Source: a virus
Direction: 5' to 3' (one strand)
IMG/VR virus record: IMGVR_UViG_3300020027_000025
Span: 1 to 34,876 of that record
Length of the DNA stretch: 34,876 bases
The position numbers and the translations under genes are program-made. Positions 1 through 34,876 of this stretch are shown piece by piece. How positions within the stretch are numbered: the stretch's first letter is position 1; every line of letters starts with the position of its first letter. A model generated the notes under the pieces. That model worked only from the letters and a program-made list of their open reading frames with translations, was not told where the DNA came from and did not search any database.

Positions 1-555
1 ACCGGTCAGCACACCGCCGTCTCGGTAGAACCACTTGCGTCCTCGGGTGTCACATCTGATGATCACCATTTCATCGTCCTCTCGTTGCGGTGTGGGGAAC
101 CGGCGGAGCTGTGCGGCAACGGCCTCCACCGCGCCCCGGCCGGCGTTGATCTCGAAATGCATCTCGTCCTTGCGGCCCTGGTAGTCCCCGCCCCACCGGA
201 CCACATTGACCACACTGGCCAGAATCTCGTGAATGACCGCCACCTGTTTGCGAGTGAACGTGCCGAGGACACCCAGGGGGTGGCGGGTGGCGTTCACGTC
301 CACCGCCGTGCCGCTCGCGTGGTTGCTGGTGTCACTGCCACCACGCACCGGGCGGGCGGCGTAGCCCCAGTCGTCCAACTCACCGCGGGTCGACTTAAGG
401 TCGATGTCCTCCACCTCTTTGTCGAACCGGGCCAGCACGTGCATGAGCACGTCACCCGCCGGGCCGTCCGCCACCGTGACAGCCACGCCGGTGCCGGGAA
501 TGGTGCGGCGCGACCGTGGCGGGTTGACCGGCCACCCGTTCTGACTGTTCGCCAT
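1..555 (-). CDS. Endolysin, M15-type D,D/L,D-carboxypeptidase domain (3' end cut by window edge)
   Basis: This is probably the phage endolysin, a zinc peptidase that cuts peptide cross-links of host peptidoglycan at the end of infection. The visible 185 residues carry the two M15 (VanY/Ply500-like) signatures: SNHASGTAVD at residues 77-86, giving zinc ligands His79 and Asp86, and EMHFE at 131-135, giving the third ligand His133. The M15 fold appears complete by about residue 150. The frame stays open to base 1, through a segment with RGRKWFYRDGG near 171-180 that could begin a C-terminal cell-wall-binding domain. The ATG at 555 follows a GAGGAG ribosome site. The gene lies 8 bases after a membrane-anchored collagen-like protein and is the last visible gene of the leftward late operon. 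The family call rests on motifs. The exact bond cut is not readable. Confidence 0.85.
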   Translation of the reverse strand, partial: MANSQNGWPVNPPRSRRTIPGTGVAVTVADGPAGDVLMHVLARFDKEVEDIDLKSTRGELDDWGYAARPVRGGSDTSNHASGTAVDVNATRHPLGVLGTFTRKQVAVIHEILASVVNVVRWGGDYQGRKDEMHFEINAGRGAVEAVAAQLRRFPTPQREDDEMVIIRCDTRGRKWFYRDGGVLTG

Positions 556-563
556 AGCTCTCC

Positions 564-1187
564 TCACGTGCAGCTGTAGGTCGGTGCCGCTGGATCGAAC
601 GGGTCTGTCCGGGAGCAGGTGTGTTCTCCGAGGAGGTCCGTGTACGTCCAGCTTACGGGCGGTTCACCCGCCGGGCCGACATCGCCGGGGGGACCAGCCG
701 GGCCAGCGTTGCCCACGGGCCCGGCTGGTCCTGTCGCTCCCGGCTCTCCGGGGTTGCCGGCGGTTCCTGTGTCCCCGGAGGGCCCCGGTCCTCCAGCGGG
801 GCCAGGAGCGCCGGTGTCGCCCACGAGGCCCGGCGCACCCGCCGCGCCGGGGTCGCCACGGACACCGGGCGGACCGGCGGGTCCGGGCTCACCTTGCGGC
901 CCCGCCGGTCCTGTGTCGCCGACAGGGCCGGGGGCGGCCGGCACCTGGTCGGCTTGTCGGCACGCGCCGGTGCGCTCCAGCTCGATGGCTGCGTCGCCCC
1001 CCGACTGGCACGCGGCCTTCACTCGGGTCGCGAGATCCTCGGTGGTGTCCACTGCGGTGTCGCGCTCGTTGATGATGGTGAGGCCGATCAGCACGAGCGC
1101 GGCCAGGAGCAGCACGGCGACCACGCCGACCACCCGGTCCATCGCCGTGCGGTGCCGGTGATGCTGGGCCATTTCCTCCGCCGTCAT
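564..1187 (-). CDS. Membrane-anchored collagen-like protein next to endolysin
   Basis: The 207-residue protein has a short basic, His-rich N-terminus, one strong transmembrane helix at about residues 19-40, a helical linker with two Cys, then about 30 uninterrupted Gly-X-Y triplets. It ends in a short tail containing two more Cys. This predicts a type II membrane protein (N-terminus inside) with a trimeric collagen-like stalk outside the membrane. Collagen repeats are common in phage tail fibres, but a membrane anchor is not expected in a virion fibre. The gene overlaps the upstream coiled-coil membrane gene by ATGA and sits just before the endolysin, so a role in lysis or at the envelope (holin partner, spanin-like linker, or exclusion protein) is a reasonable inference. 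I do not recognise a specific family. Confidence 0.8.
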
Positions 1188-1486
1188 GTTCCTGTGTCCG
1201 GTCGAATCAGGCGGAGGGTGTGTTCCGCTTTGTCCGCTCGGAACTCGGCTTCCTGTCTGGCTTGTCGTTCGGTAGCCACTTCCAACTCCAGGTTGTCTAT
1301 CCTGGTTTCCAACGTCGTGATCTTGGACGCATGCTTGGTTTCCAACGTGGTGATCTGAGCAGCGAAGTCCTTGACCTCGTTACGGTATTGCTGCCTGTCT
1401 TGTCGATTCGAGTTGAGTAGGTGTCCAATAACGGTGGCCAGTAAGATAACCAGCGCACCACCTGTGACTCCAGAAGCGATGTCCAC
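1184..1486 (-). CDS. Small membrane protein with coiled coil, holin candidate
   Basis: The 100-residue product starts with a transmembrane helix at about residues 7-24, followed by a long charged helix to about residue 92. The charged part contains an 11-residue near repeat ([11 protein letters not shown] then [11 protein letters not shown]), which suggests a hendecad-type coiled coil. The start is a GTG at 1486 with no strong ribosome site. The stop overlaps the ATG of the collagen-like gene, so the two are likely translated together. Its place, after the last tail gene and two genes before the endolysin, makes it a candidate holin or lysis accessory protein. A single-helix holin with a large cytoplasmic coiled coil would be unusual, and it might instead be a scaffold for the collagen-like partner. 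Confidence 0.7.
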
Positions 1487-1521
1487 TAAGCACGCTAGCC
1501 CTCTCCGTTACCCCGGATGGT

Positions 1522-2295
1522 TTACTTGTTCTCGACGTACAGTTCTTTGTTCGACGTGTTCATGGTGTTGACGCCAATAACCTTGAACCACTGCTGAACA
1601 TTGTACGAGTTGAACGGGGTCAGTCCGGACACGTAGGTGCGCCGGATACCGGTGGCTCCGGCAGTGTTCTGACTGACCTGCACGGCGTTGGCGTCGGACG
1701 CTGTCACGATCGCGGAGCCAGAGCCGACCACGGCACCGGTGCACACCCGGATGGTGCACAGTGAGAACAGTCCGCCACCGGCCGACGCCGATAGCTGGAG
1801 TTGGTTGGTGATCATGACCCCGCCGGAGGGCGGAGCCACGAACGCAGTGCCGCACGCGGTGCCGCCGGTCAGGGTGTTGACGTAGCTCGTGCTCGTGGTG
1901 GATCCAGCGGTGGCCTGCGCGCTGGTCGCCACGGTGTCGTCCGGATAGCGCACCCATGCGGCACCGCTCCAGCGCTTGAGGGAGAGGTTGCTCAGGTCGA
2001 ATATGACCTGGCCGGTGTAGGGCACGGTCACGCTGGCTGTGGTCGCGACAACCGGGATCCCCCCGACCCGTCGCCATATGGCATTGAACCCGTCACGCAC
2101 GCGGAGCGCTTGACTGTCCGTCTCGTAGATCGTTTGACCGGGGTACGGCGAGGAGGGCAGGGTGGCCGTGGTGCACTCGATCACGGGGACCGTGTCGTCC
2201 AGCCGTTCCCAGTTCGCCTCGAACACTGCCCGGTCGGGGAACGGTTCGGTGCCGTCGGGCAACGTCAGTCCTAGGTGGAACGTGCTGCCGCTCAT
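1522..2295 (-). CDS. Minor tail protein, probable tail-tip or receptor-binding component
   Basis: The protein has 257 residues, rich in Thr, Ser, Gly and Val in beta-type patterns. The N-terminus (GLTLPDGTEPFPDRAVFEAN) resembles the opening of many actinophage minor tail proteins that describe a fibre attachment segment. A middle part (about 60-120) repeats short strands ending in aromatic residues (VRDGFNAIWRRVGG and LKRWSGAAWVRY), typical of small beta modules in tail fibres. The C-terminal half could be a jelly-roll tip. Its ATG overlaps the stop of the upstream gene (ATGA), and it is the last tail gene before the lysis-like genes. No enzyme motif is seen. The tail role is inferred from position and composition. 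Confidence 0.7.
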   Translation of the reverse strand: MSGSTFHLGLTLPDGTEPFPDRAVFEANWERLDDTVPVIECTTATLPSSPYPGQTIYETDSQALRVRDGFNAIWRRVGGIPVVATTASVTVPYTGQVIFDLSNLSLKRWSGAAWVRYPDDTVATSAQATAGSTTSTSYVNTLTGGTACGTAFVAPPSGGVMITNQLQLSASAGGGLFSLCTIRVCTGAVVGSGSAIVTASDANAVQVSQNTAGATGIRRTYVSGLTPFNSYNVQQWFKVIGVNTMNTSNKELYVENK

Positions 2296-2816
2296 CGCGA
2301 GTCCCTTTGCTTGATCGAGTGGAGTTCGTGTCGTAGTGCCTGCACGCGATCGACCGGTGTGCGTTGCACAGCTCGGGCAGTGTGGTGCACTTCTCGGGCC
2401 ACACGAACCAGCTCACGTTTCACCGTGAGAGCTTCGGGGTCCATGTGGTGGTTATCCACCACGGACTGGAGCTGGGAAGCGGCACGCCCTCGGGTGCTCA
2501 TCCGATGGCGCAACTTCACCTGAGCACACCGAGCGATGTGCGCGGCACGCACCTGTTCGAGGGTCACATTCTCGTCGTACAGCTGGGGTCCGACTGCCCA
2601 GTCCTCACGGGTGAGATACGGCTCTGCCAGCACGATATCCAGCAAAGTGGAGGTGTCGGAGGGATCGATGCCGTACTCCGCCGCGCGCCACTCCAAAGCG
2701 TCATGCGGGAATAAGTGTGACCCTTCCTCCACCGTGCCGTCATCGTGAGTGACCTGAGTGGACACTCGGAAACGGTCGTTGCCCTCGTCCTTAGTGGACA
2801 GAAACTCTCTCTTCAT
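2292..2816 (-). CDS. Hypothetical protein in tail-tip cluster
   Basis: The product is 174 residues and mostly helical and charged in its second half (about 85-174, rich in Arg, His, Glu, Val), so a coiled coil or helical bundle is likely. The first 80 residues are acidic with short strands. I do not recognise a family. The start chosen is the ATG at 2816, which overlaps the upstream stop as TAATG. An in-frame start at 2837 would lengthen it by seven residues but would overlap the upstream gene more. The gene lies between two minor tail genes, suggesting a tail-tip component or a chaperone for the neighbouring fibre. DNA here is visibly more AT-rich than the flanks. Confidence 0.7.
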   Translation of the reverse strand: MKREFLSTKDEGNDRFRVSTQVTHDDGTVEEGSHLFPHDALEWRAAEYGIDPSDTSTLLDIVLAEPYLTREDWAVGPQLYDENVTLEQVRAAHIARCAQVKLRHRMSTRGRAASQLQSVVDNHHMDPEALTVKRELVRVAREVHHTARAVQRTPVDRVQALRHELHSIKQRDSR

Positions 2817-5509
2817 TAGAATGCCCTCGCTGCCCATATCAGGATCTCACAGTTACCCGACGGGTATGTCACGCTGAATCCGGTAGCACTCGCCGCACTA
2901 ATGCAATGGTACTTTCCCGTAGCCCCACCGGAAGTAGGCAGGATGTCGCAGATCACGTTCATGTTGCCGACCATGGTCGCACCGTAGGTGACTGCCTGAC
3001 TCGTACCACTTCCGGCCACGTGATCGGTGTAGAGCGCGCTTAATCCGCCTGCTGTATGGGTTTTCTGGAAGTGGCCTTTAAGCGCGATAGCTTCCGTACT
3101 ATCAAACCTAATCCACGCATCGGCACCGGAATCCTTGTAGCCGTAGAAAGCGTTCCCGGACTGGAACGTCACGCGGCCGCCATGGGCCACCCGTGCGGCA
3201 GTCTCCTGCTGTAGCAAGAAGTTGGTTCCGAACACCACCTGGGTGATGTGGTCGGACGATCCGTCGTCGTACATGTCGATGCGGGCAACGCCCCCAGGGT
3301 CGGGGTTGAGCACGATACGCTGGGGGTCGGTGTCCAGTCCACTTTGGAACTTGCCCACGATCGTAATGTCTCCGCCCACCTCCGCGTTCATCGTCTCGGC
3401 GTTGCTCGCGTTGTACAACCGAAGTCCGTCCACATCGGACTCCATGCGGGCACCGGACACGCCGGTCTTGATACTCCCCGCCAGTAGCCAATCAGCCGTG
3501 ATGGTTCCGGCGGTCACCTTGGACACGGTCAGGCTGGAGATGTGCGCGTCGTCCACCAGCTCCGCCGTCGCCGGCACCGCGAAACTCGACAAGCTCTTGT
3601 TCCCCGCCATGTCCACAGCGATGACCTTGAACCAACCGGGGGTCAGGTTGTCCAGCGGGAACGTGGCGACCAGCGGGATGTGTCCGCTGATCATCCCCCA
3701 ATTGACCATGACCTTGCCGAGCAGCGTGGTGTCGGAACAGGTGAACGTCGGCTCCGTTCCGATGTGCAGCTCCATGTGGTGCATGTCGCGGTCCAGGTTG
3801 TACGTCCCCCCGGAAGCGACGCCCAACGTGTGGATCATTTGCACGGCGAGGGTGGACGCGGCGATCGTGGGCGCGCCCGGCGTGGCCGGCGGCTGGTCGT
3901 CGCTCGTGGTGGTCCACTCTGTGACCGCCGACCAGGCCCCGTAGTTCGTCGGCGTGGCGAGGTCGGCCGCCCGGATCTGTGCCTCGTACGGGTGTGCGGG
4001 GATCAGCTCCTGGAGGCGGAACGTCTCACTGTCGAACGGGGCCACCGCGAACTGCCAGTCCGTCGCGGGGTACAGCACCGGCTCATCCCACGTCGAACCG
4101 GTCGCCTCCCACTGATCCCAGGTCAGGCCCCGCGCTTCGGCCTGGTCCCAGGTGAAGGGGTAGAGCGGGGTAGTGGCGGAGCGGTAACGGATCTCGTAGT
4201 GTGACCCGTCCACGATCGGCGTGCCGCCGACGTTGTCAGGCCGGTCCCAGGTCAGCAGCACTTCCCCGCGGGCCTCGCCGGTGACCGCGCTCTGGTACAC
4301 GCCGAGCCGGAAGGGCTCCGTCCAGGTGACCACGTCCGGCACCGACGCGTCGGGCACCGGCAACCGGCCGATCGGTTCCGACCCGGTGCCGGTGAGCGAG
4401 CGGCTGTAACCCCCGACCTTGACGGTGGTCTGCCCGCCCTCCCACACCACGTAGTCGGTGAGGTCGTACCAGGCACCGAGCTTGTCGCGGAACGCCACGG
4501 TGAAGCCGGGCGCGACCGGCCAGGTGGTCTCGATCAGCCGGAGCTTCACCGGGTTGGTGACCGCGCCACGGAACACGACCTCGTTGGTGGGGTCCTCCAA
4601 CCCGATGTCCGGATCGAACACCCACAGGTAGTCACCGACCAGCACCGATCCGTTGATGTCGTACTCCGACGTGGACAGCGCGAGTGCGTCGCGCGTGCCG
4701 GAGAACCGGTTCAGTTGCAGCTGGGCCCGGACGTCGGCGTTGGTGGCGTCGGTGGTGGACTCGCTCACCATGCGGGTCAGCACCACGGGGTTGCCGTGCA
4801 GGTCCTTGTACGGGTTCAGGCCCGGAGCGATGTCGGCGGAGCCGGTGGCCACGGTGGTGTCCGTGGACGCGGCGAGCAGCAACGCGCGAGTGGTGAAGTC
4901 CTCCACGTCCTGGTCGGTGTTCGACGTGCCGAGCAGCGCGCGCAACCGCATGTCGACGCCGGCACCGCGCTTGATCACCATGCACTTGGGGTCGGTGACG
5001 AACAGGTCCTCCGGCGCGCCGGCGTCCAGGGTGGCGTCCCCGTTGACCCGGTACTCGCCACCCATGGTGGTGCACACGTAGTCGATGGCCTTGCGCGGCG
5101 TCGTGTACTGGAACGTGTTGGTGAAGGTGCCGACGATGGGGGACAGGAGCCCCTCCAGCACCGCGGCGGGGAGGAGGTCCCGCACCACCTGGGTGAAGTC
5201 CTCAGCGGTGAAAGTGATCGGGGTTTCGATCACCGCGCCCTTGTCTTCCTCGTCACCCAACCAGAACGCCATGCCGGCACCGGTCAGCGCCGGGGCGTCG
5301 TCGTGGTCGCCGACACCGCGCAGCACGCCGGTGTAGCGGCTCGACCGGAGCAGGCCGTCCCCGACCTTGCGCGGGTCGAGCCGGCCGGTGTGGATGGTGA
5401 CGTGGCCGAAGTAGTTGGCGGCCAGCATGTCCCGGATCTTGCGCGGCGTTTCCTTACGCAGAGTCAGGTTCCAGTTACCCAGTGCCCCGATGGCTTCGGT
5501 GATCGGCAT
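2816..5509 (-). CDS. Large minor tail protein with fibronectin-like domains (tail hub/central fibre)
   Basis: This 897-residue protein is the largest in the late region. The N-terminal half (about 1-380) resembles tail-associated hub proteins. Fibronectin type III-like beta segments follow at about 385-650. Residues near 655-690 (HISSLTVSKVTAGTI) match the linker seen in central tail fibre and gpJ-like proteins before the distal tip. The C-terminal 200 residues are Gly, Thr and Ser rich and likely form the receptor-contacting tip. A local triplication of TWDQ or TWDE about every 10-12 residues occurs near 450-475, inside an FN3-like region. The ATG at 5509 follows a strong GAGGAGGT. The gene starts 2 bases after the preceding distal tail gene. 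The last 300 bases look less GC-rich, as if the tip had been exchanged. Confidence 0.85.
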   Translation of the reverse strand: MPITEAIGALGNWNLTLRKETPRKIRDMLAANYFGHVTIHTGRLDPRKVGDGLLRSSRYTGVLRGVGDHDDAPALTGAGMAFWLGDEEDKGAVIETPITFTAEDFTQVVRDLLPAAVLEGLLSPIVGTFTNTFQYTTPRKAIDYVCTTMGGEYRVNGDATLDAGAPEDLFVTDPKCMVIKRGAGVDMRLRALLGTSNTDQDVEDFTTRALLLAASTDTTVATGSADIAPGLNPYKDLHGNPVVLTRMVSESTTDATNADVRAQLQLNRFSGTRDALALSTSEYDINGSVLVGDYLWVFDPDIGLEDPTNEVVFRGAVTNPVKLRLIETTWPVAPGFTVAFRDKLGAWYDLTDYVVWEGGQTTVKVGGYSRSLTGTGSEPIGRLPVPDASVPDVVTWTEPFRLGVYQSAVTGEARGEVLLTWDRPDNVGGTPIVDGSHYEIRYRSATTPLYPFTWDQAEARGLTWDQWEATGSTWDEPVLYPATDWQFAVAPFDSETFRLQELIPAHPYEAQIRAADLATPTNYGAWSAVTEWTTTSDDQPPATPGAPTIAASTLAVQMIHTLGVASGGTYNLDRDMHHMELHIGTEPTFTCSDTTLLGKVMVNWGMISGHIPLVATFPLDNLTPGWFKVIAVDMAGNKSLSSFAVPATAELVDDAHISSLTVSKVTAGTITADWLLAGSIKTGVSGARMESDVDGLRLYNASNAETMNAEVGGDITIVGKFQSGLDTDPQRIVLNPDPGGVARIDMYDDGSSDHITQVVFGTNFLLQQETAARVAHGGRVTFQSGNAFYGYKDSGADAWIRFDSTEAIALKGHFQKTHTAGGLSALYTDHVAGSGTSQAVTYGATMVGNMNVICDILPTSGGATGKYHCISAASATGFSVTYPSGNCEILIWAARAF

Positions 5510-5511
5510 GG

Positions 5512-6696
5512 CTACCTCCTCACCGGGACGACGAGTTCACCGGGGGTGCCGAGGTACTGAGCCATCAGGTGGTCCGGCTGGTCGCCGGCCACCGCGCCGC
5601 TCCCCGCCGCCGCCACGCCGATGAACGCGTCGAGCGCGACGGTGGCCGCCTTGCTGAGTCCGCCATTGATCACGTCGCCAGTGAAGGCCAGTGCCGAGCC
5701 GACCACGTAGCGGTTGCCGTCGCCGTCGTTGGCCGTGGCCCTGACGTAGCCTGTGCCGGCCGTTCCCGCCTCGGTCGCAGCCCGGACCACCTTGAGCGTC
5801 GTGGACGTCTGGGACTGCACGTACAACTCCAGCGTGCGGGCACCCCGGACCAGCGTGAGATCGGCGGTGACCCGCCCCGGCGCGGCGGCACTGGCCCACA
5901 GCACACGCACGACGACCTGCTCCAGCTCGTTGCGAAGCAGGGTCACCGACCGGGCGGTGCCGAGCGTGACGCCACCGGCCAGCACATCCCACGACTTGGC
6001 GTGCCACGCGCCGCCGGTGTAGGCGGCCACCTCCAGCACACCGCTAGCCGCGAGCGGACGCACGCGCACCAGGCCGTTGCTCAGCTCCCAGCCGCTGGCC
6101 GCTGGTGAGAAGTTCAGGCCTGAACGCTCCAGCGCGTCGCCGTCCAGGAACCGCACACGGCCGGCGAGGCAGGCCACGGTGGACGCGCCCCACCGCGGGT
6201 GCGTGGCGGGCACGTTCCGGTAGACCACCTGGGCCCCGTCCGCCCCAGTGCGGGTGATGACGCTGGGCACGGTGGCGTCGGACCAGTAGCCGTAGTGGCC
6301 GATGGGCGGCGCGTGCCAGCGCTCGCCGGTGACGGCGTGGCTGGTGTTGCGCGTGAGCGGCCCGGACAGACGGCTCTCCATGTCGGTCTCGAACTCGGTG
6401 CCGAGTCGGGTCAGATCAAGGGTCCAGGTGACGGTGGCCACCTGTTGGAAGTTCGAGTAGCCCGCTTTGACGTTGGCCACCCGGTAGTAGCCCGACAGGC
6501 GTGGCTTGTCCACGAAGGTGACGGGCACGAGCGCGCCGGTCATCCCCAGGAAGTCCTCACGCCGCCGTTCCAGTTCGATCAGGGTCAGGGGCGGGAGCGC
6601 CTCTTGCCCGGTGACGGTCACGCCGTCACCAGTCTGGTCGGCGCTCCAGTCCTCGCGAAGGACCAGGCGTCCCAGGGTGATGGTGCCGAAGCTCAT
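5512..6696 (-). CDS. Minor tail protein (distal tail-like)
   Basis: The 394-residue product directly follows the tape measure gene and overlaps it by ATGA, the normal position of the distal tail protein that caps the tube and attaches the hub. The first 130 residues (GTITLGRLVLREDW, later PRLSGYYRVANV and ATVTWTLDLTRLG) fit the beta-rich tube-adaptor part of such proteins. The rest is an extended beta-rich domain that could be a carbohydrate-binding or galectin-like module. There is no enzymatic signature. The assignment comes from gene order plus composition, so it is called minor tail rather than given a symbol. Confidence 0.78.
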   Translation of the reverse strand: MSFGTITLGRLVLREDWSADQTGDGVTVTGQEALPPLTLIELERRREDFLGMTGALVPVTFVDKPRLSGYYRVANVKAGYSNFQQVATVTWTLDLTRLGTEFETDMESRLSGPLTRNTSHAVTGERWHAPPIGHYGYWSDATVPSVITRTGADGAQVVYRNVPATHPRWGASTVACLAGRVRFLDGDALERSGLNFSPAASGWELSNGLVRVRPLAASGVLEVAAYTGGAWHAKSWDVLAGGVTLGTARSVTLLRNELEQVVVRVLWASAAAPGRVTADLTLVRGARTLELYVQSQTSTTLKVVRAATEAGTAGTGYVRATANDGDGNRYVVGSALAFTGDVINGGLSKAATVALDAFIGVAAAGSGAVAGDQPDHLMAQYLGTPGELVVPVRR

Positions 6697-8741
6697 CGCG
6701 CCGTGCTCCTTTCGACGTTGCGGATCTCGTCGCGCAGGAACTCCGCCGTGGTGCGGAGGTCGGTCTTGCTCATGGCGTTGAGGGATCCGGGGAACGTGAC
6801 GGTCAGGTTGTCGATGTTGATCGTGGTTCCGCCGGGGCCGGTGGCGTCCAGCGACGCGCCGTCACCGCCGAACCGTGGGGGCCGGGAGGTGAAGGCGGGC
6901 AGGGGGGTGTTCGCGATGGCGTCCGTCATGCCCACAATGCGGGGCTTGACCTCGGTCTCAAACCCCTTGTCCAGGCCGCCGGCCAGTCCGTCCATAATGG
7001 ACTTGCCATGGGGCATAAGAAGAACTGCGTCGACTTCGATCGGTCCTTTGTGGTCAGCGATCCAGTCACCGATGCCGGACACGAAGTCCTTGACGTTGTT
7101 CCACATTGCCTTGAGTCCATCCCACAGACCCTGAATGATCCGCTTGCCTGCGTCGAACAGGAGCCGGCCCACGTTTCCTATGCCGTCGAGAATGCGACCA
7201 GGCAGACCACGCACCCAGTTCACGAAATCGGTCAGCTTGCCGATCGCTCCGTCCTTGAGTCGGCCGAACCACCCGGACACTTTGCCGGGCAAGGCACCGA
7301 GCATCTCGAAAAAATCGCCGATATCCTTAATCCGCTTGCCAACCCAGTCAGCGATCTTGGTGACGATGTCGGACACGAATTTCCATATCGCGTTCCACAC
7401 CGAGGTGGTCACACTCTTGATCGTGTCCCAGTTCATGATGATCAAGACGACCAGGCCGACGACCAGCGCGATGATGATCAGCACCGGCGCGAACGCGAGC
7501 ACCCAGGACGCGGCCATGCTGATAGCTCCGGCGATCGACGCGGCGGCCATGGCGATCCAGCCGCCCACCACCTTGATCCCGGCACCAACCGCGGTCCAGG
7601 ACATCGTGTTCATCGCCATCACCAGCATGGAGATGTTGCCCACCACCGGCATCAGTTCCCCGCCGGCACCGAGCGCCCACGAACTGATCGAGCCCAGCGG
7701 GCCCTCCATGTTAGTGACCGACTGAACCCAGCCCTCGAACTTGCGCTTCACGGACTCGATGCCGTTCGCGGCGGTGTCGGCCGCCGCGGCGTTCATCTTG
7801 TCAGTGGCACCCTTGACGTTGGTGAGCGCCGACTCGGTGAGGTCCATCTTCGGGAGGATGGCGCGCAGGGTGTCTTCCCACTGGGTGCCGAACAGCGCGA
7901 CGCCGGCAGCGTTTTGCTGGACCGGGTCCTTCATGTTCTGGAGCGCGGTCAGTACCTGGATGAGCCCGTCGCTCGCGCTCTTGCCGCCGGCTGCCACCTT
8001 CTGGTTCATCTCGTCGGCGTTCAGGCCCATGTCCTCGTAGCCCTGGGCCACGGCGTTCGAAGTGTCGATGGCCCGGAGACCGAACTCCTTGAACACGTCG
8101 GCCATTACGTCGCCGTCGCGCGCGCCGGCCTGGAGCCCGGCGGACAGCACACCGAGCGCGGTGGCTCCGTCGAACCCCAGCTTGGCGAATTGGGGAGAGT
8201 ACTCGTTGATTGTTTCGAGGAGGTCGCCCGCGTTGTTGCCGCCGGACTGGAACGCACGGGTGATCTGATCGAACGCGGTGTCGACGTCGGGGGCCAGCTT
8301 GTTCTTGACCAGGTTGCCCGCGGCGCGAATGACCTCGCTCACGTCCTGGTCGTACACCGACGCGAGACCCATCGCGTCCTCGGTGGCGCTCTTAATGTTC
8401 TCTTTGGACGCGGTGTTCAGGTTGTACAGGTTCTGCCCCACACTGGCGATGGCCGCGTTGACGTCCGGGATGGACTCACCGAAGTTGTCGCGGTACACCT
8501 CGCCAGCGATCTTGCCCGCGTTCTGCGAGACCTCTTTCGTGAGGTTGAGCTGGGCCCCCAGTTTGGCCGTGCTCTTGCTGATGTCCAGGTTGTCGGTGAT
8601 CCCTTTGGAAATCGTCGCACCGATCGCGAGACCACCGGCCCATTTCATCATGGAGGAGCCGATGGACTCGCGACCTTCGGAGGTGCTGTCCTTGGTGAAC
8701 ACGTCGATGAACGCCGAACCCATCTTGAAACCCTCAGACAC
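6693..8741 (-). CDS. Tape measure protein
   Basis: This protein sets the tail length and is ejected with the DNA. It has 682 residues. The N-terminal part is Ala, Gly and Asn rich and helical, matching the TP901-type tape measure core with repeated A-x-x-A-x-G-x-x helices at about 100-330. A hydrophobic block with two or three membrane-type helices lies at about 385-440 (ASIAGAISMAASWVLAFAPV and a following segment). Repeated W-x-x-I/V helices (WNAIWKFVSDIV, WDGLKAMWNNVKDF) follow at about 445-560. From the usual 0.15 nm per residue, a tail of about 100 nm is expected. The GTG at 8741 has an AAAGGAG site 5 bases upstream and overlaps the end of the chaperone gene, as is usual. Confidence 0.95.
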   Translation of the reverse strand: MSEGFKMGSAFIDVFTKDSTSEGRESIGSSMMKWAGGLAIGATISKGITDNLDISKSTAKLGAQLNLTKEVSQNAGKIAGEVYRDNFGESIPDVNAAIASVGQNLYNLNTASKENIKSATEDAMGLASVYDQDVSEVIRAAGNLVKNKLAPDVDTAFDQITRAFQSGGNNAGDLLETINEYSPQFAKLGFDGATALGVLSAGLQAGARDGDVMADVFKEFGLRAIDTSNAVAQGYEDMGLNADEMNQKVAAGGKSASDGLIQVLTALQNMKDPVQQNAAGVALFGTQWEDTLRAILPKMDLTESALTNVKGATDKMNAAAADTAANGIESVKRKFEGWVQSVTNMEGPLGSISSWALGAGGELMPVVGNISMLVMAMNTMSWTAVGAGIKVVGGWIAMAAASIAGAISMAASWVLAFAPVLIIIALVVGLVVLIIMNWDTIKSVTTSVWNAIWKFVSDIVTKIADWVGKRIKDIGDFFEMLGALPGKVSGWFGRLKDGAIGKLTDFVNWVRGLPGRILDGIGNVGRLLFDAGKRIIQGLWDGLKAMWNNVKDFVSGIGDWIADHKGPIEVDAVLLMPHGKSIMDGLAGGLDKGFETEVKPRIVGMTDAIANTPLPAFTSRPPRFGGDGASLDATGPGGTTINIDNLTVTFPGSLNAMSKTDLRTTAEFLRDEIRNVERSTAR

Positions 8742-9389
8742 GGGGGCTCCTTTCGATGATGTCCGGGTGGACGCTTTCCACCTGTGACAGGGGAACTTCC
8801 TTGCGGTCCTTTGTGGACTGTCCAGTCCCTGACCTGTCCTGCTCCGCCGCTACTCGCGCCGCCATCACTCCGGCGTAGGCCGGCAACCGCAACGCGAACC
8901 GGAAGAACTTCGGGCCCGGCATCGACCAGGGGTCCTCGATCCTGTGGAACACCGAGAGATCACTCTCAATGTCCTCCAGGTGGTCGAGAACCCAGATCAC
9001 CTGCCGGACCCGCTGGAGTTTCCCTCGTCCTCCAGCGCCCCCATGACCAACTTCTGCGCGGCGGACATGATCGACTTGAACTGGTCCTGGGTCAAGTCGT
9101 CGTAGTCACACAGCGCGTCGAGACCGTCCACTCCCAACAGCTCCTCCAGGAGCGCGGCGGCGGCGTGGTCCTGCCCCTGCCGGCGGAGGTTGCGGAGGTA
9201 GCGAATGCCGATGACCGCGCGAGGCGACGCCGGCACCGTGTACTCCCGGCCGTCGATCTTGAACAGCACCACGCGGTCGGTGGCGGCCGACGCCGTGGAG
9301 GCGGGGAGTTCGATGACCTCCACACCGACGTCCACGGGGGACACCACGCGAACGGACGGCTTGCGCTTGCTTGTGGTGGGGCCAGCCAT
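8734..9389 (-). CDS. Tail assembly chaperone, long -1 frameshift product
   Basis: This is the long tail assembly chaperone, made when ribosomes slip back one base on GGGAAAC at 9024-9018. The zero frame reads GAG GGA AAC. After the slip it reads GGG AAA CTC and enters the second frame, giving the junction EDE-GKLQRVRQ-VIWVLDHLED. The second frame (to 8734) has no ATG near its beginning, only a GTG at 9000, which supports fusion rather than separate initiation. The fused C-terminal part is about 88 residues plus the junction. Such long forms bind the tape measure protein while the tube polymerises. Family knowledge from lambda gpG/gpGT and the position just before the tape measure support the call. 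Confidence 0.88.
8997..9389 (-). CDS. Tail assembly chaperone, short product
   Basis: This 130-residue protein is the zero-frame product that ends at the TGA at 8999-8997. The ATG at 9389 is chosen because it follows a GAGGAG site and lies just after the tail tube gene. A longer in-frame reading up to 9638 would overlap that gene. It contains the strand and helix pattern common to actinophage chaperones (about 40-55, VLFKIDGREYTVP; about 75-125, helical, ending in MGALEDEGN). It helps load tube subunits around the tape measure in the lambda gpG manner. The short form is expected to be in large excess over the frameshifted form. Confidence 0.88.
   Translation of the reverse strand: MAGPTTSKRKPSVRVVSPVDVGVEVIELPASTASAATDRVVLFKIDGREYTVPASPRAVIGIRYLRNLRRQGQDHAAAALLEELLGVDGLDALCDYDDLTQDQFKSIMSAAQKLVMGALEDEGNSSGSGR
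9018..9024 (-). promoter_or_regulatory. Programmed -1 ribosomal frameshift site GGGAAAC
   Basis: Read on the minus strand, the heptamer is G GGA AAC in the chaperone reading frame, a canonical X XXY YYZ slippery site. It lies 18 bases before the zero-frame stop. The second open frame overlaps exactly as a -1 shift needs. A possible downstream structure in the GC-rich next 40 bases was not folded. Confidence 0.9.
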
Positions 9390-9400
9390 GGTGAGACTCC

Positions 9401-9955
9401 TCAGTCTGCGTCGATGATGCGGAACGGCCGGATGCTGGGGCTGACGTAGAACCCCTTGATCGTGACCTTGAAAACGGTCTGGCCGTCCTTCTTGTACTGG
9501 GTTTCGGTGCCCTCCACGGAGAGCACCTTGCGCACGACTACCATGCGTCGGCCGGTGCCGAACCACCCGTGCACGAGCAGGGCGGAGTAGTTGGGCTGCG
9601 TCGCGGCGTCGGAGTCGACCGGCTCGAACGCGCGCCATCCGACACCGGTCGAGATGGTGCCGCCGTTGAGCGCGTACTTGAGGTTGTCCAGGGACGGCTC
9701 CGCCATGTTCGTTTCCATGGTGATCTCGCGGAGAGTGGGGCGCGTGCCCGGCACGTCGATGAGCTGGTCGACCTCCAGGTCCTTGAACGTAGTCTTGATC
9801 ACCAGCTTGAGGCCGTCCGTGGTGCCGCCGACGTCGCCCCAGGCGGACGCTTGGGGGGTGTCGTTGACCGCGGTCTCCAGCGGTTCGGCCGCGCCGAACA
9901 GTCCCGTGTAGATAGTCGCCGGCCCCTGAGTCAGGTCGGTCACAGTAACTGACAT
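9401..9955 (-). CDS. Major tail (tube) protein
   Basis: This 184-residue protein probably forms the tail tube. It begins with GPATIYTGLFGAAEPLETAVNDTPQ, a typical actinophage tube start. It has a conserved-looking middle (DGLKLVIKTTFKDLEVDQLIDVPGTRPTLREITMETNMAEPSLDNLKYAL), shown here only as residues about 48-96, and a beta-strand-rich C-terminus ending VSPSIRPFRIIDAD. The size and position, between the tail terminator and the chaperone pair, are as expected. The ATG at 9955 follows AAGGAG with 8 bases of spacing. High expression is expected for this gene, but no dedicated promoter was seen. Confidence 0.9.
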   Translation of the reverse strand: MSVTVTDLTQGPATIYTGLFGAAEPLETAVNDTPQASAWGDVGGTTDGLKLVIKTTFKDLEVDQLIDVPGTRPTLREITMETNMAEPSLDNLKYALNGGTISTGVGWRAFEPVDSDAATQPNYSALLVHGWFGTGRRMVVVRKVLSVEGTETQYKKDGQTVFKVTIKGFYVSPSIRPFRIIDAD

Positions 9956-9970
9956 GGTGGTTACTCCTTG

Positions 9971-10126
9971 TTAGCTGTTGTCGTCGCCCGTGGCCGAACG
10001 CGACTGGTTGCTCCGACGTGCTTCGGGAAGATCGGCGATCAAGCCCTGCCGATACAAGTCCGTGAGCTCCTGGTCCCCGACTTCAATCACCCGATCGGGC
10101 TGCATCGTCGTGACTACCTTGTGCAT
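9971..10126 (-). CDS. Small protein between tail terminator and tail tube genes
   Basis: This is a 51-residue open frame, MHKVVTTMQPDRVIEVGDQE at its start, ending GDDNS. It begins with a short beta-hairpin-like pattern followed by LTDLYRQGLI, similar in outline to small phage proteins of the form V-x-V-x-D-x-E-x-x-x-L-x-x-x-G. I cannot assign a function. The ATG at 10126 is preferred because a perfect GGAGGT (10138-10133) lies 6 bases upstream. An in-frame ATG at 10132 overlaps the preceding stop but directly abuts that site. It sits where some phages carry a small neck or tube-associated protein. Confidence 0.7.
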   Translation of the reverse strand: MHKVVTTMQPDRVIEVGDQELTDLYRQGLIADLPEARRSNQSRSATGDDNS

Positions 10127-10128
10127 GG

Positions 10129-10593
10129 TCATACCTCCATTGTGGACAGAGTCCAGGTGAACTCCAGGTCGAACCGGAAGTGGGCGAACCCGGCTCCGTC
10201 GTCGGGCACCTTGACCGGCTCACCGAGCGCGTGCACCGTGCGGAGCAGCGGCAACACATAGCCGTTCGGCACCGCCAGCGCGACCTCCTGGGCCGACTCC
10301 AGGAACGTGCCCGCCCACACTGCCTCGGCAAGGCGAGACGCGATGCCCCACGGCACCGAGCGCGAATCGAGCCGCACGGCCCAGGTGTCCACCTGGACAA
10401 CGGACCGGCGGGTCGGCACGTGGATGCCCGGCGCGCCGCCGACCGCGGTGTGCTGGACGAACCCCTGGATGACCCAGTCCGGAGCCGGCTCAGTGCGAGC
10501 GGCGGGGAGGGTGGGGCCGATGCATGAGGTGGGCAGGCCGACGACCAGGCGGAGCCAGGCGTCGGCCACGAGGGCGGCGTCCGGGCGGTTCAT
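10129..10593 (-). CDS. Tail terminator-like protein
   Basis: The 154-residue protein fits the tail terminator (lambda gpU or minor tail completion type) that stops tube growth and joins the tail to the head. It starts with a helix (PDAALVADAWLRLVVGLP), has central strands (VVQVDTWAVRLDSRSVPWGIASRLAEAVWAG at about 65-96, a strand and helix typical of this family), and ends with a strand (HFRFDLEFTWTL). The order neck protein, terminator, tube is standard. Its start overlaps the upstream gene by ATGA. The family is inferred from size, pattern and position. Confidence 0.82.
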   Translation of the reverse strand: MNRPDAALVADAWLRLVVGLPTSCIGPTLPAARTEPAPDWVIQGFVQHTAVGGAPGIHVPTRRSVVQVDTWAVRLDSRSVPWGIASRLAEAVWAGTFLESAQEVALAVPNGYVLPLLRTVHALGEPVKVPDDGAGFAHFRFDLEFTWTLSTMEV

Positions 10594-10892
10594 CGGAAGT
10601 CCCGGTTCTTGTACGCGGCGGGGCGGAGGTAGGGCTGAGCCGCGACGTGCGTGCCGGCACGGGTGGTGTGCCCGGCCTCCACCGCGGCGGCGTACTCCGC
10701 GTCAGCGACCACTCGCCAGTGATCATCGGTGACCCGGTGCGCCTCGATGTGGTTCCTCAGGTACGAGGTCAGGACGGGGACGTAGCGCTTAGCGTCGGGC
10801 ACGATGGCTTTCGCCACGGCCTCCACGAGGCGACCCGCCATCTGCGCGATGTGCTCCGGCGCGGAGGGGTCCTCTTCGTATTCGCGTGCCAT
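10590..10892 (-). CDS. HK97 gp10-like neck/tail completion protein
   Basis: The 100-residue protein contains the HK97 gp10-like C-terminal pattern: a strand and turn around DAEYAAAVEAGH at about 64-75, then AAQPYLRPA at about 84-92, which corresponds to the usual Y-A-x-x-V-E-x-G and x-P-F-L-R-P-A motif. The N-terminal half is helical. Such proteins sit at the head-tail joint. The gene is preceded by an 85-base spacer with no clear gene, and GGGGAG lies just before the ATG at 10892. It overlaps the tail terminator gene by ATGA. Confidence 0.85.
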   Translation of the reverse strand: MAREYEEDPSAPEHIAQMAGRLVEAVAKAIVPDAKRYVPVLTSYLRNHIEAHRVTDDHWRVVADAEYAAAVEAGHTTRAGTHVAAQPYLRPAAYKNRDFR

Positions 10893-10977
10893 TACTCCCC
10901 GCCCCCTTCCCGGTGGCGTTGATGGTGCTCCGTCGAGGCGGGCCGTTCCCCGGCCTGTGTGCCTCGTGTCGCGTGGG

Positions 10978-11337
10978 TTACCCGGTCACCCGAACCAGGA
11001 TGGCCTTGGTGTCCGCTACCCCGATCACGGACGGACTGGGGCTGATCGTGTCCACCTGGAACACGCTGCCCGTCACCTCGTCCGTGATGCGGTCCCGGTC
11101 CTGGAGGACCAGGTCCGGCCGACCTCGGAACCGAAACACCTCGCGCACGGTCATCCGACCAGCACTCGGGTCCCAGGTCCGCTGTTCGTCCTCGTACAGG
11201 TACGCCGGTGCGCCGGTGGCAACCGGCGTCCAGTTCTCCGGCGAGTCGCCATACCCCGGCACGTGGGTGCCCGTCGCGGGCGGGGTGCCGTTGTCGCGTT
11301 CGACGGTGACAGTCGTGGTGGGAACGAAGACCGTCAT
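10978..11337 (-). CDS. Head closure (stopper)-like protein
   Basis: The 119-residue product lies where the head-closure or stopper protein (SPP1 gp16 / lambda FII type) is normally found, after the adaptor and before the gp10-like protein. It is beta-rich, with a middle segment on a folded barrel-like pattern (TVREVFRFRGRPDLVLQDRD at about 69-88, then SVFQVDTISPSPSVIG). The start is the ATG at 11337, which overlaps the adaptor stop by ATGA. A longer in-frame reading from 11358 was not chosen because it would overlap more. Function is inferred from position and fold pattern. Confidence 0.78.
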   Translation of the reverse strand: MTVFVPTTTVTVERDNGTPPATGTHVPGYGDSPENWTPVATGAPAYLYEDEQRTWDPSAGRMTVREVFRFRGRPDLVLQDRDRITDEVTGSVFQVDTISPSPSVIGVADTKAILVRVTG

Positions 11338-11771
11338 GCGCCCCACCCTGGATGCCACTCGGTCTCAGGGTCCTCGTCGGTGACGAACCGTGTGTCCGGG
11401 TCTCCGGTCTTGACGACGTCCGCCGGCCGGCGGAGTCGGATGGACCGGTTGGTTTTCCAACTCAACCGCTTGATCGATTGCCGGGCTAGCGGGGCCAGCA
11501 CGGCGGCTTCCTTGTTCGCATACTTGGCGGACATCTCGTCCTGAGTGAACGACTCGACGTCTGTTCGAGTCGTCACATCGATCTGGCCTTTCAACCACGC
11601 GGCCTGATACGCGACTGCCAGTCGCAGGAAACGGAGGTCGCGGGGTCGGATCTCGTACTCCTCGGTAACCCCCGAGAAGAGTTCGATCTGGTACTGGGCC
11701 TGCGTCACCTTCGCTTCCGTCACGGTCACTTCGGTGATGGCGAGGACGTCCGCCTCTGTGGCCCAGCTCAT
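11334..11771 (-). CDS. Head-tail adaptor-like protein
   Basis: The 145-residue protein is likely the adaptor that docks under the portal. It starts MSWATEADVLAITE, continues with TVTEAKVTQAQYQIELFSGV, and has a helical bundle (RDLRFLRLAVAYQAAWLKGQ at about 44-63), matching gp6/gp15-type adaptors, which open with a helix containing A-T-x-x-D-V. The ATG at 11771 has GGAGGAG six bases upstream, and a TTG two codons earlier was rejected. A perfect stem-loop (11801-11828) lies between this gene and the preceding small capsid-region gene. Confidence 0.82.
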   Translation of the reverse strand: MSWATEADVLAITEVTVTEAKVTQAQYQIELFSGVTEEYEIRPRDLRFLRLAVAYQAAWLKGQIDVTTRTDVESFTQDEMSAKYANKEAAVLAPLARQSIKRLSWKTNRSIRLRRPADVVKTGDPDTRFVTDEDPETEWHPGWGA

Positions 11772-11800
11772 GATCAACTCCTCCTCTCGGGGGTGGAGCC

Positions 11801-11828
11801 GGCGGCCACCGCGGGGGTGGTGGCCGCC
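11801..11828 (-). terminator. GC-rich stem-loop after capsid genes
   Basis: The arms GGCGGCCACC (11801-11810) and GGTGGCCGCC (11819-11828) form a perfect 10-bp stem with an 8-base loop. It lies in the 61-base gap between the small gene ending at 11833 and the adaptor gene. There is no clear U tract, so it may be a partial terminator or an RNA-stabilising stem. Confidence 0.55.
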
Positions 11829-11832
11829 GACG

Positions 11833-12021
11833 TCAGGGTTCGGGCACCTCGTTGAGCACGATCTCGTACAGCTTGGTCGGGTCCAACAACATCGGGGAGA
11901 TGGGGTATGCCGAGTTGCCAGGACGATCCGTCCGAATAGTGGTGTGGCTGTTTCCGTTGTAGTCCGACAACTCGATCACCTCCTGTCCGTCAGTAGCCGT
12001 TACGGAAGTGACCTTGGACAT
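11833..12021 (-). CDS. Small protein following major capsid gene
   Basis: The 62-residue product (MSKVTSVTATDGQEVIELSD at its start, ending LYEIVLNEVPEP) is not recognised. It has a short strand-rich N-terminus and an acidic C-terminus. The start is uncertain: the ATG at 12021 lies 12 bases after the capsid stop and lacks a strong ribosome site, while a GTG at 12036 overlaps the stop as GTGA and would add five residues. Its position between capsid and adaptor genes suggests a head-associated role such as decoration or stabilisation, but nothing in the sequence proves this. Confidence 0.62.
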   Translation of the reverse strand: MSKVTSVTATDGQEVIELSDYNGNSHTTIRTDRPGNSAYPISPMLLDPTKLYEIVLNEVPEP

Positions 12022-12032
12022 GAAGCTGATGA

Positions 12033-12992
12033 TCACGGCGTACCCCGCATCTCCAAGCACGCGAAAGCGTTGGGGTCACCCACGGTAAAGCCGCGCCGCG
12101 TGCGGAACTTGAGCAACGTCTGATCCACTGTGAACCCTGCACCGGAGTTCGGGCCGGCCACCGCGTACTCCGGGCCGGACCGATTGCCCTTGATCAAGAA
12201 CTGGGTGTTGCCGATGAAGAGCAGAGGGTTGCCGTTCGGCTTGTTCGTGCTGACCGCTGAGGTGCGCGCACCCAGACTCCACTTGATCGCTGTGCCGAAC
12301 AGCACGTCCCCGCCTCCTGCGGCCATACTGCGATTCTCGATGAACACGGGATCGCCGTGGCTGTCCTTGACGCCTCGGAAAAGTTTGCGGAACATTGGAT
12401 GTGCGATGACCGCCATTTCCGCATCAGACCAGAAATTGCCCGACTCCAGCAGCCCGAACACGTTGGACAGGTTGTCGTACGACACGACCACGCCGGCACC
12501 CGTCGCGGTTTGCACGACGTTGGAGCCCCCGGTGTAGGTGACGCCGTCCGGCAGTCCCGCGTCCGTGGTCATGAGCGTCTTGTACAGCGAGGTGAACGGG
12601 ATGGTGGTGCCGTTCTCCGCCGCGGTCACGGCCAGGGTGGCGTTGTCGAAGCCGATGCCGTAGGCGCGTGCCCAGCCAAGTTGCTTTTGGGTGACGACGT
12701 TGGCGACGTCGGAGGTGTCCTCCACGTCCTCGTCGTTCAGGCGAACGATCTTGGCGAGCTTGCGCGCGGTGAGCAGCACGGTGTCGACGTCGCCGTCGTC
12801 CTCACTGATCGCGACACCCTTGGTGGTCGCACCATCGAAGTCAACGCCGCCATCGCGGGGGACCTTCTTGGTGAGGGTGCTCATCGGCTCCTGGCGGGCG
12901 ATGACCTCCACGACGGAACTGGCGTTGATCTTCTGGAGGACGGGACCGCCCTCCTCCTCGGGGATCCAAAGATCCACATCGGCGGCGGCCAT
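12033..12992 (-). CDS. Major capsid protein, HK97 fold
   Basis: The 319-residue protein is the main head shell subunit. Features of the HK97-like capsid family include an N-terminal arm (IPEEEGGPVLQKINASSVVE), an E-loop-like region near 45-75 with a strand pair, DVDTVLLTARKLAKIVRLNDE at about 72-92 as the spine-helix entry, FDNATLAV and later AEMAVIAHPMFRKLFRGV at about 194-211, and a C-terminal TRRGFTVGDPNAFACLE. No protease domain is fused, and a separate scaffold gene lies upstream, so assembly is scaffold-driven. The ATG at 12992 follows GGGG about 10 bases upstream. A strong stem-loop lies in the 180-base spacer before it. Confidence 0.95.
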   Translation of the reverse strand: MAAADVDLWIPEEEGGPVLQKINASSVVEVIARQEPMSTLTKKVPRDGGVDFDGATTKGVAISEDDGDVDTVLLTARKLAKIVRLNDEDVEDTSDVANVVTQKQLGWARAYGIGFDNATLAVTAAENGTTIPFTSLYKTLMTTDAGLPDGVTYTGGSNVVQTATGAGVVVSYDNLSNVFGLLESGNFWSDAEMAVIAHPMFRKLFRGVKDSHGDPVFIENRSMAAGGGDVLFGTAIKWSLGARTSAVSTNKPNGNPLLFIGNTQFLIKGNRSGPEYAVAGPNSGAGFTVDQTLLKFRTRRGFTVGDPNAFACLEMRGTP

Positions 12993-13058
12993 GGGTGGCC
13001 CCTTTCATCTTGGTGGGGGTCCCTGTTGGCCGTCACGCGCGTCCCAGGAGAGAGCTAT

Positions 13059-13078
13059 ATGCGCACTGTACAGCGCAT
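13059..13078. repeat. Inverted repeat upstream of capsid gene
   Basis: ATGCGC at 13059-13064 pairs with GCGCAT at 13073-13078 around an 8-base centre that contains the self-complementary TGTACA. It could be an operator or a small RNA hairpin. No copy was found elsewhere in the window. Confidence 0.5.
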
Positions 13079-13105
13079 GTAGTCACGGAGGGTAGGGACA
13101 CGCCA

Positions 13106-13138
13106 AGGGCCCCGAACCAGCGCACGGTTCGGGGCCCT
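13106..13138 (-). terminator. Strong stem-loop between scaffold and capsid genes
   Basis: The arms AGGGCCCCGAACC (13106-13118) and GGTTCGGGGCCCT (13126-13138) form a perfect 13-bp stem with a 7-base loop. On the minus strand the right side is followed by TTGG rather than a full U tract. This is a good candidate for an attenuating terminator or a stable RNA end between two highly expressed genes. Confidence 0.7.
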
Positions 13139-13172
13139 CGTCGGGGGGCACTTCGGGCAATGCCCGGCCAGC

Positions 13173-13790
13173 TTACTTGCCCTGGATCAGGGCCGCCAGC
13201 TTGTTGGCGCTGGTGTCCTTCTTGTCGACGGTGCCGTTGCCGCCGCTCCCAGCCCCCGCGTCGATCTGGCGGGCACCCTTCTTGAGGAACAACTCGGGGT
13301 AGTCCCGCTTGACCGCCTTGACCTGGTCGTCCACGCCGGACACTGAGCCGTCCTCCGGGTCGACATCGATCTCACCCAGGTCGAGCAGACGCACAGCGCG
13401 CTTGAACGCGGCGTCCGCCTTGTCCTTGCCGGCCGGGAGGATGAGCCCGGCCTCGCGCAGGGCCTCTTTGGCCGCCGACCGGACGAGGCCGGGCTTGGCC
13501 TTGGCCAGCGCCGCCTCCTCCGCCTCGCGCTGGACCTTGGCCACATCGACGGGCTTGGCACCGGTGGCGGCCGGCGTGCCGTTGTCCTCGACCTTGGCCG
13601 GCGTCGGGGTCTTCCACTTCTCGTCCTTGCCCTGCGCGCGGAGCCGCCACTTCTTGGCTTCCGCGTTCAGGTCCGTCACCCGCTGGTTGGTCTTGTCCCA
13701 GGTGTCCTTGTCGGGAGCCTCGTACTTGTCATCGTCCTCGGTGCCCTCGTCGTCGGTACCGGTGTCGTCGGTACCCTCGTCGTCTGCCAT
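13173..13790 (-). CDS. Capsid scaffolding protein
   Basis: The 205-residue product is a probable scaffold that guides capsid assembly and is then removed. It has a very acidic N-terminus (Asp, Glu, Thr, Gly rich, residues 1-24), a helical segment KTNQRVTDLNAEAKKWRLRA at about 34-53 typical of phage scaffold proteins, long Ala and Lys rich helices around 80-140, and a basic-acidic C-terminus. It is directly upstream of the capsid gene. The ATG at 13790 has AGGAG 6 bases upstream. Perfect stem-loops lie on both sides of the gene (13106-13138 and 13824-13854). Confidence 0.9.
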   Translation of the reverse strand: MADDEGTDDTGTDDEGTEDDDKYEAPDKDTWDKTNQRVTDLNAEAKKWRLRAQGKDEKWKTPTPAKVEDNGTPAATGAKPVDVAKVQREAEEAALAKAKPGLVRSAAKEALREAGLILPAGKDKADAAFKRAVRLLDLGEIDVDPEDGSVSGVDDQVKAVKRDYPELFLKKGARQIDAGAGSGGNGTVDKKDTSANKLAALIQGK

Positions 13791-13823
13791 CTCGCGCTCC
13801 TGTTTCGTTCGGGTGAGAAAGGT

Positions 13824-13854
13824 GGGCCGCCCCCGCTCGCAACGGGGGCGGCCC
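13824..13854 (-). terminator. Strong stem-loop before scaffold gene
   Basis: The arms GGGCCGCCCCCG (13824-13835) and CGGGGGCGGCCC (13843-13854) form a perfect 12-bp stem with a 7-base loop. It fills the 69-base gap between the small head gene and the scaffold gene. The following minus-strand bases contain only a short CCTTTCTC run, so termination may be partial. Confidence 0.65.
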
Positions 13855-13859
13855 GGTGA

Positions 13860-14186
13860 TCACTTGGCCGACGTGCCGGCCTTCTTGCGACCCGTTGCCG
13901 GGGTCGAAGTGTTGCGCGCGGCGTCGCCCTGGAGTGCCGGGTCCACCGCGGTGGGGATCGGCGACGGCTGGCCGGAGAACGCCACGACGTTCTCAGTCAG
14001 CTTGTGCCGGCCCAGCTCGGTCTCCTCGTCGCCGTCCTTGGTGTAGACCACCAACTCGTGGTTCTTGTCGCCGGCCGCGCCGGGGTAGTCCGGCTCCATC
14101 CGGTACTTGGCGTACCGGGGGTACTCGATCATGTCGCCGTAGCCGTCGCCCTCGACGGGCCAGACACGGATGTTCTGGTCACCCAT
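13860..14186 (-). CDS. Hypothetical head-region protein
   Basis: The 108-residue protein is not recognised. It starts MGDQNIRVWPVEGDGYGDMI and has a beta-rich first half with many Tyr and Trp residues. Its C-terminal part is disordered-looking, with Pro, Ala, Thr and a basic end (ATGRKKAGTSAK). It lies between portal and scaffold, a place where phages often carry a small head accessory or decoration protein. The ATG at 14186 is supported by GAGGAG 7 bases upstream. Confidence 0.72.
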   Translation of the reverse strand: MGDQNIRVWPVEGDGYGDMIEYPRYAKYRMEPDYPGAAGDKNHELVVYTKDGDEETELGRHKLTENVVAFSGQPSPIPTAVDPALQGDAARNTSTPATGRKKAGTSAK

Positions 14187-14190
14187 TTAC

Positions 14191-15705
14191 TTACTCCTCG
14201 GGATCTTTGTTGGTTTCGTCCGGCAGGAAGCCGGCCATCAGGGATTGCACCACGGCCATGTCGATAGCACCGAGCGCGGCGGCGGCGGCCAGCTTCTCGG
14301 CGGCCACGGCGAGCTGGTTGAGCAGCTCGACGCGAGGGGCCAGTCCCTCGCCGGGGTCCGGCGCGTTCTCGCGCCAGTCCTCGACCTGGTCGCTGGTGTA
14401 GCCCGCTTCCTGGAGTGTCACGTCCCTCGGAACGCCCGCCGCCTGCTTGGCGCTCACCGTCTGCCACTCGTCCAGCTCGGTGGCCCGGTCCAGCGGGGCC
14501 CACTGCACGACGACCTCCGGGCAGTTGGCGTGTCCCAGGATCTTGCGCATCGCGAAGGTAAGCGCGTCGCGCCACATCGAACCGAGCATGAGTAGGCGAC
14601 GGCCCCGGCGGGAGGTGAGAGGCATGTCGTCCTCACGCTGGCTCGCGCCGGAGGGGAGCTGGCCGGCCGACCCCGCGAAGAACCGCATGGGGGTCTCGGT
14701 TGCCACGCTCATCAGCTGCAACGCCTTGTCGAGCGGCTTGAGGAACGAGTCCGGGTCGGCGCTGTCGAGCTGGATCAGGTCCGTGACGTTGCGCAACATC
14801 CACAGGCGACCGGGGTGCGCGGTGAGCTGGGACTCGTCGTCGGTGTCGGGGATCCCGCCGGAGGGCGGGGAGGTCTCATTGTCGTCCCGGTCCCATGCGT
14901 CGCCGTCGTCGTCCAGATCCGCGCCCATGAGCGCGGCACGTTGGGGGAAGCCGGTGAAGTCGATCGAGGACATATGGGTGGCCAGCAATTTGGTGATCGC
15001 GTTCTGTGCGCCGTATGCCTCGTAGTGGTCCGGCGTCCCGTAGGGGTGATCACTGCGACCGTGGAAGACGGGGATTTCCCCGTAGGGGTTGGGGATGGGC
15101 CAGGCGCTGTCCCCGTCCTCCCCCGTGAACTTAGTGAAGTCCTTGTCCGCCTTGGGTTCTTTGGACGTGGAGGAGTAGCGCTCGATCCTGTCGACGTAGT
15201 ACAGGTTCAGGCGGGTCCGCGATGTGGCGTCGTCGCGCCACATCATCGCGAAAAACTTCTTGATCCGGGGGTTCTCCTGGTCGTAGAACATGCGCGCCCC
15301 CAAGGGTTTGCACATGTGGATCTCTACGGTGCCCTCTTCCTCGCCATCCCAGACGATGACGTAGGCGTCGCCCTGGGATCCCACCTCGCGGTGCACGTCC
15401 GGCGCGTACATGTCCAGTTCGTTGGCCTGCCAGACCTGGGTCTGCAACACCCCGGTCAGCTTGTTGTCGGCCTTGCCCTCGGAGTTCGGCACCATCACCG
15501 ACGTGATCTCTAGTCCATTGAGGACTGCGGTCACGGCCTTTTTGGCGAGGTTGACCTTGTACTGGTCGGCCGCCTTGCCAAGCATGGCCTTGATCTTGGC
15601 AGACGCGAACACCTCGCCTACCTTGCCCCGGTAGTAGTCGTGGGCGGTGTCGTAAGCCGGCCGCGCCTTGTTGATCTTATCGACGGCATGGGACAGATCG
15701 GACAC
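14191..15705 (-). CDS. Portal protein (SPP1 gp6-like family)
   Basis: The 504-residue product is the portal, a dodecameric ring at the head vertex through which DNA enters and leaves. The start resembles the SPP1 gp6-like family (helical residues 1-60, then YKVNLAKKAVTAVLNGLEI). The middle shows the clip and stem pattern, including WRDDATSRTRLNLYYVDRIE at about 155-175 and NPYGEIPVFHGRS at about 207-219. Further along come SVATETPMRFFAGSAGQLPSG at about 331-351 and a long helical C-terminus. The GTG at 15705 has GGAGG upstream. It lies directly after the large terminase gene. Confidence 0.92.
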   Translation of the reverse strand: MSDLSHAVDKINKARPAYDTAHDYYRGKVGEVFASAKIKAMLGKAADQYKVNLAKKAVTAVLNGLEITSVMVPNSEGKADNKLTGVLQTQVWQANELDMYAPDVHREVGSQGDAYVIVWDGEEEGTVEIHMCKPLGARMFYDQENPRIKKFFAMMWRDDATSRTRLNLYYVDRIERYSSTSKEPKADKDFTKFTGEDGDSAWPIPNPYGEIPVFHGRSDHPYGTPDHYEAYGAQNAITKLLATHMSSIDFTGFPQRAALMGADLDDDGDAWDRDDNETSPPSGGIPDTDDESQLTAHPGRLWMLRNVTDLIQLDSADPDSFLKPLDKALQLMSVATETPMRFFAGSAGQLPSGASQREDDMPLTSRRGRRLLMLGSMWRDALTFAMRKILGHANCPEVVVQWAPLDRATELDEWQTVSAKQAAGVPRDVTLQEAGYTSDQVEDWRENAPDPGEGLAPRVELLNQLAVAAEKLAAAAALGAIDMAVVQSLMAGFLPDETNKDPEE

Positions 15706-15738
15706 GGCCGCCTCCTCTCGTCACAGTGAGTGTACGGG

Positions 15739-17301
15739 TCACGCGACCCAGTCCCGAGACTCCGAACGCTGAGTCCGGTGGCGCGTCTTCAAAACGAAGT
15801 CCGCGCCGGTGCCCACAGCGTCCAGCACGTCGTCGTGCGCGCCGCGGGGGAACGATAGGGCCTCCTCCTCGAACGGAATCTGTCGGCCGCGCAGCGCCGC
15901 GCGCTTGCGCTGGAAATGGTTCAGGAGCCGGGCGGCCCGGACGGGCTTGGGCTCGCTCTGGGTGATCAGCTCGACCGGCACCGGCATGTCGTGGTACACG
16001 GACAGCCACGTCTCCCCGCCCTGGTTGCACTCGATCAGGATGCGCCGGATCTCCGGGAACCGCTCCAGGATGGACAGCGCCAGCGCGCGGCAGGCGGCAG
16101 GCGGCAGGATCACGGCACGGGTGTGCTCGACCACGGCCATGTGGGCGGAGGGGCTGTAGGCGATCACGGCGAACGCGGTGCGGTCGGAGGTGAGCTTGGA
16201 CGTGGTGGCCGGGTCGATCGACAGCACCGCCTTGGTGATGCCGGTGACTGCCGAGCTGCGCTCACGTGCTTCGGCCAGGTCGTCGCGCGACCAGTAGTCG
16301 CCGGTGCCGGCGGGGAGGTTGCGGAAGTTCTTCTGGTACTGCCGGGTGTGTCGGATGGACGCCAGGAATTCCATGCTCCAGCGTGCCGGCCAGCACGACC
16401 GCTCGGTGCCGTCCGGCTCGACCACGATGGGCGGGTGGTAGTTGACCGTCCAGCTCTCCTCGGCGATCCACGACGCCGGCTCCTCGCCGGGCTCCAGGAC
16501 GGTCTTGACGAGTTGGTGCACGATCGAGCCGACCATGGTGGTGGTGCCGCACAGCACGACGCGGGCGAACGCGTTCAGCGGCATGATCGAGTCGGTGAGG
16601 GCGATGAGGCGCTGCCCGGCCTGGTAGGCGGAGTAGGTCTCTTCACCAGGTTCGACGTCATCGAGAAGGATCTTGTCCGGTCGGCGCTTGCCGACCTTCA
16701 TGCCCAGGTTGCCCTCATCGATTCCCTTGGCACCAAAGACAAAGCCGTTGGCCTGAATGGTCAGCTTCTTGTTGTCGCTAATCCGGCGCTTCTCGGTGAG
16801 CCGCTCCTGGGGCGCGCACAGTCCGGGGAAGTCCTTACGTAGCAACATGTTCCGGTCCAGTTCACCCTTGAACGTCTGGAGGTGCATCTGCGCTTGAGGT
16901 CCAGAGTCGGCGAACGCGGCGATGAACTTGGCGTGGCCGTGCGCCCCTGCCCACATTGGGATGATCAGGAACCACCACGTGGTCTTGCCGGTGTTGCGTG
17001 GCGCGACCTCGGCAGTCCGGTGCGCGTTCGGCGCGGTGACGGGTCGGAACCACTCCCGTGCCTCGCGTGCCCAGGCCAGGTGCATGTCGCCGATGGTGAT
17101 CCGGTTGTCGGTCTCGTCGGACCGGAGGTGGTCCTTGAGGTAGACCACGGCGAACAGCAACGGGTCCGTGAGGGTGAGCGCGCGCCGGCCGGCGGGATCG
17201 GTGAGCAGGCGCGCGTCGAACTGCGCGAACCAGGCATCGTAGTCGAACGTCGCGGCGGTGGCGGCAGGGTCGTAGGGGTCGGTCAACTTGGGGGTTGTCA
17301 T
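15739..17301 (-). CDS. terL: Terminase large subunit
   Basis: This 520-residue ATPase-nuclease packages DNA into the head. Visible motifs are Walker A APRNTGKTT at residues 100-108, Walker B KILLDDVE at 210-217 with a following Glu, the coupling CGTTT near 250, and a nuclease domain with SIDPATT near 364, IECNQGG near 440 and HDDVLDA near 500 as the acidic metal-binding residues. The ATG at 17301 has no ribosome site, and its codon is overlapped by the -35 box of a rightward promoter (17295-17300). Gene order to portal is normal. The small subunit lies 2 kb away rather than adjacent. Confidence 0.95.
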   Translation of the reverse strand: MTTPKLTDPYDPAATAATFDYDAWFAQFDARLLTDPAGRRALTLTDPLLFAVVYLKDHLRSDETDNRITIGDMHLAWAREAREWFRPVTAPNAHRTAEVAPRNTGKTTWWFLIIPMWAGAHGHAKFIAAFADSGPQAQMHLQTFKGELDRNMLLRKDFPGLCAPQERLTEKRRISDNKKLTIQANGFVFGAKGIDEGNLGMKVGKRRPDKILLDDVEPGEETYSAYQAGQRLIALTDSIMPLNAFARVVLCGTTTMVGSIVHQLVKTVLEPGEEPASWIAEESWTVNYHPPIVVEPDGTERSCWPARWSMEFLASIRHTRQYQKNFRNLPAGTGDYWSRDDLAEARERSSAVTGITKAVLSIDPATTSKLTSDRTAFAVIAYSPSAHMAVVEHTRAVILPPAACRALALSILERFPEIRRILIECNQGGETWLSVYHDMPVPVELITQSEPKPVRAARLLNHFQRKRAALRGRQIPFEEEALSFPRGAHDDVLDAVGTGADFVLKTRHRTQRSESRDWVA

Positions 17302-17335
17302 GGTGTGTCCAGGTATGTCATACTAGTCCCATGAC
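17293..17335 (+). repeat. Promoter cassette repeat, copy 1
   Basis: A 43-base segment ending in the first bases of the 17331 gene matches 17548-17590 at 37 of 43 positions by direct comparison. Both copies carry -35, spacer, -10 and start codon, so this is a duplicated promoter-plus-start unit. Confidence 0.8.
17295..17324 (+). promoter_or_regulatory. Promoter for small gene 17331, leaderless type
   Basis: TTGTCA (17295-17300) and CATACT (17319-17324) are separated by 18 bases. The ATG at 17331 is 7 bases after the -10 end, so the transcript probably begins at the start codon. Words TGTCA, TGTCC and TGTCA begin at 17296, 17306 and 17316, exactly 10 bp apart on one helix face. Confidence 0.72.
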
Positions 17336-17495
17336 CGAAACACAGTGGGACGCCAGCCGATACGACGCATGCCGGGCAGTGCTCGTGGATCTCGACACCG
17401 CGCTGATTCAGCGGATGATCGATGCCGGAGTCGCCGGCACACCCGAGGGAGTCAAGGCCATCGCCGACGAGATGGCGATCCGAAAGAGCCGCTGA
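17331..17495 (+). CDS. Small moron-like protein between terL and MuF genes
   Basis: The 54-residue product (MTETQWDASRYDACRAVLVD at the start, ending DEMAIRKSR) looks fully helical, acidic in the middle and basic at the end. I do not recognise it. It is transcribed opposite to the late operon around it, has its own promoter with the ATG at the predicted transcript start, and ends before a strong terminator at 17510-17535. This is the layout of a moron, a separately expressed gene often active in lysogeny or early infection. The first codons are the same in outline as those of the neighbouring 17586 gene, but the proteins are unrelated. Confidence 0.75.
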   Translation: MTETQWDASRYDACRAVLVDLDTALIQRMIDAGVAGTPEGVKAIADEMAIRKSR

Positions 17496-17509
17496 TCCTC
17501 CAGCACTCC

Positions 17510-17535
17510 AGCCCCGGCCAACTGGCCGGGGCTTT
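17510..17535 (+). terminator. Terminator after small gene 17331
   Basis: The arms AGCCCCGGCC (17510-17519) and GGCCGGGGCT (17524-17533) form a perfect 10-bp stem with a 4-base loop, followed by TTG. This is a good intrinsic terminator for the rightward gene. Confidence 0.8.
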
Positions 17536-17547
17536 GTGCTGCCAGGG

Positions 17548-17590
17548 GGTTGTCCTGGTATGTCCCGGTATGGCACACTAGTCTCATGAC
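17548..17590 (+). repeat. Promoter cassette repeat, copy 2
   Basis: This is the second copy of the 43-base promoter unit seen at 17293-17335, matching at 37 of 43 positions. The -10 region and the spacer are the most conserved in layout, and the start codon is at the same place. Confidence 0.8.
17550..17579 (+). promoter_or_regulatory. Promoter for small gene 17586, leaderless type
   Basis: TTGTCC (17550-17555) and CACACT (17574-17579) are 18 bases apart, and the ATG at 17586 begins 7 bases after the -10 end. TGTCC words begin at 17551 and 17561 with TGGCA at 17571, again 10 bp apart. Confidence 0.7.
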
Positions 17591-17798
17591 CTACCAGGAC
17601 GACCCGTACCGCAAGGGCGATGCCGCGAAACTGCTCAAGAAACAGATGCGAGAGCTTGCCGCAAAGAACGCCAAGGCCAAGCGGGAGCGTGCGCGCAAGG
17701 TGGCGGAGCAGGCTGGAGAGACAGAGTTCTACTGCCTGGAGTGCAAGAACGTGGGGAAGCGCGGCAAGGGTTGCGGCACCTGCGGTGCCAAGTCCTGA
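17586..17798 (+). CDS. Small zinc-ribbon-like moron protein
   Basis: The 70-residue protein has a strongly basic helical first half (residues about 10-45, rich in Lys, Arg, Ala) and a C-terminal CLEC...CGTC pattern with four Cys at about 51, 54, 64 and 67. Together they suggest a zinc ribbon with nucleic-acid-binding helices. The specific role is unknown. Like its neighbour it has its own promoter and runs against the surrounding late genes, and a perfect stem-loop (17815-17843) follows its stop. Confidence 0.78.
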   Translation: MTYQDDPYRKGDAAKLLKKQMRELAAKNAKAKRERARKVAEQAGETEFYCLECKNVGKRGKGCGTCGAKS

Positions 17799-17803
17799 CC
17801 TGA

Positions 17804-18679
17804 TCACGGCCCACCACCCGACCCGTCCGGCACGGGTCGGGTGAACGTGTCTCCGGCCTGGAGCCGGCGGCGCGCGTCCGCCTTGACTGACTTCGGCGCA
17901 TTCACCCCCGAGGACAGCAGCGACTCCGCGGCACGGCGTCGTGCTGCCTGCCCCTCGGTGTCGAGAGCCCACCCCTTGAGGATCGAACGGTCGGCCTCGC
18001 GCTTCAACGCGAGGCTGGCCTCCTCGCTGTCCCCGCGCGTCACCAACTGCAACTCGCACCGGCAGTGCGGGTGGAGCGGCGGGGAGGCGACCGGGTCGGC
18101 GTCGGTGGTGTCGCCGGCCGGGTCGTAGCTGAGGCCGCCGGGGAAATGATCACCGGGCCGGAGCAGGCGCATGCCGGCGTAGCGCAGGCAGCGCACGCAC
18201 GCGTCCCGCTCCGGCACCCACATGGCCACCTTGGACGGCGAACGGCGCGCCCGGTCGAGCACGGCGGCGTTGGCCTTGCCCACTTCGTGGTCGGAGATCA
18301 CGCCCTCCAGGCCCTTGACGAGGAGGGCGGCCTGCGCGACCACGATCAGCGCGCTGGCCAGGCTGGGCCGCTCGGCACCGAGCAGTGCCGCGGTGAACTC
18401 CCGCATTCGGCCCGTCCGGTAGGCCAACGTCTCCTGTGCCGCCTCCCGGATGGATCGGCCGGTCTCGGTGACCGCCACGGCGGTGGCGGCGCTCATGGCC
18501 CGGATGAGCTGGTCCACGATGGCGGTCAGCTCAGGGCCGGCGAGGCTCGCCGGGTTGATCGCCATGCCGGCCAGCCGCTTGCGGATCCGCTCCACGAGGT
18601 CGAGCAGCTCCCCGCCCGCCAGCCTGGTCCGTTCCTGGATCAGGTCGGCGAGCGCGTCGTGGTGCCGGGGGGCGGTCAC
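17804..18679 (-). CDS. MuF-like minor head protein
   Basis: The 291-residue product fits the phage Mu gpF / head morphogenesis family. Its hallmark is in the middle: DACVRCLRYAG at about 159-169 followed by SPPLHPHCRCEL at about 200-211, matching the C-x-x-C plus H-x-x-C-x-C pattern. The N-terminal 150 residues are helical. The protein probably sits inside the head near the portal, and relatives are sometimes ejected or carry effector domains, though none is seen here. The GTG at 18679 overlaps the stop of the upstream 57-residue gene by GTGA. It is separated from terL by the two rightward small genes. Confidence 0.85.
   Translation of the reverse strand: MTAPRHHDALADLIQERTRLAGGELLDLVERIRKRLAGMAINPASLAGPELTAIVDQLIRAMSAATAVAVTETGRSIREAAQETLAYRTGRMREFTAALLGAERPSLASALIVVAQAALLVKGLEGVISDHEVGKANAAVLDRARRSPSKVAMWVPERDACVRCLRYAGMRLLRPGDHFPGGLSYDPAGDTTDADPVASPPLHPHCRCELQLVTRGDSEEASLALKREADRSILKGWALDTEGQAARRRAAESLLSSGVNAPKSVKADARRRLQAGDTFTRPVPDGSGGGP
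17815..17843. terminator. Stem-loop between convergent genes
   Basis: The arms CACCCGACCCGT (17815-17826) and ACGGGTCGGGTG (17832-17843) form a perfect 12-bp stem with a 5-base loop. It lies 17 bases after the rightward 17586 gene and inside the 3' end of the leftward MuF-like gene, so it may act as a bidirectional terminator. Confidence 0.65.
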
Positions 18680-18849
18680 GTGATGACCCAGAAAGTCGGC
18701 CCGTGATCTTCGTCATCGTCCCACCGCTCGGTGCGGCGCACAGGGTTCCGATGGCACTCGCACCGAGGACTACTGGACGGGCATCCATCCGTCCCCGGTG
18801 CGACCACGAGCCACGACCACGGGGGGGCGTCGTTGGTGCGGGCGGTCAC
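18676..18849 (-). CDS. Small Cys-containing protein upstream of MuF gene
   Basis: The 57-residue frame starts with GTG at 18849, overlapping the upstream stop by GTGA, and its own stop overlaps the MuF GTG start the same way. These tight junctions are the main support that it is real. It has a Trp-rich beginning (APPWSWLVVAPG) and a CPSSSPRCECHRN segment with three Cys and a His that could bind one zinc. No family is recognised. A longer reading to 18993 on the same frame was rejected because it would overlap the neighbour fully. Confidence 0.65.
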   Translation of the reverse strand: MTARTNDAPPWSWLVVAPGTDGCPSSSPRCECHRNPVRRTERWDDDEDHGPTFWVIT

Positions 18850-19082
18850 GAGAAGATCACCCGCCCGCCGTACAGCTCCGCGTTCCGCAGTAGCCAGGAG
18901 AGTTCGGCAGCCCGGTAGTCCCGGATGAACCGCTCCACCTCCGTGCCGTCCTCCACACCTGGAGACCCGACCTCGCGTCCACACCGAGTGCACACGGCTC
19001 GACAGGCAAGCGCGTCATTCCGGGGCTCCGTGAGCTTGACCGGTGCGGCACAGCACGTGGTGATCACGTAGCGGGTGCTCAT
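18846..19082 (-). CDS. Small zinc-binding-like protein
   Basis: The 78-residue product carries CC at about 10-11 and a later CRAVCTRCGREV at about 27-38, a treble-clef or zinc-ribbon-like pattern, followed by a helical segment (ERFIRDYRAAELSWLLRNAE at about 50-69). It could bind nucleic acid or another phage protein. The ATG at 19082 overlaps the upstream stop by ATGA and the stop overlaps the next gene by GTGA. The function is unknown. Confidence 0.72.
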   Translation of the reverse strand: MSTRYVITTCCAAPVKLTEPRNDALACRAVCTRCGREVGSPGVEDGTEVERFIRDYRAAELSWLLRNAELYGGRVIFS

Positions 19083-19375
19083 CCCGCCCGCCCCCGGAAG
19101 TAGTCGGCTGGACCTGGCACCGGAGGACGCTGTTCCAGCCACGTGAGGGACGGCTCCTCGTCAGCGATCTCCAACCACTCCTCCGGGTCGGGCCCGGTGG
19201 TCATGGCGGACTCAATCTGGTCGGCGAGGTGCCGGAGCAGCGCGGGCAGCTCCGGCACGATGAGCGCGTCGTCGGGTCCGTGCCAGGTGCTGGGGTCCAG
19301 GTTGGCTCGACCTACCAGGACGTCGGGCCCGGACATCATCTCTTCCTCCGGCGTGAGGACCAGGTTGTACCGCAT
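19079..19375 (-). CDS. Hypothetical protein in small-terminase operon
   Basis: The 98-residue protein is not recognised. It opens MRYNLVLTPEEEMMSGPDVL and has a helix near 46-62 (LPALLRHLADQIESAM), then an acidic C-terminal half with Trp residues. The ATG at 19375 overlaps the terS stop as TGATG. A GTG at 19378 is an alternative that adds one residue. Its tight packing with its neighbours supports it as a gene. A role in packaging is possible from position only. Confidence 0.72.
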   Translation of the reverse strand: MRYNLVLTPEEEMMSGPDVLVGRANLDPSTWHGPDDALIVPELPALLRHLADQIESAMTTGPDPEEWLEIADEEPSLTWLEQRPPVPGPADYFRGRAG

Positions 19376-19944
19376 CACGCGCCCCCGTTCCTGATCTTGT
19401 CAGCGGCGGCCGCAGCGCGGGCCTGAGCTTCCCGAACCATCTCCTGGAGCTCCATGTCCTGCTGCGTGGTCTCGACCACGTCCACATGCATCTTGACCGG
19501 CGCGTCGACACCGAGCAGTTTGCGGCGTGACTCGCTGATCTTGATCAGGCGGTCGATGGCACCGAGGATCTTCCGGTCGTCCACGATCACGTGGGTGACC
19601 GGAGTGCCGTCCGGCGCGATGGCGATCACCGGCGTGCCAGGGTTGTCGAGCACGTACATGCACGCCTGCTGATACCCGTCGAGCCGGTCCAGCTCGAACT
19701 GGCGGACCTGGTCGATCAGCGGGTCTTCCCGGAGCTTGATCTCCTCCCGGAGGAGGTCGTGGACCTTGGTCCGGGAGCACTCCATGTCGTCGGCGATCTG
19801 CCGGATGGTGCGCCCGACCAGGCGGAGTTCGTAGGCGCGTGCCCGCTCAGCGGAGCGCTGGGCATCGGAGTCACCCTTGGCCCGGTGGGTGTGCGGACCG
19901 GTGCGGAGCACGAGCTGGTCCCGTCGCGTGGACATGTCCGTCAC
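19375..19944 (-). CDS. terS: Terminase small subunit
   Basis: The 189-residue protein fits the small terminase subunit, which recognises viral DNA and feeds it to the large subunit. It has a helix-turn-helix at about 36-66 (ELRLVGRTIRQIADDMECSR and following), a central helical oligomerisation region (FELDRLDGYQQACMYVL at about 83-99), and a second helical unit with DDRKILGAIDRLIKISESRR at about 121-140 before an acidic tail. The start is a GTG at 19944 overlapping the RusA stop by GTGA, or an ATG at 19935. A GGACATGTCC palindrome covers that ATG. The gene is 2 kb from terL, which is unusual. Confidence 0.8.
   Translation of the reverse strand: MTDMSTRRDQLVLRTGPHTHRAKGDSDAQRSAERARAYELRLVGRTIRQIADDMECSRTKVHDLLREEIKLREDPLIDQVRQFELDRLDGYQQACMYVLDNPGTPVIAIAPDGTPVTHVIVDDRKILGAIDRLIKISESRRKLLGVDAPVKMHVDVVETTQQDMELQEMVREAQARAAAAADKIRNGGA
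19930..19939. promoter_or_regulatory. GGACATGTCC palindrome over terS start
   Basis: This perfect 10-base palindrome contains the TGTCC word in both directions and covers the ATG at 19935. It may be chance in coding DNA, but it uses the same word as the promoter boxes elsewhere in the window. Confidence 0.35.
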
Positions 19945-20567
19945 ACTACGTCATTCGAGGCCACGGGGGGTAGCGACGGGCCGCGGTAGATGATCTGAAA
20001 CTGGTTGTGGTCGACCACCGGCACGTCGGTCACTGGCTCAATGTGGATCATGGCCCCGGTGTCCTCGCCGACCTCGGCACGCCGCTTGTGCGCGTGCACG
20101 GTGATCACCTGGGAGTCGTCGGCCCAGACGCCGGCCATGCCGATCGCGTCGAGCGTGGACCGGATCAGCTTGTCCAGGTCGGGGCGCTCGACCATCGGCT
20201 TGGTTGCCTTGCGCTGCGACTGGGGCCGGGGCATGACGAACACGAGCTTGACGACCACGGGGCCCAAGAGCGGCCAACCGGGGGGCGTACCGGTGGCTGT
20301 CGCGACCACTCCGCGATGTGCTCGCGCCTTGAACGCCGCCTTGACCGCGTCGCGCCACGGCCCGACCTTCTTGCTCATCTCGACCATGCGAATCTTGCCG
20401 CCGGGCCTCCCCGCCCCGAACGCCCGCTTGCTGCCCTGCGGACCCGGCACGCCGCCGGCCCACACCGACAGGGCCTCCCCGCCCGCCGGCTCGCAACCGG
20501 GGGGCACCGTCAGTCGATGAGCCTCGCTCCAGTCCACGAATCGGTTATTGATCTTGTTGTCAGCCAT
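19941..20567 (-). CDS. RusA-like Holliday junction resolvase
   Basis: The 208-residue product resolves four-way DNA junctions, and RusA enzymes in phages act in recombination and in clearing branched DNA before packaging. The family core is at about 131-160: RPDLDKLIRSTLDAIGMAGV followed by WADDSQVITV, with the acidic residues of the RusA catalytic set (Asp in R-P-D-L-D-K and W-A-D-D). The ATG at 20567 is chosen because AGGAG lies 6 bases upstream. A longer in-frame reading to 20699 runs through repeated TGTCCG words and would encode low-complexity sequence, so it is rejected. The gene is followed directly by terS. Confidence 0.88.
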   Translation of the reverse strand: MADNKINNRFVDWSEAHRLTVPPGCEPAGGEALSVWAGGVPGPQGSKRAFGAGRPGGKIRMVEMSKKVGPWRDAVKAAFKARAHRGVVATATGTPPGWPLLGPVVVKLVFVMPRPQSQRKATKPMVERPDLDKLIRSTLDAIGMAGVWADDSQVITVHAHKRRAEVGEDTGAMIHIEPVTDVPVVDHNQFQIIYRGPSLPPVASNDVV

Positions 20568-20597
20568 CGCGTGCTCCTGTTTGAGTGGTGCTGAACC

Positions 20598-20760
20598 TGT
20601 CCTGTCCGCTGTCCTGTCCGTTGTCCGCTCTCCCTTAGGGTCGAGCGGACAAGCGGACAGAGGGTGTCCGTCGCTTGTCCGTTGATCTCCAACGGACATC
20701 CTTTGTGCAGGTCACCACTGGTGTGTGGTTGTCCTTGTCCGTTGCGTGTCCGTGTCCGTT
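20598..20760. repeat. TGTCC(G) repeat array (putative origin/operator cluster)
   Basis: Eleven copies of TGTCC read on the plus strand start at 20598, 20603, 20610, 20615, 20622, 20665, 20676, 20730, 20736, 20747 and 20753. Three read on the minus strand (CGGACA at 20646, 20654 and 20693). The left part is a tandem 12-mer (TGTCCTGTCCG plus C or T at 20598 and 20610). TGTCCGTT and AACGGACA at 20676-20683 and 20691-20698 form a palindrome with a 7-base centre. A leftward promoter with CTGTCC, 17 bases, TAAGGG is possible. Confidence 0.8.
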
Positions 20761-20770
20761 GGAGATCAAC
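20681..20770. repeat. 18-bp perfect inverted repeat
   Basis: GTTGATCTCCAACGGACA (20681-20698) is the exact reverse complement of 20753-20770. The 54-base centre holds TGTCC words. The arms could form a long stem in RNA after the primase-helicase stop, or a cruciform in DNA at an origin. Confidence 0.8.
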
Positions 20771-20773
20771 ATC

Positions 20774-23287
20774 TCATGATCCACAAAACCGCTTGTTATG
20801 GATCTCTCTCGCCTTGTCCGTGAGGGTTGATTTCACACATACGTTCCATGCCTCCCGGAACGTCAACGGACGGTCCCGGTCGGCCTCTTTACGCTTGCTC
20901 GACCACGCGCGTAGCTGACTCACTCGGTCCTCGATCTCCGCAGTCTCCGCCGCGTCCTTGCGAGTGGTCGGCGAGGACATGGGGTCGAACGACAGGTAAG
21001 CCGACTTGACCCCTGGCACCGGCACGAGCGCCATCGACCGGGACCCGAGCAGCTCCCCGTCCTTGGACTTGCGGTGCTCCAAGGTGCGGGGGTTGTCCGG
21101 GCCGCGGTCCTCGTTGTTCTCGCCGTTCAGCTTGATCACCCAGGAGGCGTCGGCGTTGTCGTCCAGCACCGAGGAGCCCCGCGCCCGGAGCCCCTGGTGT
21201 CCCGTGTGGTGCAGCACGAGCACGGCGATGTCCAGGATGTCCCGGATCGAGAACAGCCGCTCCAGCGCCGCCGCCACCTTGGTCGCCTCGTTCTCCTCCA
21301 GCCCCGGCGCGCAGCGGCTGAACGTGTCGACCACGAGGAGCTTGGCCCCCCGATCCTTGATCGTTTTGACCAGCTCGCTCATGGCCTCGTTTTTCATCAC
21401 GTTGACCGGGCCGCCATGGATGGTCAGCGCGCCCTTGGTTCGCTGGGCCACCTCGTGCCCGGCACCCCAAGCGGCCAGCCGCCGGTCGAACGATCCGACC
21501 CCCTCTGCCGCGACGTACACGACCGGCAGGGCTTCCGGCACCGCGTGCCCGGCCCACGGCGTGCCGGTGGCGACGCACGCCGCCCAGTCCAGCGCGAGGA
21601 ACGTCTTGTACGTCCCGAATTTGCCGGCCATGATGGTCATCGTCCGGTGGTCCAGCACCCCCTCGATCAGCGGGCGGGGAGGCGGGATCAGCGACAGGTC
21701 GGTCCAGTCGAACCACGGGCCCGGCTCGACCTCCTCGTTCGGGTCGTCGGGGCGGGGAGTGGCGCTGGTCGAGCTGCCTGGCGTGTCGAACGGGTCGGCC
21801 GGCTCGCTCGTCTCCGGTCGCACCTCCAGGTCCGGGCCACGTCCGTTCGGGTGCGCGTCGTGCGGCCGGTCGTAGGGCACCGGGTTCGTGCAGTGGAACA
21901 GACCAGGCTTGTCGATCGGGTGCTCGCTGGCCGGCGTGCCGTCGAACCGACACAACCACTCCTCGCCCTCATGGCAGTAGCACTGCCCGGTAGCACCCTC
22001 GCGTGGATCAGGAGTGGACCCGTTGTGGATGGCGAGCAGCTCCAGGGGCACCTGGGCCTCCTCCGCCAGCGTGGCCACCGTCTCCCTGAGCATCGCCTGG
22101 AAATCGGCCAGCTCCTCCTGGCCCCCGTCGAACGTGCCGTGCGCGGCCAGGCCCAGCGCGGTCACCGCGGCCGACTCCCGCTCGTGCTTGCTGCCCTCGT
22201 GATCCCGGTAGGCGACGTAGGTCAGCCGGTTCAGGGTGCGCGGCGCGTCCAGGAGGTAGTCCGGCGGGTTGTCCGTCCAGATGTGCAGCGGCGCGTGCCC
22301 ATCCTCGCTGTCGTAGCGCGTGCAGCCGAGGTCGTGCGCCGTGGCGCTCTTGGGTGACGCGTGCCCGCCCGGTGCCGTCCAGGTCGGGCAGCTACAGGTG
22401 TCGAGCAGGCCGGTCGCCGACCAGTCGTCCGCCTCCAGCAGCACCGCCCACGGCGTGTTGGCCGACCAGTCGTCCACCGGGTCCAGCTCCAGGTCTCCCG
22501 ACCGGCGGGCTTCCCACCGCTCCGCCCGGATGCGTTCGCGCTCGGCACGCGCCTCGGCCGCCATGAACACGCGGTCGAGCAGGAACTGGGGTGCCGGCTC
22601 CGGCGCGCCGACGAGACGGTATGGGCCTTCCTTGCGCACCGAGGGCGGCACGAGGACCTGCCGCCCGGACCAGGCCGCTCCCCAGCCGGTCTCGTCCTTG
22701 AGCGTGCCGACACCCGAGGGCAGGGTCACGCCGTCCGGCAACGTGAACCACCAATGGCCGCCGCCGTGGTGGATCCATTCCTCGGTGCCGTCCTCGCCGG
22801 TGCGGGACACGCCAGGGGACTCGACGGTGTAGCCCCTGCCGTACTGGTTGTCGCCGGACTCCTGGGTCCAGGTGGCCAGGAAGGCGTCCCGCTCGGCAGG
22901 CGTGTCGACGTCCACCACGAGCATGCGGGACGCGCCCGGCTCCACGCCGATGTTCGGGATGAGGTCGCCGTCCGGCCCGGCAAGCCGCTTGAGCAGCGCC
23001 GTGACCTTGCCAGCGTCGTCCTCGGTCAGCGCGTGGTTGACGCCGCACGCGTGGCGGAGCTGGGAGGCACGAGGGTCTCCGGCGGCCAGCGCGGCGTCCT
23101 GGACCTCGCGGTCGGCCTTGCGTCGGGCCGCCGCGGTGAGCGGGCACATCGGCTTCTTGGTGCCGGGCTCGTTCAGCACGATGGCGTAGCCCTGCCGCAA
23201 CGCTGCCCGGATCAGCCCGGCCAGGGCCTCCAGCTCGCCGGGTCTGACCGCCCCGAAGATGGCGGTGAAGGTGTCATGGCTGAACAC
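20774..23287 (-). CDS. Primase-polymerase / RecA-like helicase
   Basis: The 837-residue protein is the likely replicative primase-helicase. The N-terminal third resembles bifunctional primase-polymerase domains: AIVLNEPGTKKP near 35-46, then LVVDVDTPAERD near 122-133 with the catalytic Asp pair, and HHGGGHWWFTLPDG near 172. The C-terminal part is a RecA-like ATPase with Walker A AGKFGTYKT near 553-561, Walker B KLLVVDT near 645-651, and LVLHHTGH as the sensor near 690. The middle (about 300-480) is Cys and His rich (CSCP, CYCHEGEEWLC, FHC) and may bind zinc. The GTG at 23287 has GGGAG upstream. It overlaps the HNH gene and is followed by the TGTCCG array. Confidence 0.88.
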   Translation of the reverse strand: MFSHDTFTAIFGAVRPGELEALAGLIRAALRQGYAIVLNEPGTKKPMCPLTAAARRKADREVQDAALAAGDPRASQLRHACGVNHALTEDDAGKVTALLKRLAGPDGDLIPNIGVEPGASRMLVVDVDTPAERDAFLATWTQESGDNQYGRGYTVESPGVSRTGEDGTEEWIHHGGGHWWFTLPDGVTLPSGVGTLKDETGWGAAWSGRQVLVPPSVRKEGPYRLVGAPEPAPQFLLDRVFMAAEARAERERIRAERWEARRSGDLELDPVDDWSANTPWAVLLEADDWSATGLLDTCSCPTWTAPGGHASPKSATAHDLGCTRYDSEDGHAPLHIWTDNPPDYLLDAPRTLNRLTYVAYRDHEGSKHERESAAVTALGLAAHGTFDGGQEELADFQAMLRETVATLAEEAQVPLELLAIHNGSTPDPREGATGQCYCHEGEEWLCRFDGTPASEHPIDKPGLFHCTNPVPYDRPHDAHPNGRGPDLEVRPETSEPADPFDTPGSSTSATPRPDDPNEEVEPGPWFDWTDLSLIPPPRPLIEGVLDHRTMTIMAGKFGTYKTFLALDWAACVATGTPWAGHAVPEALPVVYVAAEGVGSFDRRLAAWGAGHEVAQRTKGALTIHGGPVNVMKNEAMSELVKTIKDRGAKLLVVDTFSRCAPGLEENEATKVAAALERLFSIRDILDIAVLVLHHTGHQGLRARGSSVLDDNADASWVIKLNGENNEDRGPDNPRTLEHRKSKDGELLGSRSMALVPVPGVKSAYLSFDPMSSPTTRKDAAETAEIEDRVSQLRAWSSKRKEADRDRPLTFREAWNVCVKSTLTDKAREIHNKRFCGS

Positions 23288-23603
23288 GGTGAGGGCTCCC
23301 AGGAGTGGTGTTGTGCGCGCAGTGCTGACCTCGGTGCCCGTGGAGGCTGTTGCAGTGGAGGCACGCCGGCTGGATGTTGCCCCGACGATACGTGCCGCCG
23401 TCCGCTCCGGGCACGATCCGGTCCACCGTGATCGTGTCCATGTCCAGGGTGCCGAGGCACTTCGGCGAGCAGCGCAACCAGCACTGGACCGTGACGCCGT
23501 CGCCGTAAGTGTCGATCAGCCACTGCTTGCGCACGCGGCGGGACGAGGCACTCCCGCGCTGGTTGGTGTTCGAGGGACCACGCGGGTGGTTGGGCCCGCT
23601 CAT
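23274..23603 (-). CDS. HNH-type endonuclease-like protein
   Basis: The 109-residue protein has a compact HNH-like core: CWLRCSPKC near 41-49, DTITVDRIVPGADGG at about 56-70, NIQPACLHCN at about 76-85. These are the usual zinc-binding Cys residues and the terminal Asn. The position normally held by the first catalytic His (D-H) reads D-R here, a variant seen in some phage relatives, so activity needs testing. The ATG at 23603 overlaps the stop of the 34-residue membrane peptide, and its own end overlaps the primase-helicase start by 14 bases. A role in DNA processing or packaging is an inference. Confidence 0.8.
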   Translation of the reverse strand: MSGPNHPRGPSNTNQRGSASSRRVRKQWLIDTYGDGVTVQCWLRCSPKCLGTLDMDTITVDRIVPGADGGTYRRGNIQPACLHCNSLHGHRGQHCAHNTTPGSPHRVQP

Positions 23604-23704
23604 GCCATCACTAGGAGCAGCACGACTACGATAGGAAGTCCTACTGCAAATAGTCCAATGTAGAGCATGAACATGACCTCTGCCACAAACTCTCGGAAAC
23701 TCAT
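23600..23704 (-). CDS. 34-residue membrane peptide
   Basis: This short frame begins with the ATG at 23704, which overlaps the polymerase stop as ATGA, and its TGA overlaps the HNH ATG as ATGA. The product starts MSFREFVAEVMFMLYIGLFA and continues with a long hydrophobic run to the end, giving one membrane-spanning helix at about residues 10-32. The DNA is clearly more AT-rich than its neighbours. Two exact overlaps with genes on both sides strongly argue it is translated. The role is unknown; small membrane peptides in phages often alter host membrane proteins. Confidence 0.72.
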   Translation of the reverse strand: MSFREFVAEVMFMLYIGLFAVGLPIVVVLLLVMA

Positions 23705-25596
23705 ACCTTTGCCCACCTCTGTCCCATGTCGGCCCGGTCCGTGCGCAGGATGGGCACGCGCTTTGCCAAGCGGCACAAGCGTTCCGGGGGTTGTTGCATG
23801 ATCTTCTCTATGTCGTGCGCGGCGTCGGTGGACGCGACCACCTCGTCGTGCATGAGGAGGTAGAGCGCGTCGGACAGTCCGGCCTCGTCCACACTGATCA
23901 CCGTTTCGGCGAGCACGTCGTAGGCCGATCCCTGCACGAAAAAGTTGACTCCTTTGTGGACTGCCGGGGAGGGCGGACCAATCGTGCCGTCGTCCTGCTT
24001 GAACCCCTTGCCCATCGGGATGGGCAGGATGCGCCCGGACATGGTGAACACCAGCCGGTAGTGTCGGGCGATGTTGCGTAGCTTGCCCTCCCGGCCTGCC
24101 GACGCCGGCCGGACGAGGTCAGCCGTGCGGGGCAGCGTGTCAAAGATCAACGTGCGCAACTCCTCCGCCCGGTCCAGGCTGATCCCTAAGTCCAGCGCCA
24201 ACTTGGCGAGACCCTCGCCGTAGAGCTGTGCGAGCAGTGTCGTCTTGGCCACCGGCCGCGGCTCGCCGGTGGCGGACGCGATGCCCTGATAGAAGTCGAC
24301 CGTGCCGGCCTCGTAGTCCAGGACCATGTCCCAGTCCCCGGCGATGTTGGCGATCAGCACCGGCTCGATCTGGGCCCAGTCCAACGACGTCAGTACGTCG
24401 CCCTCGTCGGCGAGCACGATGCCACGCGCGCCCTCCGGGAACTGATGGACCGGCACGCCGGAGTAGGACATGCGCCCGGTTATCGCGGCCAGGATGTTCG
24501 CCGCCGGGTAGATCCGATTGTCCTCTCCGGACTGATCCACCACCTTGGCCAGATAGTCCTGATCGATTTTCGTGATGCGCTTGGCCTTCACGAACGTCGC
24601 GGCGATCGGGTGGGTGAGCCGCTCCAGGTGATCGGCCACGGTGGACGGCTTCTTGTTCTTGCCGTCCTTGCCGCCCGCGGTTTGGGGGTAGTCCTTCGGG
24701 AGCGCGTCGGCCTTGGTCAGCACCTTGATCAGGTCGTTGGCGTTGCCGGGGCGAATGCCGGCCTTGTCCAAGTCCTCCTCCGCCTGCCGGAGCTCCACCT
24801 CGTTCATCGCCCGGTATCGGTCCAGGAACTCCAGGTCGGCCCGGAGGCCCTTGACCGCGCGCCGGAGCAGGATGCGGTTGAGCCGCTGTTCCCGCTCGAC
24901 CAGCGCCCACGCCTCGTCGCCGGTGACACCGTTCTCGGTGAAGGGGTGGCCGGAGGTGAGGCGCTCGTAGGCGGCGCGCCGCACGTGCGGCAGGATGAGT
25001 GCGGTCATGATCGCGTCGGACGCGGCACCCACGAGGTAGACGAACCGGTCCAGGTCGAACTGGTAGTAGCCCTGCTCCTTGGTCAGGCCCACGATCTTGA
25101 ACGCGGCGGCCAGGTGGTCGTCAATCGGCGTGCCGAGGTAGCGGTTGCCGGTGTTGGCCAGGGTCTTGCGGGTGCGCTCATCGGGCTCCGCCATGCGCGC
25201 GTGGATCAAGGTGTCCTCCACCTTGTACAGATCATCCAGCGTGATCAGTCCGTTGCGAGACAGGTTGGGCACGTCGAACGCGGAGTTGTGAAAGATCAAC
25301 TTGGGGGTGGTGGTGATCAGGAACCGGGCGGCCTCGTACTGTCGGCGGTCACGCGGGTCGAGCACCACCGCGGCGTCGCCGGAGGAGAACCCCAGGCACT
25401 TGAGGCGGGCGGAGTGTCGGCCCAGGCCGAACGATTCGATATCGCACGAGAGCGCCCGCTCCGCCCATTGCGACCGGGCGGCGTCGACTGCTCGGCCGCC
25501 GGCCAGGCACGGCACGTTGCGCCAGCCTCGGGTGCCGTGCGCGTCGTTGCGGAACGACTCGACGGCGGGGAGGACAGGTGGATCGGAGAACAGCAC
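23701..25596 (-). CDS. DNA polymerase I (family A) with 3'-5' exonuclease
   Basis: The 631-residue protein copies phage DNA. The exonuclease domain shows CDIESFG at 51-57 (Asp52, Glu54), IFHNSAFDVPNL at 101-112, and a later DAIMTALI. The polymerase domain shows motif A SLDWAQIE at 404-411 (Asp406), the finger motif RPVAKTTLLAQLYGEG at 447-462 with Lys451 and Tyr459, and motif C MHDEVVAS at 582-589 (His583, Asp584, Glu585). The start is the GTG at 25596, supported by AAAGG 7 bases upstream. It lies between an HTH gene (with a stem-loop in between) and the membrane peptide, in the leftward replication operon. Confidence 0.93.
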   Translation of the reverse strand: MLFSDPPVLPAVESFRNDAHGTRGWRNVPCLAGGRAVDAARSQWAERALSCDIESFGLGRHSARLKCLGFSSGDAAVVLDPRDRRQYEAARFLITTTPKLIFHNSAFDVPNLSRNGLITLDDLYKVEDTLIHARMAEPDERTRKTLANTGNRYLGTPIDDHLAAAFKIVGLTKEQGYYQFDLDRFVYLVGAASDAIMTALILPHVRRAAYERLTSGHPFTENGVTGDEAWALVEREQRLNRILLRRAVKGLRADLEFLDRYRAMNEVELRQAEEDLDKAGIRPGNANDLIKVLTKADALPKDYPQTAGGKDGKNKKPSTVADHLERLTHPIAATFVKAKRITKIDQDYLAKVVDQSGEDNRIYPAANILAAITGRMSYSGVPVHQFPEGARGIVLADEGDVLTSLDWAQIEPVLIANIAGDWDMVLDYEAGTVDFYQGIASATGEPRPVAKTTLLAQLYGEGLAKLALDLGISLDRAEELRTLIFDTLPRTADLVRPASAGREGKLRNIARHYRLVFTMSGRILPIPMGKGFKQDDGTIGPPSPAVHKGVNFFVQGSAYDVLAETVISVDEAGLSDALYLLMHDEVVASTDAAHDIEKIMQQPPERLCRLAKRVPILRTDRADMGQRWAKV

Positions 25597-25633
25597 GTGG
25601 TAGCCTTTCGGTGTCGGAAGTGGTGTGCGGCGA

Positions 25634-25663
25634 GACCCCGGAGTGAGGGAAGCCTCCGGGGTC
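25634..25663. terminator. Stem-loop between HTH gene and polymerase gene
   Basis: The arms GACCCCGGAG (25634-25643) and CTCCGGGGTC (25654-25663) form a perfect 10-bp stem with a 10-base loop. It follows the HTH gene stop by 4 bases on the minus strand. The T-rich side lies toward the plus strand, so for leftward transcripts it is more likely an attenuator than a full terminator. Confidence 0.6.
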
Positions 25664-25666
25664 TTG

Positions 25667-25864
25667 TTATGCCTGGACCTTGCCGGCCAGGAACTTGGTC
25701 AGCTGGGCACGGGAGACCCGGAGCCGGTTGACCTGGCCGGTGTAGCGGGTCAGGTGCCCATCCGAGACCCACCGGCCGATCGTGCGCGGGGTGACCCCGG
25801 CCAGCTTGGCGGCGTCCGCCTTGGACAGGGAGTCCTCCGGCGCGAGCTGTTTGCGCGGTGCCAT
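25667..25864 (-). CDS. Excisionase/MerR-like HTH DNA-binding protein
   Basis: The 65-residue protein is a small winged HTH of the excisionase or MerR-like type: SKADAAKLAGVTPRTIGRWV at about 14-33 is the helix-turn-helix, and DGHLTRYTGQVNRLRVSRAQ at about 35-54 is the wing and second strand. The ATG at 25864 has GGAGG 8 bases upstream. A GTG at 25873 in the same frame lies too close to that site. It is the first gene of the leftward replication arm, so it may be an early regulator or act at an origin. Excision is only possible if an integrase exists outside the window. Confidence 0.82.
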   Translation of the reverse strand: MAPRKQLAPEDSLSKADAAKLAGVTPRTIGRWVSDGHLTRYTGQVNRLRVSRAQLTKFLAGKVQA

Positions 25865-25914
25865 CGTGCTCACCTCCTCTCATGTCATGATGCGTCGCTG
25901 TCTGTCTACCCCGG

Positions 25915-25943
25915 ACCATACCCGCTCACCTGGATCATGTCCA
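25915..25943 (-). promoter_or_regulatory. Leftward promoter of replication arm
   Basis: On the minus strand TGGACA (25943-25938) and TATGGT (25920-25915) are 17 bases apart. The -35 box is itself a copy of the TGTCC word read in reverse. The predicted start near 25908 gives a leader of about 45 bases before the HTH gene. Confidence 0.7.
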
Positions 25944-25946
25944 GCA

Positions 25947-25975
25947 TTGACACACTTTGTCCCAGTGTGTAGTGT
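25947..25975 (+). promoter_or_regulatory. Rightward promoter of helicase/nuclease arm
   Basis: TTGACA (25947-25952) is perfect and TAGTGT (25970-25975) follows after 17 bases. A TGTCC word lies in the spacer at 25958. The leader to the ATG at 26022 is about 40 bases and contains repeated GAGAA acting as ribosome site. Confidence 0.78.
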
Positions 25976-26021
25976 GGCTCTCACAACCAGGTCAACCAGG
26001 CAGAGAAGAGAAGAGAAGATC

Positions 26022-26243
26022 ATGGACGGGACACCTCGACCCCCGGAGCCGGAGCCCGGCACGGTGGTCGGCTTCACCAAGCAGTTCCGACCGGACGGGA
26101 CGGGATACGCCTACGTCGCGATCCGGGTCAAGGGACGCGGCTGGTTCGTGACGGATGGTGTGCAGCGCGAGTGGGACGAGGTCGTGGAATTCGCGGACGG
26201 TGCCCAGCTCTGGTTCACCCGGACGTGGGAGCGGCTCGCATGA
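26022..26243 (+). CDS. Hypothetical small protein, first gene of rightward arm
   Basis: The 73-residue product (start MDGTPRPPEPEPGTVVGFTK) has a Pro-rich first 12 residues and then a beta-barrel-like pattern of short strands (GTGYAYVAIRVKGRGWFVTD, VVEFADGAQLWFTRTWERLA). Similar short proteins are common at the start of early operons in actinophages, but I cannot name a function. The ATG at 26022 has an AGAAGAGAAGA ribosome site. It overlaps the next gene by ATGA, so it is the first member of a coupled operon. Confidence 0.78.
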   Translation: MDGTPRPPEPEPGTVVGFTKQFRPDGTGYAYVAIRVKGRGWFVTDGVQREWDEVVEFADGAQLWFTRTWERLA

Positions 26244-26431
26244 TCACGGGTATCTGGCTGAACCCGGAGCGCACCAAGATCGCTGTCCAGGTGGACGACG
26301 ACGCGCTGATCGAGTACTGGCCGGGCGACTCGGACGGGTACGAGCTGGACACGGTGGCCGACGACTGGATCACCTGCGTTCCCGACCCCCACGACGTCCA
26401 CCAAAGCTGCATTCCCCTGGAGCAAGCGTGA
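26240..26431 (+). CDS. Hypothetical small protein
   Basis: This 63-residue frame starts with the ATG at 26240, overlapping the previous stop, and ends in GTGA overlapping the helicase GTG. It is mildly acidic and beta-rich in the first half (MITGIWLNPERTKIAVQVDD) with a His and Cys containing end (DPHDVHQSCIP). The tight overlaps on both sides support it as real. No family is recognised. Confidence 0.72.
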   Translation: MITGIWLNPERTKIAVQVDDDALIEYWPGDSDGYELDTVADDWITCVPDPHDVHQSCIPLEQA

Positions 26432-28146
26432 GCACCCAACTCCCCCTCCGCCCCTACCAGGTGGACGCGCTGGCCGCCATGCACGCCGCATGGGACCGCG
26501 GCGTGCAGCGGCCGGCGGTGGTCGCACCGACCGGCGCGGGCAAGACGGTCATGTTCGCCCACCTGATCCACGACCACCTCCAGCGCAACGCACGCGCCAC
26601 GCTGGACCCGGCACGGCGTTTCGCGTCGCGGGCCCTCGTGCTCGTGCACCGGGACGAGTTGGCCGACCAGGCTATCGACAAGATCAACCAGGTGATGAAT
26701 GACCCGGAGATTCGGGTGGGCAAGGTCAAGGCGGGTGACGACGACGTGGAGATGGACGTCGTCGTGGCGTCGGTCCAGACACTCTCCCGGCCCGCCCGGC
26801 TCGATAACCTGTTGAGCACCGTGGCGGACTTCGGAGACTTCGGCCTGATCGTGGTGGATGAGTGCCACCACGCCGTGGCCCCGACGTGGTGGACGCTGCT
26901 CGACCAGCTCGGGTGCTTCACCAAGCAGCGCGACGACCACAGCGACATGGTCAAGGTCGTCGGCTTCTCTGCCACCCTGGCCCGGTCCGACGAGGTCGGT
27001 CTCGGCTCCGTGTGGCAGGAGGTCGCCTACGCGATCAGCCTGACCCGCCTCATCCGGCGCGGCCACCTCGCCGACGTGCGCGGCGTACAGGTCAAGGTCA
27101 AAGACCTGGACTTGGCCGGCGTGCGCAAGAGCGGCGGGGACTACCAGGTCGGCGCGCTCGGCACGGCGATCGAGGAGAGCGACACCCCGGCCGTCATCAC
27201 CGCGGCCTATCTGGAGCACGCGAAGGACCGGCAGGGCGTGGTGTTCGCGCCGACCGTGATGACGGCGGAGCTGATCGCCGAAGCGATGAACGCCGGCGGC
27301 ATCCCCTCGGCCATGATCACCGGCACCACGCCGCGCGACGACCGGCGACGGATCTACAGCGAGTTTCAGTCCGGCCTGACCCAGGTCCTCGTGAACTGCA
27401 TGGTGCTCACCGAGGGGTTCGACGCGCCGTGGGCGTCGTGCGCGGTCATCGCCCGACCGACCCAGAGCGCGCCGCTCTACACCCAGATGGTGGGGCGGGT
27501 GCTCCGGCCGTGGCCGGGCAAGACCGACGCGCTCGTGCTCGACGTGGTCGGCGTGACCGGCAAGCTCAAGTTGGCCACGTTGATCGACCTGGAGCCGGGA
27601 GTGGTGCACACGCTGCGCTCGGACCAGTCCCTGGCCGAAGCGGTAGAAGAGGTGGAGTTGGAGGAAGCCGCTCGGCACCACCGACCTACCCCGGCATCGC
27701 TCACCGCGGCGGAGGTCAGCCTGTTCGCGGAGTCGCGCTCGGTGTGGCTCCAGACCGCGGCCGGCGTGTGGTTCGTGCCGACGCGCGAGGGCGAGTTCTT
27801 TATCTGGCCTGGCACGGAGCCGGGCACCTGGGACGCCTGCCACGCTCCCGTGGTGGCGCACCGGCGGCAACCGTGGCAGCGCCTGCACACCGGGTGCACG
27901 CTGGAGCTGGCGATGTCCTGGGCCCAGGTGGAAGCGGAAGAGGCGGACTCGTCGGTGGCTTCCCGCGACGCGTCGTGGCGCACGCGCAAGGCCCCGGCGA
28001 GCGAGGCCCAGAAGGGCATGCTGTCGATGCTCGGCATGCGGTCGGCCGCCAAGGAGAACCTAACCAAGGTGGAAGCGTCAGACCTGATCTCCAAACTCCA
28101 GGCCAGCAAGGTCTTTGACAAGCACTACCGAAAGGTGACGGCGTGA
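26428..28146 (+). CDS. SF2 DEAD/DEAH-type helicase
   Basis: The 572-residue protein is a superfamily 2 helicase. Visible motifs are the Q-like region LRPYQVDALAAM at 7-18, motif I APTGAGKTV at 33-41, motif II DECHHA at 144-149, motif III SATLA near 176, TEGFDAP near 331, and motif VI QMVGRVLRP near 353. The C-terminal 170 residues after about 400 are extra and less conserved, perhaps for binding DNA or a partner. It may unwind DNA for replication or recombination together with the nuclease two genes downstream. The GTG at 26428 overlaps the previous stop by GTGA. Confidence 0.9.
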   Translation: MSTQLPLRPYQVDALAAMHAAWDRGVQRPAVVAPTGAGKTVMFAHLIHDHLQRNARATLDPARRFASRALVLVHRDELADQAIDKINQVMNDPEIRVGKVKAGDDDVEMDVVVASVQTLSRPARLDNLLSTVADFGDFGLIVVDECHHAVAPTWWTLLDQLGCFTKQRDDHSDMVKVVGFSATLARSDEVGLGSVWQEVAYAISLTRLIRRGHLADVRGVQVKVKDLDLAGVRKSGGDYQVGALGTAIEESDTPAVITAAYLEHAKDRQGVVFAPTVMTAELIAEAMNAGGIPSAMITGTTPRDDRRRIYSEFQSGLTQVLVNCMVLTEGFDAPWASCAVIARPTQSAPLYTQMVGRVLRPWPGKTDALVLDVVGVTGKLKLATLIDLEPGVVHTLRSDQSLAEAVEEVELEEAARHHRPTPASLTAAEVSLFAESRSVWLQTAAGVWFVPTREGEFFIWPGTEPGTWDACHAPVVAHRRQPWQRLHTGCTLELAMSWAQVEAEEADSSVASRDASWRTRKAPASEAQKGMLSMLGMRSAAKENLTKVEASDLISKLQASKVFDKHYRKVTA

Positions 28147-28442
28147 GCGACGAGGCAAAAGCGTATATCGAACGGGCCACGTCGGTGCCGACACGGCGAG
28201 AAATCGCGCGGCATGTCCCAACCCGTTGCGGGATAACAGAACTGTTCGTGTCCGAGTGCGGCTGCCGACTCCACCGAGGTAAGCCGAAACCGGTCGACCC
28301 GTTCGCGTCGGCACGGGAGGTCGGTCCTTGGGTTCGGGCACAGTGGGACAGTGACTGCGGCGGGTGCGGCGCGTCCGTGCTCGCGGGCGACGACATCCGG
28401 GCAGATAGTTCCGGTGACTGGGAAGGGCGATGCTGTGAGTGA
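28143..28442 (+). CDS. Cys-rich small protein, probable zinc binding
   Basis: The 99-residue protein starts with the GTG at 28143 that overlaps the helicase stop as GTGA. It carries CGCRLHRG near 39-46, CGGCGASV near 72-79, and a terminal CCE. These three Cys groups could hold two zinc ions. The middle is basic and Pro rich. It lies between a helicase and a RecB-like nuclease, so a DNA-binding accessory role is possible but unproven. Confidence 0.75.
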   Translation: MSDEAKAYIERATSVPTRREIARHVPTRCGITELFVSECGCRLHRGKPKPVDPFASAREVGPWVRAQWDSDCGGCGASVLAGDDIRADSSGDWEGRCCE

Positions 28443-29565
28443 GATGTTCGAGTCCATTGAGGACTCCACCGAAGTAGAGCGGGACCGGTGGGGCAGGTAC
28501 CTGCTCAAGAACCCGGTGTCCGGTGTGAAGCAATCCTTTACGCGGGCGACCACGTTCGCCAAGTCCATTTCGGACACGTTCACGCTTTCCCAGTGGGCGC
28601 AACGGATGGTGGCCAAGGGGCTCACGGTCCGACCCGACCTCGTGTCCTTGGCCTACCCGCTCGACGTCAAGGCGGACCGGGCCGCACTGAACAAGATCGT
28701 GGAGGACGCCAAGGCGGCGGCCGGCGGCAAGGTGGCCGCCAACAAGGGCACCGCACGCCACACGTTCACTCAGCGGATCGATGAGGATCCCGACGTCGAT
28801 ATCGAGAAGCTGGTCCCCCCGTACGCACTGGACGACGTGCGGGCCTACCGCTCCGCACTCGAACAGGGTGGTATCCGGGTGGTGCCGGAGCTGATCGAGC
28901 GCATCACCGCGGTGCCGGACTACGAGGTGGCCGGCACTCTGGACCGGGGCCTGGACTTGTCGGAGTGCCGGTTCGACCTGGGCCCGGAGGTCAACCTGTC
29001 GGACGGGCACCTGGTGATTGGCGACCTCAAGACCGGGCGGGATCTCCAGTACGGCTGGAACGAGATCAGTATCCAGCTCGCCCTCTACGCCATGGGCGTG
29101 AAGGCGTGCGGGACCTGGAACCCCAAGACCAAGATGTGGGAGAGCCCTCTCCCGATCCGGCAGGACTTCGCGCTGGTCATGCACCTGCCGGTGGGCAGCA
29201 AGAAGTGCACGATTTACAAGGTCGAGCTGGAGCCGGCCCGGCGCGCGATGGAGCTGTGCCGGGACGTCCGGCGTTGGCGCAAGTACCGCGTGTTGGCGGA
29301 GCCGCTGGCCATCGCGGAGGCGGAGTCCGTGACCACCGGCCGACCGTTCGGGAAGCTGCCTGACGACCGTGAGCAGTTGGCCGCGCTCCTGGACCGGCCG
29401 GTGCGCGTGCAAGGCCCGACGTGGCTGGAGCGGTTCGAGTCGGCAGCGTCGCGCGGTGAGCTGTCCGCCCTGTTCCACGAGGCGGTGGCGGCCGGCGTCT
29501 GGTCCGACGTGCTTGCTCAGGCGGGCGGGGAACGGCTGATCCAGCTTGAGGAGAAAGCAGGATAG
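28435..29565 (+). CDS. RecB/Cas4-like PD-(D/E)XK exonuclease
   Basis: The 376-residue product shows the RecB-type nuclease motif order: NKGTARHTF with His near 103-111, AGTLDRGL with Asp near 164-171, IGDLKTGR with the D-x-K pair near 196-203, and the QLALYA (Q-x-x-x-Y) motif near 214-219. It probably degrades or trims DNA ends during recombination or replication. The start is set at the GTG at 28435, which overlaps the upstream gene and lies after GGAAGGG, although the ATG at 28444 is a close alternative. The C-terminal part after 300 is helical. No Cas1 or Cas2 is near, so a CRISPR role is not implied. Confidence 0.88.
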   Translation: MSEMFESIEDSTEVERDRWGRYLLKNPVSGVKQSFTRATTFAKSISDTFTLSQWAQRMVAKGLTVRPDLVSLAYPLDVKADRAALNKIVEDAKAAAGGKVAANKGTARHTFTQRIDEDPDVDIEKLVPPYALDDVRAYRSALEQGGIRVVPELIERITAVPDYEVAGTLDRGLDLSECRFDLGPEVNLSDGHLVIGDLKTGRDLQYGWNEISIQLALYAMGVKACGTWNPKTKMWESPLPIRQDFALVMHLPVGSKKCTIYKVELEPARRAMELCRDVRRWRKYRVLAEPLAIAEAESVTTGRPFGKLPDDREQLAALLDRPVRVQGPTWLERFESAASRGELSALFHEAVAAGVWSDVLAQAGGERLIQLEEKAG

Positions 29566-29849
29566 TGGATTCCCGGATTACTGATCGAGTGGTCGTTCAG
29601 CCTGATACAGGTTGCTGGATATGGCAGGGCAGCCTCACCCGCGACGGGTACGGACAATGCTCCCTCCGAGGAGTAGGTAGCACTGTGCACCGGCACACTT
29701 ACCGCGCGGCCCATGGTTCGATTCCTCCGGGGATGGACATCGACCACCTGTGCCGGGTCAAGGCATGTTGCAACCCGGAGCATTTGGAAGCGGTCACTCC
29801 GGCGGAGAACCAACGCCGTCGTGCTCAGGCAAGACAAACTATGAAATAG
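29565..29849 (+). CDS. HNH endonuclease (HNH_3 type)
   Basis: The 94-residue protein matches the small homing-type HNH_3 pattern: GCWIWQGSLTRDGYG at about 16-30, VHRHTYRAAHGSIPPG at about 41-56, IDHLCRVKACCNPEHL at about 59-74 with the active His and Asn, and AENQRR at about 80-85. It may be a homing or packaging-related nuclease. The GTG at 29565 overlaps the nuclease stop as TAGTG. A promoter follows it at 29851. Confidence 0.88.
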   Translation: MDSRITDRVVVQPDTGCWIWQGSLTRDGYGQCSLRGVGSTVHRHTYRAAHGSIPPGMDIDHLCRVKACCNPEHLEAVTPAENQRRRAQARQTMK

Positions 29850-29850
29850 C

Positions 29851-29878
29851 TTGACATCTCGCTGGTGACAGCTAGGCT
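29851..29878 (+). promoter_or_regulatory. Promoter for ssDNA-binding-like gene
   Basis: A perfect TTGACA (29851-29856) and TAGGCT (29873-29878) are 16 bases apart. Downstream, TGTCCGG (29892-29898) and CCGGACA (29918-29924) form an inverted repeat, so the same TGTCC word may act here as an operator in the leader. The leader to the ATG is about 60 bases. Confidence 0.7.
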
Positions 29879-29891
29879 GGCACCAGGTCCG

Positions 29892-29924
29892 TGTCCGGCG
29901 GACCAGAAAACCGTTACCCGGACA
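29892..29924 (+). repeat. TGTCCGG / CCGGACA inverted repeat in leader
   Basis: Seven-base perfect arms with a 19-base centre lie between the promoter and the 29947 gene. They could form an RNA stem or a two-half-site operator. The arms use the same TGTCC word as other promoters here. Confidence 0.6.
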
Positions 29925-29946
29925 GCGAAACCACAACAGAGATGAG

Positions 29947-30417
29947 ATGATCATGACCGATCCGTTCAGCTCGGCACGCGAGGCGTACGTCAAGATGGAC
30001 GACGTGCAGGGCCGGCTCCTCCTGATCACCGCGCAGGACTCCGGCGAGCGTGAGTCGAACCTCCCGCGTGCCAAGGAGGGCGACGTCTACGTCTACGTCG
30101 TCACCGACACGGTGGTCCTCGACGGCGAGATCAACGACATGGTGGACGAGGTCCCGATGGTGCTGGAAGGTTTCCAGTTCTCCGGCGAGGCCGTGACCAA
30201 CCAGCTCCTCCCCGCCGTCAAGAAGTTTCAGCGCGGCGACGGCAACGGCCTCGTGCTCGGCAGGCTCGGCACCAAGGACAACAAGTTCAAGACCAAGACC
30301 TGGATCTTGGCGGAGCCGACCGACGAGGACAAGGCCAAGGCGCGGGCGTACCTCGCCGACGTCGAGGCGCGCAAGGCGGCCAACGTGCCGGCCGACCCGT
30401 TCGCGAACGCGGGCTGA
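29947..30417 (+). CDS. Probable ssDNA-binding-like protein
   Basis: The 156-residue product is probably a DNA-binding protein of the ssb-like type annotated at this place in several actinophages. Strands near 20-80 (GRLLLITAQDSGE, DVYVYVVTDTVVLDGE, VPMVLEGFQFSGEAVTNQLL) fit an OB-like fold, and the C-terminus is acidic and Pro or Ala rich (ADPFANAG), as in many SSB tails. The fold is inferred from pattern, not shown. The ATG at 29947 is chosen, with a second ATG two codons on, and a purine-rich GAGATGAGATG leader. A stem-loop at 30433-30473 follows. Confidence 0.65.
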   Translation: MIMTDPFSSAREAYVKMDDVQGRLLLITAQDSGERESNLPRAKEGDVYVYVVTDTVVLDGEINDMVDEVPMVLEGFQFSGEAVTNQLLPAVKKFQRGDGNGLVLGRLGTKDNKFKTKTWILAEPTDEDKAKARAYLADVEARKAANVPADPFANAG

Positions 30418-30432
30418 CACAGCATGACCACG

Positions 30433-30473
30433 GCGGCGTCCGGTGCCTCATGGCCTGGACGCCGCTGTCCTTT
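30433..30473 (+). terminator. Terminator after ssDNA-binding-like gene
   Basis: The arms GCGGCGTCC (30433-30441) and GGACGCCGC (30457-30465) form a 9-bp stem with a 15-base loop, followed by TGTCCTTT. This could reduce transcription into the next genes rather than stop it. Confidence 0.6.
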
Positions 30474-30498
30474 GTAGACAACATGAGATGAGATGACC

Positions 30499-30639
30499 AT
30501 GGCTAAGAAGTTCAAGTGTCCCGTGATGATCGTGGACAGCAAGGGCAGACTCAAGAAGTGCGGCCGTAAGTTCCTCTCCCTGGAGTCGATGCTCCAGCAC
30601 GCGGACCGCGCCCACGGGGGTCGTGGGCGCGAGCTGTGA
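30499..30639 (+). CDS. Tiny C2H2-like zinc-finger protein
   Basis: The 46-residue product has CPVMIVDSKGRLKKCGRKF near 7-25, then LESMLQHADRAH near 28-39. Two Cys and two His with this spacing fit a C2H2-type finger. The basic N-terminus (MAKKFK) could help nucleic-acid contact. The ATG at 30499 is chosen; an ATG at 30493 would add two residues. A GAGATGAGATGA leader, also seen before the 29947 gene, lies upstream. Its stop overlaps the GTG of the next gene as GTGA, which supports translation. Confidence 0.72.
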   Translation: MAKKFKCPVMIVDSKGRLKKCGRKFLSLESMLQHADRAHGGRGREL

Positions 30640-30767
30640 CCCGGCAACCACGGCCGGAACGTCAGGCACGCAAGGACAAGAAGCCCGGCAACGACGCGTT
30701 CTGTACCGAGTGCAAGACGTGGTACGACTCGACCAACCAGGCCCAAGTCAATAAGCATTCTCACTGA
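30636..30767 (+). CDS. Second tiny zinc-finger-like protein
   Basis: The 43-residue frame starts with the GTG at 30636, overlapping the previous stop. It has a strongly basic first 18 residues (RQPRPERQARKDKKPGND), a C-T-E-C pair near 24-27 and an H-S-H end at 41-43, again a possible C2-H2 site. The two genes together look like a coupled pair of minimal fingers. It ends 12 bases before a membrane protein gene. No family is recognised. Confidence 0.66.
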   Translation: MTRQPRPERQARKDKKPGNDAFCTECKTWYDSTNQAQVNKHSH

Positions 30768-30779
30768 AAGGATCGACGA

Positions 30780-31322
30780 ATGAAACAGATCATAGGGCGC
30801 GAGCCGGCGGTGTTCTTCGGACTCATCGCCGGACTCGTGCTCGCCGTCATCCAGCTCGTGAACGTCACGGACCCGCTCGCGGGTGCCCTGAACGCGGTCG
30901 TGCTGGCCGCCGCCGGTCTCGCCACGGCGGCCGTGGTGGACGTGGACAAGGTGCTCCCCGCCCTCGTCGGTTTGATCACCGCGACGTTCGCGGTGTTCCT
31001 GGCCTACGGCTCCCCGGTGCCGGAGAGCACGCAGACGGGCATCCTGGCCTTGGTCACGGCCGCCGCCGCGTTCTTCGTGCGGCAGAACGTCGTCGCGCCG
31101 GTGACTATCACTGGCAGTCCGGCACGTGAACTGGCGCTCAAGGAAGCACGCCGCGCGGGCTACCTGTTCGGTATCGAAGAGGAAGCCGACAGCGCGTACG
31201 ACCGGGGACTCCGCGACGGGGCCAACGATCCCAGCTCCGTGCTGAACTCGGTGCCGGCCGACGATGACGTGCCCGTCGCGGAGCACTCGGACGGCCCCGA
31301 CTTCCCCAGTCGTCTCGCATGA
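30780..31322 (+). CDS. Multi-helix membrane protein, holin-like N-terminus
   Basis: The 180-residue protein has four likely membrane helices at about 10-28, 36-54, 58-76 and 86-103. A soluble, acidic C-terminal half follows (about 110-180, including ARELALKEARRAGYLFGIEE). The beginning (MKQIIGREPAVFFGLIAG) resembles the openings of some actinophage holins with R-E-P-A followed by a helix, but the four-helix layout and tail are larger, and the gene lies far from the endolysin. It may be a second lysis protein or an envelope protein. The ATG at 30780 has AAAGGA upstream. Confidence 0.75.
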   Translation: MKQIIGREPAVFFGLIAGLVLAVIQLVNVTDPLAGALNAVVLAAAGLATAAVVDVDKVLPALVGLITATFAVFLAYGSPVPESTQTGILALVTAAAAFFVRQNVVAPVTITGSPARELALKEARRAGYLFGIEEEADSAYDRGLRDGANDPSSVLNSVPADDDVPVAEHSDGPDFPSRLA

Positions 31323-31549
31323 CCGCCGCGAACTGGGCCGCCGCATTCGAGGCCGGCGACCCCGACACCATCGGCCGCAAGATCTACGAGGCCATCAACG
31401 CCGGAGTGCGGGAGACACACCCCAACCTCAACCGGGAATGGGACCCCTGGGACGAGGCGGACGACGGTGAGAAGCTGATCTACGTCACCGCCGGCCAGGT
31501 TCTCCAGGACCAAGGTCTGCTCCGGGTCGCCGGCACGGACAAGAAGTAG
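31319..31549 (+). CDS. Hypothetical small protein
   Basis: The 76-residue product (MTAANWAAAFEAGDPDTIGR at the start) is acidic in the middle, with helical segments near 20-32 and 52-65. The ATG at 31319 overlaps the membrane protein stop as ATGA. I do not recognise it. It is followed after 13 bases by the first glycosyltransferase, so it may be part of that transcript. Confidence 0.72.
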   Translation: MTAANWAAAFEAGDPDTIGRKIYEAINAGVRETHPNLNREWDPWDEADDGEKLIYVTAGQVLQDQGLLRVAGTDKK

Positions 31550-31562
31550 GGGAGCAACGCGC

Positions 31563-32558
31563 GTGCGCATCTTCGGATGGGCCGCCGACGACGCGGGGCC
31601 GGGGTTCTACCGGCTCCGCGTTCCTTTCGGCGAGCTACAGCAGCACGGGTACGACACCGCGGTGTCGACCGTCATGCCGGACTGGGTACTGGAGGAAGCC
31701 GACACCATCGTCGGGCAACGGGTGTGCCAGCCCGGTGCCACCGAGCGGTGGCGGCGGCTGGCCGCCGGACACTACGGCCGCCGGCCCCAGCTCGTGTTCG
31801 AGCTGGACGACGACCTCTGGCACATCGATCCCAGCAACACGCCGGCATGGGCCTTCTACCACTCCAACAGCGAGCTGCTCGACAACCTCACCGAGTGCGC
31901 TCGCCTGGCCGACATGTGCACGGTAACCACCGAGCCGCTTGCCGAGGTCGTGCGGAAGATTAATCCGAACGTGGTCATCCTGCCCAACCAGCTCCCCGCC
32001 TCCGCGTACGGCACCGTGCGCGGACCGGTCGGCCCGAACCTGACCGTGGGTTGGGCCGGCGGCGCGTCGCACGCGCTCGACGTGGCGGAGGTCACACCCG
32101 CCCTCCGCCAACACTTCCGGCGGTACCCCGACGACACGTTCATGAACATGGGCACGCTGTTCGGCAAGGTGGCCACGGCGGTGCCGGGGTCGAGCCGTGT
32201 CGACCTACCGTGGACGCTCGACATGAACGAGCACTACGCGCGGCTGGACGACCTCGACGTCGGCCTGGCCCCTCTGCGCGCGTCGGTGTTCAACCAGTCC
32301 AAGAGCGAGCTCAAGTTCCTGGAGTACGCGGCGCGCGGCGCGGTCACGATCGCCAGCGACAGCGGGCCCTACGCACGCACCATCCTGGACGGAGAGACCG
32401 GGGTGTTGGTTCGTCAGCCGCACGAGTGGACTCGGTCCCTCCGGTGGATGCGGGAACCGGAGGAGCGCACCTACATCGCGTCGGTCGCCACGGCCTACGC
32501 GCACACCCGCTCGATCGAGAATCACTGGCAGGGCTGGGAGGCGGTCTACACCACCTGA
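31563..32558 (+). CDS. Glycosyltransferase, GT-B fold (GT4-like)
   Basis: The 331-residue protein fits a GT-B glycosyltransferase. Support comes from an N-terminal start MRIFGWAADDAGPGFYRLRV, a central VGWAGGASHALDV at about 162-174, and a C-terminal donor-site block ending DVGLAPLRASVFNQSKSELK at about 233-252. That block is followed by FLEYAARGAVTIASDSGPYA at about 253-272, with the E-x-x-A and G-x-x-x-I features of GT4. No signal peptide is seen, so it acts in the cytoplasm, perhaps on virion proteins or a nucleoside. The GTG at 31563 follows GGGGAG. Confidence 0.82.
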   Translation: MRIFGWAADDAGPGFYRLRVPFGELQQHGYDTAVSTVMPDWVLEEADTIVGQRVCQPGATERWRRLAAGHYGRRPQLVFELDDDLWHIDPSNTPAWAFYHSNSELLDNLTECARLADMCTVTTEPLAEVVRKINPNVVILPNQLPASAYGTVRGPVGPNLTVGWAGGASHALDVAEVTPALRQHFRRYPDDTFMNMGTLFGKVATAVPGSSRVDLPWTLDMNEHYARLDDLDVGLAPLRASVFNQSKSELKFLEYAARGAVTIASDSGPYARTILDGETGVLVRQPHEWTRSLRWMREPEERTYIASVATAYAHTRSIENHWQGWEAVYTT

Positions 32559-32577
32559 CCGGGTACGTGTCCCGGTA

Positions 32578-32606
32578 TTGACATGGTTTGTCCAGGGGCG
32601 TAGCGT
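32578..32606 (+). promoter_or_regulatory. Promoter for small gene 32614, leaderless type
   Basis: A perfect TTGACA (32578-32583), a 17-base spacer and TAGCGT (32601-32606) precede the ATG at 32614 by 8 bases, so the transcript should begin at or near the start codon. TGTCC words begin at 32568 and 32589, with TGACA at 32579, spaced 11 and 10 bp. Confidence 0.78.
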
Positions 32607-32613
32607 CGAGCCC

Positions 32614-32820
32614 ATGACCACACGAACCCACTGCGAGCAGCTCACCGATCACCTGGCCCACCCGGTCACGTTCGGCCGCAACCAGCTGCAGCTCTACCGG
32701 TGCCCCGGTCGGTTCACCCCGTCCGCGCACCGGCCGCCGGGTCCGAAGCTCAAGCACGCCATGGATTCGGACCCGTTCGCCGGGGTCGACTCCGACGCTG
32801 CTCCGTCCATCTGGGACTGA
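32614..32820 (+). CDS. Small protein with own leaderless promoter
   Basis: The 68-residue product (MTTRTHCEQLTDHLAHPVTF at the start) is unrecognised. It has one Cys near 7 and another near 30, a His-rich first third, a Pro and Arg containing middle, and an acidic end. No ribosome site precedes the ATG, fitting a leaderless message. It resembles the other two isolated small genes (17331, 17586) in promoter layout and in starting ATGAC. A strong stem-loop lies 85 bases after the stop. Confidence 0.68.
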   Translation: MTTRTHCEQLTDHLAHPVTFGRNQLQLYRCPGRFTPSAHRPPGPKLKHAMDSDPFAGVDSDAAPSIWD

Positions 32821-32876
32821 CAAGTATGTGCCCGCCGTTCGGTGGCCAGGTCGGGGAGATCCTGGGAGCACTCGAA

Positions 32877-33113
32877 ATGAATCTGGCTGACCACGCTCTG
32901 GCCGCGGCCCCGCCCTTTCCGGGGCGGGGCCGGTTCACCCCGATGACTTACACCCACGAGGAGCGCGGCGCGGCGGCCGGCGACCTCGCCAACACCATTC
33001 GCCAGACGGCGTTCCTGCTCACCGCTGAGGAGCGGGCACGGTTCGCCGTCGAGCTGCTCACCCCGCACAGCACCGACACCGCGCACGCCGCGGGATATGG
33101 AGAACCGGCATGA
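32877..33113 (+). CDS. Hypothetical small protein
   Basis: The 78-residue reading begins with the ATG at 32877, which has GGGAG about 10 bases upstream, and ends with a TGA overlapping the MazG-like ATG as ATGA. The probable folded part is TYTHEERGAAAGDLANTIRQ and the following helix LTAEERARFAVELL at about 45-58. A start at 32943 would exclude a stem-loop that lies in the first part (32905-32932), and an ATG at 32826 is a further option. So the start is uncertain. No family is recognised. Confidence 0.6.
   Translation: MNLADHALAAAPPFPGRGRFTPMTYTHEERGAAAGDLANTIRQTAFLLTAEERARFAVELLTPHSTDTAHAAGYGEPA
32905..32932 (+). terminator. Strong stem-loop, possible terminator of 32614 gene
   Basis: The arms CGGCCCCGCCC (32905-32915) and GGGCGGGGCCG (32922-32932) form a perfect 11-bp stem with a 6-base loop. 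It could end the 32614 transcript, but the following bases are not U rich, and the stem may lie inside the coding part of the next gene. Confidence 0.5.
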
Positions 33114-33496
33114 GTCGAGCCGCACGCCTGGTACGCAAGTTCCACCGTGCCATGGGCCTCCCCGCCCGTGAGCGCAGAGACACCGCGCTCCGGCGCACGC
33201 TGCTCTCGGAAGAGGCCAGCGAGGCGGCCGACGCGCTGGACACGGGCGACCTGGAGGCCGTGGCCAAGGAGCTGGCCGACGTCGTCGTGGTCGCGTACGG
33301 CGGAGCGATCGAACTGGGCATCGACCTGGACCGGGCCATCCGCCTCGTGATGGCGTCGAACATGACCAAGCTGCCCAACGGCGCGCCGGTCCTGCGCGCG
33401 GACGGCAAAGTCACCAAGGGCCCGAACTACTCACCGCCGGACATGTCCTCGTGCGTGCCGGCCGTGTGGGAGTACGCACAGTTCGAGGGTGAGTGA
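33110..33496 (+). CDS. MazG-like nucleotide pyrophosphohydrolase
   Basis: The 128-residue protein fits the all-alpha NTP pyrophosphohydrolase fold (MazG or PRA-PH like). The motif is LLSEEASEAADALDTGDLEAV at about 31-51, shown by its E-E-x-x-E-x-x-D-A part, followed by AKELADVVVVAYGGAIELGI at about 52-71 with the second acidic pair (E-L-A-D). This is the normal E-x-x-E-12-28-E-x-x-D pattern. It likely hydrolyses a nucleotide or nucleotide-like signal in the host cell. The ATG at 33110 overlaps the previous stop. The C-terminal part is Pro rich. Confidence 0.82.
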   Translation: MSRAARLVRKFHRAMGLPARERRDTALRRTLLSEEASEAADALDTGDLEAVAKELADVVVVAYGGAIELGIDLDRAIRLVMASNMTKLPNGAPVLRADGKVTKGPNYSPPDMSSCVPAVWEYAQFEGE

Positions 33497-33499
33497 GCT

Positions 33500-33610
33500 G
33501 TGGCCCGCCGCACCGAACGTGCGCTTGCATTGCTCGTGTTCTCCACCGGCGTGACGCTGGTCGTCGTCGCCATCGCGCAAGTCCTGATTGGAGTAGCTAA
33601 TGCCCGGTAG
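33500..33610 (+). CDS. 36-residue membrane peptide
   Basis: This short frame begins with a GTG at 33500 right after the MazG-like gene, and it ends with TAG at 33608-33610, overlapping the methyltransferase start. The peptide starts VARRTERALALLVFSTGVTL and continues VVVAIAQVLIGVANAR, giving one strong membrane helix at about 8-31 with basic residues before it. Support is the composition and tight spacing. It is less certain than the 23600-23704 peptide because the start codon is GTG with a weak ribosome site. Confidence 0.55.
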   Translation: MARRTERALALLVFSTGVTLVVVAIAQVLIGVANAR

Positions 33611-34241
33611 TGCTGAAGAGGGTCGCGCCCTCATGATGGACTGGATCCGTGCCCAGGACCCCCGGTCCGTGCTCGACGTGGGGGCCGGGAGCGGGACCTA
33701 CGGCAAACTGTGCCGAGCACAACTTGACGACTGCTACCTGATCGGGCTGGAGGTGTGGCGTCCGTACCTCCGCCGGTTCGACCTGTCGGCGGTCTACGAC
33801 CTCGTGCTACATCGCGACGTGCGCAACATGGCGCTGGACGAGTGGCCTCGCGTGGACATCGTGATCCTCGGTGACGTGCTGGAGCACATGAGCGAGGTGG
33901 ACGCCGTGCGCGTCTGGAACCTCGCCAGGGCCAGCGCGCACAAGGCGGTCTATCTCTCGATCCCGATCATCCACTACCCGCAAGGGCACGAGGAGGGCAA
34001 CCCGTTCGAGGAGCACATCGTCCCGGACTGGAACCACGATCGTGTGCTGGCCACGTTCTCCGGCATCACCTGGCACTGGCAAGGCACCATCGTGGGCCGG
34101 TACGAGGCGGCCCGGCCCGGAGCACCCGTGCTCGTGCACACAGCTGTGGGCGCTGACACGGCATCTCGGAACTCCATCACCGGATCGGTCACGGGGTCCG
34201 TGGTCCAGGCCGGCAACATCGACGGAGGGCTGTCGCTGTGA
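33600..34241 (+). CDS. Class I SAM-dependent methyltransferase
   Basis: The 213-residue protein has the SAM-binding motif I VLDVGAGSGTYG at about 24-35, and a motif IV-like VDIVILGDVLEHM at about 85-97. It resembles small-molecule or glycan methyltransferases rather than DNA methylases because no target-recognition domain or catalytic D-P-P-Y is seen. The C-terminal 30 residues are Ser, Thr and Gly rich. It lies between the MazG-like gene and a glycosyltransferase, so methylation of a sugar or of a nucleoside-linked product is plausible but not shown. The ATG at 33600 lacks a strong ribosome site. Confidence 0.85.
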   Translation: MPGSAEEGRALMMDWIRAQDPRSVLDVGAGSGTYGKLCRAQLDDCYLIGLEVWRPYLRRFDLSAVYDLVLHRDVRNMALDEWPRVDIVILGDVLEHMSEVDAVRVWNLARASAHKAVYLSIPIIHYPQGHEEGNPFEEHIVPDWNHDRVLATFSGITWHWQGTIVGRYEAARPGAPVLVHTAVGADTASRNSITGSVTGSVVQAGNIDGGLSL

Positions 34242-34876
34242 CCGTCCACGACATCACGGTGTGCGTCGCCACCATCCCGCCGCGGGAGCGACTGCTCCGG
34301 CGCGCGCTGGCCAGCGTCGCCGTGCAGACCCTCCAGCCGGCGGCCATCGTAGTCGAGTACGACCATGAGCACACCGGCGCGGCGGCCACGAAGAATCGCG
34401 CCCTGGCCAAGGCGGACACGCCGTGGGTGGCGTTCCTGGATGACGATGACTCGTTCTGGCCGGCGCACCTCTGGACCTTGCGAGAAGCGATCCAGGGTGG
34501 GACCGTCTGGAACCGTCCCGCAAACTGGGTTGCTGACGTCGTCTACTCGATCCCGAACGTGCCCCAACTCCCCGGCGGCCGGGACCCGAACGGCCGGTAC
34601 GGCGTGCCGTTCGACGCCGACGAGTTGCGGCGGCGCTCCTATATCCAGACCACGAGCCTGATCCGGGCCGACCTGCTCAAGCAGGTCGGCGGGTTCCAGC
34701 TCCCCGACCGCACGATGCCGGACGGGTCGCCCTGTGTCTACGACGACTGGGGCGCGTGGCTGGCGATGCTCGACGCGGGGGCTCGGTTCCTCCACGTCCC
34801 GGAGATCACCTTCACCTGGAATCACTGGGGGCGGGGAGACGTCGGCGTGCCGGGCAACACGTCGGGCGAACCATCT
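34238..34876 (+). CDS. Glycosyltransferase, GT-A fold (GT2-like), 3' end cut
   Basis: The visible 213 residues fit a GT2-like transferase. The start is ITVCVATIPPRERLLRRALA, then TKNRALAKADTPWVAFLDDD at about 51-70 with the D-x-D metal site (DDDD, residues 68-71), QTTSLIRADLLKQVGGF at about 137-153, and DDWGAWLAML at about 168-177 as the later acidic motif. The frame is open to the window edge. The GTG at 34238 overlaps the methyltransferase stop as GTGA, so the two are made together. Substrate is unknown. Confidence 0.85.
   Translation, partial: MTVHDITVCVATIPPRERLLRRALASVAVQTLQPAAIVVEYDHEHTGAAATKNRALAKADTPWVAFLDDDDSFWPAHLWTLREAIQGGTVWNRPANWVADVVYSIPNVPQLPGGRDPNGRYGVPFDADELRRRSYIQTTSLIRADLLKQVGGFQLPDRTMPDGSPCVYDDWGAWLAMLDAGARFLHVPEITFTWNHWGRGDVGVPGNTSGEPS

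Follow-up and report, generated by a model that had tools for sequence, protein, structure and literature searches.

Two nearly identical promoters, each leading directly into a small gene, adjoin the late genes of a phage next to its gene for the large terminase subunit, and the locus raises the question of what these small genes are and what might read the short TGTC words that recur in their promoters once per helical turn. The window, which is the whole stretch of DNA analysed, is IMG/VR virus record IMGVR_UViG_3300020027_000025 (34,876 nt, 67% GC); in a terminase search the isolates closest to it, with about 45% protein identity, were phages of Streptomyces and Microbacterium. The answer that we favour, with moderate confidence, is that the small genes are moron-like leaderless cassettes which form, together with an early promoter, one regulon bound head-to-tail by a small helix-turn-helix (HTH) protein, likely a repressor. 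The features on which the argument draws are listed in Table 1.

Table 1. Positions of the cassette, early-promoter and HTH features in the window, and of the terminase-portal words in Arthrobacter phages
Feature	Position	Strand	Details
Large terminase subunit (terL)	15739..17301	-	ATG at 17299-17301
Cassette promoter 1	17295..17330	+	-35 TTGTCA 17295-17300; words 17296/17306/17316
Cassette promoter 1, extended -10	17316-17324	+	TGT-CATACT; 6-nt gap, then ATG 17331
Small ORF 1	17331..17495	+	54 aa; without family match; predicted leaderless
Hairpin after ORF 1	17510..17533	+	GC-rich, terminator-like, short U tail, z -6.3
Cassette promoter 2	17550..17585	+	TTGTCC; words TGTC 17551, TGTC 17561, TGGC 17571
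Cassette promoter 2, -10	17574-17579	+	CACACT; ATG at 17586
Small ORF 2	17586..17798	+	70 aa; CxxC pairs, zinc-ribbon-like; predicted leaderless
Hairpin after ORF 2	17815..17843	+	within 3' end of convergent gene 17804-18679
BldC/excisionase-type HTH_17 protein	25667..25864	-	65 aa; proposed binder of phased words
Early-operon promoter	25938..25975	+	words TGTC 25938, TGAC 25948, TGTC 25958
Early-operon promoter elements	25947-25952; 25970-25975	+	-35 TTGACA; -10 TAGTGT
Cassette promoter 3	32578..32613	+	TTGACA, middle word TGTCC, TAGCGT, ATG 7 nt on
Small ORF 3	32614..32820	+	68 aa; G001 homologue 46% over 69 aa
Terminase-portal gap words, Noely	L332 2476-2502		
Terminase-portal gap words, Idaho	L333 2309-2335		
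Terminase-portal gap words, Corgi	L334 2498-2531		
Terminase-portal gap words, Whytu	L335 1855-1906		

A sequence-only reading of this DNA had proposed that two 43-base segments (17293-17335 and 17548-17590) match at 37 positions and that each carries a -35, a -10 and an ATG. The repeat search returned the same 37/43 identity, with the repeat extending over 17290-17336 and 17545-17591 (87% match) and the copies spaced 255 bp apart, and the three elements were located in both segments (TTGTCA, CATACT and 17331; TTGTCC, CACACT and 17586), the A of the ATG being the seventh base past the -10, as had been stated. The 26-base consensus of the two copies matches these two places only and gave no match in 100 shuffled windows. 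A promoter scanner called copy 1 as TTGTCA-18-CATACT with TG ahead of the -10, and this promoter is kept in three related records. The accompanying claim, that TGTC(C/A)-like words begin every 10 bp in both copies, held as well, with TGTC at 17296, 17306, 17316, 17551 and 17561 and TGGC at 17571. The window has 2 word triples at period 10, compared with 0.06 for Markov-1 sequences. Word 1 falls on the -35 and word 3 on the extended -10; thus, part of the phasing is explained by promoter structure, which leaves as independent evidence for an operator only the middle word and, in the early promoter, the additional word upstream. The first word of cassette 1 also overlaps the terL start codon, in the opposite orientation.

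A moron is an additional gene set between late genes and equipped with a promoter and a terminator of its own. Both small ORFs lie on the strand opposite to the late genes, each flanked by its own promoter and a terminator-like hairpin, and cassettes with differing ORFs are variably present between conserved genes in the relatives described below. In contrast to morons, however, there are several in series here, on the opposite strand, predicted to be leaderless and with a common operator-like promoter. Homologue searches with ORFs 1 and 2 found none, and the family search with ORF 2 gave no significant match. We propose that each unit would comprise a sigma-70 promoter (TTGWCA, 18 bp, extended -10 TGT-CATACT), a small ORF and a GC-rich hairpin, such units being placed next to the large terminase gene and up against the late genes.

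As a check on the sequence-only reading, it had been asked whether related phages keep the phased words, and the pattern is indeed kept in the three IMG/VR records found by the terminase search, G001 (80% terminase identity), G002 and G003 (both 77%). Since G002 and G003 are near-identical, they were counted as one. In these relatives the unit consists of a promoter, a predicted leaderless small ORF and a hairpin; the same terminase-side gap holds two cassettes in G001, three in G002 and four in G003, with differing ORFs, and more copies are found elsewhere. The middle word reads TGTC in every one of 13 distinct cassettes (13/13), with different neighbouring spacer bases, and each has an ORF of 54-114 aa behind the ATG. 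This ATG begins 36 bp past the start of the -35 in 12 of the 13 and 37 bp in the other, in which the -10 also appears shifted by one, and the 6 bases that precede it are variable in sequence and nearly constant in length. A common TTVWxxDGPxWS tail is found in cassette ORFs of G001 and G003. Triples of TG[A/T]C at period 10 number 2, 5, 6 and 9 in the four records, where 0.05-0.11 would be expected from a Markov model, and just 0-2 at other periods from 6 to 15; those listed at period 10 are all at cassette-type promoters or the early promoter.

The stated lack of a ribosome site also gained support, no clear Shine-Dalgarno (SD) sequence being found near either ATG and anti-SD pairing being weaker than for other window genes. 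In the 13 cassettes the ATG lies 6-7 nt past the -10 and SD pairing is weak, with a median of -4.9 kcal/mol versus -8.1 for the other window genes (p=0.01), although it is not missing in every one. As the ATG falls at the predicted transcription start, the mRNA would be leaderless. In mycobacteria, about one quarter of transcripts are leaderless, and a 5' ATG or GTG is all that their translation requires (PMC4633059); thus, if the host is actinobacterial, the 36-bp promoter-operator block could express any ORF recombined behind it. The start-associated sequences of Cluster K phages are ribosome-site-like and lie 3-7 bp before the start codon (PMC3203893). No GGGATAGGAGCCC-type motif is found at that distance here, the 6 bases ahead of the ATG showing no conservation.

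The cassettes differ even between very close relatives. Over their aligned blocks G002 and G003 share about 99.97% identity, and at this locus they are one cassette of exactly 255 bp apart, which is present in G003 and missing from G002. The break falls within the promoter and the remaining G002 promoter is a hybrid of the two G003 promoters, a difference that matches the expectation for recombination between promoter repeats. Assembly collapse is a less likely source, given that the repeats are exact over only about 30 bp. In G001, between two cassettes (L084 12937-13080), a terL-like start (MTTPNLTDPYDPAA) is joined to a gp17804-like 3' end, a fusion that bears the mark of tandem duplication. 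On the favoured reading, cassettes multiply, swap ORFs and get lost via recombination at the repeated promoter and hairpin. A length of exactly 255 bp is common to three cassettes whose ORFs are dissimilar (window 17295-17550; L088 4294-4549 and 4549-4804). A 66-base stretch of G002 matches both ends of G003 (1-66 and 36384-36449), which suggests that the latter is a complete genome, circularly permuted or circular, of about 36.4 kb.

A third, weaker copy of the promoter (32573-32619), likewise ending in CCCATGACC, is located past a glycosyltransferase gene in the window, with counterparts in G001 (35110) and G003 (20085). Phased words are also present in the intergenic promoter between the HTH and helicase genes, where TGTC, TGAC and TGTC follow one another at 10-bp steps in all relatives. 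Relative to the cassettes, the words of this early promoter stand one step upstream and span about -45 to -25, at about -45, -35 and -25, with the extra word 5' of the -35 in all relatives. The gene downstream has a leader with an SD sequence. Since the early promoter combines words with an SD leader, the words go with regulation and not with leaderless starts, and a part for them in leaderless translation was rejected.

If the words are an operator common to the cassettes and the early promoter, one per helical turn, the most likely binder would be the 65-aa BldC/Xis-type protein encoded at 25667-25864. This protein had been suggested as a candidate in the sequence-only reading, and the choice gained support in two ways: its gene is divergent from the phased-word early promoter in all relatives, and phages picked solely by homology to it often have phased TGTC arrays. 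It matches HTH_17 (PF12728) at 31.8 bits against a curated cut-off of 27, and its identity in relatives is 62% and 51%. The nearest solved relative, a weak one, is BldC (6ama, E 0.011; also 6amk); the AlphaFold model (pLDDT 62) was too poor for a structure search. Streptomyces BldC forms head-to-tail multimers on direct repeats, which it reads with Arg30, and this arginine is kept as R31. However, BldC recognises AT-rich repeats of 9 bp, AATTXXXX(C), whereas the words here are TGTC at 10 bp, and the residue aligned with the wing His46 of BldC is Asn, so that the protein does not qualify as BldC proper.

We suggest that the HTH protein would assemble head-to-tail on one face of the DNA and cover the region from -35 to -10, so that rising levels of it would jointly repress the cassette promoters and the early promoter. 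As the words overlap the -35 and the -10, blocking is the simplest effect, and it is this position that points to repression. There is a parallel in phage 186, in which Apl represses early promoters and recognises direct repeats 10-11 bp apart (PMC7498355). Like Apl, P2 Cox and lambda Xis, the candidate would be a small winged-HTH protein cooperative on one-turn direct repeats; unlike them, it is found without an integrase or resolvase in the four records, with TGTC words, and with promoters of predicted leaderless small genes among its putative targets. Searches of G000-G003 for PF00589 and PF00239 gave no match, in records that may be incomplete, and no integrase partner at an att site, as a recombination directionality factor would have, was found in them. 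Thus, a role in excision is unlikely, unless the integrase lies outside the records.

The association of words and protein was examined in a phage set collected by homology to the window HTH protein or its Noely homologue only. Period-10 triples are present in Noely, Idaho, Whytu, Raela, PD0307 and contig L095, whereas Corgi and Piku have an HTH homologue and pairs but no triple, and the partial loci L096-L099 have a homologue but no triple. No period-10 triple was found in 310 kb of comparison phages and terminase-relative loci, nor in 642 kb of control loci partly overlapping that set. Among all pairs at periods 6-15, those at period 10 were 5/84 in controls, where they show no enrichment, versus 31/99 (Fisher p=1e-5, which is optimistic because genomes within a cluster are not independent). 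Pair counts from control loci L022-L083, whose retrieval pattern contained one word pair, are biased and are not those given here; their triple counts are less affected. The words follow the HTH family across host genera, namely Arthrobacter, Mycobacterium and Oceanospirillum. In Oceanospirillum phage PD0307, which has a gammaproteobacterial host, a TGTC triple (L337 43325-43355) lies directly 5' of the HTH_17 gene; L095 has two arrays, one running over the end of the HTH gene and the other about 700 bp off, and about 10 kb separates the array from the HTH gene in Noely and Idaho. A locus found by its array, L108, shares with the window the order HTH, array, helicase, and the two helicases are 50% identical. 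A profile search for HTH genes near arrays was borderline (p=0.05), a search near arrays for the motif R/K-T-V/I/L-x-R/K-W was negative, and four-word TGTC arrays in viral contigs showed no clear excess over the reversed word among the matches listed. More tentatively, and with rather less than even confidence, it could be proposed that these phages represent a widespread class of regulator, in which an excisionase-type HTH protein of integrase-less phages coats one-turn-spaced TGTC words as a genome-wide switch and the operator-promoters double as seams for the exchange of leaderless genes.

Other readings of the phased words must be weighed. The repeats could be strong sigma-70 promoters alone, with the middle word a relic of recent duplication and no dedicated binder. 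TTGTCA-18-CATACT with TG before the -10 does score as a promoter and words 1 and 3 coincide with its elements, but the reading is at odds with a middle TGTC kept in 13 of 13 cassettes despite differing spacer bases and ORFs, with the added word 5' of the early -35 in all relatives and with the phased arrays in HTH-bearing phages of other groups. We regard it as unlikely, if the least so of the alternatives. Also unlikely, and ranked below it, is that the words are a lambda CII-like activator site that turns on the cassettes and early genes. One-turn direct repeats at the -35 recall CII, whose repeats have the form TTGCN6TTGC, and the early-promoter words stand at about -45, -35 and -25. The direct repeats of CII straddle the -35 (PMC3335776). 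The cassette words, however, reach into the -10, and a protein sitting there should obstruct polymerase; moreover, the -35 and extended -10 look sufficient unaided, and the best-matching protein family is BldC/excisionase-like, not CII.

That a host regulator, rather than the phage HTH protein, reads the words seems improbable: bacterial genomes scanned with the strict motif gave no match in Actinobacteria, and the words track the phage HTH family over the three host genera. The same scan gave scattered matches outside Actinobacteria, with ATG or GTG correctly placed in 2 of about 40, which were taken as background, and the 47-bp promoter consensus had no match in isolate phages. Least probable is a reading in which the units are repeats or RNA elements with an incidental ATG and the small ORFs are no real genes. 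The lack of a family match or homologue for ORFs 1 and 2 would fit such elements, yet the -10/ATG distance is near-constant in 13 cassettes, each with an ORF of 54-114 aa, ORF 3 is kept in G001, and the TTVWxxDGPxWS tail is common to cassette ORFs of G001 and G003.

Precedents exist for each ingredient of the favoured reading, in phage 186 Apl, in BldC and in the leaderless promoters of Cluster O. In Cluster O (Corndog) phages, SigA promoters are predicted to be leaderless, PL2 serves an opposite-strand gene in the structural operon, and genes are lost through recombination between repeats; however, their 17-bp repeats are palindromic and mostly away from promoters, with no phased words described in the part of that report drawn on here (PMC4351075). 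Like the words, Cluster K start-associated sequences and Cluster A stoperators are short asymmetric repeats near small-gene starts or regulatory DNA, but stoperators are 13-bp sites and neither is described as phased triplets (PMC3203893). What is new here is the combination, the TGTC word and its association with one HTH type in phages of three host genera. If the proposal is correct, a common type of phage HTH protein that is annotated as excisionase or MerR-like and for the most part uncharacterised would gain both an operator word and a candidate binder, and regulons would become predictable from sequence in the cultured phages Noely, Idaho, Whytu, Raela and PD0307. Small genes would be traded as plug-in units that need about 39 bp for the start codon, operator and promoter together and no ribosome site, and the near-identical G002/G003 pair would be a snapshot of one cassette gained or lost.

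Some further observations were made on the words and the window. Tandem TGTC words 10 bp apart are found in the terminase-portal gap of the Arthrobacter phages Noely, Idaho, Corgi and Whytu. In Mycobacterium phage Raela, TGTCNNGCATTGTCAA-like pairs (L342 42784, 44519, 45307 and 45879) recur in intergenic positions and around the gap between divergent right-end genes. In L138, L161, L180, L187, L190 and L204, phage contigs unrelated to the window, four-word TGTCC arrays occur in convergent pairs, at a spacing of about 60-110 bp. Finally, positions 564-1187 of the window, at the tail-gene end, encode a collagen-like GXY-repeat protein.

Follow-up and report, generated by a model that had tools for sequence, protein, structure and literature searches.

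The window, by which we mean the whole virus record of 34,876 bp that was analysed, encodes a primase-helicase in which a Prim-Pol domain and an AAA_25 (RepA-like) helicase domain are followed by a C-terminal region, and, across a short gap behind it, a RusA-like Holliday junction resolvase (Table 1). A family A DNA polymerase is encoded nearby, and the window's other replication genes include those for a DEAD-type helicase and an exonuclease. An HNH endonuclease gene (23274-23603, minus strand) shares 14 bp with the start of the primase-helicase gene. The minus-strand replication genes are separated from the plus-strand helicase and exonuclease genes by a divergent gap (25920-26154), which contains three copies of TGTCC and is likely a promoter region.

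The gap between the primase-helicase and RusA genes holds a dense array of the word TGTCC, most copies of which are extended to TGTCCG; one extra TGTCCG lies at 20815, within the end of the primase-helicase gene. Local dinucleotide shuffles contained 1.4 copies of TGTCC on average and never more than 6, against 14 in 160 bp observed, and the richest 163-bp stretch of shuffled whole windows held 5. All five copies of TGTCCGTT found in the window fall within the array. The array is confirmed as real and is not a chance clustering. The sequence-only reading had described 14 copies in about 160 bases in both directions, tandem 12-mers, a palindrome, 18-bp inverted arms and a 206-base gap between the two genes; the copy number stands far above the shuffles, the repeats are all present where it had placed them, and the length of the gap is exact.

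As single-stranded DNA the gap is predicted to fold with an energy of -48.7 kcal/mol (z = -7.7) into two stem-loops. The first has an 18-bp stem and a 54-nt loop, and the second carries CCCTAAGGG near its tip.

Table 1. Positions of the genes, repeats and structural elements at the locus
Feature	Position	Strand	Remarks
RusA-like Holliday junction resolvase gene	19941..20567	-	probable ATG; start inferred from ATGGCTGACAACAAGATC, alike in relatives
Gap, proposed origin region	20568..20773		206 bp, from primase-helicase stop to RusA start
Tandem 12-mers	20597-20608 / 20609-20620		
TGTCC array, proposed iterons	20598..20757	both	14 TGTCC, of which 11 are TGTCCG
Stem-loop 2 of the gap	20615..20659		2 forward words, CCCTTAGGG core, 2 inverted words
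CCCTTAGGG palindrome core	20632..20640		common to relatives with other words
TGTCCGTT...AACGGACA palindrome	20676-20698		
Left arm of exact 18-bp inverted repeat	20681..20698		54 nt between arms
TGACCTGC element	20707..20714	-	in loop of 18-bp inverted repeat; common to relatives with other words
Right arm of exact 18-bp inverted repeat	20753..20770		18/18 matched
Primase-helicase gene	20774..23287	-	Prim-Pol at residues 29-234, AAA_25/RepA-like helicase at 519-699, plus C-terminal region; proposed initiator
Family A DNA polymerase gene	23701..25596	-	likely extender of primers

Arrays behind the primase genes of relatives

A DNA-level search of phage records returned no copy of the window's array. 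The nearest primase relatives (L004-L006), which are about 50% identical over the protein, have no TGTCC array; the corresponding position holds copies of GATTCC instead, arrayed in both directions around CCCTTAGGG or CCCTATAGGG. From viral contigs and actinobacterial genomes, 137 loci in 110 lineages (<80% identity) were collected by protein homology only, and each locus was scanned for clusters of any 6-mer; two genome-contig scans account for 4 loci in total. Plasmid records gave helicase matches only, all of them in Proteobacteria.

Arrays directly after the stop codon of the Prim-Pol/AAA_25 helicase gene were found in about half of the 110 actinobacterial lineages (~50). A single 6-mer occurs at least seven times within a fixed 300 bp after the primase/helicase stop in 41 of 106 lineages, compared with 13 of 1,835 background windows, which were the other windows of the same loci (p ~1e-44). 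Such recurrence at one place, with different words, excludes chance. The words vary by lineage (TGTCCG, GATTCC, TGACAT, CCGAAC, TGGGAA and others), and 42 distinct 6-mers were counted among 52 arrays. Because some of these are shifted or related versions of one word (such as CGGCCC, GGCCCC and ATCGGC), the number of independent words is lower; distinct 6-mers were counted because single-linkage grouping chained unrelated words. With this diversity of words, the recurrence is not the inheritance of one sequence. Looked for at the same place in relatives, as the sequence-only reading had envisaged, the array is conserved in position and architecture but not in its exact sequence.

Across lineages, it is the end of the primase/helicase gene that constantly adjoins the array, and some of the relatives' arrays extend into its coding end; the gene downstream varies (RusA, HNH endonuclease and others). 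HNH genes lie downstream of the array in L010 to L012, for example. The position rule is also valid for shorter helicase proteins in mycobacterial genomes, and in L011, L094 and L095 an array lies behind the gene though the part fused to Prim-Pol there has no AAA_25 match and, in L094, is DUF3987-like. An AT-rich stretch lies between the array words of L011. No such array is present in over half of the lineages, Mycobacterium cluster B phages and corynephage BFK20 among them, and it is therefore not essential to all such primases.

In gene direction, the usual layout of the relatives' arrays is a run of words, a GC-rich palindrome with a T/A centre, and inverted words. When the array words were masked, CCCTTA (16 of 53 arrays vs 19 of 585 control windows, p=7e-10), CCCTATA (8/53 vs 1/585, p=1e-8) and CTGACCTG(C) (12/53 vs 13/585, p=7e-8) were enriched, these being the best of ~2,000 to 10,000 k-mers tested per length. 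Two word-independent elements thus occur across lineages, a CCCTTAGGG-type palindrome and CTGACCTG(C), and the window holds the palindrome together with TGACCTGC. The shared core rests on k-mer enrichment; an automatic hairpin search between word pairs often chose the wrong pair.

Probable reading of the words by the adjacent protein

Word similarity increases with the similarity of the adjacent proteins (Mantel P=5e-4), as expected if the adjacent protein reads the word. On these sequence comparisons we favor the adjacent initiator as the probable reader of the array words, and we hypothesize that its C-terminal region would make the contact. Co-variation tests do not single out that region over the helicase domain: the partial correlation with the word was 0.087 (P 0.015) for the C-terminal region versus 0.203 for the helicase part, and a nearest-neighbour test favored the C-terminal region in 15 of 24 pairs (p 0.09-0.15). 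For the window protein the model of the C-terminal region has low confidence (pTM 0.29). A C-terminal winged helix is predicted in eight relatives (L199-L221) with a pLDDT of 80, and resembles winged-helix regulators with weak Foldseek E-values (best 0.008); L094 has a sub-threshold match to a SelB winged helix. The C-terminus of the window protein is unlike that of the winged-helix relatives in sequence.

Members of one winged-helix subfamily (L200, L204-L206, L209-L211, L221) use closely related words (TGTCCACC, TGTCCGCC, TCTCCACC, GTCCCA, GTCTCA), from which a residue-to-base code may be readable. An apparent recognition-helix code in L199-L221 pairs FHR with TGTCC and FYR with GTCYCA, in a set of 8 proteins with an ambiguous word alignment. 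The helicase ORF of L204 is cut short (..STGASKADL*), with the remaining winged-helix sequence (..SFHRSLNGLVEAGILVNHGSDARPFY..) next in the DNA, followed by a TGTCCG array; the gene may be broken, the stop recoded or the sequence in error.

A candidate replication origin and its alternatives

A replication origin best accounts for the combination of an initiator-type gene just ahead of the array, an iteron layout, hairpins, turnover of the word and a core that stays constant. We estimate a probability of about 0.7 that the array is the origin of this phage, or the core of it, with the adjacent primase-helicase as initiator. The gene context, comprising Prim-Pol, a RepA-like helicase, polymerase A and RusA, is consistent with this proposal. 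Dense short repeats adjoin the putative initiator gene, as in iteron origins; a RepA-type (AAA_25) helicase occurs with iterons and hairpins, as at the RSF1010 oriV; and Prim-Pol and helicase are combined in one protein with the candidate origin directly downstream, as in the pRN1 type. No AT-rich unwinding element is prominent in the window, the lowest 60-bp GC content in the array being 0.45, which is not the window minimum. The GC skew of the window, a check suggested in the sequence-only reading, has no turn and gives no origin signal, and is uninformative here.

From the arrangement of these parts we infer how binding, opening and priming might proceed. Several copies of the primase-helicase, probably via the C-terminal region, would bind the TGTCCG words that directly follow the gene for this protein, and the RepA-like helicase domain would then open the DNA. 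Opening would expose the TGACCTGC element and the GC-rich hairpins that carry the CCCTTAGGG core; at or near these the Prim-Pol domain could start primers, and the phage's own family A polymerase would extend them. Relatives have exchanged the recognition word repeatedly without a change of place or layout, and initiator and origin appear to change together.

The sequence-only reading had proposed an iteron-type origin or an operator array. The origin part gains from the recurrence of the same layout at the same place, in about 50 lineages, beside a replication-initiator-like gene; the operator part fares less well. As an operator, the array would be bound by a repressor or by the primase, regulating how RusA and the genes downstream of it are transcribed, and would not be an origin. 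The RusA start does follow immediately downstream of the array, and autoregulation is common among iteron origins. However, what stays fixed in relatives is the end of the primase/helicase gene and not the downstream gene, and some arrays run into the primase coding end. Nor did the same word prove to be a feature of promoters, as had been suggested: outside the array 15 of 137 TGTCC copies are intergenic, which is no enrichment when 10.9% of the window is intergenic, and a search for promoters of the sigma-70-like type found none in the region. We consider a purely regulatory role unlikely.

Less probable still is a partition (parS-like) or packaging site, at which the words would bind a ParB-like or a terminase protein. 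A precedent is the cluster A mycobacteriophage Miko, in which five parS direct repeats immediately follow repA. Against this, no ParA/ParB-like match was found among the window proteins scanned, a set that leaves out some small ORFs, the terminase genes sit elsewhere in the window, and arrays follow Prim-Pol/AAA_25 genes across diverse lineages.

We give equally little credence to an origin read by the host DnaA, which would take TGTCC as a variant of the actinobacterial DnaA box, TTGTCCACA. The agreement of TTGTCCGTT with the box at 6 of 9 positions, and the use of TGTCCACC by some relatives (L200), are in line with such a role. Yet the array contains no exact or one-mismatch copy of this box and only 2 copies within two mismatches; moreover, the corresponding arrays of most relatives are built from unrelated words (GATTCC, CCGAAC, TGACAT). 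Least probable is a neutral or structural repeat, produced by slippage or as a hairpin that merely ends transcription or stabilises mRNA: the gap does have strong hairpins and a terminator-like site at 20676-20698, but that site is on the plus strand, opposite the minus-strand genes for primase and RusA, and slippage would not put inverted words around a shared core.

If the array is an origin, the relatives may extend it to a widespread actinobacterial class whose members all lie behind the gene of a primase-helicase initiator. Each lineage would have its own short word, substituted around an unchanging core made up of a CCCTTAGGG-type hairpin and a CTGACCTGC element, possibly where Prim-Pol starts. 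We advance this generalization tentatively, at slightly less than even odds. If it is true, there would be dozens of naturally orthogonal initiator/origin pairs, and co-resident phages or prophages would be kept from firing each other's origins.

Precedents and reach

A search of the open literature found no description of this array arrangement, and one may exist elsewhere; the kind of origin is known, and the variant is apparently undescribed. By analogy, the nearest precedent in place and protein design would be pRN1, that in parts RSF1010 and P4, and that in word turnover the geminivirus iterons. In the crenarchaeal plasmid pRN1, the origin has been located within 166 bp directly behind ORF904, a Prim-Pol/helicase/winged-helix gene, so that, as in the window, Prim-Pol and helicase are in one protein and the candidate origin is directly behind its gene (PMC4234260). 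The pRN1 stem-loop has a 21-nt stem and a 58-nt loop, compared with 18 and 54 in the window, and its loop-region sequence is poorly conserved while the structure is kept (PMC4234260). The pRN1 C-terminal winged helix has a predicted counterpart in the eight relatives mentioned above, the window's C-terminus being modelled with a pTM of 0.29. The two differ in their helicase, which is of the SF3 type in pRN1 and of the AAA_25 (RepA-like) type in the window, and in that pRN1 lacks iterons, where the window has a 6-bp word densely repeated in both directions.

The oriV of RSF1010/IncQ plasmids combines RepC iterons, RepA helicase, RepB' primase and ssi hairpins (PMC4234260, PMC4538821). Likened by the description of its parts, it shares with the window a RepA-type helicase, an AEP-type primase, iterons and hairpins, but divides among three separate proteins a system in which the window has primase and helicase in one. 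The alpha protein of satellite phage P4 unites primase, helicase and origin binding in one protein acting on an iterated origin (PMC4234260), as we propose for the window, where binding is conjectural; its primase is of the Toprim type and its helicase is different (PMC4234260), and the likeness is one of description, not sequence. Geminivirus iterons are words of 5-6 bases beside a stem-loop that differ between close relatives and are recognised by the cognate Rep, although these are single-stranded DNA viruses with rolling-circle replication, a nicking Rep and unrelated proteins (PMC12548392). The origins of extrachromosomal cluster A mycobacteriophages are a different system. In the accessible part of a survey of actinobacterial integrating conjugative elements, Prim-Pol genes are among the likely replication modules and no such arrays are described.

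Few actinobacterial phage or prophage origins have been mapped so far. The rule of looking 300 bp behind a Prim-Pol/AAA_25 gene yields candidate origins for roughly one in two of the lineages studied, some of them on mycobacterial chromosomes, and with them a natural collection of candidate origins and matching proteins from dozens of related viruses and prophages. Arrays that keep their layout but change their word offer a ready-made series for how the DNA-reading part of an initiator and its origin change together, and might provide sets of compatible replicons for mycobacterial genetics.

Corynephage BFK20 has a similarly ordered replication module, and its gp43 is RepA-like with a demonstrated primase-polymerase domain (PMC4538821), but there is no iteron array behind gp43. 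The 472-bp gap at that place (L233:7598-8069; record 32597-33068) contains a perfect 19-bp hairpin with CCCTTA, and could be that phage's origin. Thirteen copies of AGGCTG are clustered in or near the BFK20 gp39 gene (L233:3801-4275; record ~28800-29270), far from the primase.

Follow-up and report, generated by a model that had tools for sequence, protein, structure and literature searches.

The locus raises the question of whether a single control region, placed where two divergent gene arms part, can switch both arms together; the most likely answer is that phased words laid over the start signals of the two arms, and of small accessory genes, allow joint switching by one tiny protein. The window, which is the whole stretch of DNA analysed here, is a 34.9-kb virus record with a G+C content of 67%, and its host is probably actinobacteria-like. 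The leftward arm encodes the tape measure, major head, portal and terminase proteins, RusA, a primase-helicase and DNA polymerase A; the rightward arm encodes a helicase, an exonuclease, an HNH protein, a holin and a glycosyltransferase. The hub (25865-26021) is the exact parting point of the two arms. It lies between the first gene of the leftward arm (25667..25864, minus strand), which encodes a 65-aa winged-helix protein of the HTH_17 family (PF12728), and the first gene of the rightward operon (26022..26243, plus strand), which encodes a phrog_1342-like protein of 73 aa that is kept in relatives, and which is followed on the same strand by the DNA helicase gene (26428..28146; phrog_16, 2e-91). 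No lysogeny module was seen in the window.

Several features lie outside the hub. A hairpin (GACCCCGGAG..CTCCGGGGTC, 25597-25666) separates the HTH gene from the DNA polymerase A gene, with similar hairpins in L005 and L006 (see below), and may leave the HTH mRNA monocistronic. The structural arm ends in a collagen-like Gly-X-Y repeat protein (564-1187, minus strand), and about 350 bp ahead of the holin-like gene (30450-30780) lack a convincing plus-strand gene.

Within the hub, four words recur at 10-bp intervals on the plus strand: TGTCC (25938..25942), TGACA (25948..25952), TGTCC (25958..25962) and TGTAG (25968..25972). Two promoters stand back to back across them. The leftward promoter (TGGACA-17-TATGGT, 25915..25943, minus strand; -10 at 25920-25915) has a -35 box at 25943-25938 that coincides with the first word, and the -35 box of the rightward promoter (TTGACA-17-TAGTGT, 25947..25975, plus strand; -35 at 25947-25952, -10 at 25970-25975) contains the second. 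The third word lies in the rightward spacer, in no core promoter element, and the fourth, a weak and degenerate copy, overlaps the rightward -10. A first-pass annotation had described these words, their placement in both -35 boxes, the two 17-bp spacers and an HTH-encoding neighbour, and on re-examination of the sequence every position was exact. TGTCC and TGACA are not identical, but variants of a single degenerate word, TG(T/A)C. The strict arrangement TGTC-N6-TGAC-N6-TGTC occurs once in the window, compared to a mean of 0.00 in 100 Markov-simulated genomes, and a looser triplet allowing N6 or N7 spacings occurs three times, compared to 0.07 expected. A promoter scan returned the leftward promoter as the sole sigma-70-like site in 2 kb (mean of 0.1 in shuffles); it missed the rightward promoter because the -10 there, TAGTGT, shares just 3 of its 6 bases with TATAAT, which is poor by E. 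coli standards. A search with the hub DNA found no match among isolated phages.

Searches with the helicase and the HTH protein recovered two more independent phages in which this layout recurs, G001 (contig L005, with L003 as a second contig of that virus at 100%) and G002 (contig L006), whose HTH proteins share 51% and 62% identity with that of the window. When the hub cores of the three phages are aligned, all 12 word columns are invariant, compared to 5 of the 19 other columns; in particular, the TGTC of words 1 and 3 and the TTGAC around word 2 do not vary. Both promoters are retained. The leftward promoter keeps the form xxGACA-17-TAnnGT in all three phages. The rightward spacer is 1 bp longer in both relatives (18 bp) than in the window (17 bp), and the rightward -10 position of the relatives reads TAGACT, so that TAG..T is conserved. 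The window's exact word grammar is found in three independent phages only, and a search of 2.9 million viral contigs for the full core pattern returned three contigs, two of them the same virus, that all belong to this family. A probe built from the alignment of the 73-aa protein likewise returned three contigs of the same family, and the single 73-aa sequence as a probe found no relatives. Other elements of the region were also considered. A palindromic operator, ACACACT-N7-AGTGTGT (a 7-bp inverted repeat at 25950-25970), was discarded, as it is present in the window only and lost in the relatives. An ATCACCAG/CTCACCTGG element in the leftward promoter spacer (25915-25935) is conserved in the three phages, and L006 carries a further phased word run that overlaps the start of its HTH gene (3370-3394; G002 4337-4361, minus strand).

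The 65-aa protein scores 31.9 bits against the Pfam HTH_17 model (PF12728, cut-off 27), and none of the three genomes has a second HTH_17 match. It consists of the HTH only, lacking the C-terminal dimerisation or effector domain of classical MerR proteins. Its best PDB relatives are structures of BldC (6AMA/6AMK), with a weak profile match (E 0.011), and it falls below both the BldC family model (NF033787; 17.9, cut-off 77) and the excisionase model (TIGR01764; 22.1, cut-off 28.8). Neither tyrosine nor serine integrases (PF00589/PF00239) have a match in the window, G001 or G002, records that may be incomplete, and an excisionase role for the protein was rejected on this ground. As the protein passes the HTH_17 model and fails both narrower models, and no integrase was found in the three genomes, it is described here as working like BldC or Xis, not as a filed member of either family.

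The comparison with BldC suggests how such a protein may read the words. BldC molecules sit head-to-tail on direct repeats, where they protect four 5-bp tracts spaced one helical turn apart (PMC5859096). Its Streptomyces operators (smeA-sffA and whiI; PMC5859096) resemble the hub in pairing a tiny winged HTH of the HTH_17 type with direct repeats, in having four tracts at one-turn intervals and in extending across the promoter (-60 to -10); the hub and its relatives share the corresponding feature, direct repeats with a 10-bp lag. Moreover, the BldC arginine that reads a C-G pair aligns with an arginine that is invariant in the HTH proteins studied here. BldC differs in that it regulates development of the host and has 9-bp repeats that are AT-rich (AATTxxxxC), unlike the TG(T/A)C word and the two back-to-back promoters of the phage hub, whose protein fails the BldC family model. 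The excisionases of phages and ICEs (lambda Xis, Pukovnik Xis and RdfS) belong to the same domain family and form winged-HTH filaments, in head-to-tail rows on DNA, and some of them regulate transcription (PMC11963761). They differ from the hub system in that the sites here are promoters, not attachment sites, in genomes where no integrase was found.

Conservation and phase strongly support the four words as an operator, and the neighbouring HTH_17 protein is a well-supported candidate for its binder. Having no domain beyond the winged HTH, it probably lines up head-to-tail on the DNA in the manner of BldC and lambda Xis, with one protomer per word along one face of the helix. In the hub, such a row would reach from the leftward -35 at word 1, through the rightward -35 at word 2 and the rightward spacer at word 3, to the edge of the rightward -10 at word 4, and would block RNA polymerase from loading on both promoters. 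As the row would lie on both -35 boxes, the simplest consequence would be repression, and we infer this sign of regulation. In terms of timing, host polymerase would fire both promoters upon entry, HTH protein would accumulate, and the early and cassette promoters would then close, turning down the HTH gene, the helicase/recombination operon and those leaderless cassettes that carry words 2-4. We consider this whole reading, in which the words are the operator of the adjacent HTH_17 protein and head-to-tail binding represses the HTH gene itself along with the helicase operon and the cassettes, to be probable. The first-pass annotation had proposed that one regulator sets both arms at once; a shared site set over both promoters, beside the HTH gene, stands on strong comparative evidence, and the joint movement of the arms, with the neighbouring protein as binder, is what we infer from it.

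The words extend beyond the hub. There are 3 triplet sites in the window, 5 in G001 and 6 in G002, and all 14 have the same strand polarity, lying on the strand of rightward transcription; a reversed-pattern control gave none. The non-hub sites are mostly promoters of short genes, in which TTG(T/A)C, TGTC and TGTCATACT follow one another in 10-bp steps and 6-7 nt separate the TGTCATACT element from the ATG; ten such promoters combine into TTGTCATGnTnTGTCCAnGTnTGTCATACTnGnCnCATG. Word 4 of the hub corresponds to TGTCATACT at the matching position and so counts as a genuine step of the register, overlapping the -10. In the window, a putative cassette promoter/operator (TTGTCATGGT GTGTCCAGGT ATGTCATACT, 17295..17330, plus strand), of which a 30-mer is identical in G002, is followed after 6 nt by the ATG of a 54-aa leaderless gene (17331..17495, plus strand) that runs antisense to the late arm. 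A second putative promoter/operator (17550..17585, plus strand; words TGTC, TGTC and TGGC) precedes a 70-aa leaderless gene with a Cys-rich, zinc-ribbon-like tail (17586..17798, plus strand). Further, a promoter with words phased by 11 and 10 bp (TGTC, TTGACA-17-TAGCGT; 32568..32613, plus strand) ends 7 nt before a 68-aa gene (32614..32820, plus strand), whose G002 homologue stands behind TTGTC..TGTC..TGTCATACT. The late-arm cassettes, two in the window and four in a row in G001, each join a promoter to a small, unrelated gene, and a hairpin often separates adjacent cassettes. They are read in the direction opposite to the late genes, a moron-like layout that recalls lambda morons. The likeness of the cassette promoters could also come from recent duplication; a DNA search with one found no match among isolated phages. 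The cassettes lack the word 10 bp upstream of the -35 that serves the hub as its leftward -35, which fits a copy added there for autoregulation.

The HTH_17 protein could instead bind the phased words and activate transcription, bending or untwisting the promoter in a MerR-like manner. MerR activators use a dyad within a 19-20 bp spacer, not direct repeats; the hub has direct repeats and 17-18 bp spacers, and its inverted repeat is not conserved. In addition, the words overlap the -35 and -10 boxes themselves, and hub promoters with TTGACA and a good 17-bp spacing are expected to fire unaided. Cassette promoters with spacers of at least 18 bp and a weak -10 (CATACT), however, might need help, and some HTH_17 or winged-HTH proteins do activate, for example RdfS (PMC11963761). 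Overall, we regard activation as unlikely, though worth keeping in mind beside the repression that we favour.

A larger and more distant set of contigs, gathered from HTH_17 genes upstream of related helicases, bears on who reads the words. Across 20 distant HTH_17 regions, TGWC words exactly 10 bp apart occur 14 times, compared to 0.34 expected, and other phages use variants (TGGCAG three times; TGTCACC/TGACACC/TGTCACC; GACATTCGC). Because the words differ between phages, self-similarity was measured with no word specified in advance, over a non-redundant set of 41 HTH_17 control regions from phage contigs (less than 70% alike, their sequences far diverged). Its only peaks are at lag 10 (z = 10) and lag 20 (z = 6), and all other lags fall well short of them; these z-values are not strict probabilities because the 41 regions are related by a common layout. 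The signal persists when the window family is removed. TGTC stands 10 bp upstream of TTGAC in 10 of 27 hub sites, compared to 4 of 580 other TTGAC sites from the same loci. The middle word copy is usually the -35 TTGACA, and some hubs lack a 10-bp repeat (e.g. L102, L039 and L010). These comparisons strongly support the view that 10-bp phased repeats mark the divergent position of HTH_17 genes across a broad set of phage contigs.

Alternatively, some other factor, a host regulator or another phage protein, would read the words, and the HTH gene would be only a neighbour. Words also occur far from the HTH gene. A host factor, however, would tend to impose one word, whereas the phased repeats lie at HTH_17-proximal hubs in many phages while the word itself varies, and the special words of the three distant phages tested (L117, L083 and L103) are confined to their own hubs. 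A scan of the three genomes for a separate HTH_3 repressor matched the same HTH gene only, and no other HTH_17 or HTH_3 regulator was found in them. We judge this explanation to be quite improbable, and retain the HTH_17 protein as the likely reader. The recognition helix may covary with the word (RTxDR with CAG, RTxAR with CACC), in too few cases to weigh.

Words 2 and 4 coincide with a -35 and a -10, and the words might then only define a strong promoter class, a preference of polymerase or sigma factor with no operator. Against this, word 3 lies in a spacer and the upstream TGTC of distant hubs lies in no core element. Moreover, a promoter of the same genome (TTGACA-16-TAGGCT, 29851..29878, plus strand) lacks the 10-bp phased words, as do control promoters of the relatives: the lag-10 score is 13.3 for 12 hub promoters and 9.1, without excess, for 12 control promoters outside hubs. 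A promoter class is thus a very remote prospect. A PWM match at 29857 (minus strand) was not taken as an operator site, being an ordinary promoter without phase. That the pattern arose by chance, from degenerate words picked by eye and after the fact, is practically negligible, as conservation in independent relatives, together with shuffles and controls, already refutes it.

Among other phage switches, the divergent CI/Cro type also places one control region between two arms with a regulator gene alongside; it differs in having palindromic operators and two repressors, where the hub has direct repeats and one recognisable regulator. The stoperators of L5-type cluster A mycobacteriophages are single 13-bp sites with a conserved core, at which the immunity repressor halts transcription already under way; no such repressor was recognised here. 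Stoperators resemble the present sites in being many, asymmetric, of one orientation and shared with the operator of an early promoter, and differ in that the present sites are multi-word arrays on promoters. The SAS/ESAS elements of cluster K mycobacteriophages (PMC3203893) also repeat in one orientation just before the ATG of many small genes; SAS is a 13-bp sequence resembling a ribosome site, while the element here is a promoter with a leaderless start. The open papers searched held no description of such phage hubs. Tentatively, and with more doubt than conviction, the hubs may represent a new class of phage control, in which a minimal winged-HTH protein acts on an operator fused by phasing to back-to-back -35 boxes, the word drifts as the 10-bp phase is kept, and in some phages the sites have spread with portable leaderless cassettes that put acquired genes under the switch.

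These results offer a testable rule for locating an early master switch, namely 10-bp phased words beside an HTH_17 gene, which applies to many uncultured, probably actinobacterial phages where few regulators are known. They also suggest that, in phages without an integrase, the common small 'excise/MerR-like' HTH genes encode transcriptional switches and not excisionases, and that a ready-made promoter-operator is a way for accessory genes to plug into the phage programme.

The distant hubs vary in their architecture. Of 40 hubs, 16 carry a TANNNT box whose end is 6-7 nt upstream of the ATG of the HTH gene, with TTGAC 24-36 bp away; the regulator would then be leaderless, its -35 would overlap the rightward -35, and one -35 box could be used in both directions. 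The window family differs in having a ribosome site and two distinct -35 boxes, 3 bp from each other. Apparently leaderless HTH_17 genes with a possible shared -35, in the first 40 bp or so upstream of the HTH gene, include those of L012, L014, L004, L020 and L117, among others. Four Woodruffvirus isolates (TP1604, YDN12, phiSAJS1 and Mischief19) carry a related HTH gene that likewise diverges from its neighbour, in this case an exonuclease gene, but a search of this region gave no clear repeat of 10 bp. The hubs of L102, L100, L110, L097 and L124, without 10-bp words, carry another repeat, TGTACnnnnGAGGGGTnnAC, with a period of about 20 bp. Finally, tandem cassettes with near-identical promoter-operators and unrelated leaderless genes of 54-105 aa, in some cases with a hairpin between them, adjoin the terminase gene and are inserted against the late-gene direction (window 17295-17798; L168 939-2005; L170).
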